Assembly: GCA_902625215.1 (NCBI GenBank) | Contig: CACOAO010000014.1 | Location: 1 to 53,695 of the forward strand | Reading direction: 5' to 3' | DNA from: an uncultured SAR116 cluster alpha proteobacterium | Lineage (GTDB): Bacteria; Pseudomonadota; Alphaproteobacteria; Puniceispirillales; Marisalimonadaceae | DNA: 53,695 nucleotides | Part shown: one piece after another, positions 1 to 53,695 of the stretch | How positions within the stretch are numbered: position 1 is the stretch's first letter | How the letters are laid out: every line of letters starts with the position of its first letter | Position numbers and translations under genes: made by a program | The notes under the pieces: generated by a model | The model's input: only the letters and a program-made list of their open reading frames with translations | What the model was told of the DNA's origin: nothing | The model's database searches: none

Positions 1-1397
1 TTTATTTTTGATCTTAAAGTGTTTCTATTAAAACCAAGACATCTAGCAGCTTTTAATTGATTTCCTCTAAATAAATTTAAAGTTGTTTCGATCAGAGGCT
101 TTTCAATTTTAGAAATAAAATTATTATGTAAATTGTTTAAAGACAAGCTTTCATCAAAGTCTTTAAAATACTTTTTTAGATAATTTTTGAAATATAACTC
201 TAAATTTTCTTCATATTTATTATCTACATCAAATCTATCTTCCAATAATATCTCTTTAATAAGATTTAATGATATATCTTCAGTAGATGACAACAAACAC
301 AATCTTTCAATAACATTTTTTAACTCTCTTATATTACCTGGCCATGAATATTCTTTTAGAAGGTTCATACCTTGATATGAAATCGATCTTTTAATAAATT
401 TATTTTTATTAATCGTATTCAAAAACGATGAAGTTAAATCAGGTATGTCTTCAAATCTATCTTTTAATGTTGGAAGCCTTATAGGAACAACATTTAGTCT
501 ATAATACAAATCTTCTCTAAAGAGACCTTTATCAACAGCGTTGAGAATATTTATTTTTGTTGAAACAAAGATTCTTAACTTTATTAAATTTGAATTTTCT
601 GGAAATAAGTAAAATAAACCGTTTTCCAAAAAATTTAAAAAATTTTTTTGTTGAGTTTCAGATAATTCAGTAATGTCTTTTATATATATTGAACTTCCAC
701 TTAAATCATCAATAGTTTTTATGTTTATTGATGAGAAAGTATTAAATCTTTCAACAAAAAATTCTAATGAATAATCATCAAAAAATTTTCCATCTAAATT
801 TATGAAGTACTTATTTGTTTTTGAACTTAAATCATGAATAGATTTCGCAATAAGTTTTTTACCAGTACCACTATCTCCAGCAATCAAAACAGAAACATTT
901 TCATTCACTATTCTAGAAATTATTTTATAAATTTCTTGCATTGCCGTTGATTTTCCAATTACAGGACCCGAGTCATAAATATTTTTAGGTAATTCACTAA
1001 AATTTTCATTATTTGTAATTTTTGGTTGACTAAATGTACTCGATACTAAATTTAAAAGTTCATCTAAATCAAATGGTTTAGGCAAGTAATCAAATGCCCC
1101 TTTTTTTTCTGCTCTAACTGCAGTTAATAATGTTGTTCTTGCAGACATTACAATAATTTTTAAATTAGGATTACTTTTTTGTAATTTTGGCAAGATGTCA
1201 AGAGCATCACCATCTGGTAACCCAACGTCTGTAATAAGAACGTCAGCAAAATCAGATTCAATCAGTCTCCACATGCCAGCTGCAGTACCACTAGATTTAA
1301 CATTGTATCCTGCTCTAGTTAAAGCAGTTGAAATGACAACACGAATACTTCTATCGTCATCTACAACTATTATATTTTTAATTCTTTTTGTTTCCAT
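1..1397 (-). CDS. ntrC: NtrC nitrogen response regulator, GAFTGA-less, 3' end cut by window edge
   Basis: Partial gene: 465 residues are visible and only the last few C-terminal residues are missing. The start is the ATG at 1397, preceded by an AAGGAG Shine-Dalgarno, 18 bases after the ntrB stop. Residues 1-120 form a receiver with acidic DDD at 13-15, phospho-acceptor D57 (LITDVGLPDG) and the KPF lysine. The AAA+ part has Walker A GDSGTGKK at 174-181 and the conserved FREDLYYRLNVVPIRLP and YSWPGNIRELKN stretches. The C-terminal Fis helix-turn-helix (GNQLKAARCLGFNRNTLRSK) and the linker before it are clearly of alphaproteobacterial NtrC type. Oddities: the GAFTGA loop that contacts sigma-54 is absent, the Walker A-to-B segment is a few residues shorter than usual, and the Walker B Asp-Glu reads Lys-Asp (IYIKDI, 237-242). 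It should still bind DNA and be phosphorylated by NtrB, but classical ATP-driven sigma-54 activation looks impossible. Identity is firm; mechanism is inferred. Confidence 0.93.
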   Translation of the reverse strand, partial: METKRIKNIIVVDDDRSIRVVISTALTRAGYNVKSSGTAAGMWRLIESDFADVLITDVGLPDGDALDILPKLQKSNPNLKIIVMSARTTLLTAVRAEKKGAFDYLPKPFDLDELLNLVSSTFSQPKITNNENFSELPKNIYDSGPVIGKSTAMQEIYKIISRIVNENVSVLIAGDSGTGKKLIAKSIHDLSSKTNKYFINLDGKFFDDYSLEFFVERFNTFSSINIKTIDDLSGSSIYIKDITELSETQQKNFLNFLENGLFYLFPENSNLIKLRIFVSTKINILNAVDKGLFREDLYYRLNVVPIRLPTLKDRFEDIPDLTSSFLNTINKNKFIKRSISYQGMNLLKEYSWPGNIRELKNVIERLCLLSSTEDISLNLIKEILLEDRFDVDNKYEENLELYFKNYLKKYFKDFDESLSLNNLHNNFISKIEKPLIETTLNLFRGNQLKAARCLGFNRNTLRSKI

Positions 1398-1415
1398 ATA
1401 TATAAACTCCTTTTA

Positions 1416-2477
1416 CTAAGATTTCTTTAGAGGAAAATTTATACAAAAATTTGTAAAACCAGGGCGAGATGTAACATCTATTACTGCATTCATTTCTTCT
1501 AGACCACTAGCAACTATTGACAATCCAAGACCTTTTCCTTCTTTTTTTGTTGAAACAAAAGGATCAAATATATTTGATAATAAGTTGTTTGGTATACCTG
1601 TACCAAAATCAATAATTTCAATTTGTAGTGGTAATTGAATAGGAAAATCTTCTTTGCCAAATGAAGTAATCTTATTAGAATTAAAGCTTGTCTTAATTTT
1701 TATATTACCTTTATTAAAGCTGGCTTCAGTAGCATTTTTTAATAGATTGATAATAATTTGAATTAAAAGATTTTTATTAGCAAATATTCTTGGAAGTGAT
1801 GGATCGAATTGATCTATAAAATTAATTTCATTACCAAAACTATTTTTGGCAACACTCTTACAATGATTTAAAATTTCATGGATATTTAAACTTTCGAAAT
1901 CTGATATATTATTATTATTACTAATTTGCTCCATTCTATCTAATAAAACTTTAACACGGTCACATTCAATAGATATAAGTTGTGTCAATTCCAATGATGT
2001 CGAATTATGTTTTAAATCACTAGCAATTAATTGTGATGCGCCTTTAATACCTGCCAAAGGATTTTTTAATTCATGCATTAACATATCAATCATTGAAGAA
2101 AATGATTTTGAAATCTTACTATTTATCTTTTGTGATTGATACATTTCTAAAAGAGCTAATTGACTGATTTGTATTAAAATTTGATTATTATCTAAAGAAA
2201 AAGGAATAAGATGAACTCTTACTTTTCTATTTGGAAAATTCAGATTACTTAAATCCAAGCTTTCTTCTGTGATACCAGTTCTATTTTTTCTAACTCTTTT
2301 AATTAAATTCAATATTGGAGAATCATTAGGAATCAGTTCATCAATCTTTTTACCTATTAATATATTCGAACTAATACCAAAAAATTCTTCACCAATTTCG
2401 TTTACATAAATAAATTCATTAAATTTATTTACTAAAAAAACTGGAGTTCTTAATTCATTTAAAATATTATTTTGCAT
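1416..2477 (-). CDS. ntrB: NtrB nitrogen-regulation sensor histidine kinase
   Basis: This is the cytosolic sensor kinase of the NtrB/NtrC pair, expected to autophosphorylate on His and pass phosphate to D57 of the adjacent NtrC under control of PII. A PAS domain lies at about 1-110. The H-box MHELKNPLAGIKGASQLI near 135-152 has the NtrB-type HELKNPL signature. The HATPase domain has an N-box (INLLKNATEAS), G1 (IDFGTGIP) and G2 (GKGLGLSIV). No membrane segments are present, as expected for NtrB. At 353 residues it has normal family length. It is the first gene of the ntrBC pair and is read divergently from ispDF across a 122-base regulatory gap. The usual alphaproteobacterial upstream partner dusB (nifR3) is not here. 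Identification is firm. Confidence 0.95.
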   Translation of the reverse strand: MQNNILNELRTPVFLVNKFNEFIYVNEIGEEFFGISSNILIGKKIDELIPNDSPILNLIKRVRKNRTGITEESLDLSNLNFPNRKVRVHLIPFSLDNNQILIQISQLALLEMYQSQKINSKISKSFSSMIDMLMHELKNPLAGIKGASQLIASDLKHNSTSLELTQLISIECDRVKVLLDRMEQISNNNNISDFESLNIHEILNHCKSVAKNSFGNEINFIDQFDPSLPRIFANKNLLIQIIINLLKNATEASFNKGNIKIKTSFNSNKITSFGKEDFPIQLPLQIEIIDFGTGIPNNLLSNIFDPFVSTKKEGKGLGLSIVASGLEEMNAVIDVTSRPGFTNFCINFPLKKS

Positions 2478-2531
2478 TATATTACAAATATTAAAATTTA
2501 GATTTTAAAAACATAAATGATTATAAATTAA

Positions 2532-2549
2532 ACAAATTTTTAAATTTGT
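2532..2549. repeat. 18-base palindrome between ntrB and ispDF
   Basis: Perfect inverted repeat ACAAATTT-TT-AAATTTGT in the divergent promoter region, just upstream of the ntrB TATAAT-like hexamer. It could be an operator half-turn or simply AT-rich symmetry; no family can be named. Confidence 0.35.
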
Positions 2550-2566
2550 AAAAAAGATAATAAAAA

Positions 2567-2585
2567 TTGCACAATTTTATAGCAA
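2567..2585. promoter_or_regulatory. Candidate NtrC-binding site (TTGC-N11-GCAA)
   Basis: TTGCACAATTTTATAGCAA matches the outer bases and spacing of the enteric NtrC operator (TTGCACCA-N3-TGGTGCAA, that is TTGC-N11-GCAA). The left half TTGCAC is perfect; the right half is TAGCAA instead of GTGCAA. The symmetry extends to eight-base arms AAAATTGC/GCAATTTT (2563-2589). It lies about 90-110 bases upstream of the ntrB start, where NtrC autoregulation would be expected, and also just upstream of the ispDF ribosome-binding site. Chance occurrence in such AT-rich DNA cannot be excluded. Confidence 0.4.
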
Positions 2586-2599
2586 TTTTGGAGATGAAA

Positions 2600-3793
2600 A
2601 TGAGCTATGGTAAATTGGCGTTAATATTACTAGCTGGAGGGATGGGTAAGAGATTTAATGAAAAAATAAGTAAGCAAATGTTACGTTATAATAATGTAAC
2701 TATCTTAGAGATGAATATAATTATTTTTAAGAAATATTTAAAAAAAATACCAATTCAAGTTGTAACTAATAATAAAGATATATTTGAAATTTCTGAAATA
2801 TGTAAAAAATATGATTTACTCACTCCAGTATTGGGTGGCACTGAAAGACATAGAAGTTCGCAACATGGCCTGAATGCAATTAAAAAAATTAACCCAAAAT
2901 ATGTCATGATTCATGATGTTGCACGACCTATAGTTTCTCATCAAGTAATAAAACAATTACTTTTATATAGTAAGAAGGAAATTTTTTGTGTGGTTCCAGT
3001 AATAAAAATTAATGATTCTATTAGAAAAGTGTCAAAGAATACAATTGAAAATGTTATCCCTAAAAACAACAAAGTTTTAGTTCAAACACCTCAACTATGT
3101 AATTACAGCATCCTTAAAAATATACTTGAAAATAATAATAAAAAATTTGAAGACGAAAGTGCTGCTTTCTTGGATAATTCGATGAATGTGATTGCTATTG
3201 ATGGCGATCCACGTACATTAAAAATTACCTATAAAAAAGATCTTAATTTATTGGAGCCATTGTTGTTTATGAATGAAAATAATTATATTACTAAAATTGG
3301 AAATGGTTTCGATGTACATAGATTTGATAATAGCAAAAGTTCAAAAAACAACTTTATTAAGTTAGGTGGAATAAAAATTAAAAATTTAAACCCACTAATA
3401 GGCCATTCTGATGCTGATGTATTGCTTCATGCAATTACTGATAGTATTTTAGGCATTATTAATAAAGGTGATATAGGTAGTATTTTTCCTCCAACAGATG
3501 AAAAATGGAAAAATGCAGACAGTTCTATATTTTTAAAACATGCGTCAAAATTACTCCAGGATGAAAGAGGTAAAATTAATAACATAGATGCAATAATAAT
3601 CTGTGAAAAACCAAAGATATCAGATTATTCAACACGAATTAAAGTGAATATTGCAAAAATCCTTGATATAGAGGAGCAAAGAATAAGTGTTAAAGGAAAA
3701 ACGTCTGAAAGTATTGGTTTTATTGGTAGGCAAGAAGGGATTGCAGCTCTTGTGTCAACAGCCATTCAAATAAAAGATAAATATATTAAATGA
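2600..3793 (+). CDS. ispDF: Bifunctional IspD/IspF isoprenoid enzyme
   Basis: Fusion of 2-C-methyl-D-erythritol 4-phosphate cytidylyltransferase (IspD, about 1-225) and 2-C-methyl-D-erythritol 2,4-cyclodiphosphate synthase (IspF, about 235-397), catalysing two steps of the MEP isoprenoid pathway in the cytosol. IspD shows the CTP-binding LILLAGGMGKRF loop and HDVARPIVS; the usual PKQ is SKQ here. IspF shows the metal ligands DVHRF, GHSDADVLLHAITD, GDIGSIFPP and KGKTSESIGFIGR. The open frame reaches up to 2567, but GGAG at 2590-2593 is correctly spaced only for the ATG at 2600, giving 397 residues (MSYGKLALIL). It overlaps pgpA by four bases (ATGA). IspDF fusions are common in alphaproteobacteria. 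Firm. Confidence 0.96.
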   Translation: MSYGKLALILLAGGMGKRFNEKISKQMLRYNNVTILEMNIIIFKKYLKKIPIQVVTNNKDIFEISEICKKYDLLTPVLGGTERHRSSQHGLNAIKKINPKYVMIHDVARPIVSHQVIKQLLLYSKKEIFCVVPVIKINDSIRKVSKNTIENVIPKNNKVLVQTPQLCNYSILKNILENNNKKFEDESAAFLDNSMNVIAIDGDPRTLKITYKKDLNLLEPLLFMNENNYITKIGNGFDVHRFDNSKSSKNNFIKLGGIKIKNLNPLIGHSDADVLLHAITDSILGIINKGDIGSIFPPTDEKWKNADSSIFLKHASKLLQDERGKINNIDAIIICEKPKISDYSTRIKVNIAKILDIEEQRISVKGKTSESIGFIGRQEGIAALVSTAIQIKDKYIK

Positions 3794-4308
3794 TTAAAAA
3801 TCTAAAACTTTTATTATGGTTATCAAAAATTGCTGAATTATACCCAATTGGTCAATCAAAATATGCCCCAGGCACCCTTGCCTCTATAATTGCAATTTTT
3901 GTAGGTTACTTTTTCTTATTTAATTTGGATATAAAATTTTATTTAATTTTTTTAGCTATTTGCATAATTATAAGTTATTTTCTTTGTGAAGCACATATAA
4001 AATTATATAAGAAAAAAGATCCAAAAGAAGTTGTAGTAGACGAGTTATCTGGCCAATTTATTGCAATATTAGGTTGCGTACAATCTGAAAAAATTGCTTA
4101 TGTTTTTTTATCTTTAATGTCATCATTTATATTATTTAGATTTTTTGACATTACAAAAATTGGTCCTATTAAAAAATTTGAGAATTTACCTAATGGCATT
4201 GGTATAATGGCAGATGATATTATAGCAGGTTTATTTGCGTTTATAATCCAAGCCGCAATGTTAACTAGCTTAAATCAAAATATTTATATTAAAACATTAT
4301 GGAATTAG
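3790..4308 (+). CDS. pgpA: Phosphatidylglycerophosphatase A
   Basis: Inner-membrane phosphatase that removes the phosphate from phosphatidylglycerophosphate to give phosphatidylglycerol. Its 172 residues match family length. Signature parts are YAPGTLAS near the N-terminus, the acidic VVDELSGQFIA around 82-93, RFFDITKIGPIKK, and the C-terminal GIGIMADDIIAG. About four membrane segments are visible (35-55, 55-70, 100-120, 140-160). It is translationally coupled to ispDF by an ATGA overlap and overlaps the next gene pncC by ten bases, so the three form one operon. Identification is firm. Confidence 0.93.
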   Translation: MIKNLKLLLWLSKIAELYPIGQSKYAPGTLASIIAIFVGYFFLFNLDIKFYLIFLAICIIISYFLCEAHIKLYKKKDPKEVVVDELSGQFIAILGCVQSEKIAYVFLSLMSSFILFRFFDITKIGPIKKFENLPNGIGIMADDIIAGLFAFIIQAAMLTSLNQNIYIKTLWN

Positions 4309-4802
4309 AAATGTGGAAAAAAATTAATAACGAAACAAAAAAGCTATATTTAAATTGTGTTAAGAAAAATTTAATAGTAACTACTGCAGAAAGCTGCACA
4401 GGTGGTATGATATCTTCTGCTATTGTTCATATTAATGGCTCAAGCCAAATATTTAAATCCTCATTTGTAACTTATTCTAACGATATGAAAAGTAAATTGC
4501 TTAATATATCAAATGATTTAATTAAAAAAAATGGAGCTGTTAGCGAAATAATAGCATTTAATATGGCTAAAAACTCATTAAAAATCTTAAAGGCAAATTT
4601 ATCTATTGCAGTTACTGGAATTGCTGGCCCTACTGGTGGAACTATTGATAAACCTGTTGGACTTGTTTGGATTGGAGTTGGTACTGATAAAAAGATTATT
4701 ACAAACAAATATCAATTTAATGGAAATAGGCTTGAAATAAGACAAAAAACTACATACGAAGCATTGAAATTAGCTAACAAAGTGCTTTTAGAATTTCAAT
4801 AA
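4299..4802 (+). CDS. pncC: Nicotinamide-nucleotide amidase (CinA C-terminal domain protein)
   Basis: Stand-alone CinA C-terminal domain, which deamidates nicotinamide mononucleotide to nicotinate mononucleotide in pyridine nucleotide salvage. Diagnostic stretches are TTAESCTGGMISSAIV (Ser nucleophile region), SFVTYSNDMKSKLL and AVTGIAGPTGGTIDKPVGLVWIG. The N-terminal MoCF-like half of full CinA is absent, as in many proteobacteria. The start is uncertain: the ATG at 4299 lies inside pgpA, and an in-frame ATG at 4311 has a better placed GGA. The stop at 4800-4802 abuts the stop of the opposing gene with no base between. The pgpA-pncC-COQ10 order is typical of alphaproteobacteria. Confidence 0.93.
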   Translation: MELEMWKKINNETKKLYLNCVKKNLIVTTAESCTGGMISSAIVHINGSSQIFKSSFVTYSNDMKSKLLNISNDLIKKNGAVSEIIAFNMAKNSLKILKANLSIAVTGIAGPTGGTIDKPVGLVWIGVGTDKKIITNKYQFNGNRLEIRQKTTYEALKLANKVLLEFQ

Positions 4803-5231
4803 TTAACTATACAATTTATCAGCCCTATTCTCAAAAGCCTTTACCATTTTTTGTACAGCTTCATTAAACAGAGTTTCCATCAAAGTTTGTAAAAAAATAG
4901 ATTTAAATTTAAAATCAACCATAAACTCAATCTCACAGCCATCTGAATTTTCTTTAAATATCCAGTAATTTTGAAGATATTCAAAAGGTCCATCTTTATA
5001 ATCGACAATTATTTTTTTCTTTTTTTTATCAAGAGTTATTTTTGAAGAGTAAATCTCTTTATAAATTTTAAACCCAATTATTAAATCAGCTTCAAAAGAT
5101 TTTGAATTTGCTTTTTTAATTCTTGCACCTAAACACCACGGCAAGAATTCTGGATATTTTTTAACATCTGCCACTAAATTAAATAAATTATTTGGAGTAT
5201 GTTTTATTATTCTCCGTTCTTCATGCTTCAT
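4803..5231 (-). CDS. COQ10/RatA-type ubiquinone-binding START protein
   Basis: Small START/SRPBCC-fold protein of 142 residues (polyketide cyclase family PF03364), related to mitochondrial COQ10, which binds ubiquinone and supports respiratory electron transfer, and to E. coli RatA. Visible signatures are the opening HEERRIIKHTPNNLFNLVADV, then YPEFLPWCLGARI and the C-terminal helix LFNEAVQKMVKAFENRA. It is the last gene of the pdh-lip run, 14 bases after lipA, a placement conserved in alphaproteobacteria. I favour the COQ10 role over a RatA toxin role because there is no RatB partner and the neighbours are respiratory. Function is inferred from family. Confidence 0.88.
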   Translation of the reverse strand: MKHEERRIIKHTPNNLFNLVADVKKYPEFLPWCLGARIKKANSKSFEADLIIGFKIYKEIYSSKITLDKKKKKIIVDYKDGPFEYLQNYWIFKENSDGCEIEFMVDFKFKSIFLQTLMETLFNEAVQKMVKAFENRADKLYS

Positions 5232-5245
5232 TTAAGATTACTTTA

Positions 5246-6184
5246 CTAACTATTTAATTGATTAATTCTAATTTTTTTTAATTTTTCAAAATCTTCGCTT
5301 GCATGAAAACTGCTTCTTGTTAATGGAGAAGATGAAACTAATAAAAAGCCTTTAGATAAAGCAACTTTTTTATATAGATCAAACTCATCGGGATTTACAA
5401 ATTTCTCTACTTTATGATGTTTTACAGTAGGTTGTAGATATTGACCAATAGTTAAAAAGTCAATATCAGCAGATCTCATATCATCCATAACTTGATAAAT
5501 TTCATTTTGACTTTCACCTAATCCAACCATTATTCCTGATTTTGTAAAAATATTTGGATCAACTTCTTTTACTTTAGCTAATAAATTTAATGAATGAAAA
5601 TATCTAGCACCAGGACGAACAGTTGGATATAATCTCGGAACTGTCTCAAGATTATGATTAAATACATCTGGTTTCGCATTTATTACTTTTTCAAGAGCTC
5701 CTACTTTTCGCAAGAAGTCAGGTGTTAAAATTTCAATTGAAGTTTTTGGTGAAAAATGTCGTATGTCATTTATTGTATTAACAAAATGATTAGCTCCACC
5801 ATCATTTAAATCATCTCTATCAACTGAAGTTATAACAACGTGACTTAATTTTAATCTTGCAACTGATTTAGCAACTCTTATTGGTTCAGATAAATCAAGT
5901 TTATTTGGTTTACCAGTGGCAACATTGCAGAAAGCACACGCTCTAGTGCATGTGTCACCCATAATCATCATAGTAGCATGTTTTTTAGACCAACAATTTC
6001 CTATATTAGGACAACTAGCTTCTTCACAAACAGTTGTAATGTTTAGGTCATCTAACAATCCTTTTGTTTCCTCAAAGATTTTACCCAAAGGTGCTTTTAC
6101 TCTTAACCAATCAGGCTTTGGTGGTGAGATATTATCTTGTTTATGGACTTTTTCTGGATGTCTTATTTTTTTTATTTCGTTCAT
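5246..6184 (-). CDS. lipA: Lipoyl synthase
   Basis: Radical-SAM enzyme that inserts two sulfur atoms into octanoyl groups on lipoyl domains, here those of PdhB and PdhC encoded just upstream. The auxiliary 4Fe-4S cysteines are in [13 protein letters not shown] and the radical-SAM cluster is [10 protein letters not shown]. The C-terminal RSSYHA-like region reads [11 protein letters not shown], with the arginine-serine-serine sulfur-donor serine present. At 312 residues it is of normal length. It follows lpd by 30 bases on the same strand, linking cofactor supply to the pyruvate dehydrogenase complex. Firm. Confidence 0.97.
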
Positions 6185-6214
6185 GTTAATATTTTAAAAA
6201 GTTAATATAAATTT

Positions 6215-7624
6215 TCAATAATGAATAGCTTGATTATAAGCATCTAAAACTGATTCATGCATACTCTCAGACAATGTTGGATGAGGAAAAATAGTGTGCA
6301 TTAGTTCATGTTCAGTGGTTTCAAGTTTTTTTGCTATGGAAAAGCCTTGAATTAATTCTGTTACTTCAGGGCCTACCATGTGAGCTCCAATCAATTCTCC
6401 AGTGTCCTTGTCAAAAATTGTCTTAATTAAACCTTCCGATTCACCTAAAGCAATAGCTTTTCCATTACCAATGAATGGAAATTTACCAATTTTTAAATTT
6501 AGATTACTAGATCTTGCTTGTTCTTCTGTCATTCCTATTGAAGCAACTTGTGGCCTGCAGTAGGTGCAGCCTGGTATTGAAGTTTTATCAATTGGTTTTA
6601 AATTTTTACGACCAGCAATATTTTCTACACATAAAATACCTTCGTGACTAGCTTTATGCGCCAACCAAGGACCTTCAGTAATATCACCTATTGCATAAAT
6701 TCCTTTTTCATTAGTTTCTAAAAATTCATTGGTAACAATATGCCCTTTATCAATTTTAATATTAAAATTCTCTAATCCTAATTTTTCAGTATTAGCTATT
6801 ATTCCAACAGCTAATATAATCTTTTCTGATTTTATAACTTCAACTTTTCCATTAATAGATATTTCAGCTGTGATTGAACCCATTTTACTGTCAACTGTTT
6901 TTAGTGTTGTATTAGTTTTTATTTTAATACCTCTTTTTTCAAAATTTGTTTTAACAATATTTGAGATATCTATATCTTCATTAGGTAAAATTGAAGACAA
7001 AGATTCAATTATAGTTACATCAACTCCCAAATCATTATAAAAGGAGGCAAATTCCATTCCAATTGCTCCCGAACCAACAATTACAAGTGATGAGGGTAAG
7101 TTTGGAGGTGTCATTGCTGTTTTGTAATCCCAAATATTTATTCCATCAGCTGAAACAAAAGGTAAATTTCTAGATCTCGCACCGGTTGCAAGAATAATAT
7201 TTTTAGCTGATTTTGTAACGACATCGTCATTTTTTTTTATACTAATTTTTTTTAAATTAGACGTATCTTTAATTAAACTGCCGAAACCTTCAAATATTTT
7301 AACTTTATTTTTTTTCAATAAATGACTTATCCCAGATGATAGCTGTGATGCAACTTTTCTAGAACGTTTAGTTATGTTATTTATATCCATTCTTATATCA
7401 GATACTGTAAAACCAAATTCATTTACATTGTCTAACATATGCCTGATTTCACTAGCCCTTAATAGCGCTTTAGTAGGAATACATCCCCAATTTAAACAAA
7501 TACCACCTAAATGTTTGTCCTCTACTAATGCAACTGACATACCTAATTGAGACGCTCTAATTGCCGCTACATATCCACCTGGACCACCACCAATAACAAT
7601 AAGATCATAATCGATATTTGTCAT
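6215..7624 (-). CDS. lpdA: Dihydrolipoamide dehydrogenase (E3)
   Basis: Flavoprotein that reoxidises dihydrolipoyl groups of the 2-oxoacid dehydrogenase complexes with NAD+. It has 469 residues with an N-terminal FAD-binding GGGPGGYVAAIRA, the redox disulfide GGICLNWGCIPTKALLRASE, the second dinucleotide site VIVGSGAIGMEFASF, the FAD motif IYAIGDI and the interface active-site HPTLSESMHE. It is the fourth gene of the pdhA-pdhB-pdhC-lpd block, eight bases after pdhC. The complex also serves 2-oxoglutarate dehydrogenase in most relatives; no second lpd is visible here. Firm. Confidence 0.97.
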   Translation of the reverse strand: MTNIDYDLIVIGGGPGGYVAAIRASQLGMSVALVEDKHLGGICLNWGCIPTKALLRASEIRHMLDNVNEFGFTVSDIRMDINNITKRSRKVASQLSSGISHLLKKNKVKIFEGFGSLIKDTSNLKKISIKKNDDVVTKSAKNIILATGARSRNLPFVSADGINIWDYKTAMTPPNLPSSLVIVGSGAIGMEFASFYNDLGVDVTIIESLSSILPNEDIDISNIVKTNFEKRGIKIKTNTTLKTVDSKMGSITAEISINGKVEVIKSEKIILAVGIIANTEKLGLENFNIKIDKGHIVTNEFLETNEKGIYAIGDITEGPWLAHKASHEGILCVENIAGRKNLKPIDKTSIPGCTYCRPQVASIGMTEEQARSSNLNLKIGKFPFIGNGKAIALGESEGLIKTIFDKDTGELIGAHMVGPEVTELIQGFSIAKKLETTEHELMHTIFPHPTLSESMHESVLDAYNQAIHY

Positions 7625-7632
7625 ATTTTTTC

Positions 7633-8898
7633 CTACAAAAGCATTAACGAGGGATTTTCAATAAAATTTTTAAATTCTGATAAAAACTCTGCACCAACTG
7701 CACCATCGACGACTCTATGATCACAAGATAAGGTAACAGTCATGATTGTTGCAATTGAAATTTCGTCATTAATTACAATCGGTCTTTTTTCACCTGATCC
7801 AACAGCAAGTATACAACCTTGTGGCGGATTTATAACTGCAGAAAATTCTTTAATACCATACATTCCAAGATTAGAAATTGAAAAAGAACCTCCAATGTAT
7901 TCTTCAGGCATAAGCTTACCGTCTTTAGCCTTATTAGCTAAATTTTTCATATTCACTGAAATGTCTATCAAGCCTTTTGATTGAACATTTTTTATTATAG
8001 GTGTTATTAACCCTCCTTCTATAGCCACTGCAACTGATATGTCTGTATTTTTAAAATATTTAGTATTTTCATTTTCCCAACTTGCATTTGCTTTCGGAAC
8101 CTTTATTAGAGCAGCACTTGAAGCTTTAATAATCATATCATTCACAGAAATTTTATACTCATCATTTGAAATAAAATTTAATGATTTTCTTACTTTTAAA
8201 AGTTCGTCTATATTACAATCTAATGATAGATAAAAATGCGGAGCTTCTGTTTTGGACTTAACTAATCTATCTGCGATAGTCATTCTCATAGCACTGTTTT
8301 TGACAATTTCGAAGTAGTCATGTTCTGGTTTTTCAACTTTTAAATTGTTTGAATTTTGAATAACAAAATTATCAACATCTATTTTAAGAATTCTACCAAG
8401 AGGACCTGAACCTTTGATTGAACTTAATTGTATATCTTTCTGTTTTGCAATTCTTTTTGCTAAAGGTGTTACAAAAATCCTGTCTTGCTTTATTGGCTTA
8501 TAATAAGATTTATTTGATATCTCAGTAGTTGTATTAGTTGCTTGAAATTTATCTTTAACTTCATTAATTTGAACAATTTTTTCATTTTTATTTTGTACTT
8601 TTAATTCTATTTCTTTTTTAGGTTCATCAGAACTTGTCCTCTCAGATAGTTTTTCACCCTCGGATAACAAAATTGCAATTGGTGAATTAACTTTGATATA
8701 CTCCTGACCTTCTGATACTAAAATTTTACCAATAATTCCATCATCGATTGCTTCAACTTCCATTGTTGCTTTATCAGTCTCAATTTCGGCAATTAGATCA
8801 CCAGATTCAACTTTGTCACCTTCTTTAACTAACCATTTTGACAATGTACCTTCTTCCATAGTAGGACTTAAAGCGGGCATTAAAATATCTACACTCAT
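7633..8898 (-). CDS. pdhC: Pyruvate dehydrogenase E2, dihydrolipoyl acetyltransferase
   Basis: Core acetyltransferase of the pyruvate dehydrogenase complex, moving acetyl groups from lipoate to CoA. Domain order in 421 residues: lipoyl domain 1-78 with lipoyl-lysine in [10 protein letters not shown], a charged linker, the peripheral subunit-binding domain near 140-180 (TPLAKRIAKQ, GSGPLGRI), and the catalytic domain to the end with the active-site DHRVVDGAVGAEFL. A single lipoyl domain is typical of alphaproteobacterial E2. It lies eleven bases after pdhB and eight before lpd. Firm. Confidence 0.97.
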   Translation of the reverse strand: MSVDILMPALSPTMEEGTLSKWLVKEGDKVESGDLIAEIETDKATMEVEAIDDGIIGKILVSEGQEYIKVNSPIAILLSEGEKLSERTSSDEPKKEIELKVQNKNEKIVQINEVKDKFQATNTTTEISNKSYYKPIKQDRIFVTPLAKRIAKQKDIQLSSIKGSGPLGRILKIDVDNFVIQNSNNLKVEKPEHDYFEIVKNSAMRMTIADRLVKSKTEAPHFYLSLDCNIDELLKVRKSLNFISNDEYKISVNDMIIKASSAALIKVPKANASWENENTKYFKNTDISVAVAIEGGLITPIIKNVQSKGLIDISVNMKNLANKAKDGKLMPEEYIGGSFSISNLGMYGIKEFSAVINPPQGCILAVGSGEKRPIVINDEISIATIMTVTLSCDHRVVDGAVGAEFLSEFKNFIENPSLMLL

Positions 8899-8909
8899 AT
8901 TATAAATTC

Positions 8910-10244
8910 CTAATCTTCATAACATACTTCGGCACATGCGTTGACAATGTCTTCAACTTGTGGCAACGCTAATTTTTCTAAATTTGCAGCATAAGGCATT
9001 GGAACATCTTTGCCCGTTACTCTTTTTACAGGAGCATCAAGCCAATCAAATGCTTTTTCAGTTATTAAAGCTGAAATTTCTGCACCAATACCAGAAAAAG
9101 GAAATCCTTCTTCACAAGTCACAACTCTATTGGTCTTTTTTACAGAATCAATTATTGTGTCAATATCTAAAGGGCGAAGAGTTCTAAGGTTGATAACTTC
9201 AGCGTTTATATTTTTTTCTTTAAGTAAATTTGAAGCTTCTATTGATTTTCCTACCATTATAGAAAATGCTATAATTGTAACATCATCTCCTTCTTGTTCA
9301 ATATTAGCTTTTCCAATAGGCAAGATAAAATCTTCATCATCAGGACAACTAAAACTTTGTCCATACATTACTTCATTTTCAAGAAAAATTACTGGATCAG
9401 GGTCTCTAATTGCTGACTTAAGAAGTCCTTTAGCATCTTTACTTGACCATGGAGAAACTACTTTTAAACCTGGACAATGTGAATACCAGCTTGCGTAACA
9501 TTGACTATGTTGAGCTGCAACTCTAGAAGCAGCACCATTAGGGCCTCTAAACACAATTGGACAACCCATTTGACCACCAGACATATAAAGTGTTTTAGCT
9601 GCTGAATTTATTATTTGATCCATAGCCTGCATAGCAAAATTAAAAGTCATAAATTCAACTATGGGTTTTAAATTTCCAAAAGCGGCACCTATACCTATTC
9701 CAGCAAATCCATGTTCTGTAATTGGAGTGTCATATACTCGTTTATCTCCAAATTCATCTAGTAAGCCCTGGGTTACTTTATATGCACCTTGATATTCTGC
9801 AACTTCCTCTCCCATCACAAATACACTTTTATCGACCCTCATTTCTTCAGCCATTGCATTTCTTAACGCTTCTCTAACTGTAATTAGACTAGAATTTGCT
9901 TCAATAGAAACTGGTTTTTCATTTACAGGTCTTGTAGGAATTTTTTCTTTTTCTAGATAAGGTTTATCAGCAATTTTTTTAATAGTAGCGTGAGGTAATT
10001 CACTAGAGTCAACTAATAAAGCTATAGGTGTATTTACTTTTACTCCTTCCGTACCTTCTGAAACCAACAATTGACCAATTTTACCATCATCTACTGCTTC
10101 CACTTCCATAGTTGCCTTATCTGTTTCTATTTCAGCAATTAAGTCACCAGATGAAATAGAATCTCCTTCATTAACAAGCCATTTTGATAAAGTGCCCTCT
10201 TCCATAGTAGGACTTAGGGCTGGCATCAATATTTTAATTGTCAT
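8910..10244 (-). CDS. pdhB: Pyruvate dehydrogenase E1 beta subunit with N-terminal lipoyl domain
   Basis: Beta chain of the heterotetrameric E1 that decarboxylates pyruvate with thiamine diphosphate. The 444 residues are about 110 longer than ordinary E1-beta because a lipoyl domain (1-78, [15 protein letters not shown]) is fused at the N-terminus, followed by a proline-containing linker and the transketolase-like domain (about 120-444: [46 protein letters not shown]). This fusion is characteristic of alphaproteobacterial PdhB and duplicates the lipoyl domain of PdhC nearly residue for residue. It is ten bases downstream of pdhA. Firm. Confidence 0.97.
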
Positions 10245-10254
10245 TAAAACACCA

Positions 10255-11259
10255 TTAATTAACAGTTACATCAGTAAATAATTCGTTTTCAGAAGGCTCA
10301 GGTGAGTCTTGAGCAAATGTAGCGGCTTCCGCAATAACAGACTTAATATCCGTATCAATTTCCTTAAGAGTTCTTTCTTCAACTCCCATCTTATTTAAGA
10401 GGGATTTTATATTTTCTATTGGATCAGATGTTTTTCTAATTTTATCAACTTCATCTCTTGTCCTATATTTAGCAGGATCAGACATGGAGTGCCCTCTGTA
10501 CCTATATGTTTTCATCTCTAAGATATATGGACCCTTACCAGATCTACAATATTCAATTGCTCTAATAGCAGATTCTCTTACGGCTAGTATATCCATTCCG
10601 TCAACAATTTCAGAAGTAATTCCGTATGCTTTACCTCTATCTGCTAAATTATCACCTGCTGATGACCTATTAACAGAAGTTCCCATACCATATTTATTAT
10701 TTTCAATAATGAAAACAACTGGAAGCTTCCACAAAGATGCAATATTGTATGATTCATATACTTGACCTTGATTAGCTGCACCATCTCCGAAATAAGTAAT
10801 CGAGACATTATTAGTTCCATTATATTTATGTGAAAATGCCAATCCTGCTCCAATAGGGACCTGTGCAGCTACTATTCCGTGGCCACCAAAAAAGCCTTTT
10901 TCTCGACTAAACATGTGCATTGAACCACCTTTTCCTTTTGAGTATCCATCTTTTCTACCAGTTAATTCAGCCATTACTCCTTTGGGATCCATATCACAAG
11001 CTAACATATGACCGTGATCTCTATAAGATGTAACTATACTATCACCCTCAATTTGAGCAGACTGAATACCAACAACTACAGCTTCCTGTCCAATATACAA
11101 ATGACAGAAACCTCCAATTTGACCCATTCCATATAACTGTCCAGCTTTTTCTTCAAATCTTCTAATTAAAAGCATTTTCTTATACATGTCTTGTAATAAA
11201 TTTAAATCATAGTTCATCTTTGTTTCAGTTAACATTTTTTTGGCTACATTTTTTTTCAT
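10255..11259 (-). CDS. pdhA: Pyruvate dehydrogenase E1 alpha subunit
   Basis: Alpha chain of pyruvate dehydrogenase E1, carrying the thiamine-diphosphate motif [20 protein letters not shown] and the phosphorylation-loop-like region [15 protein letters not shown]. Also visible are [11 protein letters not shown] and KGGSMHMFS. Its 334 residues are normal. The ATG at 11259 has an AGG upstream, after an 88-base AT-rich spacer downstream of ftsB that could carry the promoter for the pdh-lip run. Together with pdhB, pdhC and lpd it gives a complete pyruvate to acetyl-CoA complex. Firm. Confidence 0.97.
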
Positions 11260-11347
11260 TTTATACCTATGAACATTTTAATTAAAAGAAGTATAATTAT
11301 TGTTATATTTAACAAAGAATTTAATTTATTTCTAATAATAATTTAAT

Positions 11348-11659
11348 CTATTTTTTTATATCAATTACTATTTGATCAGATTGTATTAATCCTAAAAGAT
11401 CAAAGGAGATCTCAGTGACATAATCAGCATCTAAATTATAATCTCTTAATAAATTAATTTCAGATAATATCTTTTCTTTATTATGAATTAATTGGCTGTA
11501 TTCAATTGATGCAGAGGTTATTTGTGAATTAAGCAAAAAAATTTTCCAAATTGATCTTTCACCAAAGAAAATATGAGAAATGAAAAAAATAAAAATTAAT
11601 ACACTGAAAATTGTAATAAAGTTAAATAAAGTGTTTTTTCTTAAGAAATAAGTATTCAT
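11348..11659 (-). CDS. ftsB: FtsB/DivIC-type septum formation initiator
   Basis: Small bitopic division protein of 103 residues: a short cytoplasmic N-terminus, one membrane segment at about 11-30 ([20 protein letters not shown]), a predicted coiled coil at about 40-70, and a C-terminal motif [20 protein letters not shown] that corresponds to the FtsB 'aR..LGlv.pgE' ending. It is expected to bridge FtsL and FtsQ at the septum. It overlaps eno by four bases (ATGA), and eno-ftsB-pdhA is a conserved alphaproteobacterial order that supports the call despite low sequence similarity. Confidence 0.85.
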
Positions 11660-12951
11660 GTAGTTTCCTTAAATGTAAGTTTAAAAAAATCTTGACCATA
11701 GTAGTGACCATTTTCTCCCAACAGTTCTTCAATTCTTAAAAGTTGATTATATTTAGCGGTCCTATCACTTCTTGATAATGAACCAGTTTTAATTTGACCG
11801 GCATTAAGGGCAACTGAAAGATCACTTATAAAAACATCCTCTGTTTCTCCTGATCTATGGGATATTATTACCCCAAAATTACAATTTTTTGCAAGCTCAA
11901 TTGTCTCTAAGGTTTCGGATACAGTTCCAATTTGATTTAATTTAATTAAAATAGCGTTTCCAGATTGATCTTTAATTCCTCTAGATAGACGTTTTTTATT
12001 TGTAACAAACAAATCGTCACCAACAACTTGTAATTTATTTCCTAAACATTTTGTAAGCTCAATAAAGCCATCCCAATCAGTTTCATCAAACGGATCTTCG
12101 ATCGAAATAATTGGGAATTTACTACAAATGCTTTCCCAATATTTTAATAGTTCATCTGTATTAAGTTTTTTATCTTCACCACTTAAATGATAGTAACCTT
12201 TCTTGTATAATTCACTTGCAGCAGCGTCAATAGATATAAAAATTTCTTCTCCAAGTTTGTATCCACTTAATTCAATAGCTTTAGCAATATATGCAAGAGC
12301 TTCTTCAAGGTTAACAATATTGGGAGCAAAACCCCCCTCATCCCCAACCGCAGTGGATAGTGATTTATCTGATAATAATTTTTTTAAACTATGAAAAATT
12401 TCAACGCTTGACCTAAGAGCATCTGAAAAGGTTGAAAAACCAATTGGCATAATCATACATTCTTGAAAATCTAATCCATTATTAGCATGAGCACCACCAT
12501 TAATTATATTCATCATTGGAATAGGTAGTGTATTTGCTCTTATGCCGCCAATATATTGCCAAAGAGGTAATCCCTTAAATTTAGCAGAAGCCCTTGCCAC
12601 AGCCATTGAAAAACCAAGCATTGCATTAGCTCCTAAACGACTTTTATTTTCTGTATTATCAAGTTCAATTAAATCGTAATCTATAATTTTCTGTTCAAGT
12701 GGATTTCTTCCTGAAAAGGCATTGAATATTTCAACATTTACATTTTCAATAGCCTTTTTTACACTATTACCATTGTAAAAATTACTTACTTTGTCTCTTA
12801 ATTCATAAGCTTCATATTTTCCAGTTGAAGCCCCTGAAGGAACTGCAGCTCTACCAACACTTCCATCTGACAATCGAACATCAACTTCTAAAGTAGGGTT
12901 GCCTCTACTATCTAAAATTTGTCTGGCAAAAACGTTTTCAATATAAACCAT
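11656..12951 (-). CDS. eno: Enolase
   Basis: Glycolytic enzyme interconverting 2-phosphoglycerate and phosphoenolpyruvate; also a degradosome component in many bacteria. The 431 residues are full length. Conserved parts are [17 protein letters not shown], the general acid region GDEGGFAPN, the Mg ligands in SIEDPFDE and VGDDLF, the catalytic lysine in [13 protein letters not shown] and the signature SHRSGETED. The gene is co-directional with kdsA (26-base gap) and translationally coupled to ftsB downstream. Firm. Confidence 0.98.
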
Positions 12952-12977
12952 AATTACTCCAATTTTAAAATAGTATA

Positions 12978-13802
12978 CTATTTTTTGATAATTTTATCTA
13001 TTTCAATCAACTTACTCAACAAAGGTTCAAGTTCAGACAATTTTAACATATTTGGCCCATCACTTGGAGCTTCATCAGGATTTTCATGAACTTCAACAAA
13101 TAACCCTGATACTCCTACTGAAATAGCAGCTTTTGATAATACAGGAACAAATTCTCTCTGTCCCCCAGATGAAACTCCTAACCCTCCTGGTTGTTGAACA
13201 GAATGTGTTGCGTCAAAAATAATTGGGTAGCCAAACTCAGACATTTGGGGGATAGCACGCATATCAGAAATAAGAGTATTATAACCAAAAGATGTGCCTC
13301 TTTCAGTAAGTAAAATTTGATTGTTTCCATTTTCTATTATTTTTTCTATTACGTTTTTCATATCCCAAGGAGCTAAAAATTGTCCTTTTTTAACATTAAT
13401 AACTTTTTTTGTTTTAGCTGCAGTATCCAATAGATCAGTTTGCCTGCATAAAAAAGCAGGAATTTGTAATATATCTACTATTTCTGCCACATCTTTACAT
13501 TGATTTGTTTCATGCACATCAGTTATAATTGGAATATTTAGATTTTTTTTTACATCCGACAAAATACTTAAACCTTTTTCAATACCCACACCTCTATTGG
13601 ATGATTTACTCGATCTGTTGGCTTTATCAAAGGATGATTTATAAACAAAATTAATTTTTAATTTTTTACATATTTCTTTAATTACACTTGCATGATGAAT
13701 TGCGTGATCTTTATTTTCGATTGAACAAGGACCTGCAATAAGAAAAAAGGGTAAATTATTTGAAACATTAAAATTTGAAATTTTTACTGTGTTGTACATC
13801 AT
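12978..13802 (-). CDS. kdsA: KDO-8-phosphate synthase
   Basis: 2-dehydro-3-deoxyphosphooctonate aldolase condenses phosphoenolpyruvate with arabinose 5-phosphate for the Kdo sugar of lipopolysaccharide, so the organism is expected to make an LPS-type outer membrane. The 274 residues contain [76 protein letters not shown] and [14 protein letters not shown], all family hallmarks. It lies between pyrG and eno with short gaps. The substrate supplier kdsD is not in the window. Firm. Confidence 0.97.
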
Positions 13803-13830
13803 TTTTAAACAATACCAAAAATAAATAACA

Positions 13831-15477
<1,647 letters not shown>

Positions 15478-15497
15478 TTATCAGCCTGAAAATTAAA

Positions 15498-15809
15498 TTA
15501 ATTGCCTAGAGGAACAGTGGGCTTCTTATTTGAGTTGTTTTCAATTGTTTTACTTACCTCGTCTGCAATTGAAGGAGCGTCATTAGAAGATAATAGTGCT
15601 AAAGTTATTGATGTTAGAAAGAAACACCCGCCTAGAATGGCAGTTAATTTAGTCATAAAATTTGCAGTACCTCTAGCAGTCATAAAACCTCCACCAGCGC
15701 CGCCAGAACCACCAATGCCTAGCCCACCACCTTCACTTTTTTGTAATAATACCGCACATATAATACAAATAGCTAAAATAACGTGTATAACTAAAATAAC
15801 TGTAATCAT
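15498..15809 (-). CDS. secG: Preprotein translocase subunit SecG
   Basis: Small membrane subunit of the SecYEG channel. In 103 residues there are two membrane segments (about 2-22 and 50-72) joined by a glycine-rich loop containing LLQKSEGGGLGIGGSG and FMTARGTANF, the SecG signature. The C-terminal tail is hydrophilic. Its start overlaps the tpiA stop by four bases (ATGA), so it is translationally coupled; the tpiA-secG-pyrG order is widespread in alphaproteobacteria. Firm. Confidence 0.94.
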   Translation of the reverse strand: MITVILVIHVILAICIICAVLLQKSEGGGLGIGGSGGAGGGFMTARGTANFMTKLTAILGGCFFLTSITLALLSSNDAPSIADEVSKTIENNSNKKPTVPLGN

Positions 15810-16564
15810 GTAATTTCCTGTACTTTTGAAGAATTATTTAAATGTTTAACTGCTGCTGTATAAATTGCAAGAAAATCTTTTACTTTAAGGCTTGCTCCTC
15901 CAACTAATACTCCATCTACATTTTTTATTTTTAAAATATTATGAATATTTTTTATATTAACAGAACCACCATAAAGAGTATTTATTTTTTTATCTGATAC
16001 ATCAAACGCTATTTTTTTTATGTGTTCATGCATTTTTTCAATTTCTGAAATACTTGGTATTTTGCCAGTTCCAATTGACCACATAGGCTCATAAGCAATT
16101 AAAGAGTCTTCAAAACCATTCGGTAAACTTTCATGTAATTGCTTTTCTATAAAATTAAAAGCATTTCCTTTTTCACGGTCGATCAAACTTTCTCCTACAC
16201 AAAGAATTACTTTTAAATTAGCATCTATTGCTGATTGAGCACGTAATTTTACTTCATTATTATCTTCACCATTAAGTATTCTTCTTTCAGAATGACCAAT
16301 AATTACATATTCACATCCAATATCTCTAAGAAAAATCGGCGAAACCTCTCCAGTGTAAGCTCCGGAAAATTTAAAATGACAATTTTGAGCTCCAACTGAT
16401 ATTGGAATATTTTGAATAATATTATTTAGATAATCAATATATGTCATTGGAGGAAAGATACATGCTTTTACTTTTTTAGAAAATTTGAAGTTTTTTAAAA
16501 ATTTAGAAAATTCAGAAATAGATTGTTTATCTAAATTCATTTTCCAATTTGCAGCTATTAACAT
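15806..16564 (-). CDS. tpiA: Triosephosphate isomerase
   Basis: Interconverts dihydroxyacetone phosphate and glyceraldehyde 3-phosphate in glycolysis and gluconeogenesis. The 252 residues show the substrate lysine in ANWKMN, the electrophilic histidine in YVIIGHSERR, CVGE, the catalytic glutamate in LIAYEPMWSIGTGK (usual form AYEPVWAIGTG) and the phosphate-binding YGGSVN and GVLVGGASL. It is the first gene of a minus-strand run reaching to 4803 and is divergent from ppiD across 129 AT-rich bases. Firm. Confidence 0.97.
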   Translation of the reverse strand: MLIAANWKMNLDKQSISEFSKFLKNFKFSKKVKACIFPPMTYIDYLNNIIQNIPISVGAQNCHFKFSGAYTGEVSPIFLRDIGCEYVIIGHSERRILNGEDNNEVKLRAQSAIDANLKVILCVGESLIDREKGNAFNFIEKQLHESLPNGFEDSLIAYEPMWSIGTGKIPSISEIEKMHEHIKKIAFDVSDKKINTLYGGSVNIKNIHNILKIKNVDGVLVGGASLKVKDFLAIYTAAVKHLNNSSKVQEIT

Positions 16565-16693
16565 ATAAAAATTATACCTATATTGTTTTAATTAAGTAAA
16601 AATTAATAATTAAATTATTTATAAATTTTTTTAAATAGTATATTAATTTATTTAATTTAACAATTTATACAACAATTTATACTAGGTAAATTT
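16565..16693. promoter_or_regulatory. Divergent tpiA / ppiD intergenic region with a 12-base tandem repeat
   Basis: This is a 129-base gap between divergent tpiA and ppiD, almost pure A/T. It contains two perfect head-to-tail copies of AACAATTTATAC at 16659-16682, directly before the AGG ribosome-binding site (16685-16687) of ppiD. Promoters for both genes must lie here or further in, but I cannot assign -35/-10 pairs with confidence. Confidence 0.4.
16659..16682. repeat. Tandem 12-base direct repeat upstream of ppiD
   Basis: Two adjacent identical copies of AACAATTTATAC. It could be a slippage product, a paired operator half-site or a duplicated -10-like element. Confidence 0.6.
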
Positions 16694-18559
16694 ATGCTAA
16701 GAGCTCTTAGAAACCAAACTCAATCAATATTTTTTAAATGCTTTCTTGTTTTACTTATTTGTGGGTTCGCACTATGGGGTGTAGGTGACCTAACAGGGGG
16801 ATCAAAAGGGAAAAATGTATTAAGTGTCAAAAATCATGATATAAGTGTTGAAGAAGTGTTGGATGAGATAAATAGGGCTAGGTATTTGTTACCTGACAGA
16901 CCGAGCCTTGAAGAGGCAATTAAAAATGGATTGCATAAAAGTATTTTAAATAAATTTGAACAAGAAATTTTAATTAATGAAGAGGCTAGGTATCTTGATT
17001 TAAATGTTCCATTGACAGAACAAATGAAATTAATAAAAAAAGAAAATGCTTTTAAGGATCCTCTTGGTGAATTTTCACAAAGTAAGTTTATTCAATCCTT
17101 AAATAATGCAGGTTTGTCAGAACCTAAGTACCTCGAAATAGTTAAGACCAACTCAAATTTCAAACAATTATCTATGCCTTTTATTTTCAATAATTATTAC
17201 AATGAAAGTGTTATAAAAAGAATAATAGAATGGCAAAATGAAATTAAAGATATTGAATATGAAAAATTTAAATTTGTTAATAAAAATGATTTAAAAAGAC
17301 CATCAAATAATGTTTTAGAAACGTTTTATAACAAAAATAAAAAATTATATGAAATACCTCTTACCAGGGACATTAAATATATAAACATAAATCCTTCTCT
17401 TTTTGAGGAACAGGTAGTAATTAATCAAAAACAAATTGATGAAAAATATGAAATAGAAAAATCCAATTACAAAATAGAAGAAACAAGAGAAATACTTCAA
17501 ATAACAACACAAGATGAAAAAAAAGCTAAGAATTTTTTAGATTTAGTAAAAGCTGACCAAAATTTTAATAAAATTGCAAAAAATCTTTTTAATTTAACTG
17601 AGTCTGACACAAATATTGGTATTATAAAAAAATCTGATCTACCATTAGAAAGTGCAGAAATAATTTTTAATGCAAAATTAAATGAAATTTTAGGCCCAAT
17701 TAAAACCAAATTTGGGTTTAGTATTTATAAAATTATAAATATAATACCGGAAAAACTAACTAACTATGAAGAAGCAGTTAATGATATCAAGAAGAAACTA
17801 ATTAAAGATTTATCAATAGAAATATTATTTGAAAAACTTGATCAAGTTGAAGATCTAATAGCTGAAGGTAATAATATTGATGAAATAGCCAAGTCAAATA
17901 TTTTTAATAAAAACATATCCATTACTAATGTAAAAAAAATATCTAAACAAGGATTAATATACTCAAATGAGAAAGAAACAAGTTATTTTAAAAAGAGTCC
18001 TGAATTTATTAAAAATATTTGGAATACGGAAATGAATGAATTGAGTGAAATTTTTAATTCAAATGATGATAATTATTTTTTAATAGAAGTAATTAATGAA
18101 TATAATAAAAATACACCAACATTTAATCAAGTTAAATCAAAGGTTTATAATGAATGGTTAAATAAAGAATTAATTACGAAATCAATGGAAAGGGTAAAGA
18201 ATTTAATTTCTTCTAAAAATAATAAATTATTATCAAAAACATCTATAAAAAGAAGTGATAAGAATATAGAAGATGTACAAGATTTAACATTAATAAATAA
18301 AATTTTTGAAATCAATAATAATGAAATTAATATATTAGTCTCAAAAGATAATCTATTTGCGGTTAAAATTACAAATACAAAAATAGGTGATTACAATTTC
18401 GATAAAAAAACATATGAACAATTAAATATTAGTTTTTCAAAAAGTTTCTTTAATGATTTTTCCAATTTTTATCTTCAACATTTAGCTAGTAAACATAATT
18501 TAAAAAGAAATTATCAAGAATTAAATAAATTTTTCATTCAAAAAGAAAATGTAAACTAG
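16694..18559 (+). CDS. ppiD: PpiD-like periplasmic folding factor (SurA-N / parvulin family)
   Basis: Membrane-anchored periplasmic chaperone expected to help newly exported proteins emerging from SecYEG. Of 621 residues, 1-16 are cytoplasmic, one membrane anchor lies at about 13-35 (FFKCFLVLLICGFALWGVGDL), followed by the VLSVKNHDISVEEVLDEINRAR chaperone start and a weak parvulin domain at about 255-350 (EILQITTQ, AKNLFNLTESDTNIGIIKKSDLP, LGPIKTKFGFSIYKI). The remaining long charged region is poorly conserved. Isomerase activity is doubtful, as in E. coli PpiD. Length and architecture match alphaproteobacterial PpiD, and tpiA-ppiD adjacency is usual. Its TAG stop shares the palindrome CTAG with the opposing merR stop. 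Confidence 0.85.
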   Translation: MLRALRNQTQSIFFKCFLVLLICGFALWGVGDLTGGSKGKNVLSVKNHDISVEEVLDEINRARYLLPDRPSLEEAIKNGLHKSILNKFEQEILINEEARYLDLNVPLTEQMKLIKKENAFKDPLGEFSQSKFIQSLNNAGLSEPKYLEIVKTNSNFKQLSMPFIFNNYYNESVIKRIIEWQNEIKDIEYEKFKFVNKNDLKRPSNNVLETFYNKNKKLYEIPLTRDIKYININPSLFEEQVVINQKQIDEKYEIEKSNYKIEETREILQITTQDEKKAKNFLDLVKADQNFNKIAKNLFNLTESDTNIGIIKKSDLPLESAEIIFNAKLNEILGPIKTKFGFSIYKIINIIPEKLTNYEEAVNDIKKKLIKDLSIEILFEKLDQVEDLIAEGNNIDEIAKSNIFNKNISITNVKKISKQGLIYSNEKETSYFKKSPEFIKNIWNTEMNELSEIFNSNDDNYFLIEVINEYNKNTPTFNQVKSKVYNEWLNKELITKSMERVKNLISSKNNKLLSKTSIKRSDKNIEDVQDLTLINKIFEINNNEINILVSKDNLFAVKITNTKIGDYNFDKKTYEQLNISFSKSFFNDFSNFYLQHLASKHNLKRNYQELNKFFIQKENVN

Positions 18560-18909
18560 TTTAAATTTCTTTTTATTATTTTTGACCCCTCTTTTATTAA
18601 ATTGATAGCTTCACTCAACTTCTCATTGAGTAAATTTTCATTTTCTATTTTTGACTTTCCATTCTTTTTATCAATAATATTTATTGCACCTTTTATAGTG
18701 AAGCCTTCTTTATAAAGTAACTTTTTTATCATTAACAAATATTGAATATCTTTTGAAGAATAGTACCGTCTTCCACTTTGACTTTTTTTAGGATTGATTG
18801 ATGAGAATTTCTTTTCCCAAAATCTTAAGACATGGGATTGCACTCCAATAATTTTTGCAGTTTTTGATATAGTAAAAAAAGAGTTTCCATTAGAAGTCAA
18901 ATTAGACAT
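18556..18909 (-). CDS. MerR-family transcriptional regulator (ihfA-linked type)
   Basis: Small regulator of 117 residues with a MerR winged helix at about 11-80: ISKTAKIIGVQSHVLRFWEKKF, SGRRYYSSKDIQYLLMIKKLLYKEGFTIKGA. There are no C-terminal metal-binding cysteines, so a metal role is unlikely. It sits five bases after ihfA, in the plsX-fabH-ihfA-merR order conserved across alphaproteobacteria. The target is unknown. It converges on ppiD with a four-base overlap. Confidence 0.9.
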   Translation of the reverse strand: MSNLTSNGNSFFTISKTAKIIGVQSHVLRFWEKKFSSINPKKSQSGRRYYSSKDIQYLLMIKKLLYKEGFTIKGAINIIDKKNGKSKIENENLLNEKLSEAINLIKEGSKIIKRNLN

Positions 18910-18914
18910 TGTTT

Positions 18915-19199
18915 TTATTTGAAATGTGATTTCAAAACATTGGAAGAGCTAAAAGTAACAACATTTCTTTCTGTAATTGGAACTTCTATTCCAGTTTTTG
19001 GGTTTCTTCCAACTCTTGATTTTTTATGCCTTACAGAGAATGTTCCAAATGATGATATTTTAACATCTTCCCCTTTTTCAAGTTCTTTTAAAATAAATTC
19101 AAAAATTTCTTCAATCATTAAAGAAGAGTCAGATAATGATATACCAACATTGTCGCTTATTGCTTCAATAATATCGTTTCTTGTCCAAGTTTTTTTCAT
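18915..19199 (-). CDS. ihfA: Integration host factor alpha subunit
   Basis: DNA-bending HU/IHF-family subunit of 94 residues that works as a heterodimer with IhfB (not in this window). Features are TRNDIIEAISDNVGISLSDSS, the SSFGTFSVRHKKSRVGRNPKTG arm with the intercalating proline, and VPITERNVVTFSSSNVLKSH. The context between fabH and a MerR regulator identifies it as IhfA rather than HU. Firm. Confidence 0.94.
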   Translation of the reverse strand: MKKTWTRNDIIEAISDNVGISLSDSSLMIEEIFEFILKELEKGEDVKISSFGTFSVRHKKSRVGRNPKTGIEVPITERNVVTFSSSNVLKSHFK

Positions 19200-19227
19200 A
19201 ACAACATATTAATACAATTTAATTAAG

Positions 19228-20232
19228 TTAAAAGTCTTTTTTATAAAAATTTGGTTTGCCTATTCTTATAATTGAGGCTCCCCAACTTAAACCTCCACCA
19301 ATTGCATGTAAACCTATCAAATCACCATTTAAAATTTTATTAGAAGAAATAGCATCATCCAAGGCTAATGGAATTGATGCCGCAGAAGTATTACCGTGAT
19401 TTTTTAATGTAGAAATGACCTTGCTAGGATCAATCTTCAATCTGTCTGCTACAGCTAGTAATATTCTTTGATTAGCTTGATGAGGAATTAACCAATTAAT
19501 ATCAATAATTTGTTTGTTGCAAGCTTGTAAAGCTTCTTCAAGTGAAGTTGAGAGTTTTTCTACAGCATGTTTAAAAACTTCTTTACCTTCCATTTCAATA
19601 AAACCTATGCTCTGACTGCTTGAAACACCACCGTTCGTTTTTAATAAATCATAAAATTGACCATTTGTATGAATTACATTCGATAAAATACCCCAATCTT
19701 CATATTTTTTTTCAGTATTTTTAAACTTTTGAAGGATTATTGCTCCAGCGCCGTCCCCAAATAGTACAGATGTTGATCTATCTTTCCAATCTAATAACTT
19801 TGACATTGAATCTGCTCCAATAACCAAACAATTTTTATAATTACTATCTGTCATCATGGATTTTGCAACTGACAAAGCAAATATAAAACCTGCACATACA
19901 GCCTGAATATCAAAAGATACTGCATTAATTTGTAATTTTTTTTGTATTAAAGAAGCTGTAGAAGGAAAAGTGTTATCTGGAGTTGTGGTAGCTAATATAA
20001 TTAAATCAATATTATTTTTAGAAATTTTTGCATTTTCTATAGCCCTATTAGCTGCATACAAAGACATGTCAGATGTAGTTTCATTGTAAGATACAAAATG
20101 ACGGTTCTTTATGCCAGATCTTTTAGATATCCATTCATCAGATGTATCAACAAATTTTGAGAGATCTTCATTTGAAAGTTTTTTGGCGGGTAAATAAGAA
20201 CCTACTCCAGTAATTAATATTTTGTACGAAAT
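19228..20232 (-). CDS. fabH: 3-oxoacyl-ACP synthase III with apparent AUU start codon
   Basis: Initiates fatty-acid synthesis by condensing acetyl-CoA with malonyl-ACP. Catalytic Cys113 is in FDIQAVCAGFIFAL, His in WLIPHQANQR and Asn in NHGNTSAASIP. The first ATG in frame (20067) would remove 55 residues that are clearly FabH, including LITGVGSYLPAKK and the CoA-binding DTSDEWISKRSGI. Reading upstream, the frame is open to a TAG near 20266 and contains no ATG, GTG or TTG; a GGAGG at 20240-20244 lies seven bases before an ATT at 20230-20232. I therefore start the gene at that ATT (334 residues). It follows plsX by 26 bases. The enzyme call is firm; the start is inferred. Confidence 0.93.
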   Translation of the reverse strand: MSYKILITGVGSYLPAKKLSNEDLSKFVDTSDEWISKRSGIKNRHFVSYNETTSDMSLYAANRAIENAKISKNNIDLIILATTTPDNTFPSTASLIQKKLQINAVSFDIQAVCAGFIFALSVAKSMMTDSNYKNCLVIGADSMSKLLDWKDRSTSVLFGDGAGAIILQKFKNTEKKYEDWGILSNVIHTNGQFYDLLKTNGGVSSSQSIGFIEMEGKEVFKHAVEKLSTSLEEALQACNKQIIDINWLIPHQANQRILLAVADRLKIDPSKVISTLKNHGNTSAASIPLALDDAISSNKILNGDLIGLHAIGGGLSWGASIIRIGKPNFYKKDF

Positions 20233-20244
20233 TTTTGAACCTCC
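20230..20244 (-). promoter_or_regulatory. Strong Shine-Dalgarno and AUU start of fabH
   Basis: On the minus strand the sequence reads GGAGG-TTCAAAA-ATT, with the ATT opening the FabH frame. No ordinary start codon exists between the upstream in-frame stop and codon 56. AUU starts are known for infC and pcnB in E. coli, where they lower or regulate initiation. Confidence 0.7.
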
Positions 20245-20258
20245 CAGAATTCTCCCTA

Positions 20259-21278
20259 TTATAGGCTATATTCTATTTTATTTATTTTGTTTTTTAAATT
20301 GGATATAAAATTATATCTTACCATATCAACTGCAACCCCAATTGCATTTGCAAAACCAAATGCATCTGTACCGCCATGACTTTTAACAGCTATTCCATTT
20401 AAACCTAAAAATACGGCACCATTATACTTTCTAGGGTCCATTTGAAGCCTAAAATCATTAATAGCCCTTTTAGCAAATAAATAACCAATTTTTGAAAAAA
20501 TAGAGCTTGAAAGTGCTTTTTTTAAATAAGAAGTTACTAGCAAAGCCGTACCTTCAGCAGTTTTTAGAGAAACATTACCACTGAACCCATCTGCAATAAT
20601 AACATCAGCCATACCTTGAGCTATTTTGTCACCCTCTATAAATCCCTTATAATTAATTTGTTTATCTAGACTTATCAATATTTTTGAGGCTTCTTTAATA
20701 TAATCTAAACCCTTTTGTTCTTCTTCTCCAATATTCAAAAGAGAGATTGTAGGATTTTTTATTCCCATTACAATATTAGCAAAAGCCTGCCCCATAAAAG
20801 CAAATTGAACCAAATTTTTTGCATCGCATTCAATGTTAGCTCCTAAATCTAACATACAACTTTCACCCACAATGGTTGGAAAATAAGCAGCAATTGCAGG
20901 TCTTGTGATACCATCCATTGGTCGAAGTAATAACTTTGTCATGGCCATTAGAGCGCCTGTATTGCCAGCAGAAACCAATGCATCTGCTTTGCCTGATTTA
21001 ACAAGTTCTATAGCCATGCCCATAGATGAGTTTTTTCCTTTTCTAACAGCTACGCTCGGCTTTTCGTCAGCTTTAATTATTTCACTAGTGTGTATGACAC
21101 TTGAACCCTCTAATAAGTTATAGGAATTAATTAATGGAATGATTTTATCTTTATTTCCAAAAAATGAAAAAATCAAATTTGGATATCTAATTTTTGATTG
21201 CGCAGCACCCTCAATTATAATATCAGGAGCATAATCACCACCCATTGCATCCAATGATAAATGTATATGCTTTGTCAA
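20259..21278 (-). CDS. plsX: Phosphate acyltransferase PlsX
   Basis: Makes acyl-phosphate from acyl-ACP, the donor for PlsY in phospholipid synthesis. The 339 residues carry the opening LSLDAMGGDYAPD, SSMGMAIELVKSGKADALVSAGNTGALMA and the late GGTDAFGFANAIGVAVDM. It directly precedes fabH, as in most bacteria, and probably shares its transcript. The small DUF177/YceD gene that often lies just before plsX is absent. Firm. Confidence 0.97.
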   Translation of the reverse strand: MTKHIHLSLDAMGGDYAPDIIIEGAAQSKIRYPNLIFSFFGNKDKIIPLINSYNLLEGSSVIHTSEIIKADEKPSVAVRKGKNSSMGMAIELVKSGKADALVSAGNTGALMAMTKLLLRPMDGITRPAIAAYFPTIVGESCMLDLGANIECDAKNLVQFAFMGQAFANIVMGIKNPTISLLNIGEEEQKGLDYIKEASKILISLDKQINYKGFIEGDKIAQGMADVIIADGFSGNVSLKTAEGTALLVTSYLKKALSSSIFSKIGYLFAKRAINDFRLQMDPRKYNGAVFLGLNGIAVKSHGGTDAFGFANAIGVAVDMVRYNFISNLKNKINKIEYSL

Positions 21279-21380
21279 AATAACTCCAAATTCAAATTAA
21301 AAAAACTAAAATTGAAACAGTAAACTATTATCAATAACATATGATTAATGCAAATTAATAAATAATACAAAGCTGCATTA

Positions 21381-21929
21381 CTAGAAATTACTATTAATTT
21401 TTGGAAAATTAAAATCCATTGATGAAAAATATTTAATATCTTTATTATGAAATTCTAAAATACATTTTTTACAGTATTTAACTAATAATTTAGGTTTTTT
21501 ATTATATTCACTAACATTTCTATAGACATTTCTAATTATACTCTTTTCTAGTTTTATATAGTCATTGCTTTCAAAACACTCACAATATGCCTTTTGACGC
21601 CCCATATAAGATTTTATCATATTCTTAATTTTTAAATGTACTCCTGCATCCCCTGCCCCTAACTCTCTTAAACTTAAATCTAAATCTAAAAAAATCTTGT
21701 CAAATAAGACTTGTGACAATTTAACGCCTTTTTCACCAGACCTAGATAGGGAAAATGTTAATATAATTGAAAACAATACTAAAAGGTCAAACCTACCATC
21801 TAAGGTATCTGGCACTTTAAGTTTTGTATAAAAAACTTTATTTCTAGATACATTTACAATTTTTTGATAAATTAAATCTATCAGATTTCTTTCTTGGTGC
21901 TTGGTTATAAAATAAGAATTAAAAAACAT
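21381..21929 (-). CDS. Ubiquinol-cytochrome c chaperone (CBP3/UQCC1 family)
   Basis: Member of the Ubiq_cyt_C_chap family (PF03981), related to mitochondrial Cbp3, which helps assemble cytochrome b of the bc1 complex. Recognised from VPDTLDGRFDLLVLFSIIL, FDKIFLDLDLSLRELGAGDAGVHLKIKNM and MGRQKAYCECF. The start is taken as the ATG at 21929 (182 residues); a TTG at 21944 is an alternative. It lies upstream of plsX on the same strand and is divergent from bamE, the usual alphaproteobacterial neighbourhood. It implies a bc1-type ubiquinol oxidase elsewhere in the genome. Good confidence by motif and context. Confidence 0.85.
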   Translation of the reverse strand: MFFNSYFITKHQERNLIDLIYQKIVNVSRNKVFYTKLKVPDTLDGRFDLLVLFSIILTFSLSRSGEKGVKLSQVLFDKIFLDLDLSLRELGAGDAGVHLKIKNMIKSYMGRQKAYCECFESNDYIKLEKSIIRNVYRNVSEYNKKPKLLVKYCKKCILEFHNKDIKYFSSMDFNFPKINSNF

Positions 21930-22003
21930 TTTTGAATAATCCAATAAAATAAAAATTTAATATTGTGATTACATACATAAAAAAAACTAAATTGGGAATA
22001 TAT

Positions 22004-22435
22004 ATGTTTTATTTAAAATTATTTATTGTTATTTTATCATTTATTTTAAATTCGTGCTCACAAACATCTCAAAATAACGGTTTATCTGAAAAAAAAATAG
22101 AAAAAATTAATATTGAAATTGGTAAAACAACAAAAAAACATTTAATAAAGCAGTATGGACCTCCAACTTTTGAAAATATATTTAATGATAATATAATATA
22201 TTATGTTTCACATAAGACTAGTTATAAGACTTTTAATAAACGTGAAACTAATAAGTTATTGGTAATTGAAATTACCTTAAATAATAGTGACATTGTTACA
22301 AAATATAAACAATATTCTAAAAAAGATATTCAAGATGTAAATATCTCAGAAGATGAAGATGAACATGATATAGACTTCACATTATTATGGAAAGATTTAA
22401 TAAGAGCATTAAGAAGAACAAATGTTGAAGATTAG
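22004..22435 (+). CDS. bamE: BamE (SmpA/OmlA) outer-membrane assembly lipoprotein
   Basis: Small lipoprotein of the BAM complex that inserts beta-barrel proteins in the outer membrane. The open frame begins at a GTG (21965), but the ATG at 22004 has a GGGA Shine-Dalgarno and gives a clean signal peptide ending in the lipobox ILNSC (Cys18). The fold is recognised from IGKTTKKHLIKQYGPPTF, IIYYVSHKTSYKTF and the final strand VIEITLNNSDIVTKYKQYS. The tail is acidic. It is divergent from the CBP3-like gene, as in relatives, and its TAG stop overlaps the thiL stop by four bases. Confidence 0.87.
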   Translation: MFYLKLFIVILSFILNSCSQTSQNNGLSEKKIEKINIEIGKTTKKHLIKQYGPPTFENIFNDNIIYYVSHKTSYKTFNKRETNKLLVIEITLNNSDIVTKYKQYSKKDIQDVNISEDEDEHDIDFTLLWKDLIRALRRTNVED

Positions 22436-23367
22436 AAATGCAAATATGATTCTTTTGGTTTAGTTAAGTTGTTTTTAAAATAAAGGAAATCTTTTTTTAA
22501 TTCTTTAAAAACACCTATTTTAGTCAATTTCAAATTAATTTTAGATGAAAGTTTTTTTAAAAATTTTTCATGCACAGGATCACAAGAAAACAACAATTCA
22601 TAATCGTCACCGCCATATAAAGCAGAATTTAAAATCTGTTTTTTATCAATTTTATTTAAATTTGGCACAGGTATTTTAGAAAGATTTAATTCAACAGATA
22701 ATTTTGAATTTCTTGCTAAATGTGTTGAATCTTGAATTAATCCATCTGAAATATCAATCATTGAATTCGCAATATTTTTAAGTGAAACACCTAATTCAAT
22801 TCTTGGTATTGGAAGTAAATATTTATTTTTCGCCTCTTTGAATTCTCTAAGACTTGAATTGATGTTATCTAGGCCAATTTTAGACAAACCTAAAATTCCT
22901 GAAACATATAACCAGTCACCTATTTGGGCTCCATCTCTTGGAATTGATTTGCCACGAGAAGTATTTCCGAAAATTGTTATAGTGATATTAATGTGTTTTA
23001 TGGATGATGTTAAATCTCCACCAATTAACTTAATATCAAAAATTTTCTGATCGTCTTGAAGACCTTTAGCAAATTTAGGGATAAATTGTTGCGCTTTATC
23101 TTTAGGTATGCTTAATGATAGATTATAAAAAATAGGTTTAGCACCCATAGCAGCCATATCAGAAAGATTAACTCTTAAACTTTTTTTGGCAATATCGACA
23201 GGATCTTCATCCCCAAAAAAATGTACACCTTCTGCTAAAGTGTCAGTACTAATAATTAAATCAAGAGATGAATTTTGATTAAATATTGCAGCATCATTTT
23301 TTAAATTTCCTGCAAATTCATTTGTTAACGGTTTAAAATATTTATCGATATAGTCAAATTCATTCAT
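22432..23367 (-). CDS. thiL: Thiamine-monophosphate kinase
   Basis: Phosphorylates thiamine monophosphate to the active cofactor thiamine diphosphate, needed by PdhA/B in this window. The 311 residues show LIISTDTLAEGVHF, VNLSDMAAMGAKP, GLQDDQ, LIGGDLT, MIDISDGLIQDSTHLA and YGGDDYELLFSC, the standard ThiL metal- and ATP-binding motifs. It is the last gene of the nrdR-ribDE-ribBX-ribH-nusB-thiL run, seven bases after nusB. Firm. Confidence 0.96.
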   Translation of the reverse strand: MNEFDYIDKYFKPLTNEFAGNLKNDAAIFNQNSSLDLIISTDTLAEGVHFFGDEDPVDIAKKSLRVNLSDMAAMGAKPIFYNLSLSIPKDKAQQFIPKFAKGLQDDQKIFDIKLIGGDLTSSIKHINITITIFGNTSRGKSIPRDGAQIGDWLYVSGILGLSKIGLDNINSSLREFKEAKNKYLLPIPRIELGVSLKNIANSMIDISDGLIQDSTHLARNSKLSVELNLSKIPVPNLNKIDKKQILNSALYGGDDYELLFSCDPVHEKFLKKLSSKINLKLTKIGVFKELKKDFLYFKNNLTKPKESYLHF

Positions 23368-23374
23368 TTTAATT

Positions 23375-23848
23375 TTATTTAATTTCTTTTGAAATATTTT
23401 CTAATATACCATTAGCAAAATCTGGGTTTCCACCAAAAACTTCTATTATACTAATATATTCATTAATTATAGTTATTTTTTTAAATTTTCTATCAAACAA
23501 CAATTCATAAATCGCTGATCTTAATACTGACTTTTCCGTTATACTTAATCGGTTAATTGTCCATGATACTGAAAGATTATTCGAAATTATTTTGTCAATT
23601 TTTAAAACATTCTTATCAACACCATATACAATATTATGAAACAGCTCATAATCTAGTTTTTTCAAACCTAATTGACACAAGATCGAAGGTAAATAATTGT
23701 TACAATAAGAATTGATTACCGTATCAATTTCATAATTTAATAGACAAATATTATATAATACTTGAATAGAGCATATTCTAGAAGCAGTTTTTTTTCTTAT
23801 TGAAATGTGCCTTACATTTTCATTAATTTTATCTTTTGTATCATTCAT
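23375..23848 (-). CDS. nusB: Transcription antitermination factor NusB
   Basis: All-helical RNA-binding protein of rRNA antitermination complexes, working with NusE (S10). The 157 residues include the conserved opening RICSIQVLYNI, LDYELFHNIVYGV, WTINRLSITEKSVLRSAIYELLF and the ending INEYISIIEVFGGNPDFANGIL. An N-terminal basic arm precedes the domain, as in many alphaproteobacteria. Its start overlaps ribH by eight bases, and the ribH-nusB-thiL order is classical. Firm. Confidence 0.93.
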   Translation of the reverse strand: MNDTKDKINENVRHISIRKKTASRICSIQVLYNICLLNYEIDTVINSYCNNYLPSILCQLGLKKLDYELFHNIVYGVDKNVLKIDKIISNNLSVSWTINRLSITEKSVLRSAIYELLFDRKFKKITIINEYISIIEVFGGNPDFANGILENISKEIK

Positions 23849-24290
23849 ACTTAATACTGTTTCTAATATCTATAAGAGATAAACAGGCTATCACTGCGCC
23901 TGCTCCTTTATTTAATAAGTTTGGATCAGATCTTGTAATAGCTTGATCTTTATTAGAAACAGTTAAAATTCCGTTGCCAATTGGTATTGAATAATTAATT
24001 GACAAATATGTTAAAGCTCTTGAAGACTCATTTGCAACTATTTCAAAATGATATGTCTCACCTCTTATAATACACCCTAAAGCTACAAAACCGTCAAATA
24101 ATTGTTTATTTTGAGATTTATCTGAAATTAATTTAATTGCAGGAGCAATTTCCAAAGCACCTGGAACATTTAAAATTTCATAGTCTATAGCTTTAGATTT
24201 CAGTAAATCTGAAGCTCCTATAATTAAATTATCAGTAATGTCTTTATAATAAGGTGAACACACTAATAAAATTTTTTTTTTATAAGTCAT
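23841..24290 (-). CDS. ribH: 6,7-dimethyl-8-ribityllumazine synthase
   Basis: Penultimate riboflavin step, joining the DHBP-derived four-carbon unit to the ribitylamino-uracil. The 149 residues show VCSPYYKDITDNLI, YEILNVPGALEIAPA, ALGCIIRGETYHFEIVANES (catalytic His in HFE) and SIPIGNGILTVSNKDQAI. It lies between ribBX and nusB and overlaps nusB. Flavin supply matters here because Nqr, coxM, lpd and NtrB-independent flavoproteins are all encoded nearby. Firm. Confidence 0.97.
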   Translation of the reverse strand: MTYKKKILLVCSPYYKDITDNLIIGASDLLKSKAIDYEILNVPGALEIAPAIKLISDKSQNKQLFDGFVALGCIIRGETYHFEIVANESSRALTYLSINYSIPIGNGILTVSNKDQAITRSDPNLLNKGAGAVIACLSLIDIRNSIKYE

Positions 24291-24294
24291 AAAT

Positions 24295-25392
24295 TTAACC
24301 TAAATTTTTCCAGTTTCTTATTGTCAAATCAAACCCTTCCAAACCAATTGCACTAGCTTTTTTATTAGATAAGATAGTCATGTACTTAACACCTAAATCT
24401 GATAATATTTGTGCTCCAACTCCATATTCTCTAATATTTATTTGTTTTTTTTGCACTGAATTAAAGGATCTTGAAATTTTTTTAGAAATAGATTCTGGTG
24501 ATAAATCTCTTATTAAAATAATTATACCAGTGCCTTTCTTAGCTATTGTTTCCATAGCAATTGATAATTCCGAACCATTCCTGTCCGTTGTTTGATTACC
24601 TAATACATCTGACAATAAATCAAGAGCATGCACTCTAACTAAAATGGTATCTTTTTTATTAATTATTCCTTTTATTAAAGCAATATGTTCTGATTGATCA
24701 ATTATATTTTTATAAATTATGATCCTCCATGCACCGCCAAACTTACTATCAAGAATTGATTCAGAAACTCTTTTTATGTACAACTCATGTTTTCTTCTAA
24801 ACGAAATTAAATCTGAAATAGAACCTATCTTAATATTATGTTTGTTCGCAAAATTTATTAAATCAGGCAATCTTGCCATCTCCCCATTATCTTTCATAAT
24901 TTCACAAATTACTCCGGAAGGATTTGCATTGGCAAGTTTAGCTATATCTACAACTGCTTCTGTATGACCCGCTCTAATTAGAGTTCCACCATCTTTAGCA
25001 ATCAATGGAAAAACGTGTCCCGGTGTTGTAATTTCATTTTGAGATGCATTAGGATTAATAGCTGTTTTTATTGTTAGCGATCTATCTGCAGCAGAAATAC
25101 CAGTAGTGACACCTACGGATGCTTCGATTGATACTGTAAATGCAGTTTCGAACCTACCTTCATTTCTTCTTTGCATTAATGACAAACCTAATTTTTCAGA
25201 ATGCGACCGTGTCAAAGATAAGCATATAAGACCCCTTCCATGTTTTGCCATAAAGTTTATTACTTCAGGTGAAGCAAATTCTCCTAAAACACATAAATCA
25301 CCCTCATTTTCTCTATTTTCATCATCGACTAGTATAAAAATTTTGCCATTAGCAGCATCTTTTATTACGTCTTCAATATTAGATAAACCCAT
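24295..25392 (-). CDS. ribB: RibBX: DHBP synthase fused to an inactive GTP cyclohydrolase II-like domain
   Basis: The N-terminal half (1-200) is 3,4-dihydroxy-2-butanone 4-phosphate synthase with all main motifs: VDDENRENEGDLCV, RGLICLSLT, TTGISAADRSLTIK, PGHVFPL and GGTLIRAGHTEA. The C-terminal half (about 205-365) aligns with GTP cyclohydrolase II, but the three zinc cysteines are missing (DVLGNQTTDRNGSEL where active RibA has CxxxxxxxxxxCxC) and the RQEGRGIGL loop reads RDLSPESIS. Such proteins are known as RibBX and do not open GTP, so a separate RibA must exist elsewhere. The C-terminal IREYGVGAQILSDLGVKYM keeps the fold signature. Position between ribE and ribH agrees. Confidence 0.93.
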   Translation of the reverse strand: MGLSNIEDVIKDAANGKIFILVDDENRENEGDLCVLGEFASPEVINFMAKHGRGLICLSLTRSHSEKLGLSLMQRRNEGRFETAFTVSIEASVGVTTGISAADRSLTIKTAINPNASQNEITTPGHVFPLIAKDGGTLIRAGHTEAVVDIAKLANANPSGVICEIMKDNGEMARLPDLINFANKHNIKIGSISDLISFRRKHELYIKRVSESILDSKFGGAWRIIIYKNIIDQSEHIALIKGIINKKDTILVRVHALDLLSDVLGNQTTDRNGSELSIAMETIAKKGTGIIILIRDLSPESISKKISRSFNSVQKKQINIREYGVGAQILSDLGVKYMTILSNKKASAIGLEGFDLTIRNWKNLG

Positions 25393-25441
25393 TACAACTC
25401 CAAGAAAAATTCGGCTACTTACGACATATTAACATAGTTAT

Positions 25442-26050
25442 TTATTTTGCATTAAGACTTTCCAAATATCTTGCTAAAATGTCAATTTCAATATTTACAA
25501 GCGTTCCAATTTTATAATTTTTAAAACTAGTGTGTAACCAAGTATAAGGAACAATATTAACAGTAAAATAATTATTATTAACTTCATTTACAGTTAAAGA
25601 CACTCCATCAATGGATACTGAACCTTTAGATGCAAAATATTTCAAAAAATTTTTATTTATATTTAATGTAATTTTATATGAACCATTTATCTTTTCAAGA
25701 TTCCCAATTCTAGCCGTAGTATCAACGTGTCCATAAACAAAATGACCACCTATTTCGTCTCCAACTTTAAGTGACTTTTCAAGATTTATTAAAGTTCCAG
25801 CATTCCAAGAAGAAAAATTAGTTTTTTCCCAGGTTTCATCACTAACATCAAAAAACAACGTATTATTAAATGTCTTTTTCAAAGTTAAACAAATTCCTGA
25901 ACATGATATAGAAGCTCCGATTGGTATCGTATTAATGTTAAAATTATTATTCATATTATGAGTTTCTAATACATCGACCAATAACTCCCAATCGTTAGGG
26001 TGTGAAATTTCTTTTACTTCTCCTATGTGACTTACTATACCTGTAAACAT
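25442..26050 (-). CDS. ribE: Riboflavin synthase alpha chain
   Basis: Final riboflavin step, dismutating two lumazine molecules. The 202 residues are built of two repeated lumazine-binding domains: MFTGIVSHIGEVKE with GASISCSGICLTL and DVSDETWEKTNF in the first, and GHFVYGHVDT, GSVSIDGVSLTVNEV and NIVPYTWLHTSFKNYKIG in the second. It lies nine bases downstream of ribD and about 50 bases upstream of ribBX. Firm. Confidence 0.97.
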   Translation of the reverse strand: MFTGIVSHIGEVKEISHPNDWELLVDVLETHNMNNNFNINTIPIGASISCSGICLTLKKTFNNTLFFDVSDETWEKTNFSSWNAGTLINLEKSLKVGDEIGGHFVYGHVDTTARIGNLEKINGSYKITLNINKNFLKYFASKGSVSIDGVSLTVNEVNNNYFTVNIVPYTWLHTSFKNYKIGTLVNIEIDILARYLESLNAK

Positions 26051-26059
26051 TCAATTTCC

Positions 26060-27163
26060 TTATTTGGAAAGATTTCTAATCTCAATAATGTCATCTTGAA
26101 ACGATCTTAAATAAGATATTTTATAATTTGATAACTCATTAATTTCTGTAAAGTTTAGACTATTTACAAAAGAAAAACCATCATTGCCAATAATATTTCC
26201 TGAACGAAATATTACTATTTCATCTACTAATTTTAAAGATAACAATAAAGTATTTAAAATAGAACCTGTTTCAATTAATAAATTATTTATACCTTTATTA
26301 GCTAAATCATTAAAAATGAATTTAAAAAAATTTTCATCAGTGAGATTTTTATCAACTGTAATTTTTTTTACAAATTCATTTTCAATTAAATGACGTGACA
26401 TTTCAGAGACAGAATAAAGAAATATATCATTTTTATTTGGCGAATTATATATATTATATTCTGAGGATACTTTTAAATATCTATCTAAAATTATTTTAGT
26501 AGGACTCCTCTTTTCTAATCCGTTTAATCTACAATCCATTCTTGGATTATCATTTAAAATAGTAGAGCTTGAAGTCAATATAGCGTCATATTGTGATCTT
26601 AAAAAATGCCCATATGATCGACTCATTTTATTAGTTATCCATTTAGATTTCTTATTTTTTAGAGCAATTTTTCCATCTAATGAACAAGCAATTTTCAAAG
26701 AAACATAAGGTCTTTTTTTTAAAACTCTAGAAAAAAATCCTTTGTATAATTTTGATGCTTTATCATTCATAAAATTTTCGTAAACTTTAATTCCTCTTTT
26801 TTTAAGATATTTAATGCCTTTATTGTTTGTTCGTGGATCAGGATCGATACAACTAACAAAAACTTCTTTAATACCAGATTTATGTATTTGTTCGGCACAA
26901 GACAAACCTTTATTATTTTTATGGGCACATGGTTCAAGCGTTACATACATTGTAGATCCAATTAATTTTTTTTTTTCAAGAACATTCCTAATTGCTTCCT
27001 CTTCAGCGTGAGGTCTTCCAGAAAAACCCGTTCTGCCATAAGATAGTAAGATATTATTTTTGATAATTACACAACCCACTGGAGGATTTTTCCCAGTTGC
27101 ACCCTTTGACCTTAATCCCTGAAGAATTGCAAAACTCATCCATTTATTATGATTTACTAACAT
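26060..27163 (-). CDS. ribD: Bifunctional riboflavin deaminase/reductase RibD
   Basis: Carries out deamination and then side-chain reduction of the pyrimidine intermediate. The N-terminal deaminase (1-145) has the zinc site HAEEEAIRN and TLEPCAHKNNKGLSCAEQI. The C-terminal reductase (about 150-367) has RPYVSLKIACSLDGKIAL, the NADPH/substrate region SQYDAILTSSSTILNDNPRM and IDRYLKVSSEYNIY. At 367 residues it is full length. It opens the rib cluster after nrdR, the common nrdR-ribD order of proteobacteria. Firm. Confidence 0.97.
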   Translation of the reverse strand: MLVNHNKWMSFAILQGLRSKGATGKNPPVGCVIIKNNILLSYGRTGFSGRPHAEEEAIRNVLEKKKLIGSTMYVTLEPCAHKNNKGLSCAEQIHKSGIKEVFVSCIDPDPRTNNKGIKYLKKRGIKVYENFMNDKASKLYKGFFSRVLKKRPYVSLKIACSLDGKIALKNKKSKWITNKMSRSYGHFLRSQYDAILTSSSTILNDNPRMDCRLNGLEKRSPTKIILDRYLKVSSEYNIYNSPNKNDIFLYSVSEMSRHLIENEFVKKITVDKNLTDENFFKFIFNDLANKGINNLLIETGSILNTLLLSLKLVDEIVIFRSGNIIGNDGFSFVNSLNFTEINELSNYKISYLRSFQDDIIEIRNLSK

Positions 27164-27180
27164 TTAAAAACTATATAAAA

Positions 27181-27633
27181 TTAATCATTGATTTCTTGTT
27201 CTACAAATTTACCAAAGTCTCCAGCTTCTCTAAAATCTCTATATACTGATGCATATCGTATATAAGCTACATTATCAATTTCAGCTAAAGCATTCATTAC
27301 TAATTTACCAATAAGTTTTGATTGAACGTCATTTTCTCCATACGATTCAAGTTGTCTTACAATACCATTGACAGCACGCTCAATTGCGTCTTCTTCAGTT
27401 TGTCGTTTCCGTAGTGCCATCAGCATTGATTTTAATAATTTATCTCTATCAAAAGGAATTTTCTTTCCATTCCTTTTTATAACTGTTAATTCTCTTAATT
27501 GAATTCTTTCAAATGTTGTAAATCTCGAGCCACAACTACTGCACAATCTTCTTCTTCTAATTGAACCACCATCATCGCTTGCCCTTGAGTCTTTTACTTG
27601 CGTATCATCTTTTCCACAAAAAGGACATCTCAT
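27181..27633 (-). CDS. nrdR: Ribonucleotide reductase repressor NrdR
   Basis: Zinc-ribbon and ATP-cone repressor controlling ribonucleotide reductase genes in response to dATP/ATP. The 150 residues contain the zinc ribbon [17 protein letters not shown] with [17 protein letters not shown], then the ATP-cone [20 protein letters not shown] and [17 protein letters not shown]. It lies between glyA and ribD, as is usual. I did not find a convincing NrdR box in the window. Firm. Confidence 0.97.
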
Positions 27634-27649
27634 AACAATCTCCTAAAAA

Positions 27650-28921
27650 CTAATATATTGGAAAATATTTGCATAAATCTTTTACTTTTACATAAGTAAT
27701 TTTTTCTATTTCCTCATTTGATTCATTATTTTTAAATCCATCTAAAACATCGGCTATTAAATTTCCTATTAATTCAAACTCTTTTTCTTTGAAACCTCTT
27801 GTTGTTGCTGCTGCAGAACCAAATCGTATTCCAGATGTAACTGACGGTGGTAGAGGATCAAATGGGATACCATTTTTATTACAAGTTAGACCAGCATTTT
27901 CTAATGCCAATTCTGCACTAGCTCCTGTTATGTTCTTATTATTTAAATTTAATAAAACTATATGATTATCAGTTCCTCCAGAGACAATTTCAAAACCTCT
28001 TTTTATTAACGTCTTCGATAAAATTTGAGCATTTAAAACAACGTTTTTTGAATATAATTTAAATTCTTTTGTTAACGCTTCTCCAAAACCTGCAGCTTTA
28101 CCAGCTATTACATGCATTAGAGGTCCACCCTGCAAACCAGGAAAAACAGCAGAGTTTATTTTTTTAAAAAGGTCTTCATTATTTGTTAAAATCATTCCAC
28201 CCCTTCCAGATCTAAGTGTTTTATGTGTAGTTGTTGTAACTATATCAGCATGGTAAATAGGGTTTGGATGAACACCACCAGCAACCAAGCCAGAGAAATG
28301 AGCCATATCAACTAAAAAGTAAGCATCAACTTTGTTTGAAATTTCTCTAAATTTTTTAAAGTCAATTATCCTAGGGTAGGCAGATCCACCTGCAATTATT
28401 AATTTTGGTTTATATTTTATTGAGAGTTCTTCAATTTCGTCGAAATCTATTAATGAATCTTCTTTTCTTACACCATATTGAATTGCATTAAACCATTTTC
28501 CAGAGAGGTTCGGGCTAGCACCATGAGTCAAATGCCCACCAGCTGCCAAGCTCATTCCAAGGATAGTATCACCTGGTTTTAATAAACTAAGGAACACAGC
28601 CTGATTTGCTTGAGCACCTGAGTGTGGTTGCACATTCACAAAATTTGTATTGAAAAGTTTTTTAGCTCTATCAATAGCTAATTTTTCAACTTCGTCAACA
28701 TACTCACATCCTCCATAATATCTTTTACCAAAATACCCTTCAGCATATTTATTCGTTAAAACTGAACCTTGAGCTTGTAAAACTGATTTTGACACTATAT
28801 TTTCTGAAGCTATCAACTCAATCTGATTTTGTTGTCTAATAAGCTCTTTATTAAGAGATTTAGATAAAACTGGGTCATAATCACTAATGTCTTTATCAAA
28901 AAAACCATCTTTATAGAACAT
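27650..28921 (-). CDS. glyA: Serine hydroxymethyltransferase
   Basis: Pyridoxal-phosphate enzyme interconverting serine and glycine with tetrahydrofolate. The 423 residues show [57 protein letters not shown] and the PLP lysine in [17 protein letters not shown]. It is 16 bases upstream of nrdR and 24 downstream of rpiB; the rpiB-glyA-nrdR-ribD order is characteristic of alphaproteobacteria. No glycine riboswitch fits in the short upstream gap. Firm. Confidence 0.98.
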
Positions 28922-28945
28922 ATTACCTATCCTTATTATAAAATT

Positions 28946-29374
28946 TTATATTTTATCAACTCTTAAACTATGTCTTCCAGCTTCAAAATCAGTGTTTAAA
29001 AACTCATTAACTATTTCTAAGGCTAACTTGTCTTCTAAAATTCTTCCACCCAATGCAAGTACATTAGCATCATTATGTTTTCTACTCTTTGAGGCCATTT
29101 CAACACTTGTACACAACGCAGCTCTTATATGAGGAAATCTATTTGCAGCCATTGAAATTCCAATTCCAGTTCCACAAAAAATAATGCCCTTGGATTTATT
29201 AACATTTATTAATTTTTTAGATAAGATTTTTGCATAATCTGGGTAATCAACCGGTTCAAGAGAAGTGCATCCTAAGTCTTCAAAATCTATACAGTTTTTT
29301 AAAAAATAATCTTTTACCTTTTCTTTAAGTTCAAAACCACCATGATCAGAAGATAAAAAAATTTTACTTAACAT
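28946..29374 (-). CDS. rpiB: Ribose-5-phosphate isomerase B
   Basis: Interconverts ribose 5-phosphate and ribulose 5-phosphate in the pentose phosphate pathway, linking to gnd in this window. The family starts at IFLSSDHGGFELKEKVK. The active-site cysteine is in IIFCGTGIGISMAANR, followed by the ARKHNDANVL-like SRKHNDANVLALGGR. The open frame extends to 29440, but those 22 extra residues have no family counterpart, so I take the ATG at 29374 (142 residues). No clear Shine-Dalgarno is seen there. Firm apart from the start. Confidence 0.93.
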   Translation of the reverse strand: MLSKIFLSSDHGGFELKEKVKDYFLKNCIDFEDLGCTSLEPVDYPDYAKILSKKLINVNKSKGIIFCGTGIGISMAANRFPHIRAALCTSVEMASKSRKHNDANVLALGGRILEDKLALEIVNEFLNTDFEAGRHSLRVDKI

Positions 29375-29466
29375 TATTATAATACCAATGAAGAAACATA
29401 ACTGATTTTTACCCCAGAAAAACTTAAAGTTCAATTTCAAATTTTAATTAAAATAAGACAATTTGT

Positions 29467-29715
29467 TTACCATATATTGATGTAAAAAAATTCATCAAAA
29501 AATTCTTTTTCAACCATCCAGTAAATTATGGACGCAAGAATAAAAGACATTAAAAAAGAGGCAATAACTTTTATTTTCAAATTAGTTTTATCTGGTGCAG
29601 AGTTAGCAAATCCTTCTTTATGATGCTCAGAAACATATACACCTATTGGAAGAGAAATAAAAAATAAAATCATCCAGACTATTAAAAAAACTACTATATA
29701 TGATACCAAACTCAT
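29467..29715 (-). CDS. DUF1467-family small membrane protein
   Basis: Protein of 82 residues with two membrane segments (about 4-26 and 48-67). Recognised as DUF1467 from VWMILFFISLPIGVY, SEHHKEGFANSAPDKTNLKIK and the second helix. The family is confined largely to alphaproteobacteria, lies downstream of ribonuclease J there too, and has no established function. It is nine bases after rnj. Call by motif and context. Confidence 0.8.
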   Translation of the reverse strand: MSLVSYIVVFLIVWMILFFISLPIGVYVSEHHKEGFANSAPDKTNLKIKVIASFLMSFILASIIYWMVEKEFFDEFFYINIW

Positions 29716-29724
29716 TTATATTAT

Positions 29725-31380
29725 TTAAACTCTATTGATATGGATATTTACTGTTGGCCTCTTACTAAAAATTGACTTAAATTCACTTTTTATTAATTTT
29801 TTAATTTTATTAATAATATCGACATCAGAATTTAATATTTTATCAGAATTTTCATCAATCAAATTTTCAATTTTTAGAGATGTATTTACTAAAAAATTTT
29901 CCATAGAGTTACTATCAGAAACTCCTACTTGTGATATCTGTGGAGGTGTAATAAGGTAACCATCTTCATTAATTACAACTGAAACACTAACAAAACCATT
30001 CCATAATGAATGTCTTCTGACTGAAAATCTTTCACTATTAATGGGAACTATTTCGCCAGCATCGTATACATGATTAACAAAATCAATTTTTGAAACTACA
30101 CCGGGAGTAGATCCATTTAATTTTATTACATCTCCATTTTTAGGTTTTATGATTTGCGGTATTTGGCATTGATGCGCTAGCTCTGCGTGCGCATCTATAT
30201 GTTCTCTTGTTCCATGTACTGGAATAGAAATTTTAGGCTTTATGAATGAGTACATATCTACCAACTCATCTTTTGAAGGATGGCCAGAAACATGAACGTT
30301 TTTGTAATCATCGGTAATTATTTCAACACCCATCTCCAGAAGTCGATTCTGAAGTTTTAATATAGCATTTTCATTACCAGGAATCTTCCTACTGGAAAAA
30401 ATAATTACATCACCTTTTTTTAGTTTGATGTATTTATCAGCCCCTCTAGAAATTCTGTTTAAAGCTGAGTTTGGTTCACCTTGGGAACCAGTAGAAATAA
30501 TTAAAACATTACTCCTAGGAATTAAATTTAGATCATTTACAGTCAATAAATCTGGTAAATTATCTAAAATTCCAACCTCTTTTGCTGCATCAATTGCTCT
30601 CAACAATGATCTCCCTACAACTAGAACAGATCTACTAGATTTTTTAGCTATATCTAATAAAGATTTAATTCTACTTATATTTGAAGAAAAACAAGTAACA
30701 AGAACCATTCCCTCAGTATTAGGTATAATTTCCATCAGACCATCATATGCAAAATCTTCTGATGGTGTTCTCCCTTCAATTAGTGCATTTGTAGAATCAC
30801 AAACCATTGCCAAAACCCCACCATTTCCTAAAGATCTAAAATCATTTATGTCAATAGTTTCATTAATATTAGAAGAATGATTTAGTTTCCAATCTCCTGA
30901 ATGAAATATATTTCCTTCTTTTGTTGAAATTAGAATTGATACTGGATCAGGAATGGAATGTGAAATTTTTAGAGCTTTTAATTTAAAGGGGCCAATATCA
31001 AAATTTTCATCAATATTTAAAATCTTAAATTTAATTTTATTATTTTTATTATTTTCTTTTAATTTTCTTTTTAAGAGAGCAATGGTAAATGGTGTACCCC
31101 AGATAGGACAATTTATAATATCTGCGAAATATGGTATTGCACCTATATGGTCTTCATGTCCATGAGTTAGAATTATACCTAAAAATTTATCTTTCAAGGA
31201 TTTAATGAATTGATAATCTGGCAATAAAACATCAATTCCTAAGTCTGCCTCATCAGGAAATGAAATACCAAAGTCTACTAGTATCCACTTATCATCATAA
31301 TGATATAAATTTGCATTCATTCCTATTTCTTCAGAACCACCAACAGGCAAAAACAATAAGTCAGATTTATCCCAATTCAT
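29725..31380 (-). CDS. rnj: Ribonuclease J
   Basis: Metallo-beta-lactamase/beta-CASP ribonuclease for mRNA decay and rRNA maturation. The 551 residues begin LLFLPVGGSEEIGMNANLY; the zinc motif is ILTHGHEDHIGAIPYF, followed by ISHSIPDP, GDWKLN, CDSTNAL, the beta-CASP TGSQGEPNSALNRISRG and VSGHPSKDEL, and VHGTREHIDAH. Alphaproteobacteria commonly use RNase J alongside or instead of RNase E functions. The gene follows coaX by 13 bases in the birA-coaX-rnj order. Firm. Confidence 0.96.
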   Translation of the reverse strand: MNWDKSDLLFLPVGGSEEIGMNANLYHYDDKWILVDFGISFPDEADLGIDVLLPDYQFIKSLKDKFLGIILTHGHEDHIGAIPYFADIINCPIWGTPFTIALLKRKLKENNKNNKIKFKILNIDENFDIGPFKLKALKISHSIPDPVSILISTKEGNIFHSGDWKLNHSSNINETIDINDFRSLGNGGVLAMVCDSTNALIEGRTPSEDFAYDGLMEIIPNTEGMVLVTCFSSNISRIKSLLDIAKKSSRSVLVVGRSLLRAIDAAKEVGILDNLPDLLTVNDLNLIPRSNVLIISTGSQGEPNSALNRISRGADKYIKLKKGDVIIFSSRKIPGNENAILKLQNRLLEMGVEIITDDYKNVHVSGHPSKDELVDMYSFIKPKISIPVHGTREHIDAHAELAHQCQIPQIIKPKNGDVIKLNGSTPGVVSKIDFVNHVYDAGEIVPINSERFSVRRHSLWNGFVSVSVVINEDGYLITPPQISQVGVSDSNSMENFLVNTSLKIENLIDENSDKILNSDVDIINKIKKLIKSEFKSIFSKRPTVNIHINRV

Positions 31381-31393
31381 AATTTTCTTTCAA

Positions 31394-32191
31394 TTAATTT
31401 TTTTTATTATTTAAATATAATTTTACTAATCCAATCAAAGTTAAATCATCAACAATTAAATCAATGTTATTTAATGATTTTTTAAATAAATTACTTAACC
31501 CACCAGTAGCCACAACTTTATAATTAGAATATTTATCTACTGATTTTATTTTTTCAATTAGACCTTCAATCATTGATACATACCCCCAGAATATTCCAGA
31601 CTCCATAGCGGTTACAGTATTTTTTCCAATTATGGAAGAATTTGTGTCTACCAAAGTTCTAAGTGATACTTTTGGCAAATTAGCTGTAGCAAGATAGAGT
31701 GCTTCCAAAGACAAATTTACCCCAGGAGCAATTATACCTCCATTATAACTGCCATTTTTACCGACAATATCAAAGGTTGTAGCAGTTCCAAAATCAATTA
31801 TGATAGCAGGAGAAATTTTCAATTTATAAGCAGCATATGAGTTTACCAGTCTGTCAGCACCTGCCTCTTTTGGATTATCAATATTAACGTTGATTCCCAA
31901 ATCAAGAATATTTTCATTAACGACTAACGATTTAACATTAAAATATTTATTAATTAAAGACTTAATATTAACAAGCGTTTCTGGAACTACTGATGCTATA
32001 GATACTCCTTTAACATTTTTAATTTCAAATTTAGAAATTTCAAACATTTTCAATAACCAAGGAAAATACAAGTCAGCAGTCCTTTTAGAGTCGTTATTAA
32101 TTCTCCAACTTGATAATTGTTTGATTTCTTTGTTAGTCGTGTACAAGGCAAAAACAGTATTTGTATTACCACAATCAATAGCTAATATCAT
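31394..32191 (-). CDS. coaX: Type III pantothenate kinase
   Basis: First step of coenzyme A synthesis, of the ASKHA fold type that is not feedback-inhibited. The 265 residues show the phosphate loop ILAIDCGNTNTVFALY, GADRLVNSYAAYK, IIDFGTATTFDIV, YNGGIIAPGVNLSLEAL and VATGGLSNLF. It overlaps birA by four bases (ATGA), as in many alphaproteobacteria. Firm. Confidence 0.96.
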   Translation of the reverse strand: MILAIDCGNTNTVFALYTTNKEIKQLSSWRINNDSKRTADLYFPWLLKMFEISKFEIKNVKGVSIASVVPETLVNIKSLINKYFNVKSLVVNENILDLGINVNIDNPKEAGADRLVNSYAAYKLKISPAIIIDFGTATTFDIVGKNGSYNGGIIAPGVNLSLEALYLATANLPKVSLRTLVDTNSSIIGKNTVTAMESGIFWGYVSMIEGLIEKIKSVDKYSNYKVVATGGLSNLFKKSLNNIDLIVDDLTLIGLVKLYLNNKKN

Positions 32192-32928
32192 AATGATTTT
32201 TCATCTGGAAAAAAAATACTTTCGACAGAATAATATTCTAAATTTTCTTTGCCAACTTTAATCTTCAAACTTCCATCATCTCCTAAACCAAGAAAAACTC
32301 CACTAATTTCGTCAGATTGAGAGTTTAATTTGATAACAATTTTATTATTAACATTGTAAATATTATTATTAATCTTTTTTTTAAAAAAATTAAATCCCTT
32401 ATCTTCCCAAATATAATAATTTTTAAAAATAGTTTTTAGTATAATATTTGCAACATATTTGAGAGAAAAATCTTTGTTTGTATGATCTTTCAATTTTGTA
32501 GTATACCATTTTGTTTCATTTTGTGGGGTTTTTAAAATATTCAATCCGATCCCAACAACGACAAAATCATCGAAAGATTCTAGTAGAACACCAGAGATTT
32601 TTCTTTTCTGAACAAGTACATCATTTGGCCACTTTAATTCAATTTTATTTCTATCTATACCAAGTTTAATTAGAGTTTCAAAAATAGATAAACCAATTAT
32701 TAATGACAATTGATACCAATAATTTTTATTAGTTTTTGGCTTTAATATGGTTGATAAATGAAGATTTCCATTTATTGATGCCCAATGATTATCATTTCTA
32801 CCTCTTCCATTGGTTTGCGAATATGATAAAAATGAACTACCTTCAGGAAAACCTTGTTTTGCATTTTTTATAGCAATGTCATTAGTGCTAGAACAAGTTT
32901 GTAAAATATTAAGATCAATATGTATCAA
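32188..32928 (-). CDS. birA: Biotin-protein ligase, no DNA-binding domain
   Basis: Class I biotin ligase of 246 residues that attaches biotin to carboxylase carrier proteins. Visible parts are TCSSTNDIAIKN, the biotinyl-AMP loop QTNGRGRNDNHWAS, LHLSTILKP, KWPNDVLVQKRKISGVLLES and VVGIGLNI. No winged helix precedes the catalytic domain, so it is not a repressor. In many alphaproteobacteria the gene immediately upstream is nuoN; here it is a NuoL-like protein, 19 bases away. Firm. Confidence 0.94.
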   Translation of the reverse strand: MIHIDLNILQTCSSTNDIAIKNAKQGFPEGSSFLSYSQTNGRGRNDNHWASINGNLHLSTILKPKTNKNYWYQLSLIIGLSIFETLIKLGIDRNKIELKWPNDVLVQKRKISGVLLESFDDFVVVGIGLNILKTPQNETKWYTTKLKDHTNKDFSLKYVANIILKTIFKNYYIWEDKGFNFFKKKINNNIYNVNNKIVIKLNSQSDEISGVFLGLGDDGSLKIKVGKENLEYYSVESIFFPDEKSL

Positions 32929-32947
32929 AAATCCACCTTAAAAACAT

Positions 32948-34627
32948 TTATTTATTAAAATTATATGATGTAAAAGTTTTCAAATAATACTTAAATAATT
33001 TGTTATTTTTTAATTTTAAATTATTACCTAACTTTGGAATGATAGTATAATTTAAAAAAGCCATTGTGATACCGAAATAACAAAGAATATATCTAACTTT
33101 AAAAAGTGATTGATTATTCTCAAGATTATGATTAATCGTCAAGTTTATATCACTTACTAATACCAAACGCCACAAATTTTCACTAAAATTACCTGAAAAT
33201 AAATTGTTCAAAAACCATCCTGAAAAAATTATAAAAATGGATAACAGAAAAAGCATACACTTTAAAAAATATGATCCATCTTCAATCTTGTTATATAAAT
33301 GGATATTACAATTATTATGGCCTAAAAAAACAATTAATAAAATTTTAAAAGAAGTATAACTAATAATAAAAGTATAAAAAAAACAATAAGTAAAAATTAA
33401 AAAATAACTTTCTTTGTTAATTAATGATAATTGAAAAAAAATTAATTTATTGGAATAATATCCTGAGAAATATGGTATTCCCAATAAAGAAACAAGACCA
33501 ATTAAAATAAATAAAAACAATGAAGGACATTTAATAATAAGATAACCCATTTTTCTAATATCTTGTTCATAATTCAATTTGTAGGATATTATTCCAAAGC
33601 TTAAACTTAAAATTACAAAAGATATTATTGATGTAAAAAAATGAAAAATAGCTGCATTGTACAACTGTAAACCAACTAAAATCAATAAAACACCAAATTG
33701 GGCAGAAACAATATAAAGTATTATTTTTTTTAAATTATATGAACGAATTAGTAAAATTGAAAAAATGAAAGTTAATATAGAACCCAATATCAATAAAAAA
33801 TTTAAATATTCAAAACTTATTTGAGTTAAAGTTAAAAAACGTAAAACAAAATAAAGTCCAACGGGCGTATACAATACATATAAAATAAGAGAATAGGAAC
33901 TCGTATCACAATTTGATAAATCATACCTGGAATTTGAAATATAAAATTGACGACATCTTAATAAAAAAGAAAAAAATAAAATAAAAGTTACAATGTCAAA
34001 ACTTCTAAAGTCTTTATTGAAAATATTAATGTTATTTTCTAAAATTTGAAAACTTTTAAAAATAACATCAAAATGTATTGAGCTAGAAAATTTATAAATA
34101 AAATACAAACTTAGAAAAAAACAGAGATCAGAAGCTCTGTTTTGAAAAAATATATTACTATTGTCAACCCTCCTTTCTGAAATATCTGTTATCAAATAAG
34201 TTGATAAAATTATTAAATACCAAGCAAAGAAAAACTGAATCAAATTATTTGAAGTTATTAAAACTAATACACTGAAAATTGAAAGAGATATGTAGCTATT
34301 TATTTTATAGCTTATTAACAAATTTATTGAAAATATATTTAATAACAATCCTATAAACATTACTAAAAAAATTAGGCTAGAAACTAATAAATCAAATCTT
34401 AATGACCATTCAAAGAATAACTCATCAAATTTTATTAAAGTATAAAAATAAAGTGGTAAATCTTTATCTAAATTTAAAATTTTAAAAAAAACAAATAAAC
34501 TTAAACCCAGAGAAAGGCTATATAGAAATATATTTAAAGTATATAAAAATAAGGTTTTTTTGCTTCGTTTAGTAAACCAAAGTAATAAAAAACTCAATAA
34601 TGGGAAAATAAATAATAATATTTCCAT
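32948..34627 (-). CDS. Highly divergent NuoL-like (Mrp/complex I antiporter-family) membrane protein
   Basis: Intact 559-residue polytopic protein (about 14 membrane segments) that aligns with NuoL along most of its length: FFAWYLIILSTYL, IFFQNRASDLCFFLSLYFIY, LKKIILYIVSAQFGVLL, YNAAIFHFFTS, YEQDIRKMGYL and LLGIPYFSGYYSNK match NuoL GWEGVGLCSYLL, TRVGD, IKRVLAYSTMSQIGYM, AAIFHLMTH, EQNIFKMGGL and ALPLVTAGFFSK. The residues used for proton transfer are gone: E. coli E144 is Y137, K229 is R224, H254 is L249, H338 is S333, K342 is F337, K399 is N393 and D400 is K394; H334 is kept (H329). It lies 96 bases after nqrF and 19 before birA, where nuoN normally sits. It is probably a relic of complex I kept for a structural or Nqr-related role, or another member of the antiporter family. 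No DabA partner is seen. Confidence 0.75.
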   Translation of the reverse strand: MEILLFIFPLLSFLLLWFTKRSKKTLFLYTLNIFLYSLSLGLSLFVFFKILNLDKDLPLYFYTLIKFDELFFEWSLRFDLLVSSLIFLVMFIGLLLNIFSINLLISYKINSYISLSIFSVLVLITSNNLIQFFFAWYLIILSTYLITDISERRVDNSNIFFQNRASDLCFFLSLYFIYKFSSSIHFDVIFKSFQILENNINIFNKDFRSFDIVTFILFFSFLLRCRQFYISNSRYDLSNCDTSSYSLILYVLYTPVGLYFVLRFLTLTQISFEYLNFLLILGSILTFIFSILLIRSYNLKKIILYIVSAQFGVLLILVGLQLYNAAIFHFFTSIISFVILSLSFGIISYKLNYEQDIRKMGYLIIKCPSLFLFILIGLVSLLGIPYFSGYYSNKLIFFQLSLINKESYFLIFTYCFFYTFIISYTSFKILLIVFLGHNNCNIHLYNKIEDGSYFLKCMLFLLSIFIIFSGWFLNNLFSGNFSENLWRLVLVSDINLTINHNLENNQSLFKVRYILCYFGITMAFLNYTIIPKLGNNLKLKNNKLFKYYLKTFTSYNFNK

Positions 34628-34633
34628 GTTTCA

Positions 34634-34679
34634 TGCATTTATATTTTTCTATAAAATATAATATAAAGATGTTAATGCA
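34634..34679. repeat. Nested inverted repeats between nqrF and the NuoL-like gene
   Basis: The 96-base spacer contains outer arms TGCATT (34634-34639) and AATGCA (34674-34679), and inner arms TTTATATT (34638-34645) and AATATAAA (34660-34667). The stems are AT-only or nearly so. They could fold into a weak hairpin separating the nqr transcript from the downstream gene or contain -10-like elements for it; no U-run typical of a terminator follows. Confidence 0.35.
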
Positions 34680-34723
34680 ACGAAAAAAATTCTACTTAAA
34701 AGTTAAAGAAAATATGATGCAGT

Positions 34724-35944
34724 TTACCCACCAAAATCATCAAGCATTATATCTTCCCTATCAACCCCTAAATCAAGAAGCATATTTATAACAGATTGGT
34801 TCATCATAGGTGGCCCACACATATAATATTCACAGTCCTCTGGTGCAGGATGATCCTTAAGATATTGTTCATATAGAACGTTATGAATAAATCCGGTAAG
34901 GCCAACCCATTTATCTTCGGGCATTGCATCAGATAGAGCTACATGCCAACTAAAATTTGGATTCTCTTTTGCTAACTTATTAAAGTCTTCTACATAAAAC
35001 ATTTCTTTTTTAGATCTTGCTCCATACCAAAAAGTAACCTTACGTTTAGTTTTAATTCTATTAAATTGATCAAAGAGATGACTTCTCATTGGTGCCATCC
35101 CCGCACCACCCCCAATAAAAACCATTTCTTTATCTGTTTCTCTGGCAAAAAACTCACCAAAAGGCCCAGAAATTACTACTTCATCACCGGGTCTTAAATT
35201 AAAAATATATGAAGACATCTTTCCTGCTGGAATTCCAGTAGATCCAGGAGGAGGTGAGGCTATTCTTACATTTAGCATTACGATACCTTTTTCATCAGGA
35301 CAATTTGCCATAGAATAAGCTCTCTCTATAGGCTCATTACTTTCAGCATTGAAATCCCATATTTTAAATTTATCCCAATCTTCATGGTATTCTTTTGCAA
35401 CATCAAAATCTTTATATGATAATGAGTAACTTGGAGCCTCAATTTGTATATATCCCCCAGCTTTGAAATTAACATCTTCTCCTTCTGGAAGTTCTAATAT
35501 TAATTCTTTTATAAAAGTAGCAACGTTATCGTTACTTCTAACTTTACATCTCCATTTCTTAACGCCAAAAACTTCTTCCGGAACTTCAATTTCCATATCT
35601 TGTTTAACTGCAACTTGACATGACAAACGATCTCCACAAGATGCTTCTCTTTTATTAATGTGACTCTCTTCAGTAGGTAAAATTGCTCCACCACCTGAGT
35701 GAACTTTAACTCGGCATTGAGCACAAGTTCCACCTCCTCCACAAGCTGATGGTACAAAGAGTTTTTCTGCTGCAAGCGTTTGTAATAATTTACCCCCAGC
35801 TGGAACAGTTACCTTTTTTTCTCCGTTAATTGTAATGTTTACATCACCAGATGAGACTAATTTACTCCTAGCAAATATAATTATTGATACTAAAGTAAGA
35901 ACTATCATTGTAAAAAGAGTTATACCAAGCACAAATGTATCCAT
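34724..35944 (-). CDS. nqrF: Na+-NQR subunit F (NADH dehydrogenase module)
   Basis: Entry subunit of the sodium-pumping NADH:quinone oxidoreductase: takes hydride from NADH onto FAD and passes electrons to a 2Fe-2S centre. The 406 residues have an N-terminal membrane anchor (about 5-25), a ferredoxin domain with cysteines in [13 protein letters not shown] and LSCQ, the FAD-binding RAYSMAN, and the NADH-binding [14 protein letters not shown] with a C-terminal [12 protein letters not shown]. The ending DDFGG is conserved in NqrF. It is the last nqr gene, 11 bases after nqrE. Firm. Confidence 0.97.
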
Positions 35945-35955
35945 TTTTTATCCTT

Positions 35956-36564
35956 TTAAAGTTTAACACCAGAAAAACACATAAACGCCATTGCCATAAG
36001 TCCAGCAGTTATAAAAGTAATTCCAAGACCTTGTAAGCCATCAGGTATATCGCTATACTTAAGTTTCTCCCTAACGCCAGCCATAGTAGCAATTGCCAGA
36101 GCCCAACCAAATCCAGAAGCTATTCCATAAGTTGTAGCTTCTGAAAAGTTATAATCTCTTTCTACCATAAATAATGAACCTCCTAGTATAGCACAATTCA
36201 CAGTGATTAATGGGAGGAAAATACCTAAAGCATTATACAAGGGTGGAAAATACTTATCTAAAATCATTTCCAAAATTTGAACCAATGCTGCTATAACTCC
36301 AATATATGAAATCAAGCCTAAAAATGTTAAATCTATATCTGGAAAACCAGCCCAAGCTAATGCTCCAGGTTTTAGTAAATATGATAATATAATGTTATTT
36401 GCAGGAACTGTAATTGACTGGACTATCATTACTGAAATACCTAAGCCAATTGCAGTTGATATTTTCTTGGAAACAGCAATAAAAGTACACATACCTAAAA
36501 AGAAAGATAGAGCTAAATTCTCCACAAAAATTGCTTTTACAGCTAACGAAATCAGACTTTCCAT
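35956..36564 (-). CDS. nqrE: Na+-NQR subunit E
   Basis: Integral subunit with six membrane helices that, with NqrD, holds the intramembrane iron centre. The two conserved cysteines are in [12 protein letters not shown] (near residue 26) and [10 protein letters not shown] (near 120). The 202 residues match the family. The start ATG shares its A with the nqrD stop (TAATG). Firm. Confidence 0.96.
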
Positions 36565-37217
36565 TAATGTTCCTCTAACGTTTGTATTTTGTATTCACGT
36601 GCTTCAACTTGAGATTTTTTCCATGTCCTTACACCCCAAATGATAAAACCTATTATGAAAAATGCTGAAGGAGGCAATAATAACAAACCGTTCGGTACAT
36701 ACCAACCCCCGTTATTTACTGAATCAAATATTGTTATACCAAATAAAGTACCTGAACCAAAAAGTTCTCTTATTACTCCAACACTCATTAATAAGAGACT
36801 GTAACCTAGGCCGTTACCGACACCATCGACAAATGATTCAAATGGTCTATTCTTCATAGCAAATGCTTCCGCTCTTCCCATTACAATACAATTTGTAATA
36901 ATTAAACCTACAAATACGGATAATGTTTTAGATATTTCATAAGCATATGCTTTAATTATTTGGTCTACGAGTATAACTAATGAAGCAATTATAACCATCT
37001 GAACAATAATTCTAATTGAATTGGGAATATAATGTCTTAAAAATGAAATAAACAAAGATGAAAAACCACAAACAGCAATAACGGCTAATGACATTACAAA
37101 GGCTACATTTAATGAAGAAGTAACTGCTAAAGCAGAACAGATACCTAAAACTTGTAGTGTTATAGGGTTATTATCTATCAAAGGGTCAACTAATAATTGT
37201 TTCCTAGTTTGAGACAT
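36564..37217 (-). CDS. nqrD: Na+-NQR subunit D
   Basis: Partner of NqrE with the opposite membrane topology; both contribute cysteines to the intramembrane Fe-S site, here in [12 protein letters not shown] (near residue 29) and [15 protein letters not shown] (near 112). The 217 residues begin with a short hydrophilic tail, then six helices. Overlaps nqrC and nqrE by one base each, showing tight translational coupling. Firm. Confidence 0.96.
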
Positions 37218-38008
37218 TATGCTGTTCCATTCTGCAAATTAGTTAGAAATTTTTTAAAACCAGTTTTTCCCATCCAAAATCTTACTAAATTATCAACTCC
37301 ATTTGAAGTAAGAGTTGCCCCTGCAAGTGCATCAATATGGTGATTTTTGTATTTTTTAGTTTTAGCTACTGTTATCATAAGCTCACCATTATCATTATTT
37401 AGTTTTTTTCCTTTCCATTGCGCTTTCCATTTAGGATTATCTACTTCAGCCCCTAATCCAGGTGTTTCTGCATGTTGGTAAAATTGAAGGCCATATATAT
37501 CATTACCATTTTTTTCTAAAGCTATAAAACCGTATAATGTTGACCATAAACCATAACCATGTATTGGAAGAATTATCTTGTCTAATGTTCCATCATCTTT
37601 TTTAAGAAGATAAACAGTTGCAAAGTTTGTTCTTCTCCCAATGGATGCAGGATCCTCTTTCAATGATATACTTAATTTTGGATCTTGAGCTGCTTTTCTA
37701 TCATCAAAAGTTAAAGGATCAAACTCATTTGTAAATTTACCCTGATTTAAGTCTACAACAATTGGCTCGAAAGATGAAAACGATTTTTCAACATCAATCC
37801 CTTCATAATAAAGTCCAGCGACTTGAAGAATATTTTTTTGTTTATCAATTGCTTTGTTTACCTCTTGAACTTCTTTTAAATTCACAGCAGCAAACGATAC
37901 AACCATAGAACAAACAAGACAAAGAGTTATAGCCACAAACAAAGTTTTAGTCATGCCATCAACTGGCAAGTCTTTAAATTTAGTAAAAATATTATCGGGC
38001 TTAGGCAT
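37217..38008 (-). CDS. nqrC: Na+-NQR subunit C (covalent FMN subunit)
   Basis: Periplasmic-facing subunit anchored by one N-terminal helix (about 20-42) that carries covalently bound FMN. The attachment motif reads [13 protein letters not shown] near residue 230; the flavinylated threonine (SGAT in Vibrio) is kept, though the first Ser is Ala. Also characteristic are the [18 protein letters not shown] and [17 protein letters not shown] stretches. The 263 residues are normal. It overlaps nqrB by eight bases. The FMN is put on by ApbE, encoded divergently upstream of nqrA. Firm. Confidence 0.96.
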
Positions 38009-39209
38009 TTAACTTTATCCTTCTTTTGATATTTGCCATGACAACAAAATGATCTATTAACGGTGCAAATATATTTCCAAATAAAATAGCAAGCATCATT
38101 CCTTCAGGAAATGCTGGATTTAATACCCTTATCATCACAACCATAAAACCTATCAACGCTCCATACACATATCGTCCAAGATTAGTATGACTTCCAGAAA
38201 CAGGTTCAGTAACCATAAAAACTAATCCAAAGGCGTAACTTCCAATTACAAGATGCCAATACCAAGGCATGCTAAACATTGGATTTGTGTCAGAACCTAC
38301 CCAATTAAGGAATGAGGAAAATATAATCATACCTAAAAGACAACCGACAACCATTCTGTAATTTGCAATTTTTGTTAAAAGAAGAAAAACTAAACCTAAA
38401 GCGCATGCTAGTGTTGAAGTTTCGCCAAGCGATCCCTGAATTGTTCCAATAAAAGCATCTGTCCATGTAATTCCATAATTACTTAAACTTTCATAACCTT
38501 CAGCAGCTGCTATTCCTAGAGAAGTAGCTCCTGAATATCCATCAACTGGCGTCCAGATTGAATCACCTGACATGTAAGCAGGGTAAGCAAAATATAAAAA
38601 TGCACGACCTGTAAGCGCTGGATTAAGAAAATTTTTACCAGTTCCACCAAATACCTCTTTTCCTACAACAACACCGAAAGCTATACCAAGTGCAACTTGC
38701 CACAGAGGAGTAGAAGCTGGTAAAGTAAGAGCAAACAACATAGAAGAAACTAAAAAACCTTCGTTAACTTCATGACCTCTTATGGTCGCAAAGGTTACTT
38801 CGCAAATACCTCCAGCAATTAAAGTTGTTAAATATATTGGTAAAAAATACAATAAACCATGAAAAACATTCGATATTAAACTGTCAGGATTAATTCCTAG
38901 GCCAGTTAATGTCAGAAATGATATGCGCCATCCTGACTGAGATTCAACACCAAGAGCGACCAAAGCACTATTTGTTTGTAAACCAGTATTGTATAGTGCC
39001 CACAAGATACAAGGAATTGTAGAAATGACTACGTAGGTCATTACCCTTTTCATATCTACAAAGCTTCTAGCGTGAGGTGCAACTTTTGTTACAGTATTAC
39101 TAGTAAAAAATATGGTTTCTACCATTTCAAAAATAGGGTAATACTTCTCATATTTACCACCCTTTTCAAAATGAGGTTCAAGCGAATTAAAATAATTACG
39201 TAATGACAT
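38001..39209 (-). CDS. nqrB: Na+-NQR subunit B (riboflavin/FMN membrane subunit)
   Basis: Largest membrane subunit, forming the sodium channel and binding riboflavin and covalent FMN. The FMN site is in DGYSGATSLG near residue 225-234. There are about ten membrane helices, and TGKNFLNPALTGRAFLYFAYP and EPVSGSHTNLGRYVYGALIGFM are typical. The frame opens at a TTG (39212) directly after the nqrA stop, but the ATG at 39209 has an AAGG Shine-Dalgarno, giving 402 residues. Firm. Confidence 0.97.
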   Translation of the reverse strand: MSLRNYFNSLEPHFEKGGKYEKYYPIFEMVETIFFTSNTVTKVAPHARSFVDMKRVMTYVVISTIPCILWALYNTGLQTNSALVALGVESQSGWRISFLTLTGLGINPDSLISNVFHGLLYFLPIYLTTLIAGGICEVTFATIRGHEVNEGFLVSSMLFALTLPASTPLWQVALGIAFGVVVGKEVFGGTGKNFLNPALTGRAFLYFAYPAYMSGDSIWTPVDGYSGATSLGIAAAEGYESLSNYGITWTDAFIGTIQGSLGETSTLACALGLVFLLLTKIANYRMVVGCLLGMIIFSSFLNWVGSDTNPMFSMPWYWHLVIGSYAFGLVFMVTEPVSGSHTNLGRYVYGALIGFMVVMIRVLNPAFPEGMMLAILFGNIFAPLIDHFVVMANIKRRIKLNA

Positions 39210-39212
39210 CAA

Positions 39213-40556
39213 TTAACCTTCTTTTTCGATTTTTGTTAAACTGTCTCTAAGAGCAGTTCCATATTCATATTTAGCAGGACAGGCAAAAGTACATAATGCG
39301 ATATCCTCCTCGTCGAGCTCCAGAGCTCCAAGCGATTGAGCAACATCAGTATCCATAACTAACAATGACCTAAGTAACTGAGTTGGCAAAAAGTCCTGAG
39401 GCATTAAAGTTTCAAAGACACCTGTAGGTACCATCGCTCTTCTACCACCATTAAGATTTGACGTAAGATTAAATAATTTAAAAAAACTGAATGCAGATAA
39501 TAAAACAGGCATAACGGAGTATTTATTAGGTTGTGGTTTTATCCAACCAAAAAAATGTTTTTCTTTATCTTCTTTAATTATTGTAATTTGTCTGGAGTAT
39601 TTTCCTAAATAAGCCAAGTCACCATCTGCATGAAAACCTGAAAGAACAGAACCTGAAATTATTCTACAATTCTCAGACTTATCATATTCTCCTTCGAGAA
39701 TATCATCAAGAGATGCTCCGACAATAGTTTTAACTAATCTAGGATTAGTTGATAAAGGGCCTCCAACTGAAATAGTTCTATCAATATCAATATATCCATT
39801 TAAAAATAATTTTCCTATTGAAATTACGTCTTGATAACCAATCGACCAAACTGTTTTGCTAGCGTTTGGAGGGTCTAGGAAATGCATGTGTGTACCGCTT
39901 AAACCAGCGGGATGTGGTCCAGCAAATTCGTAAGTATCAAAATCATTAACATGAATATTACTATTTTCTTTTTTGCAAATAAAAACTTTACCTTCAGTTA
40001 AAGTGGCAATCCTATTAATTCCTTCTTCAAAGGCCTTAAAATCTTTATTAATTATCAAGTCAGCGTCTGGACTTAGAGGTTCAGTATCCATAGCCGTTAT
40101 AAATATTGATGATGGATCAGATTTACTATCAGGTATTTTTGAGTAAGGTCTGGTTAAAAAAGATGTCCATAAACCACTATCCAGCAAACATTTTCTATTA
40201 AATTCTTTTTTTGACTTTTCTTTGGAATTCAATTTAGTTATGGCAATTCCTTTATCTACTATATTTTCAATATCTATAACAACGCTCAGTAAGGCTCTTT
40301 TCTCTCCTCTATTAATTTCTTTAACAAAACCTTTACAAGGTGAAACAAAAAAAGCATCAGGATTATCTTTGTGACAAAATAAGGGTGTGCCCCTTTCAAC
40401 TTTATCACCTACATTTACAAACATTTTGGGTTTAAGACCATTATAATCAGGTCCAAGTATTGCAACAGAGTTAGGAATTTTACTTTCTTCTACAACTTGT
40501 TTTGGTATACCCGCGATAGGAATATCTAGGCCTTTCTTGAGATTAAATTTATTCAT
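39213..40556 (-). CDS. nqrA: Na+-NQR subunit A
   Basis: Cytoplasmic subunit of Na+-NQR implicated in quinone binding. The 447 residues show KKGLDIPIAGIP, DNPDAFFVSPCKGFV, TRPYSKIPDSKSDPSSIFITA, GPHPAGLSGTHMHFL, SVGGPLSTNPRLV and a C-terminal CTFACPAKYEYG. It is the first gene of nqrABCDEF. No Shine-Dalgarno precedes the ATG; a TATAAT ends only nine bases upstream of it, so the transcript may be nearly leaderless. Firm identity. Confidence 0.96.
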   Translation of the reverse strand: MNKFNLKKGLDIPIAGIPKQVVEESKIPNSVAILGPDYNGLKPKMFVNVGDKVERGTPLFCHKDNPDAFFVSPCKGFVKEINRGEKRALLSVVIDIENIVDKGIAITKLNSKEKSKKEFNRKCLLDSGLWTSFLTRPYSKIPDSKSDPSSIFITAMDTEPLSPDADLIINKDFKAFEEGINRIATLTEGKVFICKKENSNIHVNDFDTYEFAGPHPAGLSGTHMHFLDPPNASKTVWSIGYQDVISIGKLFLNGYIDIDRTISVGGPLSTNPRLVKTIVGASLDDILEGEYDKSENCRIISGSVLSGFHADGDLAYLGKYSRQITIIKEDKEKHFFGWIKPQPNKYSVMPVLLSAFSFFKLFNLTSNLNGGRRAMVPTGVFETLMPQDFLPTQLLRSLLVMDTDVAQSLGALELDEEDIALCTFACPAKYEYGTALRDSLTKIEKEG

Positions 40557-40770
40557 TTAAAATTAATTATAGCCTCTTTGAAAAAAATGATTTTTATTTG
40601 GTATGACAAGTTATATTTATATGTAATATTTATATGATATTTAAAAAAAAACAAGGGTATATAAAGATTTTTTTTGTTTTTTTTTGTTAAAAAACTCTAA
40701 AAAAATAAAACATTAACAATTATTTAAAATTTACCTAAATTTAGATAAAACAAAAAAAAAAATTTAAGAA
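40557..40770. promoter_or_regulatory. Divergent nqrA / apbE control region, A-tract rich
   Basis: This 214-base gap, nearly 90% A/T, separates the structural nqr operon from its maturation genes. On the minus strand TATAAT (40566-40571) ends nine bases before the nqrA ATG, which lacks a Shine-Dalgarno; no good -35 lies 16-18 bases further up. A perfect 12-base inverted repeat AAAAAAAAACAA (40643-40654) / TTGTTTTTTTTT (40674-40685) flanks a 19-base loop. The many phased A- and T-tracts may curve the DNA. Confidence 0.4.
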
Positions 40771-41832
40771 ATGTGTAAAAGAATGAACTTTTTTATAAAA
40801 AAATTTCTAGTAACTCATGTAACCCTAATAATTGTCACTTTATTTAATTCATCCTGCTCAAGTGAAAAATATTATAATGCCGAAATAAAAGGTAATGCAA
40901 TGGGCACATTTTACTTCATTGAAGTTATAGATGTTCCAATTGAAATAAAAATTAAAAATATAGAATTAGAAATTAAAAACTCACTTATCAAAGCAAATAA
41001 AATTTTATCAAATTGGGATGAAGAATCTGAAATAAGCATTATCAATAAAATTAACAAAACTAAAGCAATTAAAATTTCAGACGAATTAAATGAAGTTTTT
41101 AAAACTGCTTACGAAATAAACATAAAAAGCAATGGTTTTTTTGATTTGACCCTTGATCCAATAATTGAACTTTGGGGCTTTGGTTACAAAAACAAACAAA
41201 TGGAAATCATACCTACTGACGAACAAATAAAAAAAGCTCTGTCTTTAATTGGTCAAAAATCATTTCTTAAAAATGACTTTGATAATAATGAACTCACAAA
41301 AAAAATTAAAAATTTAAAAATCAATTTGTCTTCCATAGGTAAAGGTTACGGCATTGATTTAATCGGAAAAAAATTGGATCAACTTGGCATAAAAAATTAT
41401 ATCATCAATATTGGAGGAGATATTCTTACAAAAGGTTATAATAGTAAAAAAGAAAATTGGGTTATTGGTATTGAAAATCCAAATTTAAAAGAAAAATTGA
41501 TTAAAGAAATAGTAAATATAACTAACAAAGGGCTTGCAACTTCAGGTGATTATAAGAATTTTTTTACAAAAAATGGTAATAGATATTCTCATATAATTAA
41601 CCCAAAAACTGGAAAGCCAATAACACACTCTACTAAATCAGTTACTGTTATTCATGAAGACTCAATGAAAGCTGATGGTTGGGCAACAGCATTTTTAGTT
41701 TTGGGGAGTTTGGAAGGATTGAAAATTGCTGAAAAAGAAAAGATAGCTGTTCTCTTCATTGATAAAATTAATAATAAGCTAATCAATTTAAAAAGTAGTA
41801 AATTCAAAAACTTAAAAAAAAACAACAATTGA
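40771..41832 (+). CDS. apbE: FAD:protein FMN transferase ApbE
   Basis: Periplasmic lipoprotein that attaches FMN covalently to threonines, here expected to act on NqrB and NqrC. The 353 residues start with a signal peptide ending in FNSSC (lipidated Cys29). Family motifs are GNAMGTFYFIEV, ILSNWDEESEIS, INLSSIGKGYGIDLI, INIGGDIL, YSHIINPKTGKPI and the metal-binding SMKADGWATAFLVLG. An alternative ATG lies at 40783. It is read divergently from nqrA and is followed 30 bases later by nqrM. Firm. Confidence 0.95.
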   Translation: MCKRMNFFIKKFLVTHVTLIIVTLFNSSCSSEKYYNAEIKGNAMGTFYFIEVIDVPIEIKIKNIELEIKNSLIKANKILSNWDEESEISIINKINKTKAIKISDELNEVFKTAYEINIKSNGFFDLTLDPIIELWGFGYKNKQMEIIPTDEQIKKALSLIGQKSFLKNDFDNNELTKKIKNLKINLSSIGKGYGIDLIGKKLDQLGIKNYIINIGGDILTKGYNSKKENWVIGIENPNLKEKLIKEIVNITNKGLATSGDYKNFFTKNGNRYSHIINPKTGKPITHSTKSVTVIHEDSMKADGWATAFLVLGSLEGLKIAEKEKIAVLFIDKINNKLINLKSSKFKNLKKNNN

Positions 41833-41862
41833 GATTTAAAAAAAATTATCGTATAAGTGAGT

Positions 41863-42075
41863 ATGGATATATTTATTTTGGCATTTTTATTCTTTTTGAC
41901 AATTACTACTTTAATGTCACTGGGCGTAATGTTAATGAAAAAAAACATTAAAGGAAGTTGCGGTGGCTTGAATGCTATTTCGGGTTCAGATAAATGTTCT
42001 GTTTGTAATAAGGATATAGACCCTGATAGTCCGTTAATTGATCAACTTAACTGCAAAAAAGTTCAAAAAACATAA
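41863..42075 (+). CDS. nqrM: Na+-NQR maturation protein NqrM
   Basis: Small protein of the former DUF539 family needed to deliver iron to the NqrD/NqrE site. It has one membrane helix (about 3-25) followed by KKNIKGSCGGLNAISG and a second cysteine pair CSVCNKD, the expected cysteine pattern. The frame opens with GTG at 41857; I prefer the ATG at 41863 (70 residues). It pairs with apbE as an Nqr maturation module, on the opposite strand from nqrABCDEF. Good confidence by motif and context. Confidence 0.88.
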   Translation: MDIFILAFLFFLTITTLMSLGVMLMKKNIKGSCGGLNAISGSDKCSVCNKDIDPDSPLIDQLNCKKVQKT

Positions 42076-42077
42076 AC

Positions 42078-42284
42078 TCAGTTTTTTAATGGCATTAATA
42101 CCAAAATCATAAAAGATATTGCAGAAATTATTCCATTGATCCAAGCTTTTCTTTTCCAGCCATTTCTTTTATTTTTTAAATTTTCTATAAATGATCTTCC
42201 AAAAACAATAAATATGATTAAAAAAAATAGAGCTTTTGTATGTGAATAGTAAAATAATTCTTCTAAAATTTTATTAGTTATCAT
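42078..42284 (-). CDS. Small two-helix membrane protein, unknown function
   Basis: Not recognised. The 68 residues contain two membrane segments (about 17-32 and 48-65) joined by a strongly basic loop ENLKNKRNGWKRKAW, so both termini should face the periplasm by the positive-inside rule. Its start overlaps the end of the EamA gene by 11 bases, implying coupled translation, and its stop is two bases from the nqrM stop. Tight packing supports a real gene. Confidence 0.6.
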   Translation of the reverse strand: MITNKILEELFYYSHTKALFFLIIFIVFGRSFIENLKNKRNGWKRKAWINGIISAISFMILVLMPLKN

Positions 42285-43197
42285 TTAATTTACTTTTTAT
42301 TAATAAACTATTGATTTTATTTTTATTTTCAAATAGGTAAATTCCAGCAAATATCATAGTTAAAGATAAAAAATGATAAAATTTAAAATTTTCTCCTAAA
42401 AACAATACTGCTAATATTGAGCTGAAAACTGGTACTAGATTTGTATATAATCCAGACCGTGAAGGACCTATTTTTTCAACACCCTTCATAAAAAAGATTT
42501 GAGCTAAAAATGATGGAAAAATAATTATTACACCTAATATTATACAGCCTTTATATCCAGGAAGTATAAACTGATTAGAAAAAATTTCAAAAATCAAACC
42601 AGGAATTGAACCTAAAAAAGCTACATATGCAAAAAAAGTTAGCAAGGGTAGCGCTCCAATTTTAGGTTTTTTCCTTAAACCTACTGCATATACTGCATAT
42701 AAAGAACAGGCGAAAATCATTATGATATCACCATTATTTAATTCTAAGTTAAGCAATAAACTTAAATTTCCCGCACTAACTACTAACAATACAGCTACAA
42801 AAGTAATTAATACCCCTAGAAATTGAGTTAAATTTATTTTATCTTTTAACCAAATCCATGCAATTATGATTATAAATGCTGGCATTGTTCCTTGAACCAA
42901 GCCTAAGTTTATAGCTATAGTATTGTGAGCTGCGATATAATATGCAGAGTTAAAACCTGTAAAACCAAATAAACCCATAAAGATAAGCCACTTAACTCTA
43001 TTATTTAAAATTTTCCATATTTTTTTCAATTGATTTTTACATAAAATTGATAATATTATTGAAACAAAGAACCACCTTACACTTACTATTAATAATGGAG
43101 AAACCTCGCCAACTGCTGCTCTACCTGCTACAGTATTGAAAGCCCAAAAAATAGACGTAAGTGTTAATAAAAAATGAGGGTTGGTTAAAAATTTCAT
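42274..43197 (-). CDS. EamA-family (DMT superfamily) transporter
   Basis: Ten-helix drug/metabolite transporter family protein, 307 residues, with two EamA repeats (about 8-140 and 150-290). Typical pieces are LTSIFWAFNTVAGRAA at the start, AAHNTIAINLGLVQGTMPAF in repeat one and FFMKGVEKIGPSRSGLYTNLVPVFSSILAVLFLGE in repeat two. The substrate is unknown; members export amino acids, metabolites or nucleotides. It is divergent from the molybdenum hydroxylase genes and coupled to the small membrane protein downstream. Confidence 0.92.
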   Translation of the reverse strand: MKFLTNPHFLLTLTSIFWAFNTVAGRAAVGEVSPLLIVSVRWFFVSIILSILCKNQLKKIWKILNNRVKWLIFMGLFGFTGFNSAYYIAAHNTIAINLGLVQGTMPAFIIIIAWIWLKDKINLTQFLGVLITFVAVLLVVSAGNLSLLLNLELNNGDIIMIFACSLYAVYAVGLRKKPKIGALPLLTFFAYVAFLGSIPGLIFEIFSNQFILPGYKGCIILGVIIIFPSFLAQIFFMKGVEKIGPSRSGLYTNLVPVFSSILAVLFLGENFKFYHFLSLTMIFAGIYLFENKNKINSLLIKSKLNDN

Positions 43198-43306
43198 AAA
43201 ATTTTTGAGCTTTAAAATTTAAATATATTGAATAAGAAATAATAAATTGTTATTTTCTTTATAATTCTTTTTTTTTTATATTCAAATTTAATCTTTGGGA
43301 GATGAA
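43198..43306 (+). promoter_or_regulatory. Putative promoter region of the molybdenum hydroxylase operon
   Basis: The 109-base divergent gap between an EamA gene and coxM holds a TATAAT at 43260-43265, about 40 bases before the coxM ATG, and a strong GGGAG Shine-Dalgarno at 43297-43301. No clear -35 hexamer is found. Promoter assignment is tentative; the ribosome-binding site is convincing. Confidence 0.4.
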
Positions 43307-44176
43307 ATGTCAGACACACAATACCTAGCTGCAAAAACTATAGATGAGGCTGTTGATGCTCATGCAAAGGCTAATGGATCAGCCCGTTTCTTGGCTGGTG
43401 GAACAGACTTATTAGTACAAATAAAAAGTGGTATTAGAAAACCTAATTTGGTAATAGATATAAAAAAAATTGTTGAACTAAACTCTATTAAAGAAATTTC
43501 TGACAATGAGTTTATGGTTGGCGCCTCTGTTTCCGGAGCAAACCTAAATAGAAACTCTAAATTTGCTAAACTTTGGCCGGGTGTTCTGGAAGCATTTAGG
43601 CTCATTGGTTCAGAGCAAATACAAGGAAGGGCTTCTCTTGGGGGAAATTTATGCAATGGTTCACCAGCTGGTGATAGTGTGCCAGCATTAATTGCAGCTG
43701 GATGTAAAGCAGTCATTGCTGGACCCGGCGAAAGAAAAGAAATACCTATTGAAAATTTTCATTTGGGACCAGGTAAAACAATATTAGAAAATGGGCAGAT
43801 GCTAGTTAGTCTTAAATTTCCTAAGCGGAATAAAAACTCTTCTGATGCTTACTTAAGGATGACACCCAGAACAGAAATGGACATTGCCGTTGTTGGATGT
43901 GGAGTTAACATTTCAATGGACAATGGAATATGCACAGATGCTAGAGTTTCACTAGGTGCTGTTGCCCCAACACCATTATTAATAAAAGAGGCAACAGAAA
44001 TAATGATTGGATCTAATCTAGATGAAAATACTCTAGATGAAGTATCCAAAATATGCATGGATGCATGCAATCCAATTGATGATAAAAGAGGAACTATTGA
44101 TTATAGAACAAAGGTTGCAGGTGTTTTGTTTAAAAGGGCCACTCTTGCAGCAGTTGATAGAATAAGAGGAAATTAA
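43307..44176 (+). CDS. Molybdenum hydroxylase FAD subunit (coxM-like)
   Basis: Medium, FAD-binding subunit of a xanthine dehydrogenase/CO dehydrogenase-family enzyme. In 289 residues the PCMH-type FAD motifs are LAGGTDLLVQIKSG and GRASLGGNLCNGSPAGDS, followed by a CO-dehydrogenase-flavoprotein C-terminal domain. The frame opens at a TTG (43295), but GGGAG points to the ATG at 43307 (MSDTQYLAAK). The order FAD, Fe-S, Mo subunits is that of coxMSL. It is two bases from the Fe-S subunit. Subunit identity is firm, substrate unknown. Confidence 0.93.
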   Translation: MSDTQYLAAKTIDEAVDAHAKANGSARFLAGGTDLLVQIKSGIRKPNLVIDIKKIVELNSIKEISDNEFMVGASVSGANLNRNSKFAKLWPGVLEAFRLIGSEQIQGRASLGGNLCNGSPAGDSVPALIAAGCKAVIAGPGERKEIPIENFHLGPGKTILENGQMLVSLKFPKRNKNSSDAYLRMTPRTEMDIAVVGCGVNISMDNGICTDARVSLGAVAPTPLLIKEATEIMIGSNLDENTLDEVSKICMDACNPIDDKRGTIDYRTKVAGVLFKRATLAAVDRIRGN

Positions 44177-44178
44177 AT

Positions 44179-44658
44179 ATGGCAAAGATTCAAGTTTCTA
44201 CGAAAATTAATAATGAAAATGTTGATTATTTATGTGAGCCTCATGATACAATGTTGAATGTTTTAAGAAATCAGTTAAATTTAACTGGCTCTAAAGAAAG
44301 TTGTGGTTCAGGTGATTGCGGTTCATGTAGTATTATATTAGACGACGAGCTAGTATGTTCCTGCCTAATGTTAGCTGCAGAAGCTGAAGGCAGCAGCATT
44401 GAAACAATAGAGGGTATGTCTGAAGGTGGTAAACTACATGCTTTGCAGCAAAAATTTCTTGAAAAAGCTGCACTTCAATGTGGTATTTGTACACCAGGTT
44501 TTTTAATGGCTTCTAAAGCATTGTTAGATCATAATCCTTCACCAACAGAGACAGAAGTAAGGTATTGGCTGGCTGGCAATTTATGCAGATGTACTGGATA
44601 TGATAAAATTGTTAAAGCTGTACTAGAAGTTGCTGATGAATTGAAGGAGAGTGCTTAA
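44179..44658 (+). CDS. Molybdenum hydroxylase 2Fe-2S subunit (coxS-like)
   Basis: Small subunit of 159 residues with two [2Fe-2S] clusters: the plant-ferredoxin type in SCGSGDCGSCSIILDDELVC and the second in QCGICTPGF with NLCRCTGYDKI. It moves electrons from the Mo site to FAD. Its TAA stop shares a base with the ATG of the large subunit (TAATG). Firm. Confidence 0.96.
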   Translation: MAKIQVSTKINNENVDYLCEPHDTMLNVLRNQLNLTGSKESCGSGDCGSCSIILDDELVCSCLMLAAEAEGSSIETIEGMSEGGKLHALQQKFLEKAALQCGICTPGFLMASKALLDHNPSPTETEVRYWLAGNLCRCTGYDKIVKAVLEVADELKESA

Positions 44659-46895
44659 TGAATGAAATAAGTAACAAATGGATTGGTAAAAACACTATAA
44701 GACCTGATGGTGCTGATAAAGTTACGGGTCGAGCTCAATATTCATCAGACACTTCGATGCCAGGTATGATTTGGGGTCATGTACTAAGAAGTCCTCATCC
44801 TCATGCTAAAATACTATCCATTAATACAAAAAAGGCAGAGGCATTGGAAGGAGTTAAGGCTGTAATAACTTCAAAAGATGTAGTTGACTTCCCGCTTGAT
44901 ACACCAGTTTTATTAGGAATTCAAGATATGCGCTGGATGTGCAGAAATGTAATGGCTAGAGATAAAGTGCTTTTTCATGGCCATCCTCTTGCTGCAGTTG
45001 CTGCAACTTCTGAGGCAATAGCAGAAAAAGCATGTGAGTTAATCGAAGTAGAATATGAAGTCTTACCATGGGCAATCGAAATTGATGATGCAATCAAACC
45101 TGATGCACCTATTTTACATGACCACATTCAATTTGAAGGAAATCCCTCAAATATAGCTGGTACTCTTGAACATAAAAAAGGTAATATTGAAGAAGGCTTT
45201 TCAAAAGCCGATGTTATCATCGAAAGAGAATTTAAAACCGAAGCAGTTCATCAAGGTTATTTAGAAACACATTCATGTTTAGTTAGCGTCGCTGCGGATG
45301 GCAGAGCTACTATATGGAGTTCAAGCCAAGGTCAATTTATGGTTAGAGCAATGACCTCTTACCTAACTGGTATACCACAGAGCAACATTAGAGCTATACC
45401 GGCTGAGATTGGTGGAGGATTTGGAGGTAAAACTATTGTTTACCTTGAACCATTAGCTACTATCTTATCACAAAAAACTGGTCGTCCAGTTAAAATTGTT
45501 ATGAATAGAGAAGATACAATGAGAGCCTCAGGGCCAACATCTGGTTCTAAAAGTAAAATAAAAATTGGAGCCACAAAAAATGGTAAAATTGTAGCTGCAC
45601 AAGGTATTTTTTATCTGCAAGCAGGAGCATTTCCTGGTTCACCAATTAGGGGTGCTGTAGGTTGCTCTCTTGCACCATATGATATACCAAATGCTCATAC
45701 TTTTGGATATGACGTTGTGTCAAACAGATGCAAGGTGGCTGCATATAGAGCCCCTGGAGCTCCTATAGGTGCGTATGGAGTTGAATGTGTGTTAGATGAA
45801 ATTGCGGAAAAACTTGATATGTGTCCTTTAGAGTTAAGAAAAATTAATGCTGCTAAAGAAGGAACTCAAGCTGTGCACGGACCAACTTATCCACAAATCG
45901 GTTATTTAGAAACAGTAGAGGCCGCAATTAATCATCCTCATTACAAAGCCCCCTTAGGAAAGCATCAAGGGCGTGGTGTTGCAAGTGGATTTTGGTTTAA
46001 TGCTGGAGGAGAATCTAGTGCACAATTAAATATTACGGAAGATGGAAATGTTGTTGTTACAACTGGCCATCCTGATATTGGTGGATCAAGAGCATCAATA
46101 GCAAATATTACTGCTGAATTGTTGGGAATTCATCACGATAAAGTATCAGTTTTAATTGGTGACACAGCAACAATTGGATACAGTAATCTTACCGGAGGAA
46201 GTAGAGTATTATTTGCTTCAGCTATGGTTGTTACTGAGTCTGCTAAAATTGTAATTAATCAGTTAAAACATAGAGCTGCTAAGATTTGGGGTATTGATGA
46301 AGAAGCAATAGAATGGGAAAATGGTGCAGCAAGGCCTGCGGGAGACAACGCAGGAAAATTTGCTCCTCTTACCTTAGCTGAATTAGCAGAAAAAGCTACT
46401 GCCACCGGTGGACCAATTGGAGCTGGATACCAAGTAAATACTGAAGGTGCTGAAGGCGGATTTGCAACACATATTTGTGATGTTGAAGTAGATATGGACC
46501 TTGGAATAGTTAGGGTGAAAAGATATACATCTATACAAGACGTTGGTAAAGCCATCCATCCTGATTATGTAGAAGGTCAACTTCATGGTGGATGTGTTCA
46601 AGGTATTGGCTGGGCCTTAAGTGAAGAATATATTTATAATAAAGACGGTCATTTAGATAATACAGGGTTTTTAGATTACAGAATGCCTGTTTGTTCAGAT
46701 TTACCAATGTTGGATACGGTATTAATAGAAATTCCCAACCCAAAACATCCACAAGGAGTAAGAGGTGTTGGTGAAGTCCCTTTAGTACCACCTCTGGCAG
46801 CTATATCTAATGCAGTTTACCAAGCAATAGGAAAACGTTCATATAGTCTTCCAATGTCACCACCAAAAGTTTTAAAGATAATTGAAGGCAATTAA
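44658..46895 (+). CDS. Molybdenum hydroxylase large subunit (coxL-like, not CO dehydrogenase)
   Basis: Mo-cofactor subunit of 745 residues: an aldehyde oxidase/xanthine dehydrogenase a/b hammerhead (about 18-125) and the Mo-binding domain. Visible are GGGFGGKTIVYLEPLA, the active-site loop VAAYRAPGAPIGAYG and the catalytic glutamate in GVRGVGEVPLVPP. True form I CO dehydrogenase has AYxCSFR and form II AYRGAGR in that loop, so CO is not supported; an N-heterocycle, aldehyde or purine-like substrate is possible. No xdhC or coxDEF maturation gene is adjacent. GC content looks well above that of flanking genes. Confidence 0.93.
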   Translation: MNEISNKWIGKNTIRPDGADKVTGRAQYSSDTSMPGMIWGHVLRSPHPHAKILSINTKKAEALEGVKAVITSKDVVDFPLDTPVLLGIQDMRWMCRNVMARDKVLFHGHPLAAVAATSEAIAEKACELIEVEYEVLPWAIEIDDAIKPDAPILHDHIQFEGNPSNIAGTLEHKKGNIEEGFSKADVIIEREFKTEAVHQGYLETHSCLVSVAADGRATIWSSSQGQFMVRAMTSYLTGIPQSNIRAIPAEIGGGFGGKTIVYLEPLATILSQKTGRPVKIVMNREDTMRASGPTSGSKSKIKIGATKNGKIVAAQGIFYLQAGAFPGSPIRGAVGCSLAPYDIPNAHTFGYDVVSNRCKVAAYRAPGAPIGAYGVECVLDEIAEKLDMCPLELRKINAAKEGTQAVHGPTYPQIGYLETVEAAINHPHYKAPLGKHQGRGVASGFWFNAGGESSAQLNITEDGNVVVTTGHPDIGGSRASIANITAELLGIHHDKVSVLIGDTATIGYSNLTGGSRVLFASAMVVTESAKIVINQLKHRAAKIWGIDEEAIEWENGAARPAGDNAGKFAPLTLAELAEKATATGGPIGAGYQVNTEGAEGGFATHICDVEVDMDLGIVRVKRYTSIQDVGKAIHPDYVEGQLHGGCVQGIGWALSEEYIYNKDGHLDNTGFLDYRMPVCSDLPMLDTVLIEIPNPKHPQGVRGVGEVPLVPPLAAISNAVYQAIGKRSYSLPMSPPKVLKIIEGN

Positions 46896-46922
46896 TTGTA
46901 TAAAGTTTAATTATTTACATCG

Positions 46923-47873
46923 ATGAGTCAAAATAATAAAACTTTAATAATATTAGCTTATTTTTCTGCATTTTTAGGCGTGTGCGGTCATGCAAGTTCT
47001 GAATTTTTTGTAAAACTTTCAGGTATTTCTGGTGTTGAAGTATCTGTTTGGAGGTTTGGTTTAGGTGGCTTTGCCTTATTGATATTGTCCTTAATTAATC
47101 CATCATCTAGAAACTTGATTGTACCACTCAAAAAAAATTTTTACCCCATTGTTATTCTTTCTGTTTTTGGTATGGCCTTTGGACAATTCTTATTTCATTG
47201 GGCTTTAGATTTTGCCTCTGTAGTTCAAGTTGCCACTATGGTTACAGTGATGCCAATAGGAGTCGTTTTTGTAGCTCGTGTTATTGAAGGAACTAAGATA
47301 ACACCTCCAAAAATTGTAAGTGGTATTGGTGCTTTTCTAGGGTGTATTTTTTTACTTACCGATGGTTACTTAGAGCAGCTTAGAGGCACTGGTGATAGCA
47401 TCGTAGGAATTTATTTATCTATTGGATGTGCTTTAATTGGAGCAATTTATCTTGTTATGATCAAACCTTATGTACAAGTATATGGACCTGTAAGGATGAC
47501 TACCTATACATTCGTACTTGGCTTTATAGCTTTATATCCATCTATAGGTATTATTTGGAACATATGGGTAAATCCATTTGATCTTTTTGATAGAACGCAT
47601 ATTGAGTATTTATCCATAATAACTCTTGGAGTCTGGAACACTTGCATAGCATTCATACTTTGGTTGTGGGGGCTATCAAAAATTCCTGACGTTGCAAGAG
47701 GAAATTATTTATTTTTTTTAAAACCTGTAATTGCTCTAGGGTTAGCATATTTTATTCTTGAAGATGACATTACTATTAATCAGCTAATAGCAATTTTTGC
47801 AATAACTGGATTTGTAATATTAGAAATTTTTTATTCTCCAATTTCTAATTTTTTTAAATTTAAAAGAAATTAA
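46923..47873 (+). CDS. EamA-family (DMT superfamily) transporter downstream of the Mo hydroxylase
   Basis: Ten-helix EamA protein of 316 residues with two repeats, recognisable from SSEFFVKLSGISGVEVSVWRF, FGQFLFHWALDFASVVQVATM, MPIGVVFVARVIEGTKITP and the second-repeat WNTCIAFILWLWGLSKIPDVARGNYLFFLKPVIALG. It begins 27 bases after coxL on the same strand, so it is probably co-transcribed and may move the substrate or product of the hydroxylase. Family firm, substrate unknown. Confidence 0.91.
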   Translation: MSQNNKTLIILAYFSAFLGVCGHASSEFFVKLSGISGVEVSVWRFGLGGFALLILSLINPSSRNLIVPLKKNFYPIVILSVFGMAFGQFLFHWALDFASVVQVATMVTVMPIGVVFVARVIEGTKITPPKIVSGIGAFLGCIFLLTDGYLEQLRGTGDSIVGIYLSIGCALIGAIYLVMIKPYVQVYGPVRMTTYTFVLGFIALYPSIGIIWNIWVNPFDLFDRTHIEYLSIITLGVWNTCIAFILWLWGLSKIPDVARGNYLFFLKPVIALGLAYFILEDDITINQLIAIFAITGFVILEIFYSPISNFFKFKRN

Positions 47874-47945
47874 ATAAATCTGATAGAAAAAAATATTTCA
47901 ACTTGATATAAAAATGTTATTCAATTCAAAAAGGTAAATCTTCAT

Positions 47946-49325
47946 ATGAACATTGGAATAATTGGACTTGGCTCAATGGGATTAAATTTAGCCAAGAATA
48001 TTATATCAAAAAAATATAAAGTTTATGCATATGAAGAAAATTCAGTAACAAATAGCGACCTCAAAAAAAATAAAGTTAAAGATTTATTTCTAACTACATC
48101 TTTAAAAGAACTCTTAATAAAGGTTATTTCACCAAGAATAATTATGCTTAGCTTACCAGCTGAAAAAGTGGATGCAGTAATTAATGAATTAATAAATTTT
48201 TTAGAACCTGAAGATATTGTAGCTGACCTTGGAAACTCACTTTATTTGAAGTCAATAGAAAGAGACACTTTATTAAATAGTCATAAGATAAACTTTTTAG
48301 GCGTTGGAGTTTCAGGCGGGCCTAGAGGAGCTAAAAATGGTCCAGCAATAATGGTTGGAGGCTCAAAAGAAGCATGGAACAAAACAAAACACATATTTGA
48401 GGATATTTCAGCAAAAAATGACAATCAAAGTGCGTGTTGTTTTTTTGGTAGCGCTGGGTCAGGACATTTTGTGAAATTAGTACATAATGGTATTGAATAT
48501 GCACTTATGGAAGGAATTGCTGAGGTAAGTAATATCTTAAATAAAGTTTACAATCTAAATAATGATGAAATAGCAAAAAAATTTAAAGATATACTTAAAA
48601 CCAACTCTTCTTCATTTCTGTTAAAAATAACTTCTGAAATAATGAATGCTAAAAATGACAATGATCAGTATTTTTTAGATGAGGTTGACCCAGTAATTGG
48701 ACAAAATGGAACAGGTGTTTGGGCTATAAAAGCCGCACTAGACTTAGGTGTTGGAATCCCATCAATATACGAGGCTGTATCTGCAAGATCTAACTCAAAA
48801 AATTTTAAATATAATTTTGAACAAAATTTTAATAATAAAAAATATAATCCAAATGATAAATGTAATGAAATATCTATTGAAAAAATAATTTTTTTTAATT
48901 TTGCATGCTCTATATACCAAGGTCTTAACCTTATAAATGAATCGAATAAATGGAATTTTTTTGATTTTAAAATAGAAGATATCTTTAAAGCGTGGAGTGC
49001 TGGATGTATTTTACAGGGTAGATACCTAGATCTTATTTTAAAGGAATTCATCATACGAAAAAAAATTGATCCACAATTTTTATATGATTTAATTAAAACA
49101 AATTGTCCAGATCAGTTAAAATCAATTAGAGAATTCAATTCAAGTGCAATAAACATGGGAATAACTTGCCCTGTTTTATCTTCTAATCTGGCATATTATG
49201 ACCAAATGTTTTCAAATCATAAAATTGGTGAAATAATACAGTTACAGAGAAGTTTTTTTGGCCTTCATCCAATTAAAGACAAAGAAGGAAAAAATAATAT
49301 AACTCCTTATTGGACTAAATTATGA
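47946..49325 (+). CDS. gnd: 6-phosphogluconate dehydrogenase, decarboxylating
   Basis: Oxidises and decarboxylates 6-phosphogluconate to ribulose 5-phosphate. The 459 residues have the nucleotide-binding IGIIGLGSMGLNLAKNI, LGVGVSGGPRGAKNGPAIMVGG, the active-site GHFVKLVHNGIEYALMEGIAEV (catalytic Lys in HFVK) and the late SAGCILQGRYLDLI (usual WRgGCIIRs region). The C-terminal all-helical part is rather divergent. It starts after a 72-base gap and overlaps gluconokinase by four bases (ATGA). Firm. Confidence 0.95.
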   Translation: MNIGIIGLGSMGLNLAKNIISKKYKVYAYEENSVTNSDLKKNKVKDLFLTTSLKELLIKVISPRIIMLSLPAEKVDAVINELINFLEPEDIVADLGNSLYLKSIERDTLLNSHKINFLGVGVSGGPRGAKNGPAIMVGGSKEAWNKTKHIFEDISAKNDNQSACCFFGSAGSGHFVKLVHNGIEYALMEGIAEVSNILNKVYNLNNDEIAKKFKDILKTNSSSFLLKITSEIMNAKNDNDQYFLDEVDPVIGQNGTGVWAIKAALDLGVGIPSIYEAVSARSNSKNFKYNFEQNFNNKKYNPNDKCNEISIEKIIFFNFACSIYQGLNLINESNKWNFFDFKIEDIFKAWSAGCILQGRYLDLILKEFIIRKKIDPQFLYDLIKTNCPDQLKSIREFNSSAINMGITCPVLSSNLAYYDQMFSNHKIGEIIQLQRSFFGLHPIKDKEGKNNITPYWTKL

Positions 49326-49831
49326 GCGATAAATATTTTACTATACTTATAATGGGTGTTGCTGGTTCTGGGAAAACAACGATTGCAAAGTTGTTGTCAA
49401 AAAAAATAAATGCATTTTTAATTGAAGCAGATGACTACCATAGCAAAAATAATATAGATAAAATGAGTGTGGGAATTCCACTGAATGACGACGACAGGTA
49501 TGATTGGCTTGTTAAAATAAAAGAAGAAATCAATAAAAGAAAAAGTTTTCAAAATTTAGTTGTTGCATGCTCTGCTCTAAAAGAAAAATATAGATCAATA
49601 TTAAACGTTAAAAAAGAATATTTAGTTTATTTAAAAATTACCAAAAATACTGCAAAGACAAGGATAAAAAATAGACAAGATCATTTCATGCCTGACAGTT
49701 TAGTTAATAGTCAATTCGCTATTTTAGAAGAACCAGACGAGTGCATAACTTTAAATGAAACCCTCAAACCAGATGAAATGATAACGCACTTGACTTCTAT
49801 TATTAAAAATAAATTCAATTATGGAAAATAA
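49322..49831 (+). CDS. gntK: Gluconokinase
   Basis: Phosphorylates gluconate to 6-phosphogluconate, feeding directly into Gnd encoded just before it. The 169 residues show the P-loop MGVAGSGKTTIAKLLSKK, FIEADDYH-like LIEADDYHSKNNIDKMSVGIPLNDDDRYDWL, VVACSALKEKYR and KNRQDHFMPDSLVNSQFAILEEP, all GntK signatures. No gluconate transporter is adjacent. It overlaps the following helicase gene by 11 bases. Firm. Confidence 0.96.
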   Translation: MSDKYFTILIMGVAGSGKTTIAKLLSKKINAFLIEADDYHSKNNIDKMSVGIPLNDDDRYDWLVKIKEEINKRKSFQNLVVACSALKEKYRSILNVKKEYLVYLKITKNTAKTRIKNRQDHFMPDSLVNSQFAILEEPDECITLNETLKPDEMITHLTSIIKNKFNYGK

Positions 49832-51107
49832 AATAAATAATTACAGTGATATATCTGAAAAAATTAAATTTGATTCTGAATTTAAAGAAATTTTTAATCA
49901 AATGGAATATTCTAAGCAAAATATTTTTATCACTGGAAAAGCTGGCACAGGAAAAACTACTTTACTAGAATATTTTAGAATAAATTCAAAAAAGAATTTT
50001 GTAATATTAGCCTCAACGGGAATATCTGCAATAAAAGCAAAAGGAAAAACCATTCATTCTTTTTTTCTATTTCCGCCAAGAATATTAATAAATGAAAAAA
50101 TCAAAAGATTACGAAGTAAAGTCATAAGCAAAATTGATACTATTTTAATTGATGAATGCTCTATGGTAAGATGTGATGTGCTCGATGCTATAGATCAATC
50201 ACTTAGATTAAATAGAAATAGCAACAAAAACTTTGGTGGTATTCAAATTATTCTTTTAGGAGACCTGCATCAACTTCCACCTGTAATAAGGGAAAATGAA
50301 AGAGAAATTTTTAATAATTTTTATCCACTTGGTCATTATTTTTTTAATGCTAATTGCTTTGAGGAAAGTAATATTAAAACCTATGAATTAACAAAAGTCT
50401 TTAGACAAAAAGATAAAGATTTTATTAATATACTCAACAATATTAGATCTGGGAAAATTAATGATAATGATCTTTTTGTATTAAACAAAAGGGTTGTATA
50501 TGAAAGTTCAGATATACCTGCAGAGACAATTATATTGTCGCCTACAAATAAAAGAGTGGATTCTATAAATAATGTTAACCTTCAAAATATAAACAGTGAA
50601 ACATTTTCTTATGAGTCATCTGAAACTGGTGACTTCAAAGAAAAACCAGCTGACGAAATTCTTGAGCTAAAAGTTGGAGCTCAAGTAATGCTCATTAAAA
50701 ATGACTTAAAATCTCCAAAAAGATGGGTTAATGGATCAATAGGTATAGTTACTCAGTTAACAGAAAATTCTATTCATTTAAAAATTAAAAATAAAATCTA
50801 TAAAATTACACAAGATACTTGGGAAAAATTTGATTATTTAATTAAAGATGGTCAAGTAATGCATGAAGTTGTGGCAACTTTTACTCAATACCCTATCAAG
50901 CTAGCTTGGGCTGTAACAATACATAAAAGCCAAGGACAAACATTTGAAAAAGCTATCATAGATTTAGACAAAGGCTCGTTTGCTCCTGGTCAAACCTATG
51001 TAGCATTAAGTAGAGTTACTTCTTTAGATGGTCTTTTTTTAACTCGAGCGATAAATGTTTCTGATGTGGTTTTTGATCAAAATATTGAAGATTATTTTTT
51101 TAGTTGA
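49821..51107 (+). CDS. Pif1/RecD-like SF1B helicase
   Basis: ATP-dependent DNA helicase of superfamily 1B. The 428 residues contain Walker A FITGKAGTGKTTLLEYF, motif Ia STGISAIKAKGKTIHSFF, Walker B ILIDECSMVRCDVLDAID, motif III LLGDLHQLPPV, and near the end motifs V and VI in AWAVTIHKSQGQTFEKA and YVALSRVTSLDGLFL. This is the minimal Pif1 core without extra domains; RecD proteins are longer and lie with recB/recC. Co-transcription with gluconate genes has no evident functional meaning. Family assignment good; exact role (replication-fork or G-quadruplex resolution) is inferred from Pif1 relatives. Confidence 0.88.
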   Translation: MENKINNYSDISEKIKFDSEFKEIFNQMEYSKQNIFITGKAGTGKTTLLEYFRINSKKNFVILASTGISAIKAKGKTIHSFFLFPPRILINEKIKRLRSKVISKIDTILIDECSMVRCDVLDAIDQSLRLNRNSNKNFGGIQIILLGDLHQLPPVIRENEREIFNNFYPLGHYFFNANCFEESNIKTYELTKVFRQKDKDFINILNNIRSGKINDNDLFVLNKRVVYESSDIPAETIILSPTNKRVDSINNVNLQNINSETFSYESSETGDFKEKPADEILELKVGAQVMLIKNDLKSPKRWVNGSIGIVTQLTENSIHLKIKNKIYKITQDTWEKFDYLIKDGQVMHEVVATFTQYPIKLAWAVTIHKSQGQTFEKAIIDLDKGSFAPGQTYVALSRVTSLDGLFLTRAINVSDVVFDQNIEDYFFS

Positions 51108-52051
51108 TTTTTTGTTTTTATCTGTTCTCTAAAAGCAATTAAAATACCTGAAAAAGCAATTAAAAACATTCCAAATATATTTGAATAACTAGGCCAATCT
51201 CCAAAAAAGAGTTTTCCCCAAATAGCTGCAAAAACTAAATATGAGTAATCCATTGGAGCTAACCAACTACTTTCTGCTGTCTGATAAGCTTTTGCTAAAA
51301 GCATATTACCCGTAATATTTAAGATTGAACATGATAAACAAAAAGAAAAAACAATGAAAGTTAATAACGGCCATCCTATAAAAACAAATGGACTTAATTC
51401 TCTATAAATATGTTCTATATATAAATTCTCAAAAATTAATATCCCCAAAGAAGCAGAAACGAAAAACATTACACCTACTGCCAATGTAAGAGACATTACA
51501 GATTCTTCTCTGCAATATTTTCTAATAAGAATAATATTACAAGCAAAGAAAAAACCAGCCATTATAGGCAATATTTGTAACAGCAAAAAATTTTCAGACC
51601 ATGGCTCTAAAATCAATAAAGCTCCTACACTCCCCAATATCAAAGCAAAAATCCTCCAAATTCCAATCCTTTCTTTAAGAAAGACAATTGCTAATAAAGA
51701 AACAAAAATTGGAAATGTATAAAGACCAGCAGCCATCTGTGCAAAACTTAATTTTGGAGATGCTGCAAAAAAGCAAAACATACAAGTTGTCATCATTAGA
51801 GCTCTAAAATATACAGGCTTCCAATTACGCGGAAACAGTAGATGAATACCGTTAGTAAATTTAGCTATGAAAAGCAGTAAAACTATATTTCCAATTGATC
51901 TTATAAATTGCAATTGCCAAAAACTTGTTTCACTAGACATTAGTTTGATTAAACTATCCTGCAAAGATAAAATTATTACTCCTAAAACTAACATTATTAA
52001 TGAAGAAAATGGATTATCTTTAACTTGTGGACTAAAAAAATCAAATCTCAC
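51092..52051 (-). CDS. EamA-family (DMT superfamily) transporter
   Basis: Third EamA protein of the window, 319 residues, ten predicted helices in two repeats. Typical parts are LQDSLIKLMSSETSFWQLQFIRS, ASPKLSFAQMAAGLYTFPIFVSLLAIVFLKERIG and LLAKAYQTAESSWLAPMDYSYLVFAAIWGKLFFGDWP. It resembles the S-adenosylmethionine/carnitine-type branch common in marine alphaproteobacteria, but the substrate cannot be read from sequence. It converges on the helicase gene with a 16-base overlap and starts 21 bases after the acyl-CoA synthetase. Confidence 0.91.
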   Translation of the reverse strand: MRFDFFSPQVKDNPFSSLIMLVLGVIILSLQDSLIKLMSSETSFWQLQFIRSIGNIVLLLFIAKFTNGIHLLFPRNWKPVYFRALMMTTCMFCFFAASPKLSFAQMAAGLYTFPIFVSLLAIVFLKERIGIWRIFALILGSVGALLILEPWSENFLLLQILPIMAGFFFACNIILIRKYCREESVMSLTLAVGVMFFVSASLGILIFENLYIEHIYRELSPFVFIGWPLLTFIVFSFCLSCSILNITGNMLLAKAYQTAESSWLAPMDYSYLVFAAIWGKLFFGDWPSYSNIFGMFLIAFSGILIAFREQIKTKNQLKK

Positions 52052-52072
52052 TATTTTGAAACCTAAGCAGAA

Positions 52073-53695
52073 TTAAAAGAAGGATTTCTTGTATAAGTTA
52101 TTAATTTCGTCTTTATAATATTTTGCAATTACATGTCGTCTTATTTTGAGTGTAGGGGTTAATTGACTATTATCAGTACTAAAAGGTTTATTCGAAAAAA
52201 TAAATTTTCTAATTTTTTTTGTCTGAGATAAATCTTTATTTACGTCATTTAAAATATTTTGAAGATTTTCTTTTAAAATATTTTCGTTATCACTTAATGA
52301 AGTTTCAGTTGGAATAATTATAGCAACTAAAAAAGGTCTGTTATGTCCATAAATCATTACTTGCTCAATTTCATCGTATGCCAGTAAAAGATTTTCAATT
52401 GGAACAGGAGCTATATTTTCACCCCCTGAATTAACAATCATTTCATTTACTCTTCCAGAAATTTTTAAGTATCCATCATTGTCAATTGATCCCAGGTCTC
52501 CAGTGTGCAACCAACCATTTACCAAAACTTTATCTGTGTTTTTTTTATCTTTCCAATAACCCTTCATTAGAGAACTTCCCTTTACGAGAATTTCATTTTG
52601 ATTAGAAATTTTAACCTGAAGTCCTTTTATAACAACGCCCACGGTATCTATTTTTATATTATTTATTGGATTACACGATATAAGTGGTGAACATTCAGTT
52701 TGACCGTATCCTTGTAAAATATTAATTCCAAGAGATTGAAAAAATAAACCAACTTGTTCATTCAGAGCAGCACCTCCAGAAATAAAAGCTTGTAAATTTC
52801 CACCAAACTTTTTCTGAAAGTTTTTTCTTACTAATTTATCTAAAATTATATTTTGGACTTCTTCTAAAAAAGTTAGTTTTATTTTTTTATATTTTTTAGT
52901 CCCAAATGTAATTGTTTTTTCAAACAGTTTTTGAGAAACTTTACTTTTGGTTAAAAGTTGATTATTTATTTTCTTATATAAAACTTCATAAAGTCTTGGC
53001 ACGGCAGTCATCAATGTTGGCTTAACACTTATTAAATCATTTACTATTTGATCACGATTTTCATTAAAATAAATTTCTGCTCCAATAAATATAGGTAAGA
53101 AAAAGCCAGCAGTATGTTCATAAGCGTGTGATAATGGAATTATAGACAGAAATTTATGATCTTTTATTTTGATTTCAGAAACTAACTCTCTTGCTCCAAC
53201 TATATTAGATATAATTGATTTATGAGTTAACATTACTCCTTTAGGTTTATTACTAGTTCCAGATGTGTAAATAATTGAAACCACATCATTTTCATCAATT
53301 TTAGACACAAAATGTTGTATAATATTTGATTTCACATCACTTTTTGAACCAAGAGTTATTAACTCATTAAATGTATAAAAACCTATGTTAAATTTTTTGA
53401 ATTTTGATGAGTTTGTATTGTCTATACATATTACATGTTTAATTTTATTCAAATTTGGTAGTATATTTAAAATTAGTGATAAAAGTTTTCTATTAACAAA
53501 AACTATTGAAGTTTCTGAATGAGACAAGAGATAAGAAATTTCTTCTTCATTACTGGTTGTATAACCAGGAACAGTTATTGCTCCTAGTGATATTGTAGCC
53601 AAATCTATAGCGCACCACTTATAACTATTATCAGCAATAACGGATATTTTATCATTTTTTTTTACACCTATTTCATGTAATGCTGAACTTATATT
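52073..53695 (-). CDS. Long-chain acyl-CoA synthetase (AMP-forming), 5' end beyond window
   Basis: Adenylate-forming ligase that activates fatty acids to acyl-CoA. The C-terminal 540 residues are visible; the frame stays open past the TTG at 53602 through to the right edge, with good family sequence (HEIGVKKNDKISVIADNSYK), so the true start is outside the window. Key motifs are the P-loop SIIYTSGTSNKPKGVMLTH, ILQGYGQTECSPLIS, the WLHTGDLG adenylate motif and GRVNEMIVNSGGENIAPVPIE. It is closest to the FAA1/AMP-dependent long-chain type rather than E. coli FadD. Substrate chain length is inferred. Confidence 0.93.
   Translation of the reverse strand, partial: NISSALHEIGVKKNDKISVIADNSYKWCAIDLATISLGAITVPGYTTSNEEEISYLLSHSETSIVFVNRKLLSLILNILPNLNKIKHVICIDNTNSSKFKKFNIGFYTFNELITLGSKSDVKSNIIQHFVSKIDENDVVSIIYTSGTSNKPKGVMLTHKSIISNIVGARELVSEIKIKDHKFLSIIPLSHAYEHTAGFFLPIFIGAEIYFNENRDQIVNDLISVKPTLMTAVPRLYEVLYKKINNQLLTKSKVSQKLFEKTITFGTKKYKKIKLTFLEEVQNIILDKLVRKNFQKKFGGNLQAFISGGAALNEQVGLFFQSLGINILQGYGQTECSPLISCNPINNIKIDTVGVVIKGLQVKISNQNEILVKGSSLMKGYWKDKKNTDKVLVNGWLHTGDLGSIDNDGYLKISGRVNEMIVNSGGENIAPVPIENLLLAYDEIEQVMIYGHNRPFLVAIIIPTETSLSDNENILKENLQNILNDVNKDLSQTKKIRKFIFSNKPFSTDNSQLTPTLKIRRHVIAKYYKDEINNLYKKSFF

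Follow-up and report, generated by a model that had tools for sequence, protein, structure and literature searches.

NuoL', a probably repurposed complex I orphan beside the Na+-NQR operon at the ancestral nuo site of SAR116 bacteria

A NuoL homolog between nqrF and birA

Why would a bacterium in which no complex I can be found keep an intact gene for a complex I antiporter-type subunit directly beside the operon of a sodium pump? The question is raised by a stretch of 53,695 nucleotides from an uncultured SAR116 alphaproteobacterium (GCA_902625215.1, contig CACOAO010000014.1; the whole stretch is called the window here, GC content 0.292), the host genome of which comprises 2,008,688 bases in 66 contigs and is 88.84% complete. 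An open reading frame on the minus strand of the window (positions 32948 to 34627) encodes a 559-amino-acid (aa) membrane protein with 15 predicted membrane helices, named NuoL' here. The original prediction, made from the window sequence, had placed this 559-codon frame exactly, leaving its strand unstated.

On the same strand lie nqrA (39213 to 40556), nqrB (38001 to 39212), nqrC (37217 to 38008), nqrD (36564 to 37217), nqrE (35956 to 36564) and nqrF (34724 to 35944), all NCBIfam equivalogs above cut-off, and, on the other side of NuoL', birA (32188 to 32928), coaX (type III pantothenate kinase; 31394 to 32191) and rnj (RNase J family; 29725 to 31380), a flank by which the ancestral nuo site can be recognized. 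A 96-bp spacer (34628 to 34723) separates nqrF from NuoL' and a 19-bp gap separates NuoL' from birA, the first gene of the flank; the full gene order is nqrABCDEF, NuoL', birA, coaX, rnj, a DUF1467 gene, rpiB and glyA. A scan of positions 29500 to 41000 found fewer promoter and terminator sites than in shuffled sequences (59 versus 68.3 and 3 versus 4.2, respectively). An ApbE-like flavin transferase gene (40771 to 41832; 249 bits against an NCBIfam cut-off of 498 bits) lies divergently upstream of nqrA, and such a gene is also found at nqrA in relatives whose contigs reach that side.

NuoL' matched Pfam family PF00361 at 4.3e-22 and the NCBIfam NuoL model TIGR01974 at 197.2 bits (residues 3 to 554 over model positions 4 to 557 of 630), which does not reach the cut-off of 407.5; two further NuoL' proteins scored 187.7 and 216.6 bits, and three intact NuoL proteins 840 to 851 bits. 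In a tree of 57 antiporter-type proteins (computed with a quick method, long branches being flagged), NuoL' formed one clade (SH-aLRT 100) inside the NuoL group (99) and was separate from NuoM, NuoN and the window genome's three Mrp-type proteins. The best PDB matches of the NuoL' family profile were Paracoccus NuoL and plant mitochondrial ND5. The NuoL ancestry named in the original prediction is borne out by this tree together with synteny, and NuoL' is a complex I NuoL by descent. That it descends from the local nuoL is suggested mainly by synteny: in two free protein trees NuoL' did not stand beside the NuoL of its own family (genera g11 and g13), holding it with these proteins gave a value 3.98 log units higher (p-AU 0.67), so that the expected place was not rejected, and NuoL' profile scores (292 to 301 bits for g13, 268 to 280 bits for g11 and up to 284 bits for other members of the class) did not separate the origin.

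Replacement of nuo by nqr at one genomic site

A full-size NuoL gene lies upstream of birA-coaX-rnj at eight loci from other families of the order (L075 to L079, L081 to L083) and at six loci from the same-family genera g11 and g13 (L124 to L129), with the order L-M-N-birA at the loci for which ORFs were listed (L076, L079). At the same site in g1, the genus of the window, the order is nqrABCDEF-NuoL'-birA-coaX-rnj. nqrA was found in 28 of 40 g1 genomes and in both g12 genomes, and in none of the 94 other genomes of the order searched, including those of g11 and g13. NuoD was present in 1 of 37 g1 genomes versus 23 of 24 other genomes of the order, and NuoH in 1 of 40 g1 genomes; the sole g1 genome with both, G029, is 5% contaminated. 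The nuo genes of G029 are on contigs C68 and C96, apart from its nqr locus, and are probably contamination; its second NuoL (L097) fell outside the group of the order's other 14 NuoL with modest support (85, and 78 in a second tree). In agreement with the earlier remark that no other complex I gene is visible, searches of the window genome (88.8% complete) returned no NuoD (PF00346), no NuoH (PF00146) and no NuoL above cut-off, and no nuo operon with a normal NuoL was found elsewhere in it. Besides NuoL', PF00361 matches only three proteins of this genome, of 496, 485 and 565 aa, all encoded in one Mrp-type operon on contig C25 (L080, positions 7463 to 14779 of G000:C25). The operon also encodes an MbhD-MbhE protein of 192 aa but has no long MrpA.

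Because the flank of the nuo site carries nqr in g1, where NuoD and NuoH are missing outside the contaminated G029, synteny shows a replacement of nuo by nqr with nuoL left over: nqrABCDEF took over the site of the nuo operon, and nuoL stayed, in the common ancestor of those SAR116 genera that carry nqr. The original prediction had described the gene as attached to the nqr operon, which gene order reverses, since NuoL' holds nuoL's own site and it is nqr that would have come to NuoL'. A nuo-to-nqr replacement with an adjacent nuoL has already been reported for SAR116 genera LGC2-C and LGC2-D (PMC8547437, 2021), at the same locus and in the same event; section 8 of that paper gives the position of nuoL beside nqr in one sentence, and that section holds no analysis of residues, selection, loss or structure. 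Among the literature matches listed there was no other paper on the NuoL' gene. The replacement itself is partly in print, and the distribution of NuoL' and its selection, residue and structure analysis are new. PMC8547437 also describes complex II as not detectable in genus LGC2-C, which may be a genus other than g1; SdhA was above cut-off in 30 of the 40 g1 genomes.

Distribution, losses and the link to Nqr

Twenty-four of the 40 g1 genomes were readable at the site. In five the contig ends too early (G001, G010, G015, G022, G034), G033 gave no match, and 10 others had neither nqrA nor NuoL', most of the genomes used being incomplete. NuoL' was kept in 22 of the 24, as 16 complete orthologues of 559 to 565 aa and as six copies cut by contig ends (G003, G008, G013, G019, G023, G061), the latter left out of alignments and residue counts. 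The remaining two (G027, G030) have birA directly after nqrF, and NuoL' is also lacking in both g12 genomes (G067, G068), where nqrF and birA are spaced by 68 and 70 bp. A single loss, with these four genomes as one clade, was rejected on ten concatenated proteins (p-AU 1.4e-6). Since NuoL' sits at the ancestral place and the four genomes lacking it are not one clade, at least two lineages lost the gene separately; NuoL' appears to be useful but dispensable. In a search of 385 genomes of the class, the best match besides the window reached 284.2 bits and no other g1 genome was among the matches. NuoL' is the most AT-rich of nine locus genes measured (GC 0.209), and the breaks that six assemblies have within it may hide the gene in presence surveys. 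In G035 (L094, positions 13035 to 17706), nqrA and nqrE each match in two pieces, through assembly error or real damage.

These data bear on the suggestion that NuoL' belongs to Na+-NQR as an accessory subunit specific to the clade, a proton-sealed NuoL that would serve the sodium pump that displaced its own complex, as a scaffold, stabilizer or gate on NqrB, NqrD or NqrE. Wherever the sequence on the nqrF side can be read (the 16 complete copies and, in part, G003, G008, G013 and G023), NuoL' follows nqrF immediately and on the same strand, and it was retained after the replacement, under selection. However, adjacency to nqr was inherited from the nuo operon and so is not evidence for an Nqr subunit. 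nqrABCDEF is also found without NuoL' in the four genomes of two separate lineages named above, and the nqr locus of HTCC2181 is without it according to PMC8547437. Two Nqr sites track the loss of NuoL', with 0 to 4 for other groupings, and rate covariation between NuoL' and Nqr subunits was −0.49 to −0.05 (−0.24 to 0.17 without G024); neither test, each of them weak, pointed to a link with Nqr. Rate covariation of NuoL' with birA was 0.81 (0.68 without G024) and may reflect shared recombination blocks. Of the co-occurrence with nqr that the original prediction had proposed to check, the conserved position beside nqr in relatives stands (22 of 24 readable g1 genomes), but the four genomes with nqr and without NuoL' go against it. 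A role as an Nqr subunit is possible on this evidence, though rather unlikely; if true, a complex I subunit would have become a new kind of respiratory accessory protein.

Loss of the proton path within a conserved fold

All 15 intact NuoL (among which L097, taken as a contaminant, is counted) carry E144, K229, H254, H334, H338, K342, K399, D400, R175 and D178 (E. coli numbering throughout). Aligned with E. coli NuoL (NC_000913), the window copy has E144 replaced by Y137, K229 by R224, H254 by L249, H338 by S333, K342 by F337, K399 by N393 and D400 by K394, with no gap through the K229-H254 region, exactly as originally predicted. Among the 16 complete NuoL', the E144 position holds Tyr in nine, Gln in six and His in one; K229 is Arg in every copy (codon 224; 33956 to 33958, minus strand as for all codons below); and H254 has given way to Leu, Phe, Tyr or Ile. 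H338 and K342 are replaced in 16 of 16 (codons 333 to 337; 33617 to 33631). At codons 393 and 394 (33446 to 33451), K399 is still Lys in 5 of 16 and D400 is Asp in none, which makes K399 the only one of the seven named proton-path residues to survive in any NuoL'. H334 is kept in nine copies, including that of the window. R175 and D178, in contrast to the proton residues, are kept in 16 of 16 (R164 and D167 of NuoL'; codons 164 to 167, 34127 to 34138).

Over the whole alignment, of the 200 columns that do not vary in intact NuoL and that the window protein also has, 41 were kept in at least 15 NuoL'; of the 29 invariant D/E/K/R/H columns, 3 were kept in at least 14 of 16. Most substitutions in NuoL' are bulky apolar residues, and at 24 columns each group conserves a residue of its own, K229 to R224 and A231 to R226 among them. 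Past approximately E. coli residues 544 to 551, all 16 copies lack the rest of the protein, so that TM16 and most of the transverse helix are gone; none has the columns of E. coli residues 544, 559 and 563. The proton path would thus be largely dismantled, and the description of the protein as channel-dead is well supported as a reading of the alignment, with the reservation that sealing is not equally complete among copies (H334 in 9 of 16, K399 in 5 of 16). In another test system, growth was little affected by E144Q or K229A in NuoL (PMC4938563), which indicates that single substitutions need not kill the channel; in NuoL' most of these sites change together.

The fold has been kept. A model of NuoL' (pLDDT 71, pTM 0.78, 16 sequences) has 15 long helices and ends in a short helix after helix 15, and its seven best PDB matches are NuoL/ND5 chains (TM-score 0.78 to 0.81); of 18 loci, the structure alignment left out L119 (partial) and L120 and L121 (distant NuoL-like). 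NuoL' loops carry 17.0 Lys plus Arg after odd helices and 5.4 after even ones, and the C-terminal tail 5.9 on average. With the N-terminus periplasmic, as in NuoL, this distribution would place the basic C-terminal tail in the cytoplasm (codons 534 to 559; 32951 to 33028), ending at the point from which TM16 and most of the transverse helix have been lost. The loop between helices 13 and 14 (codons 436 to 452; 33272 to 33322), probably cytoplasmic as well, has a mean majority-residue share of 0.84, the highest among loops longer than four residues, and includes nine residues whose conservation is confined to NuoL'.

A kept NuoL fold with 24 switched conserved columns might also be expected of a transporter or channel for a non-proton substrate, in which the old cavity was lined with new residues such as R224 and R226. 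Against this, only the 3 of 29 invariant charged or histidine columns persist, the substitutions are mostly bulky and apolar, and no transport partner gene adjoins NuoL', DabA being found in 0 of 40 g1 genomes; we regard such a function as improbable.

Purifying selection and rate of change

Across nine NuoL' pairs, omega was 0.063 to 0.197, with a log-likelihood gain over omega = 1 of 31.8 to 126.4 (fitted from several starting points). The pairs with unsaturated dS were G002/G020 (omega 0.197, dS 0.33, gain 35.5), G021/G062 (0.197, 0.25, 31.8) and G026/G021 (0.188, 0.50, 43.6), the same three pairs giving 0.105, 0.191 and 0.127 for birA. For intact NuoL, omega was 0.035, 0.037 and 0.045 within g13 and 0.083 in another family; two control pairs were excluded because their dS was saturated. 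NuoL' is under clear purifying selection, weaker than that on complex I NuoL (omega approximately 2 to 6 times higher). This accords with the earlier claim that the intact frame is held open by selection, dN/dS lying well below the value near 1 that would have spoken against it. In neutral simulation at 0.25 substitutions per site, a mean of 24.9 in-frame stops accumulated and none of 300 runs stayed stop-free, whereas no stop or frameshift occurs in any of the 16 complete NuoL'; together with the omega values this rules out a pseudogene.

On a fixed tree, the ratio of NuoL to CoaX branch lengths was 0.39 in complex I lineages, rose to 12.4 on the NuoL' stem and fell to 3.6 in the crown, the stem rate taking in time before the replacement and a shift in composition. 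Stem also exceeded crown relative to birA, rnj, glyA and the DUF1467 gene (five reference genes with CoaX). NuoL' has a GC content of 0.209 versus 0.311 for intact NuoL, and an Ala + Gly + Pro + Arg content of 8.4% versus 19.6%. In G024 (L091, positions 5903 to 8355), NuoL' and birA are diverged, with 50% and 63% mean identity to clade mates compared with 65 to 72% and 73 to 80% in others; nqrF, coaX and glyA of this genome are normal, as if the NuoL'-birA block had been swapped by recombination.

Faster change than in the measured neighbors and in the intact NuoL of relatives, the AT-rich codon shift and the losses in at least two lineages would all fit a slowly decaying relic, its frame kept open since a broken hydrophobic protein would do harm. 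Yet omega is 0.19 to 0.20 in close pairs, all 16 complete copies are open where a neutral gene would gather many stops, a loop and a tail are newly conserved, and a harmful relic could simply be deleted, as in two lineages. We consider decay of this kind less likely even than a new transport function.

Likeness to known systems and a probable new use

NuoL' shares with NuoL/ND5/Nqo12 of the alphaproteobacterial and mitochondrial type its descent, genomic place, TM1 to TM15 fold, R175 and D178, but differs by the absence of TM16 and most of the transverse helix, by its replaced proton residues, by a NuoL score of 188 to 217 bits versus 840 to 851 and by a genome in which no complex I was found. 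A place as a complex I subunit is ruled out by the missing NuoD and NuoH, the NuoL score below cut-off, the lost residues and the lost transverse helix. Mrp-type antiporter subunits have the PF00361 domain in common with NuoL', but NuoL' groups with NuoL and stands outside the Mrp-type operon. The DabAB carbon system contains a NuoL-type membrane protein, DabB, that works outside complex I; identity with DabB is ruled out by the lack of its partner gene, DabA, in all 40 g1 genomes. That NuoL' still pumps protons or sodium within a hidden complex I or an Mrp-type complex, as its fold and the Mrp-type operon of the genome might suggest, is extremely improbable, given that NuoD and NuoH occur in g1 in G029 only, that the docking arm and proton residues are gone, that the tree sets it apart from Mrp-type subunits and that quinone reductase activity drops to 14% when E. 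coli NuoL is truncated by a frameshift at K551, about where NuoL' ends, and to 7% with a stop at Y590 (PMC3274701).

A further likeness is to an engineered protein. Thermus Nqo12 deprived of residues 516 to 605 is a stand-alone module that conducted protons, and K385I blocked it (PMC11496545). The same source names K385 as the terminal lysine and K216/D166 and R163/E132 as ion pairs, which by our mapping would correspond to K399, K229/D178 and R175/E144 of E. coli. Much the same part has been removed in both proteins and the C-terminus is cytoplasmic in the module as predicted for NuoL'; NuoL', however, is natural, and by this mapping its conduction lysine positions are mostly replaced. NuoL' looks like a naturally occurring version of the engineered stand-alone module.

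We think it probable that NuoL' is a NuoL that was orphaned, became sealed against protons and was taken over for a membrane role other than pumping. In the sequence of events that we envisage, nuoL stayed behind as nqrABCDEF displaced the nuo operon. In the absence of complex I, the orphan would have lost most of the transverse helix and TM16, the docking arm that ties NuoL to its neighbors, and would then have been unable to join any complex I. As a stand-alone NuoL without the transverse helix conducts protons, such an orphan could have been a harmful leak, which the residue changes would have sealed; early sealing would fit the burst of change on the NuoL' stem branch. What would be left is a 15-helix protein with fold, topology and the R175-D178 pair kept and K229 fixed as Arg, most likely with a structural or regulatory, non-pumping role exerted through its cytoplasmic face, where the newly conserved loop and the basic tail would lie. 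Weaker selection than on NuoL and the shift in Ala, Gly, Pro and Arg content also fit relaxed constraint and speak against reuse to that extent. Of the two readings offered by the original prediction, an accessory Nqr subunit or a repurposed antiporter-family protein, the second is preferred in the form of a repurposed orphan, a better name for NuoL' than new Nqr subunit, and Nqr is one candidate partner.

As a natural experiment, NuoL' shows what may become of an antiporter-type subunit that has lost the machine around it, and its comparison with intact NuoL may separate the residues needed for folding from those needed for pumping, a matter long debated for complex I. For this marine clade, it shows that a proton pump was exchanged for a sodium pump at one place in the genome, with a leftover gene that is still kept by selection.
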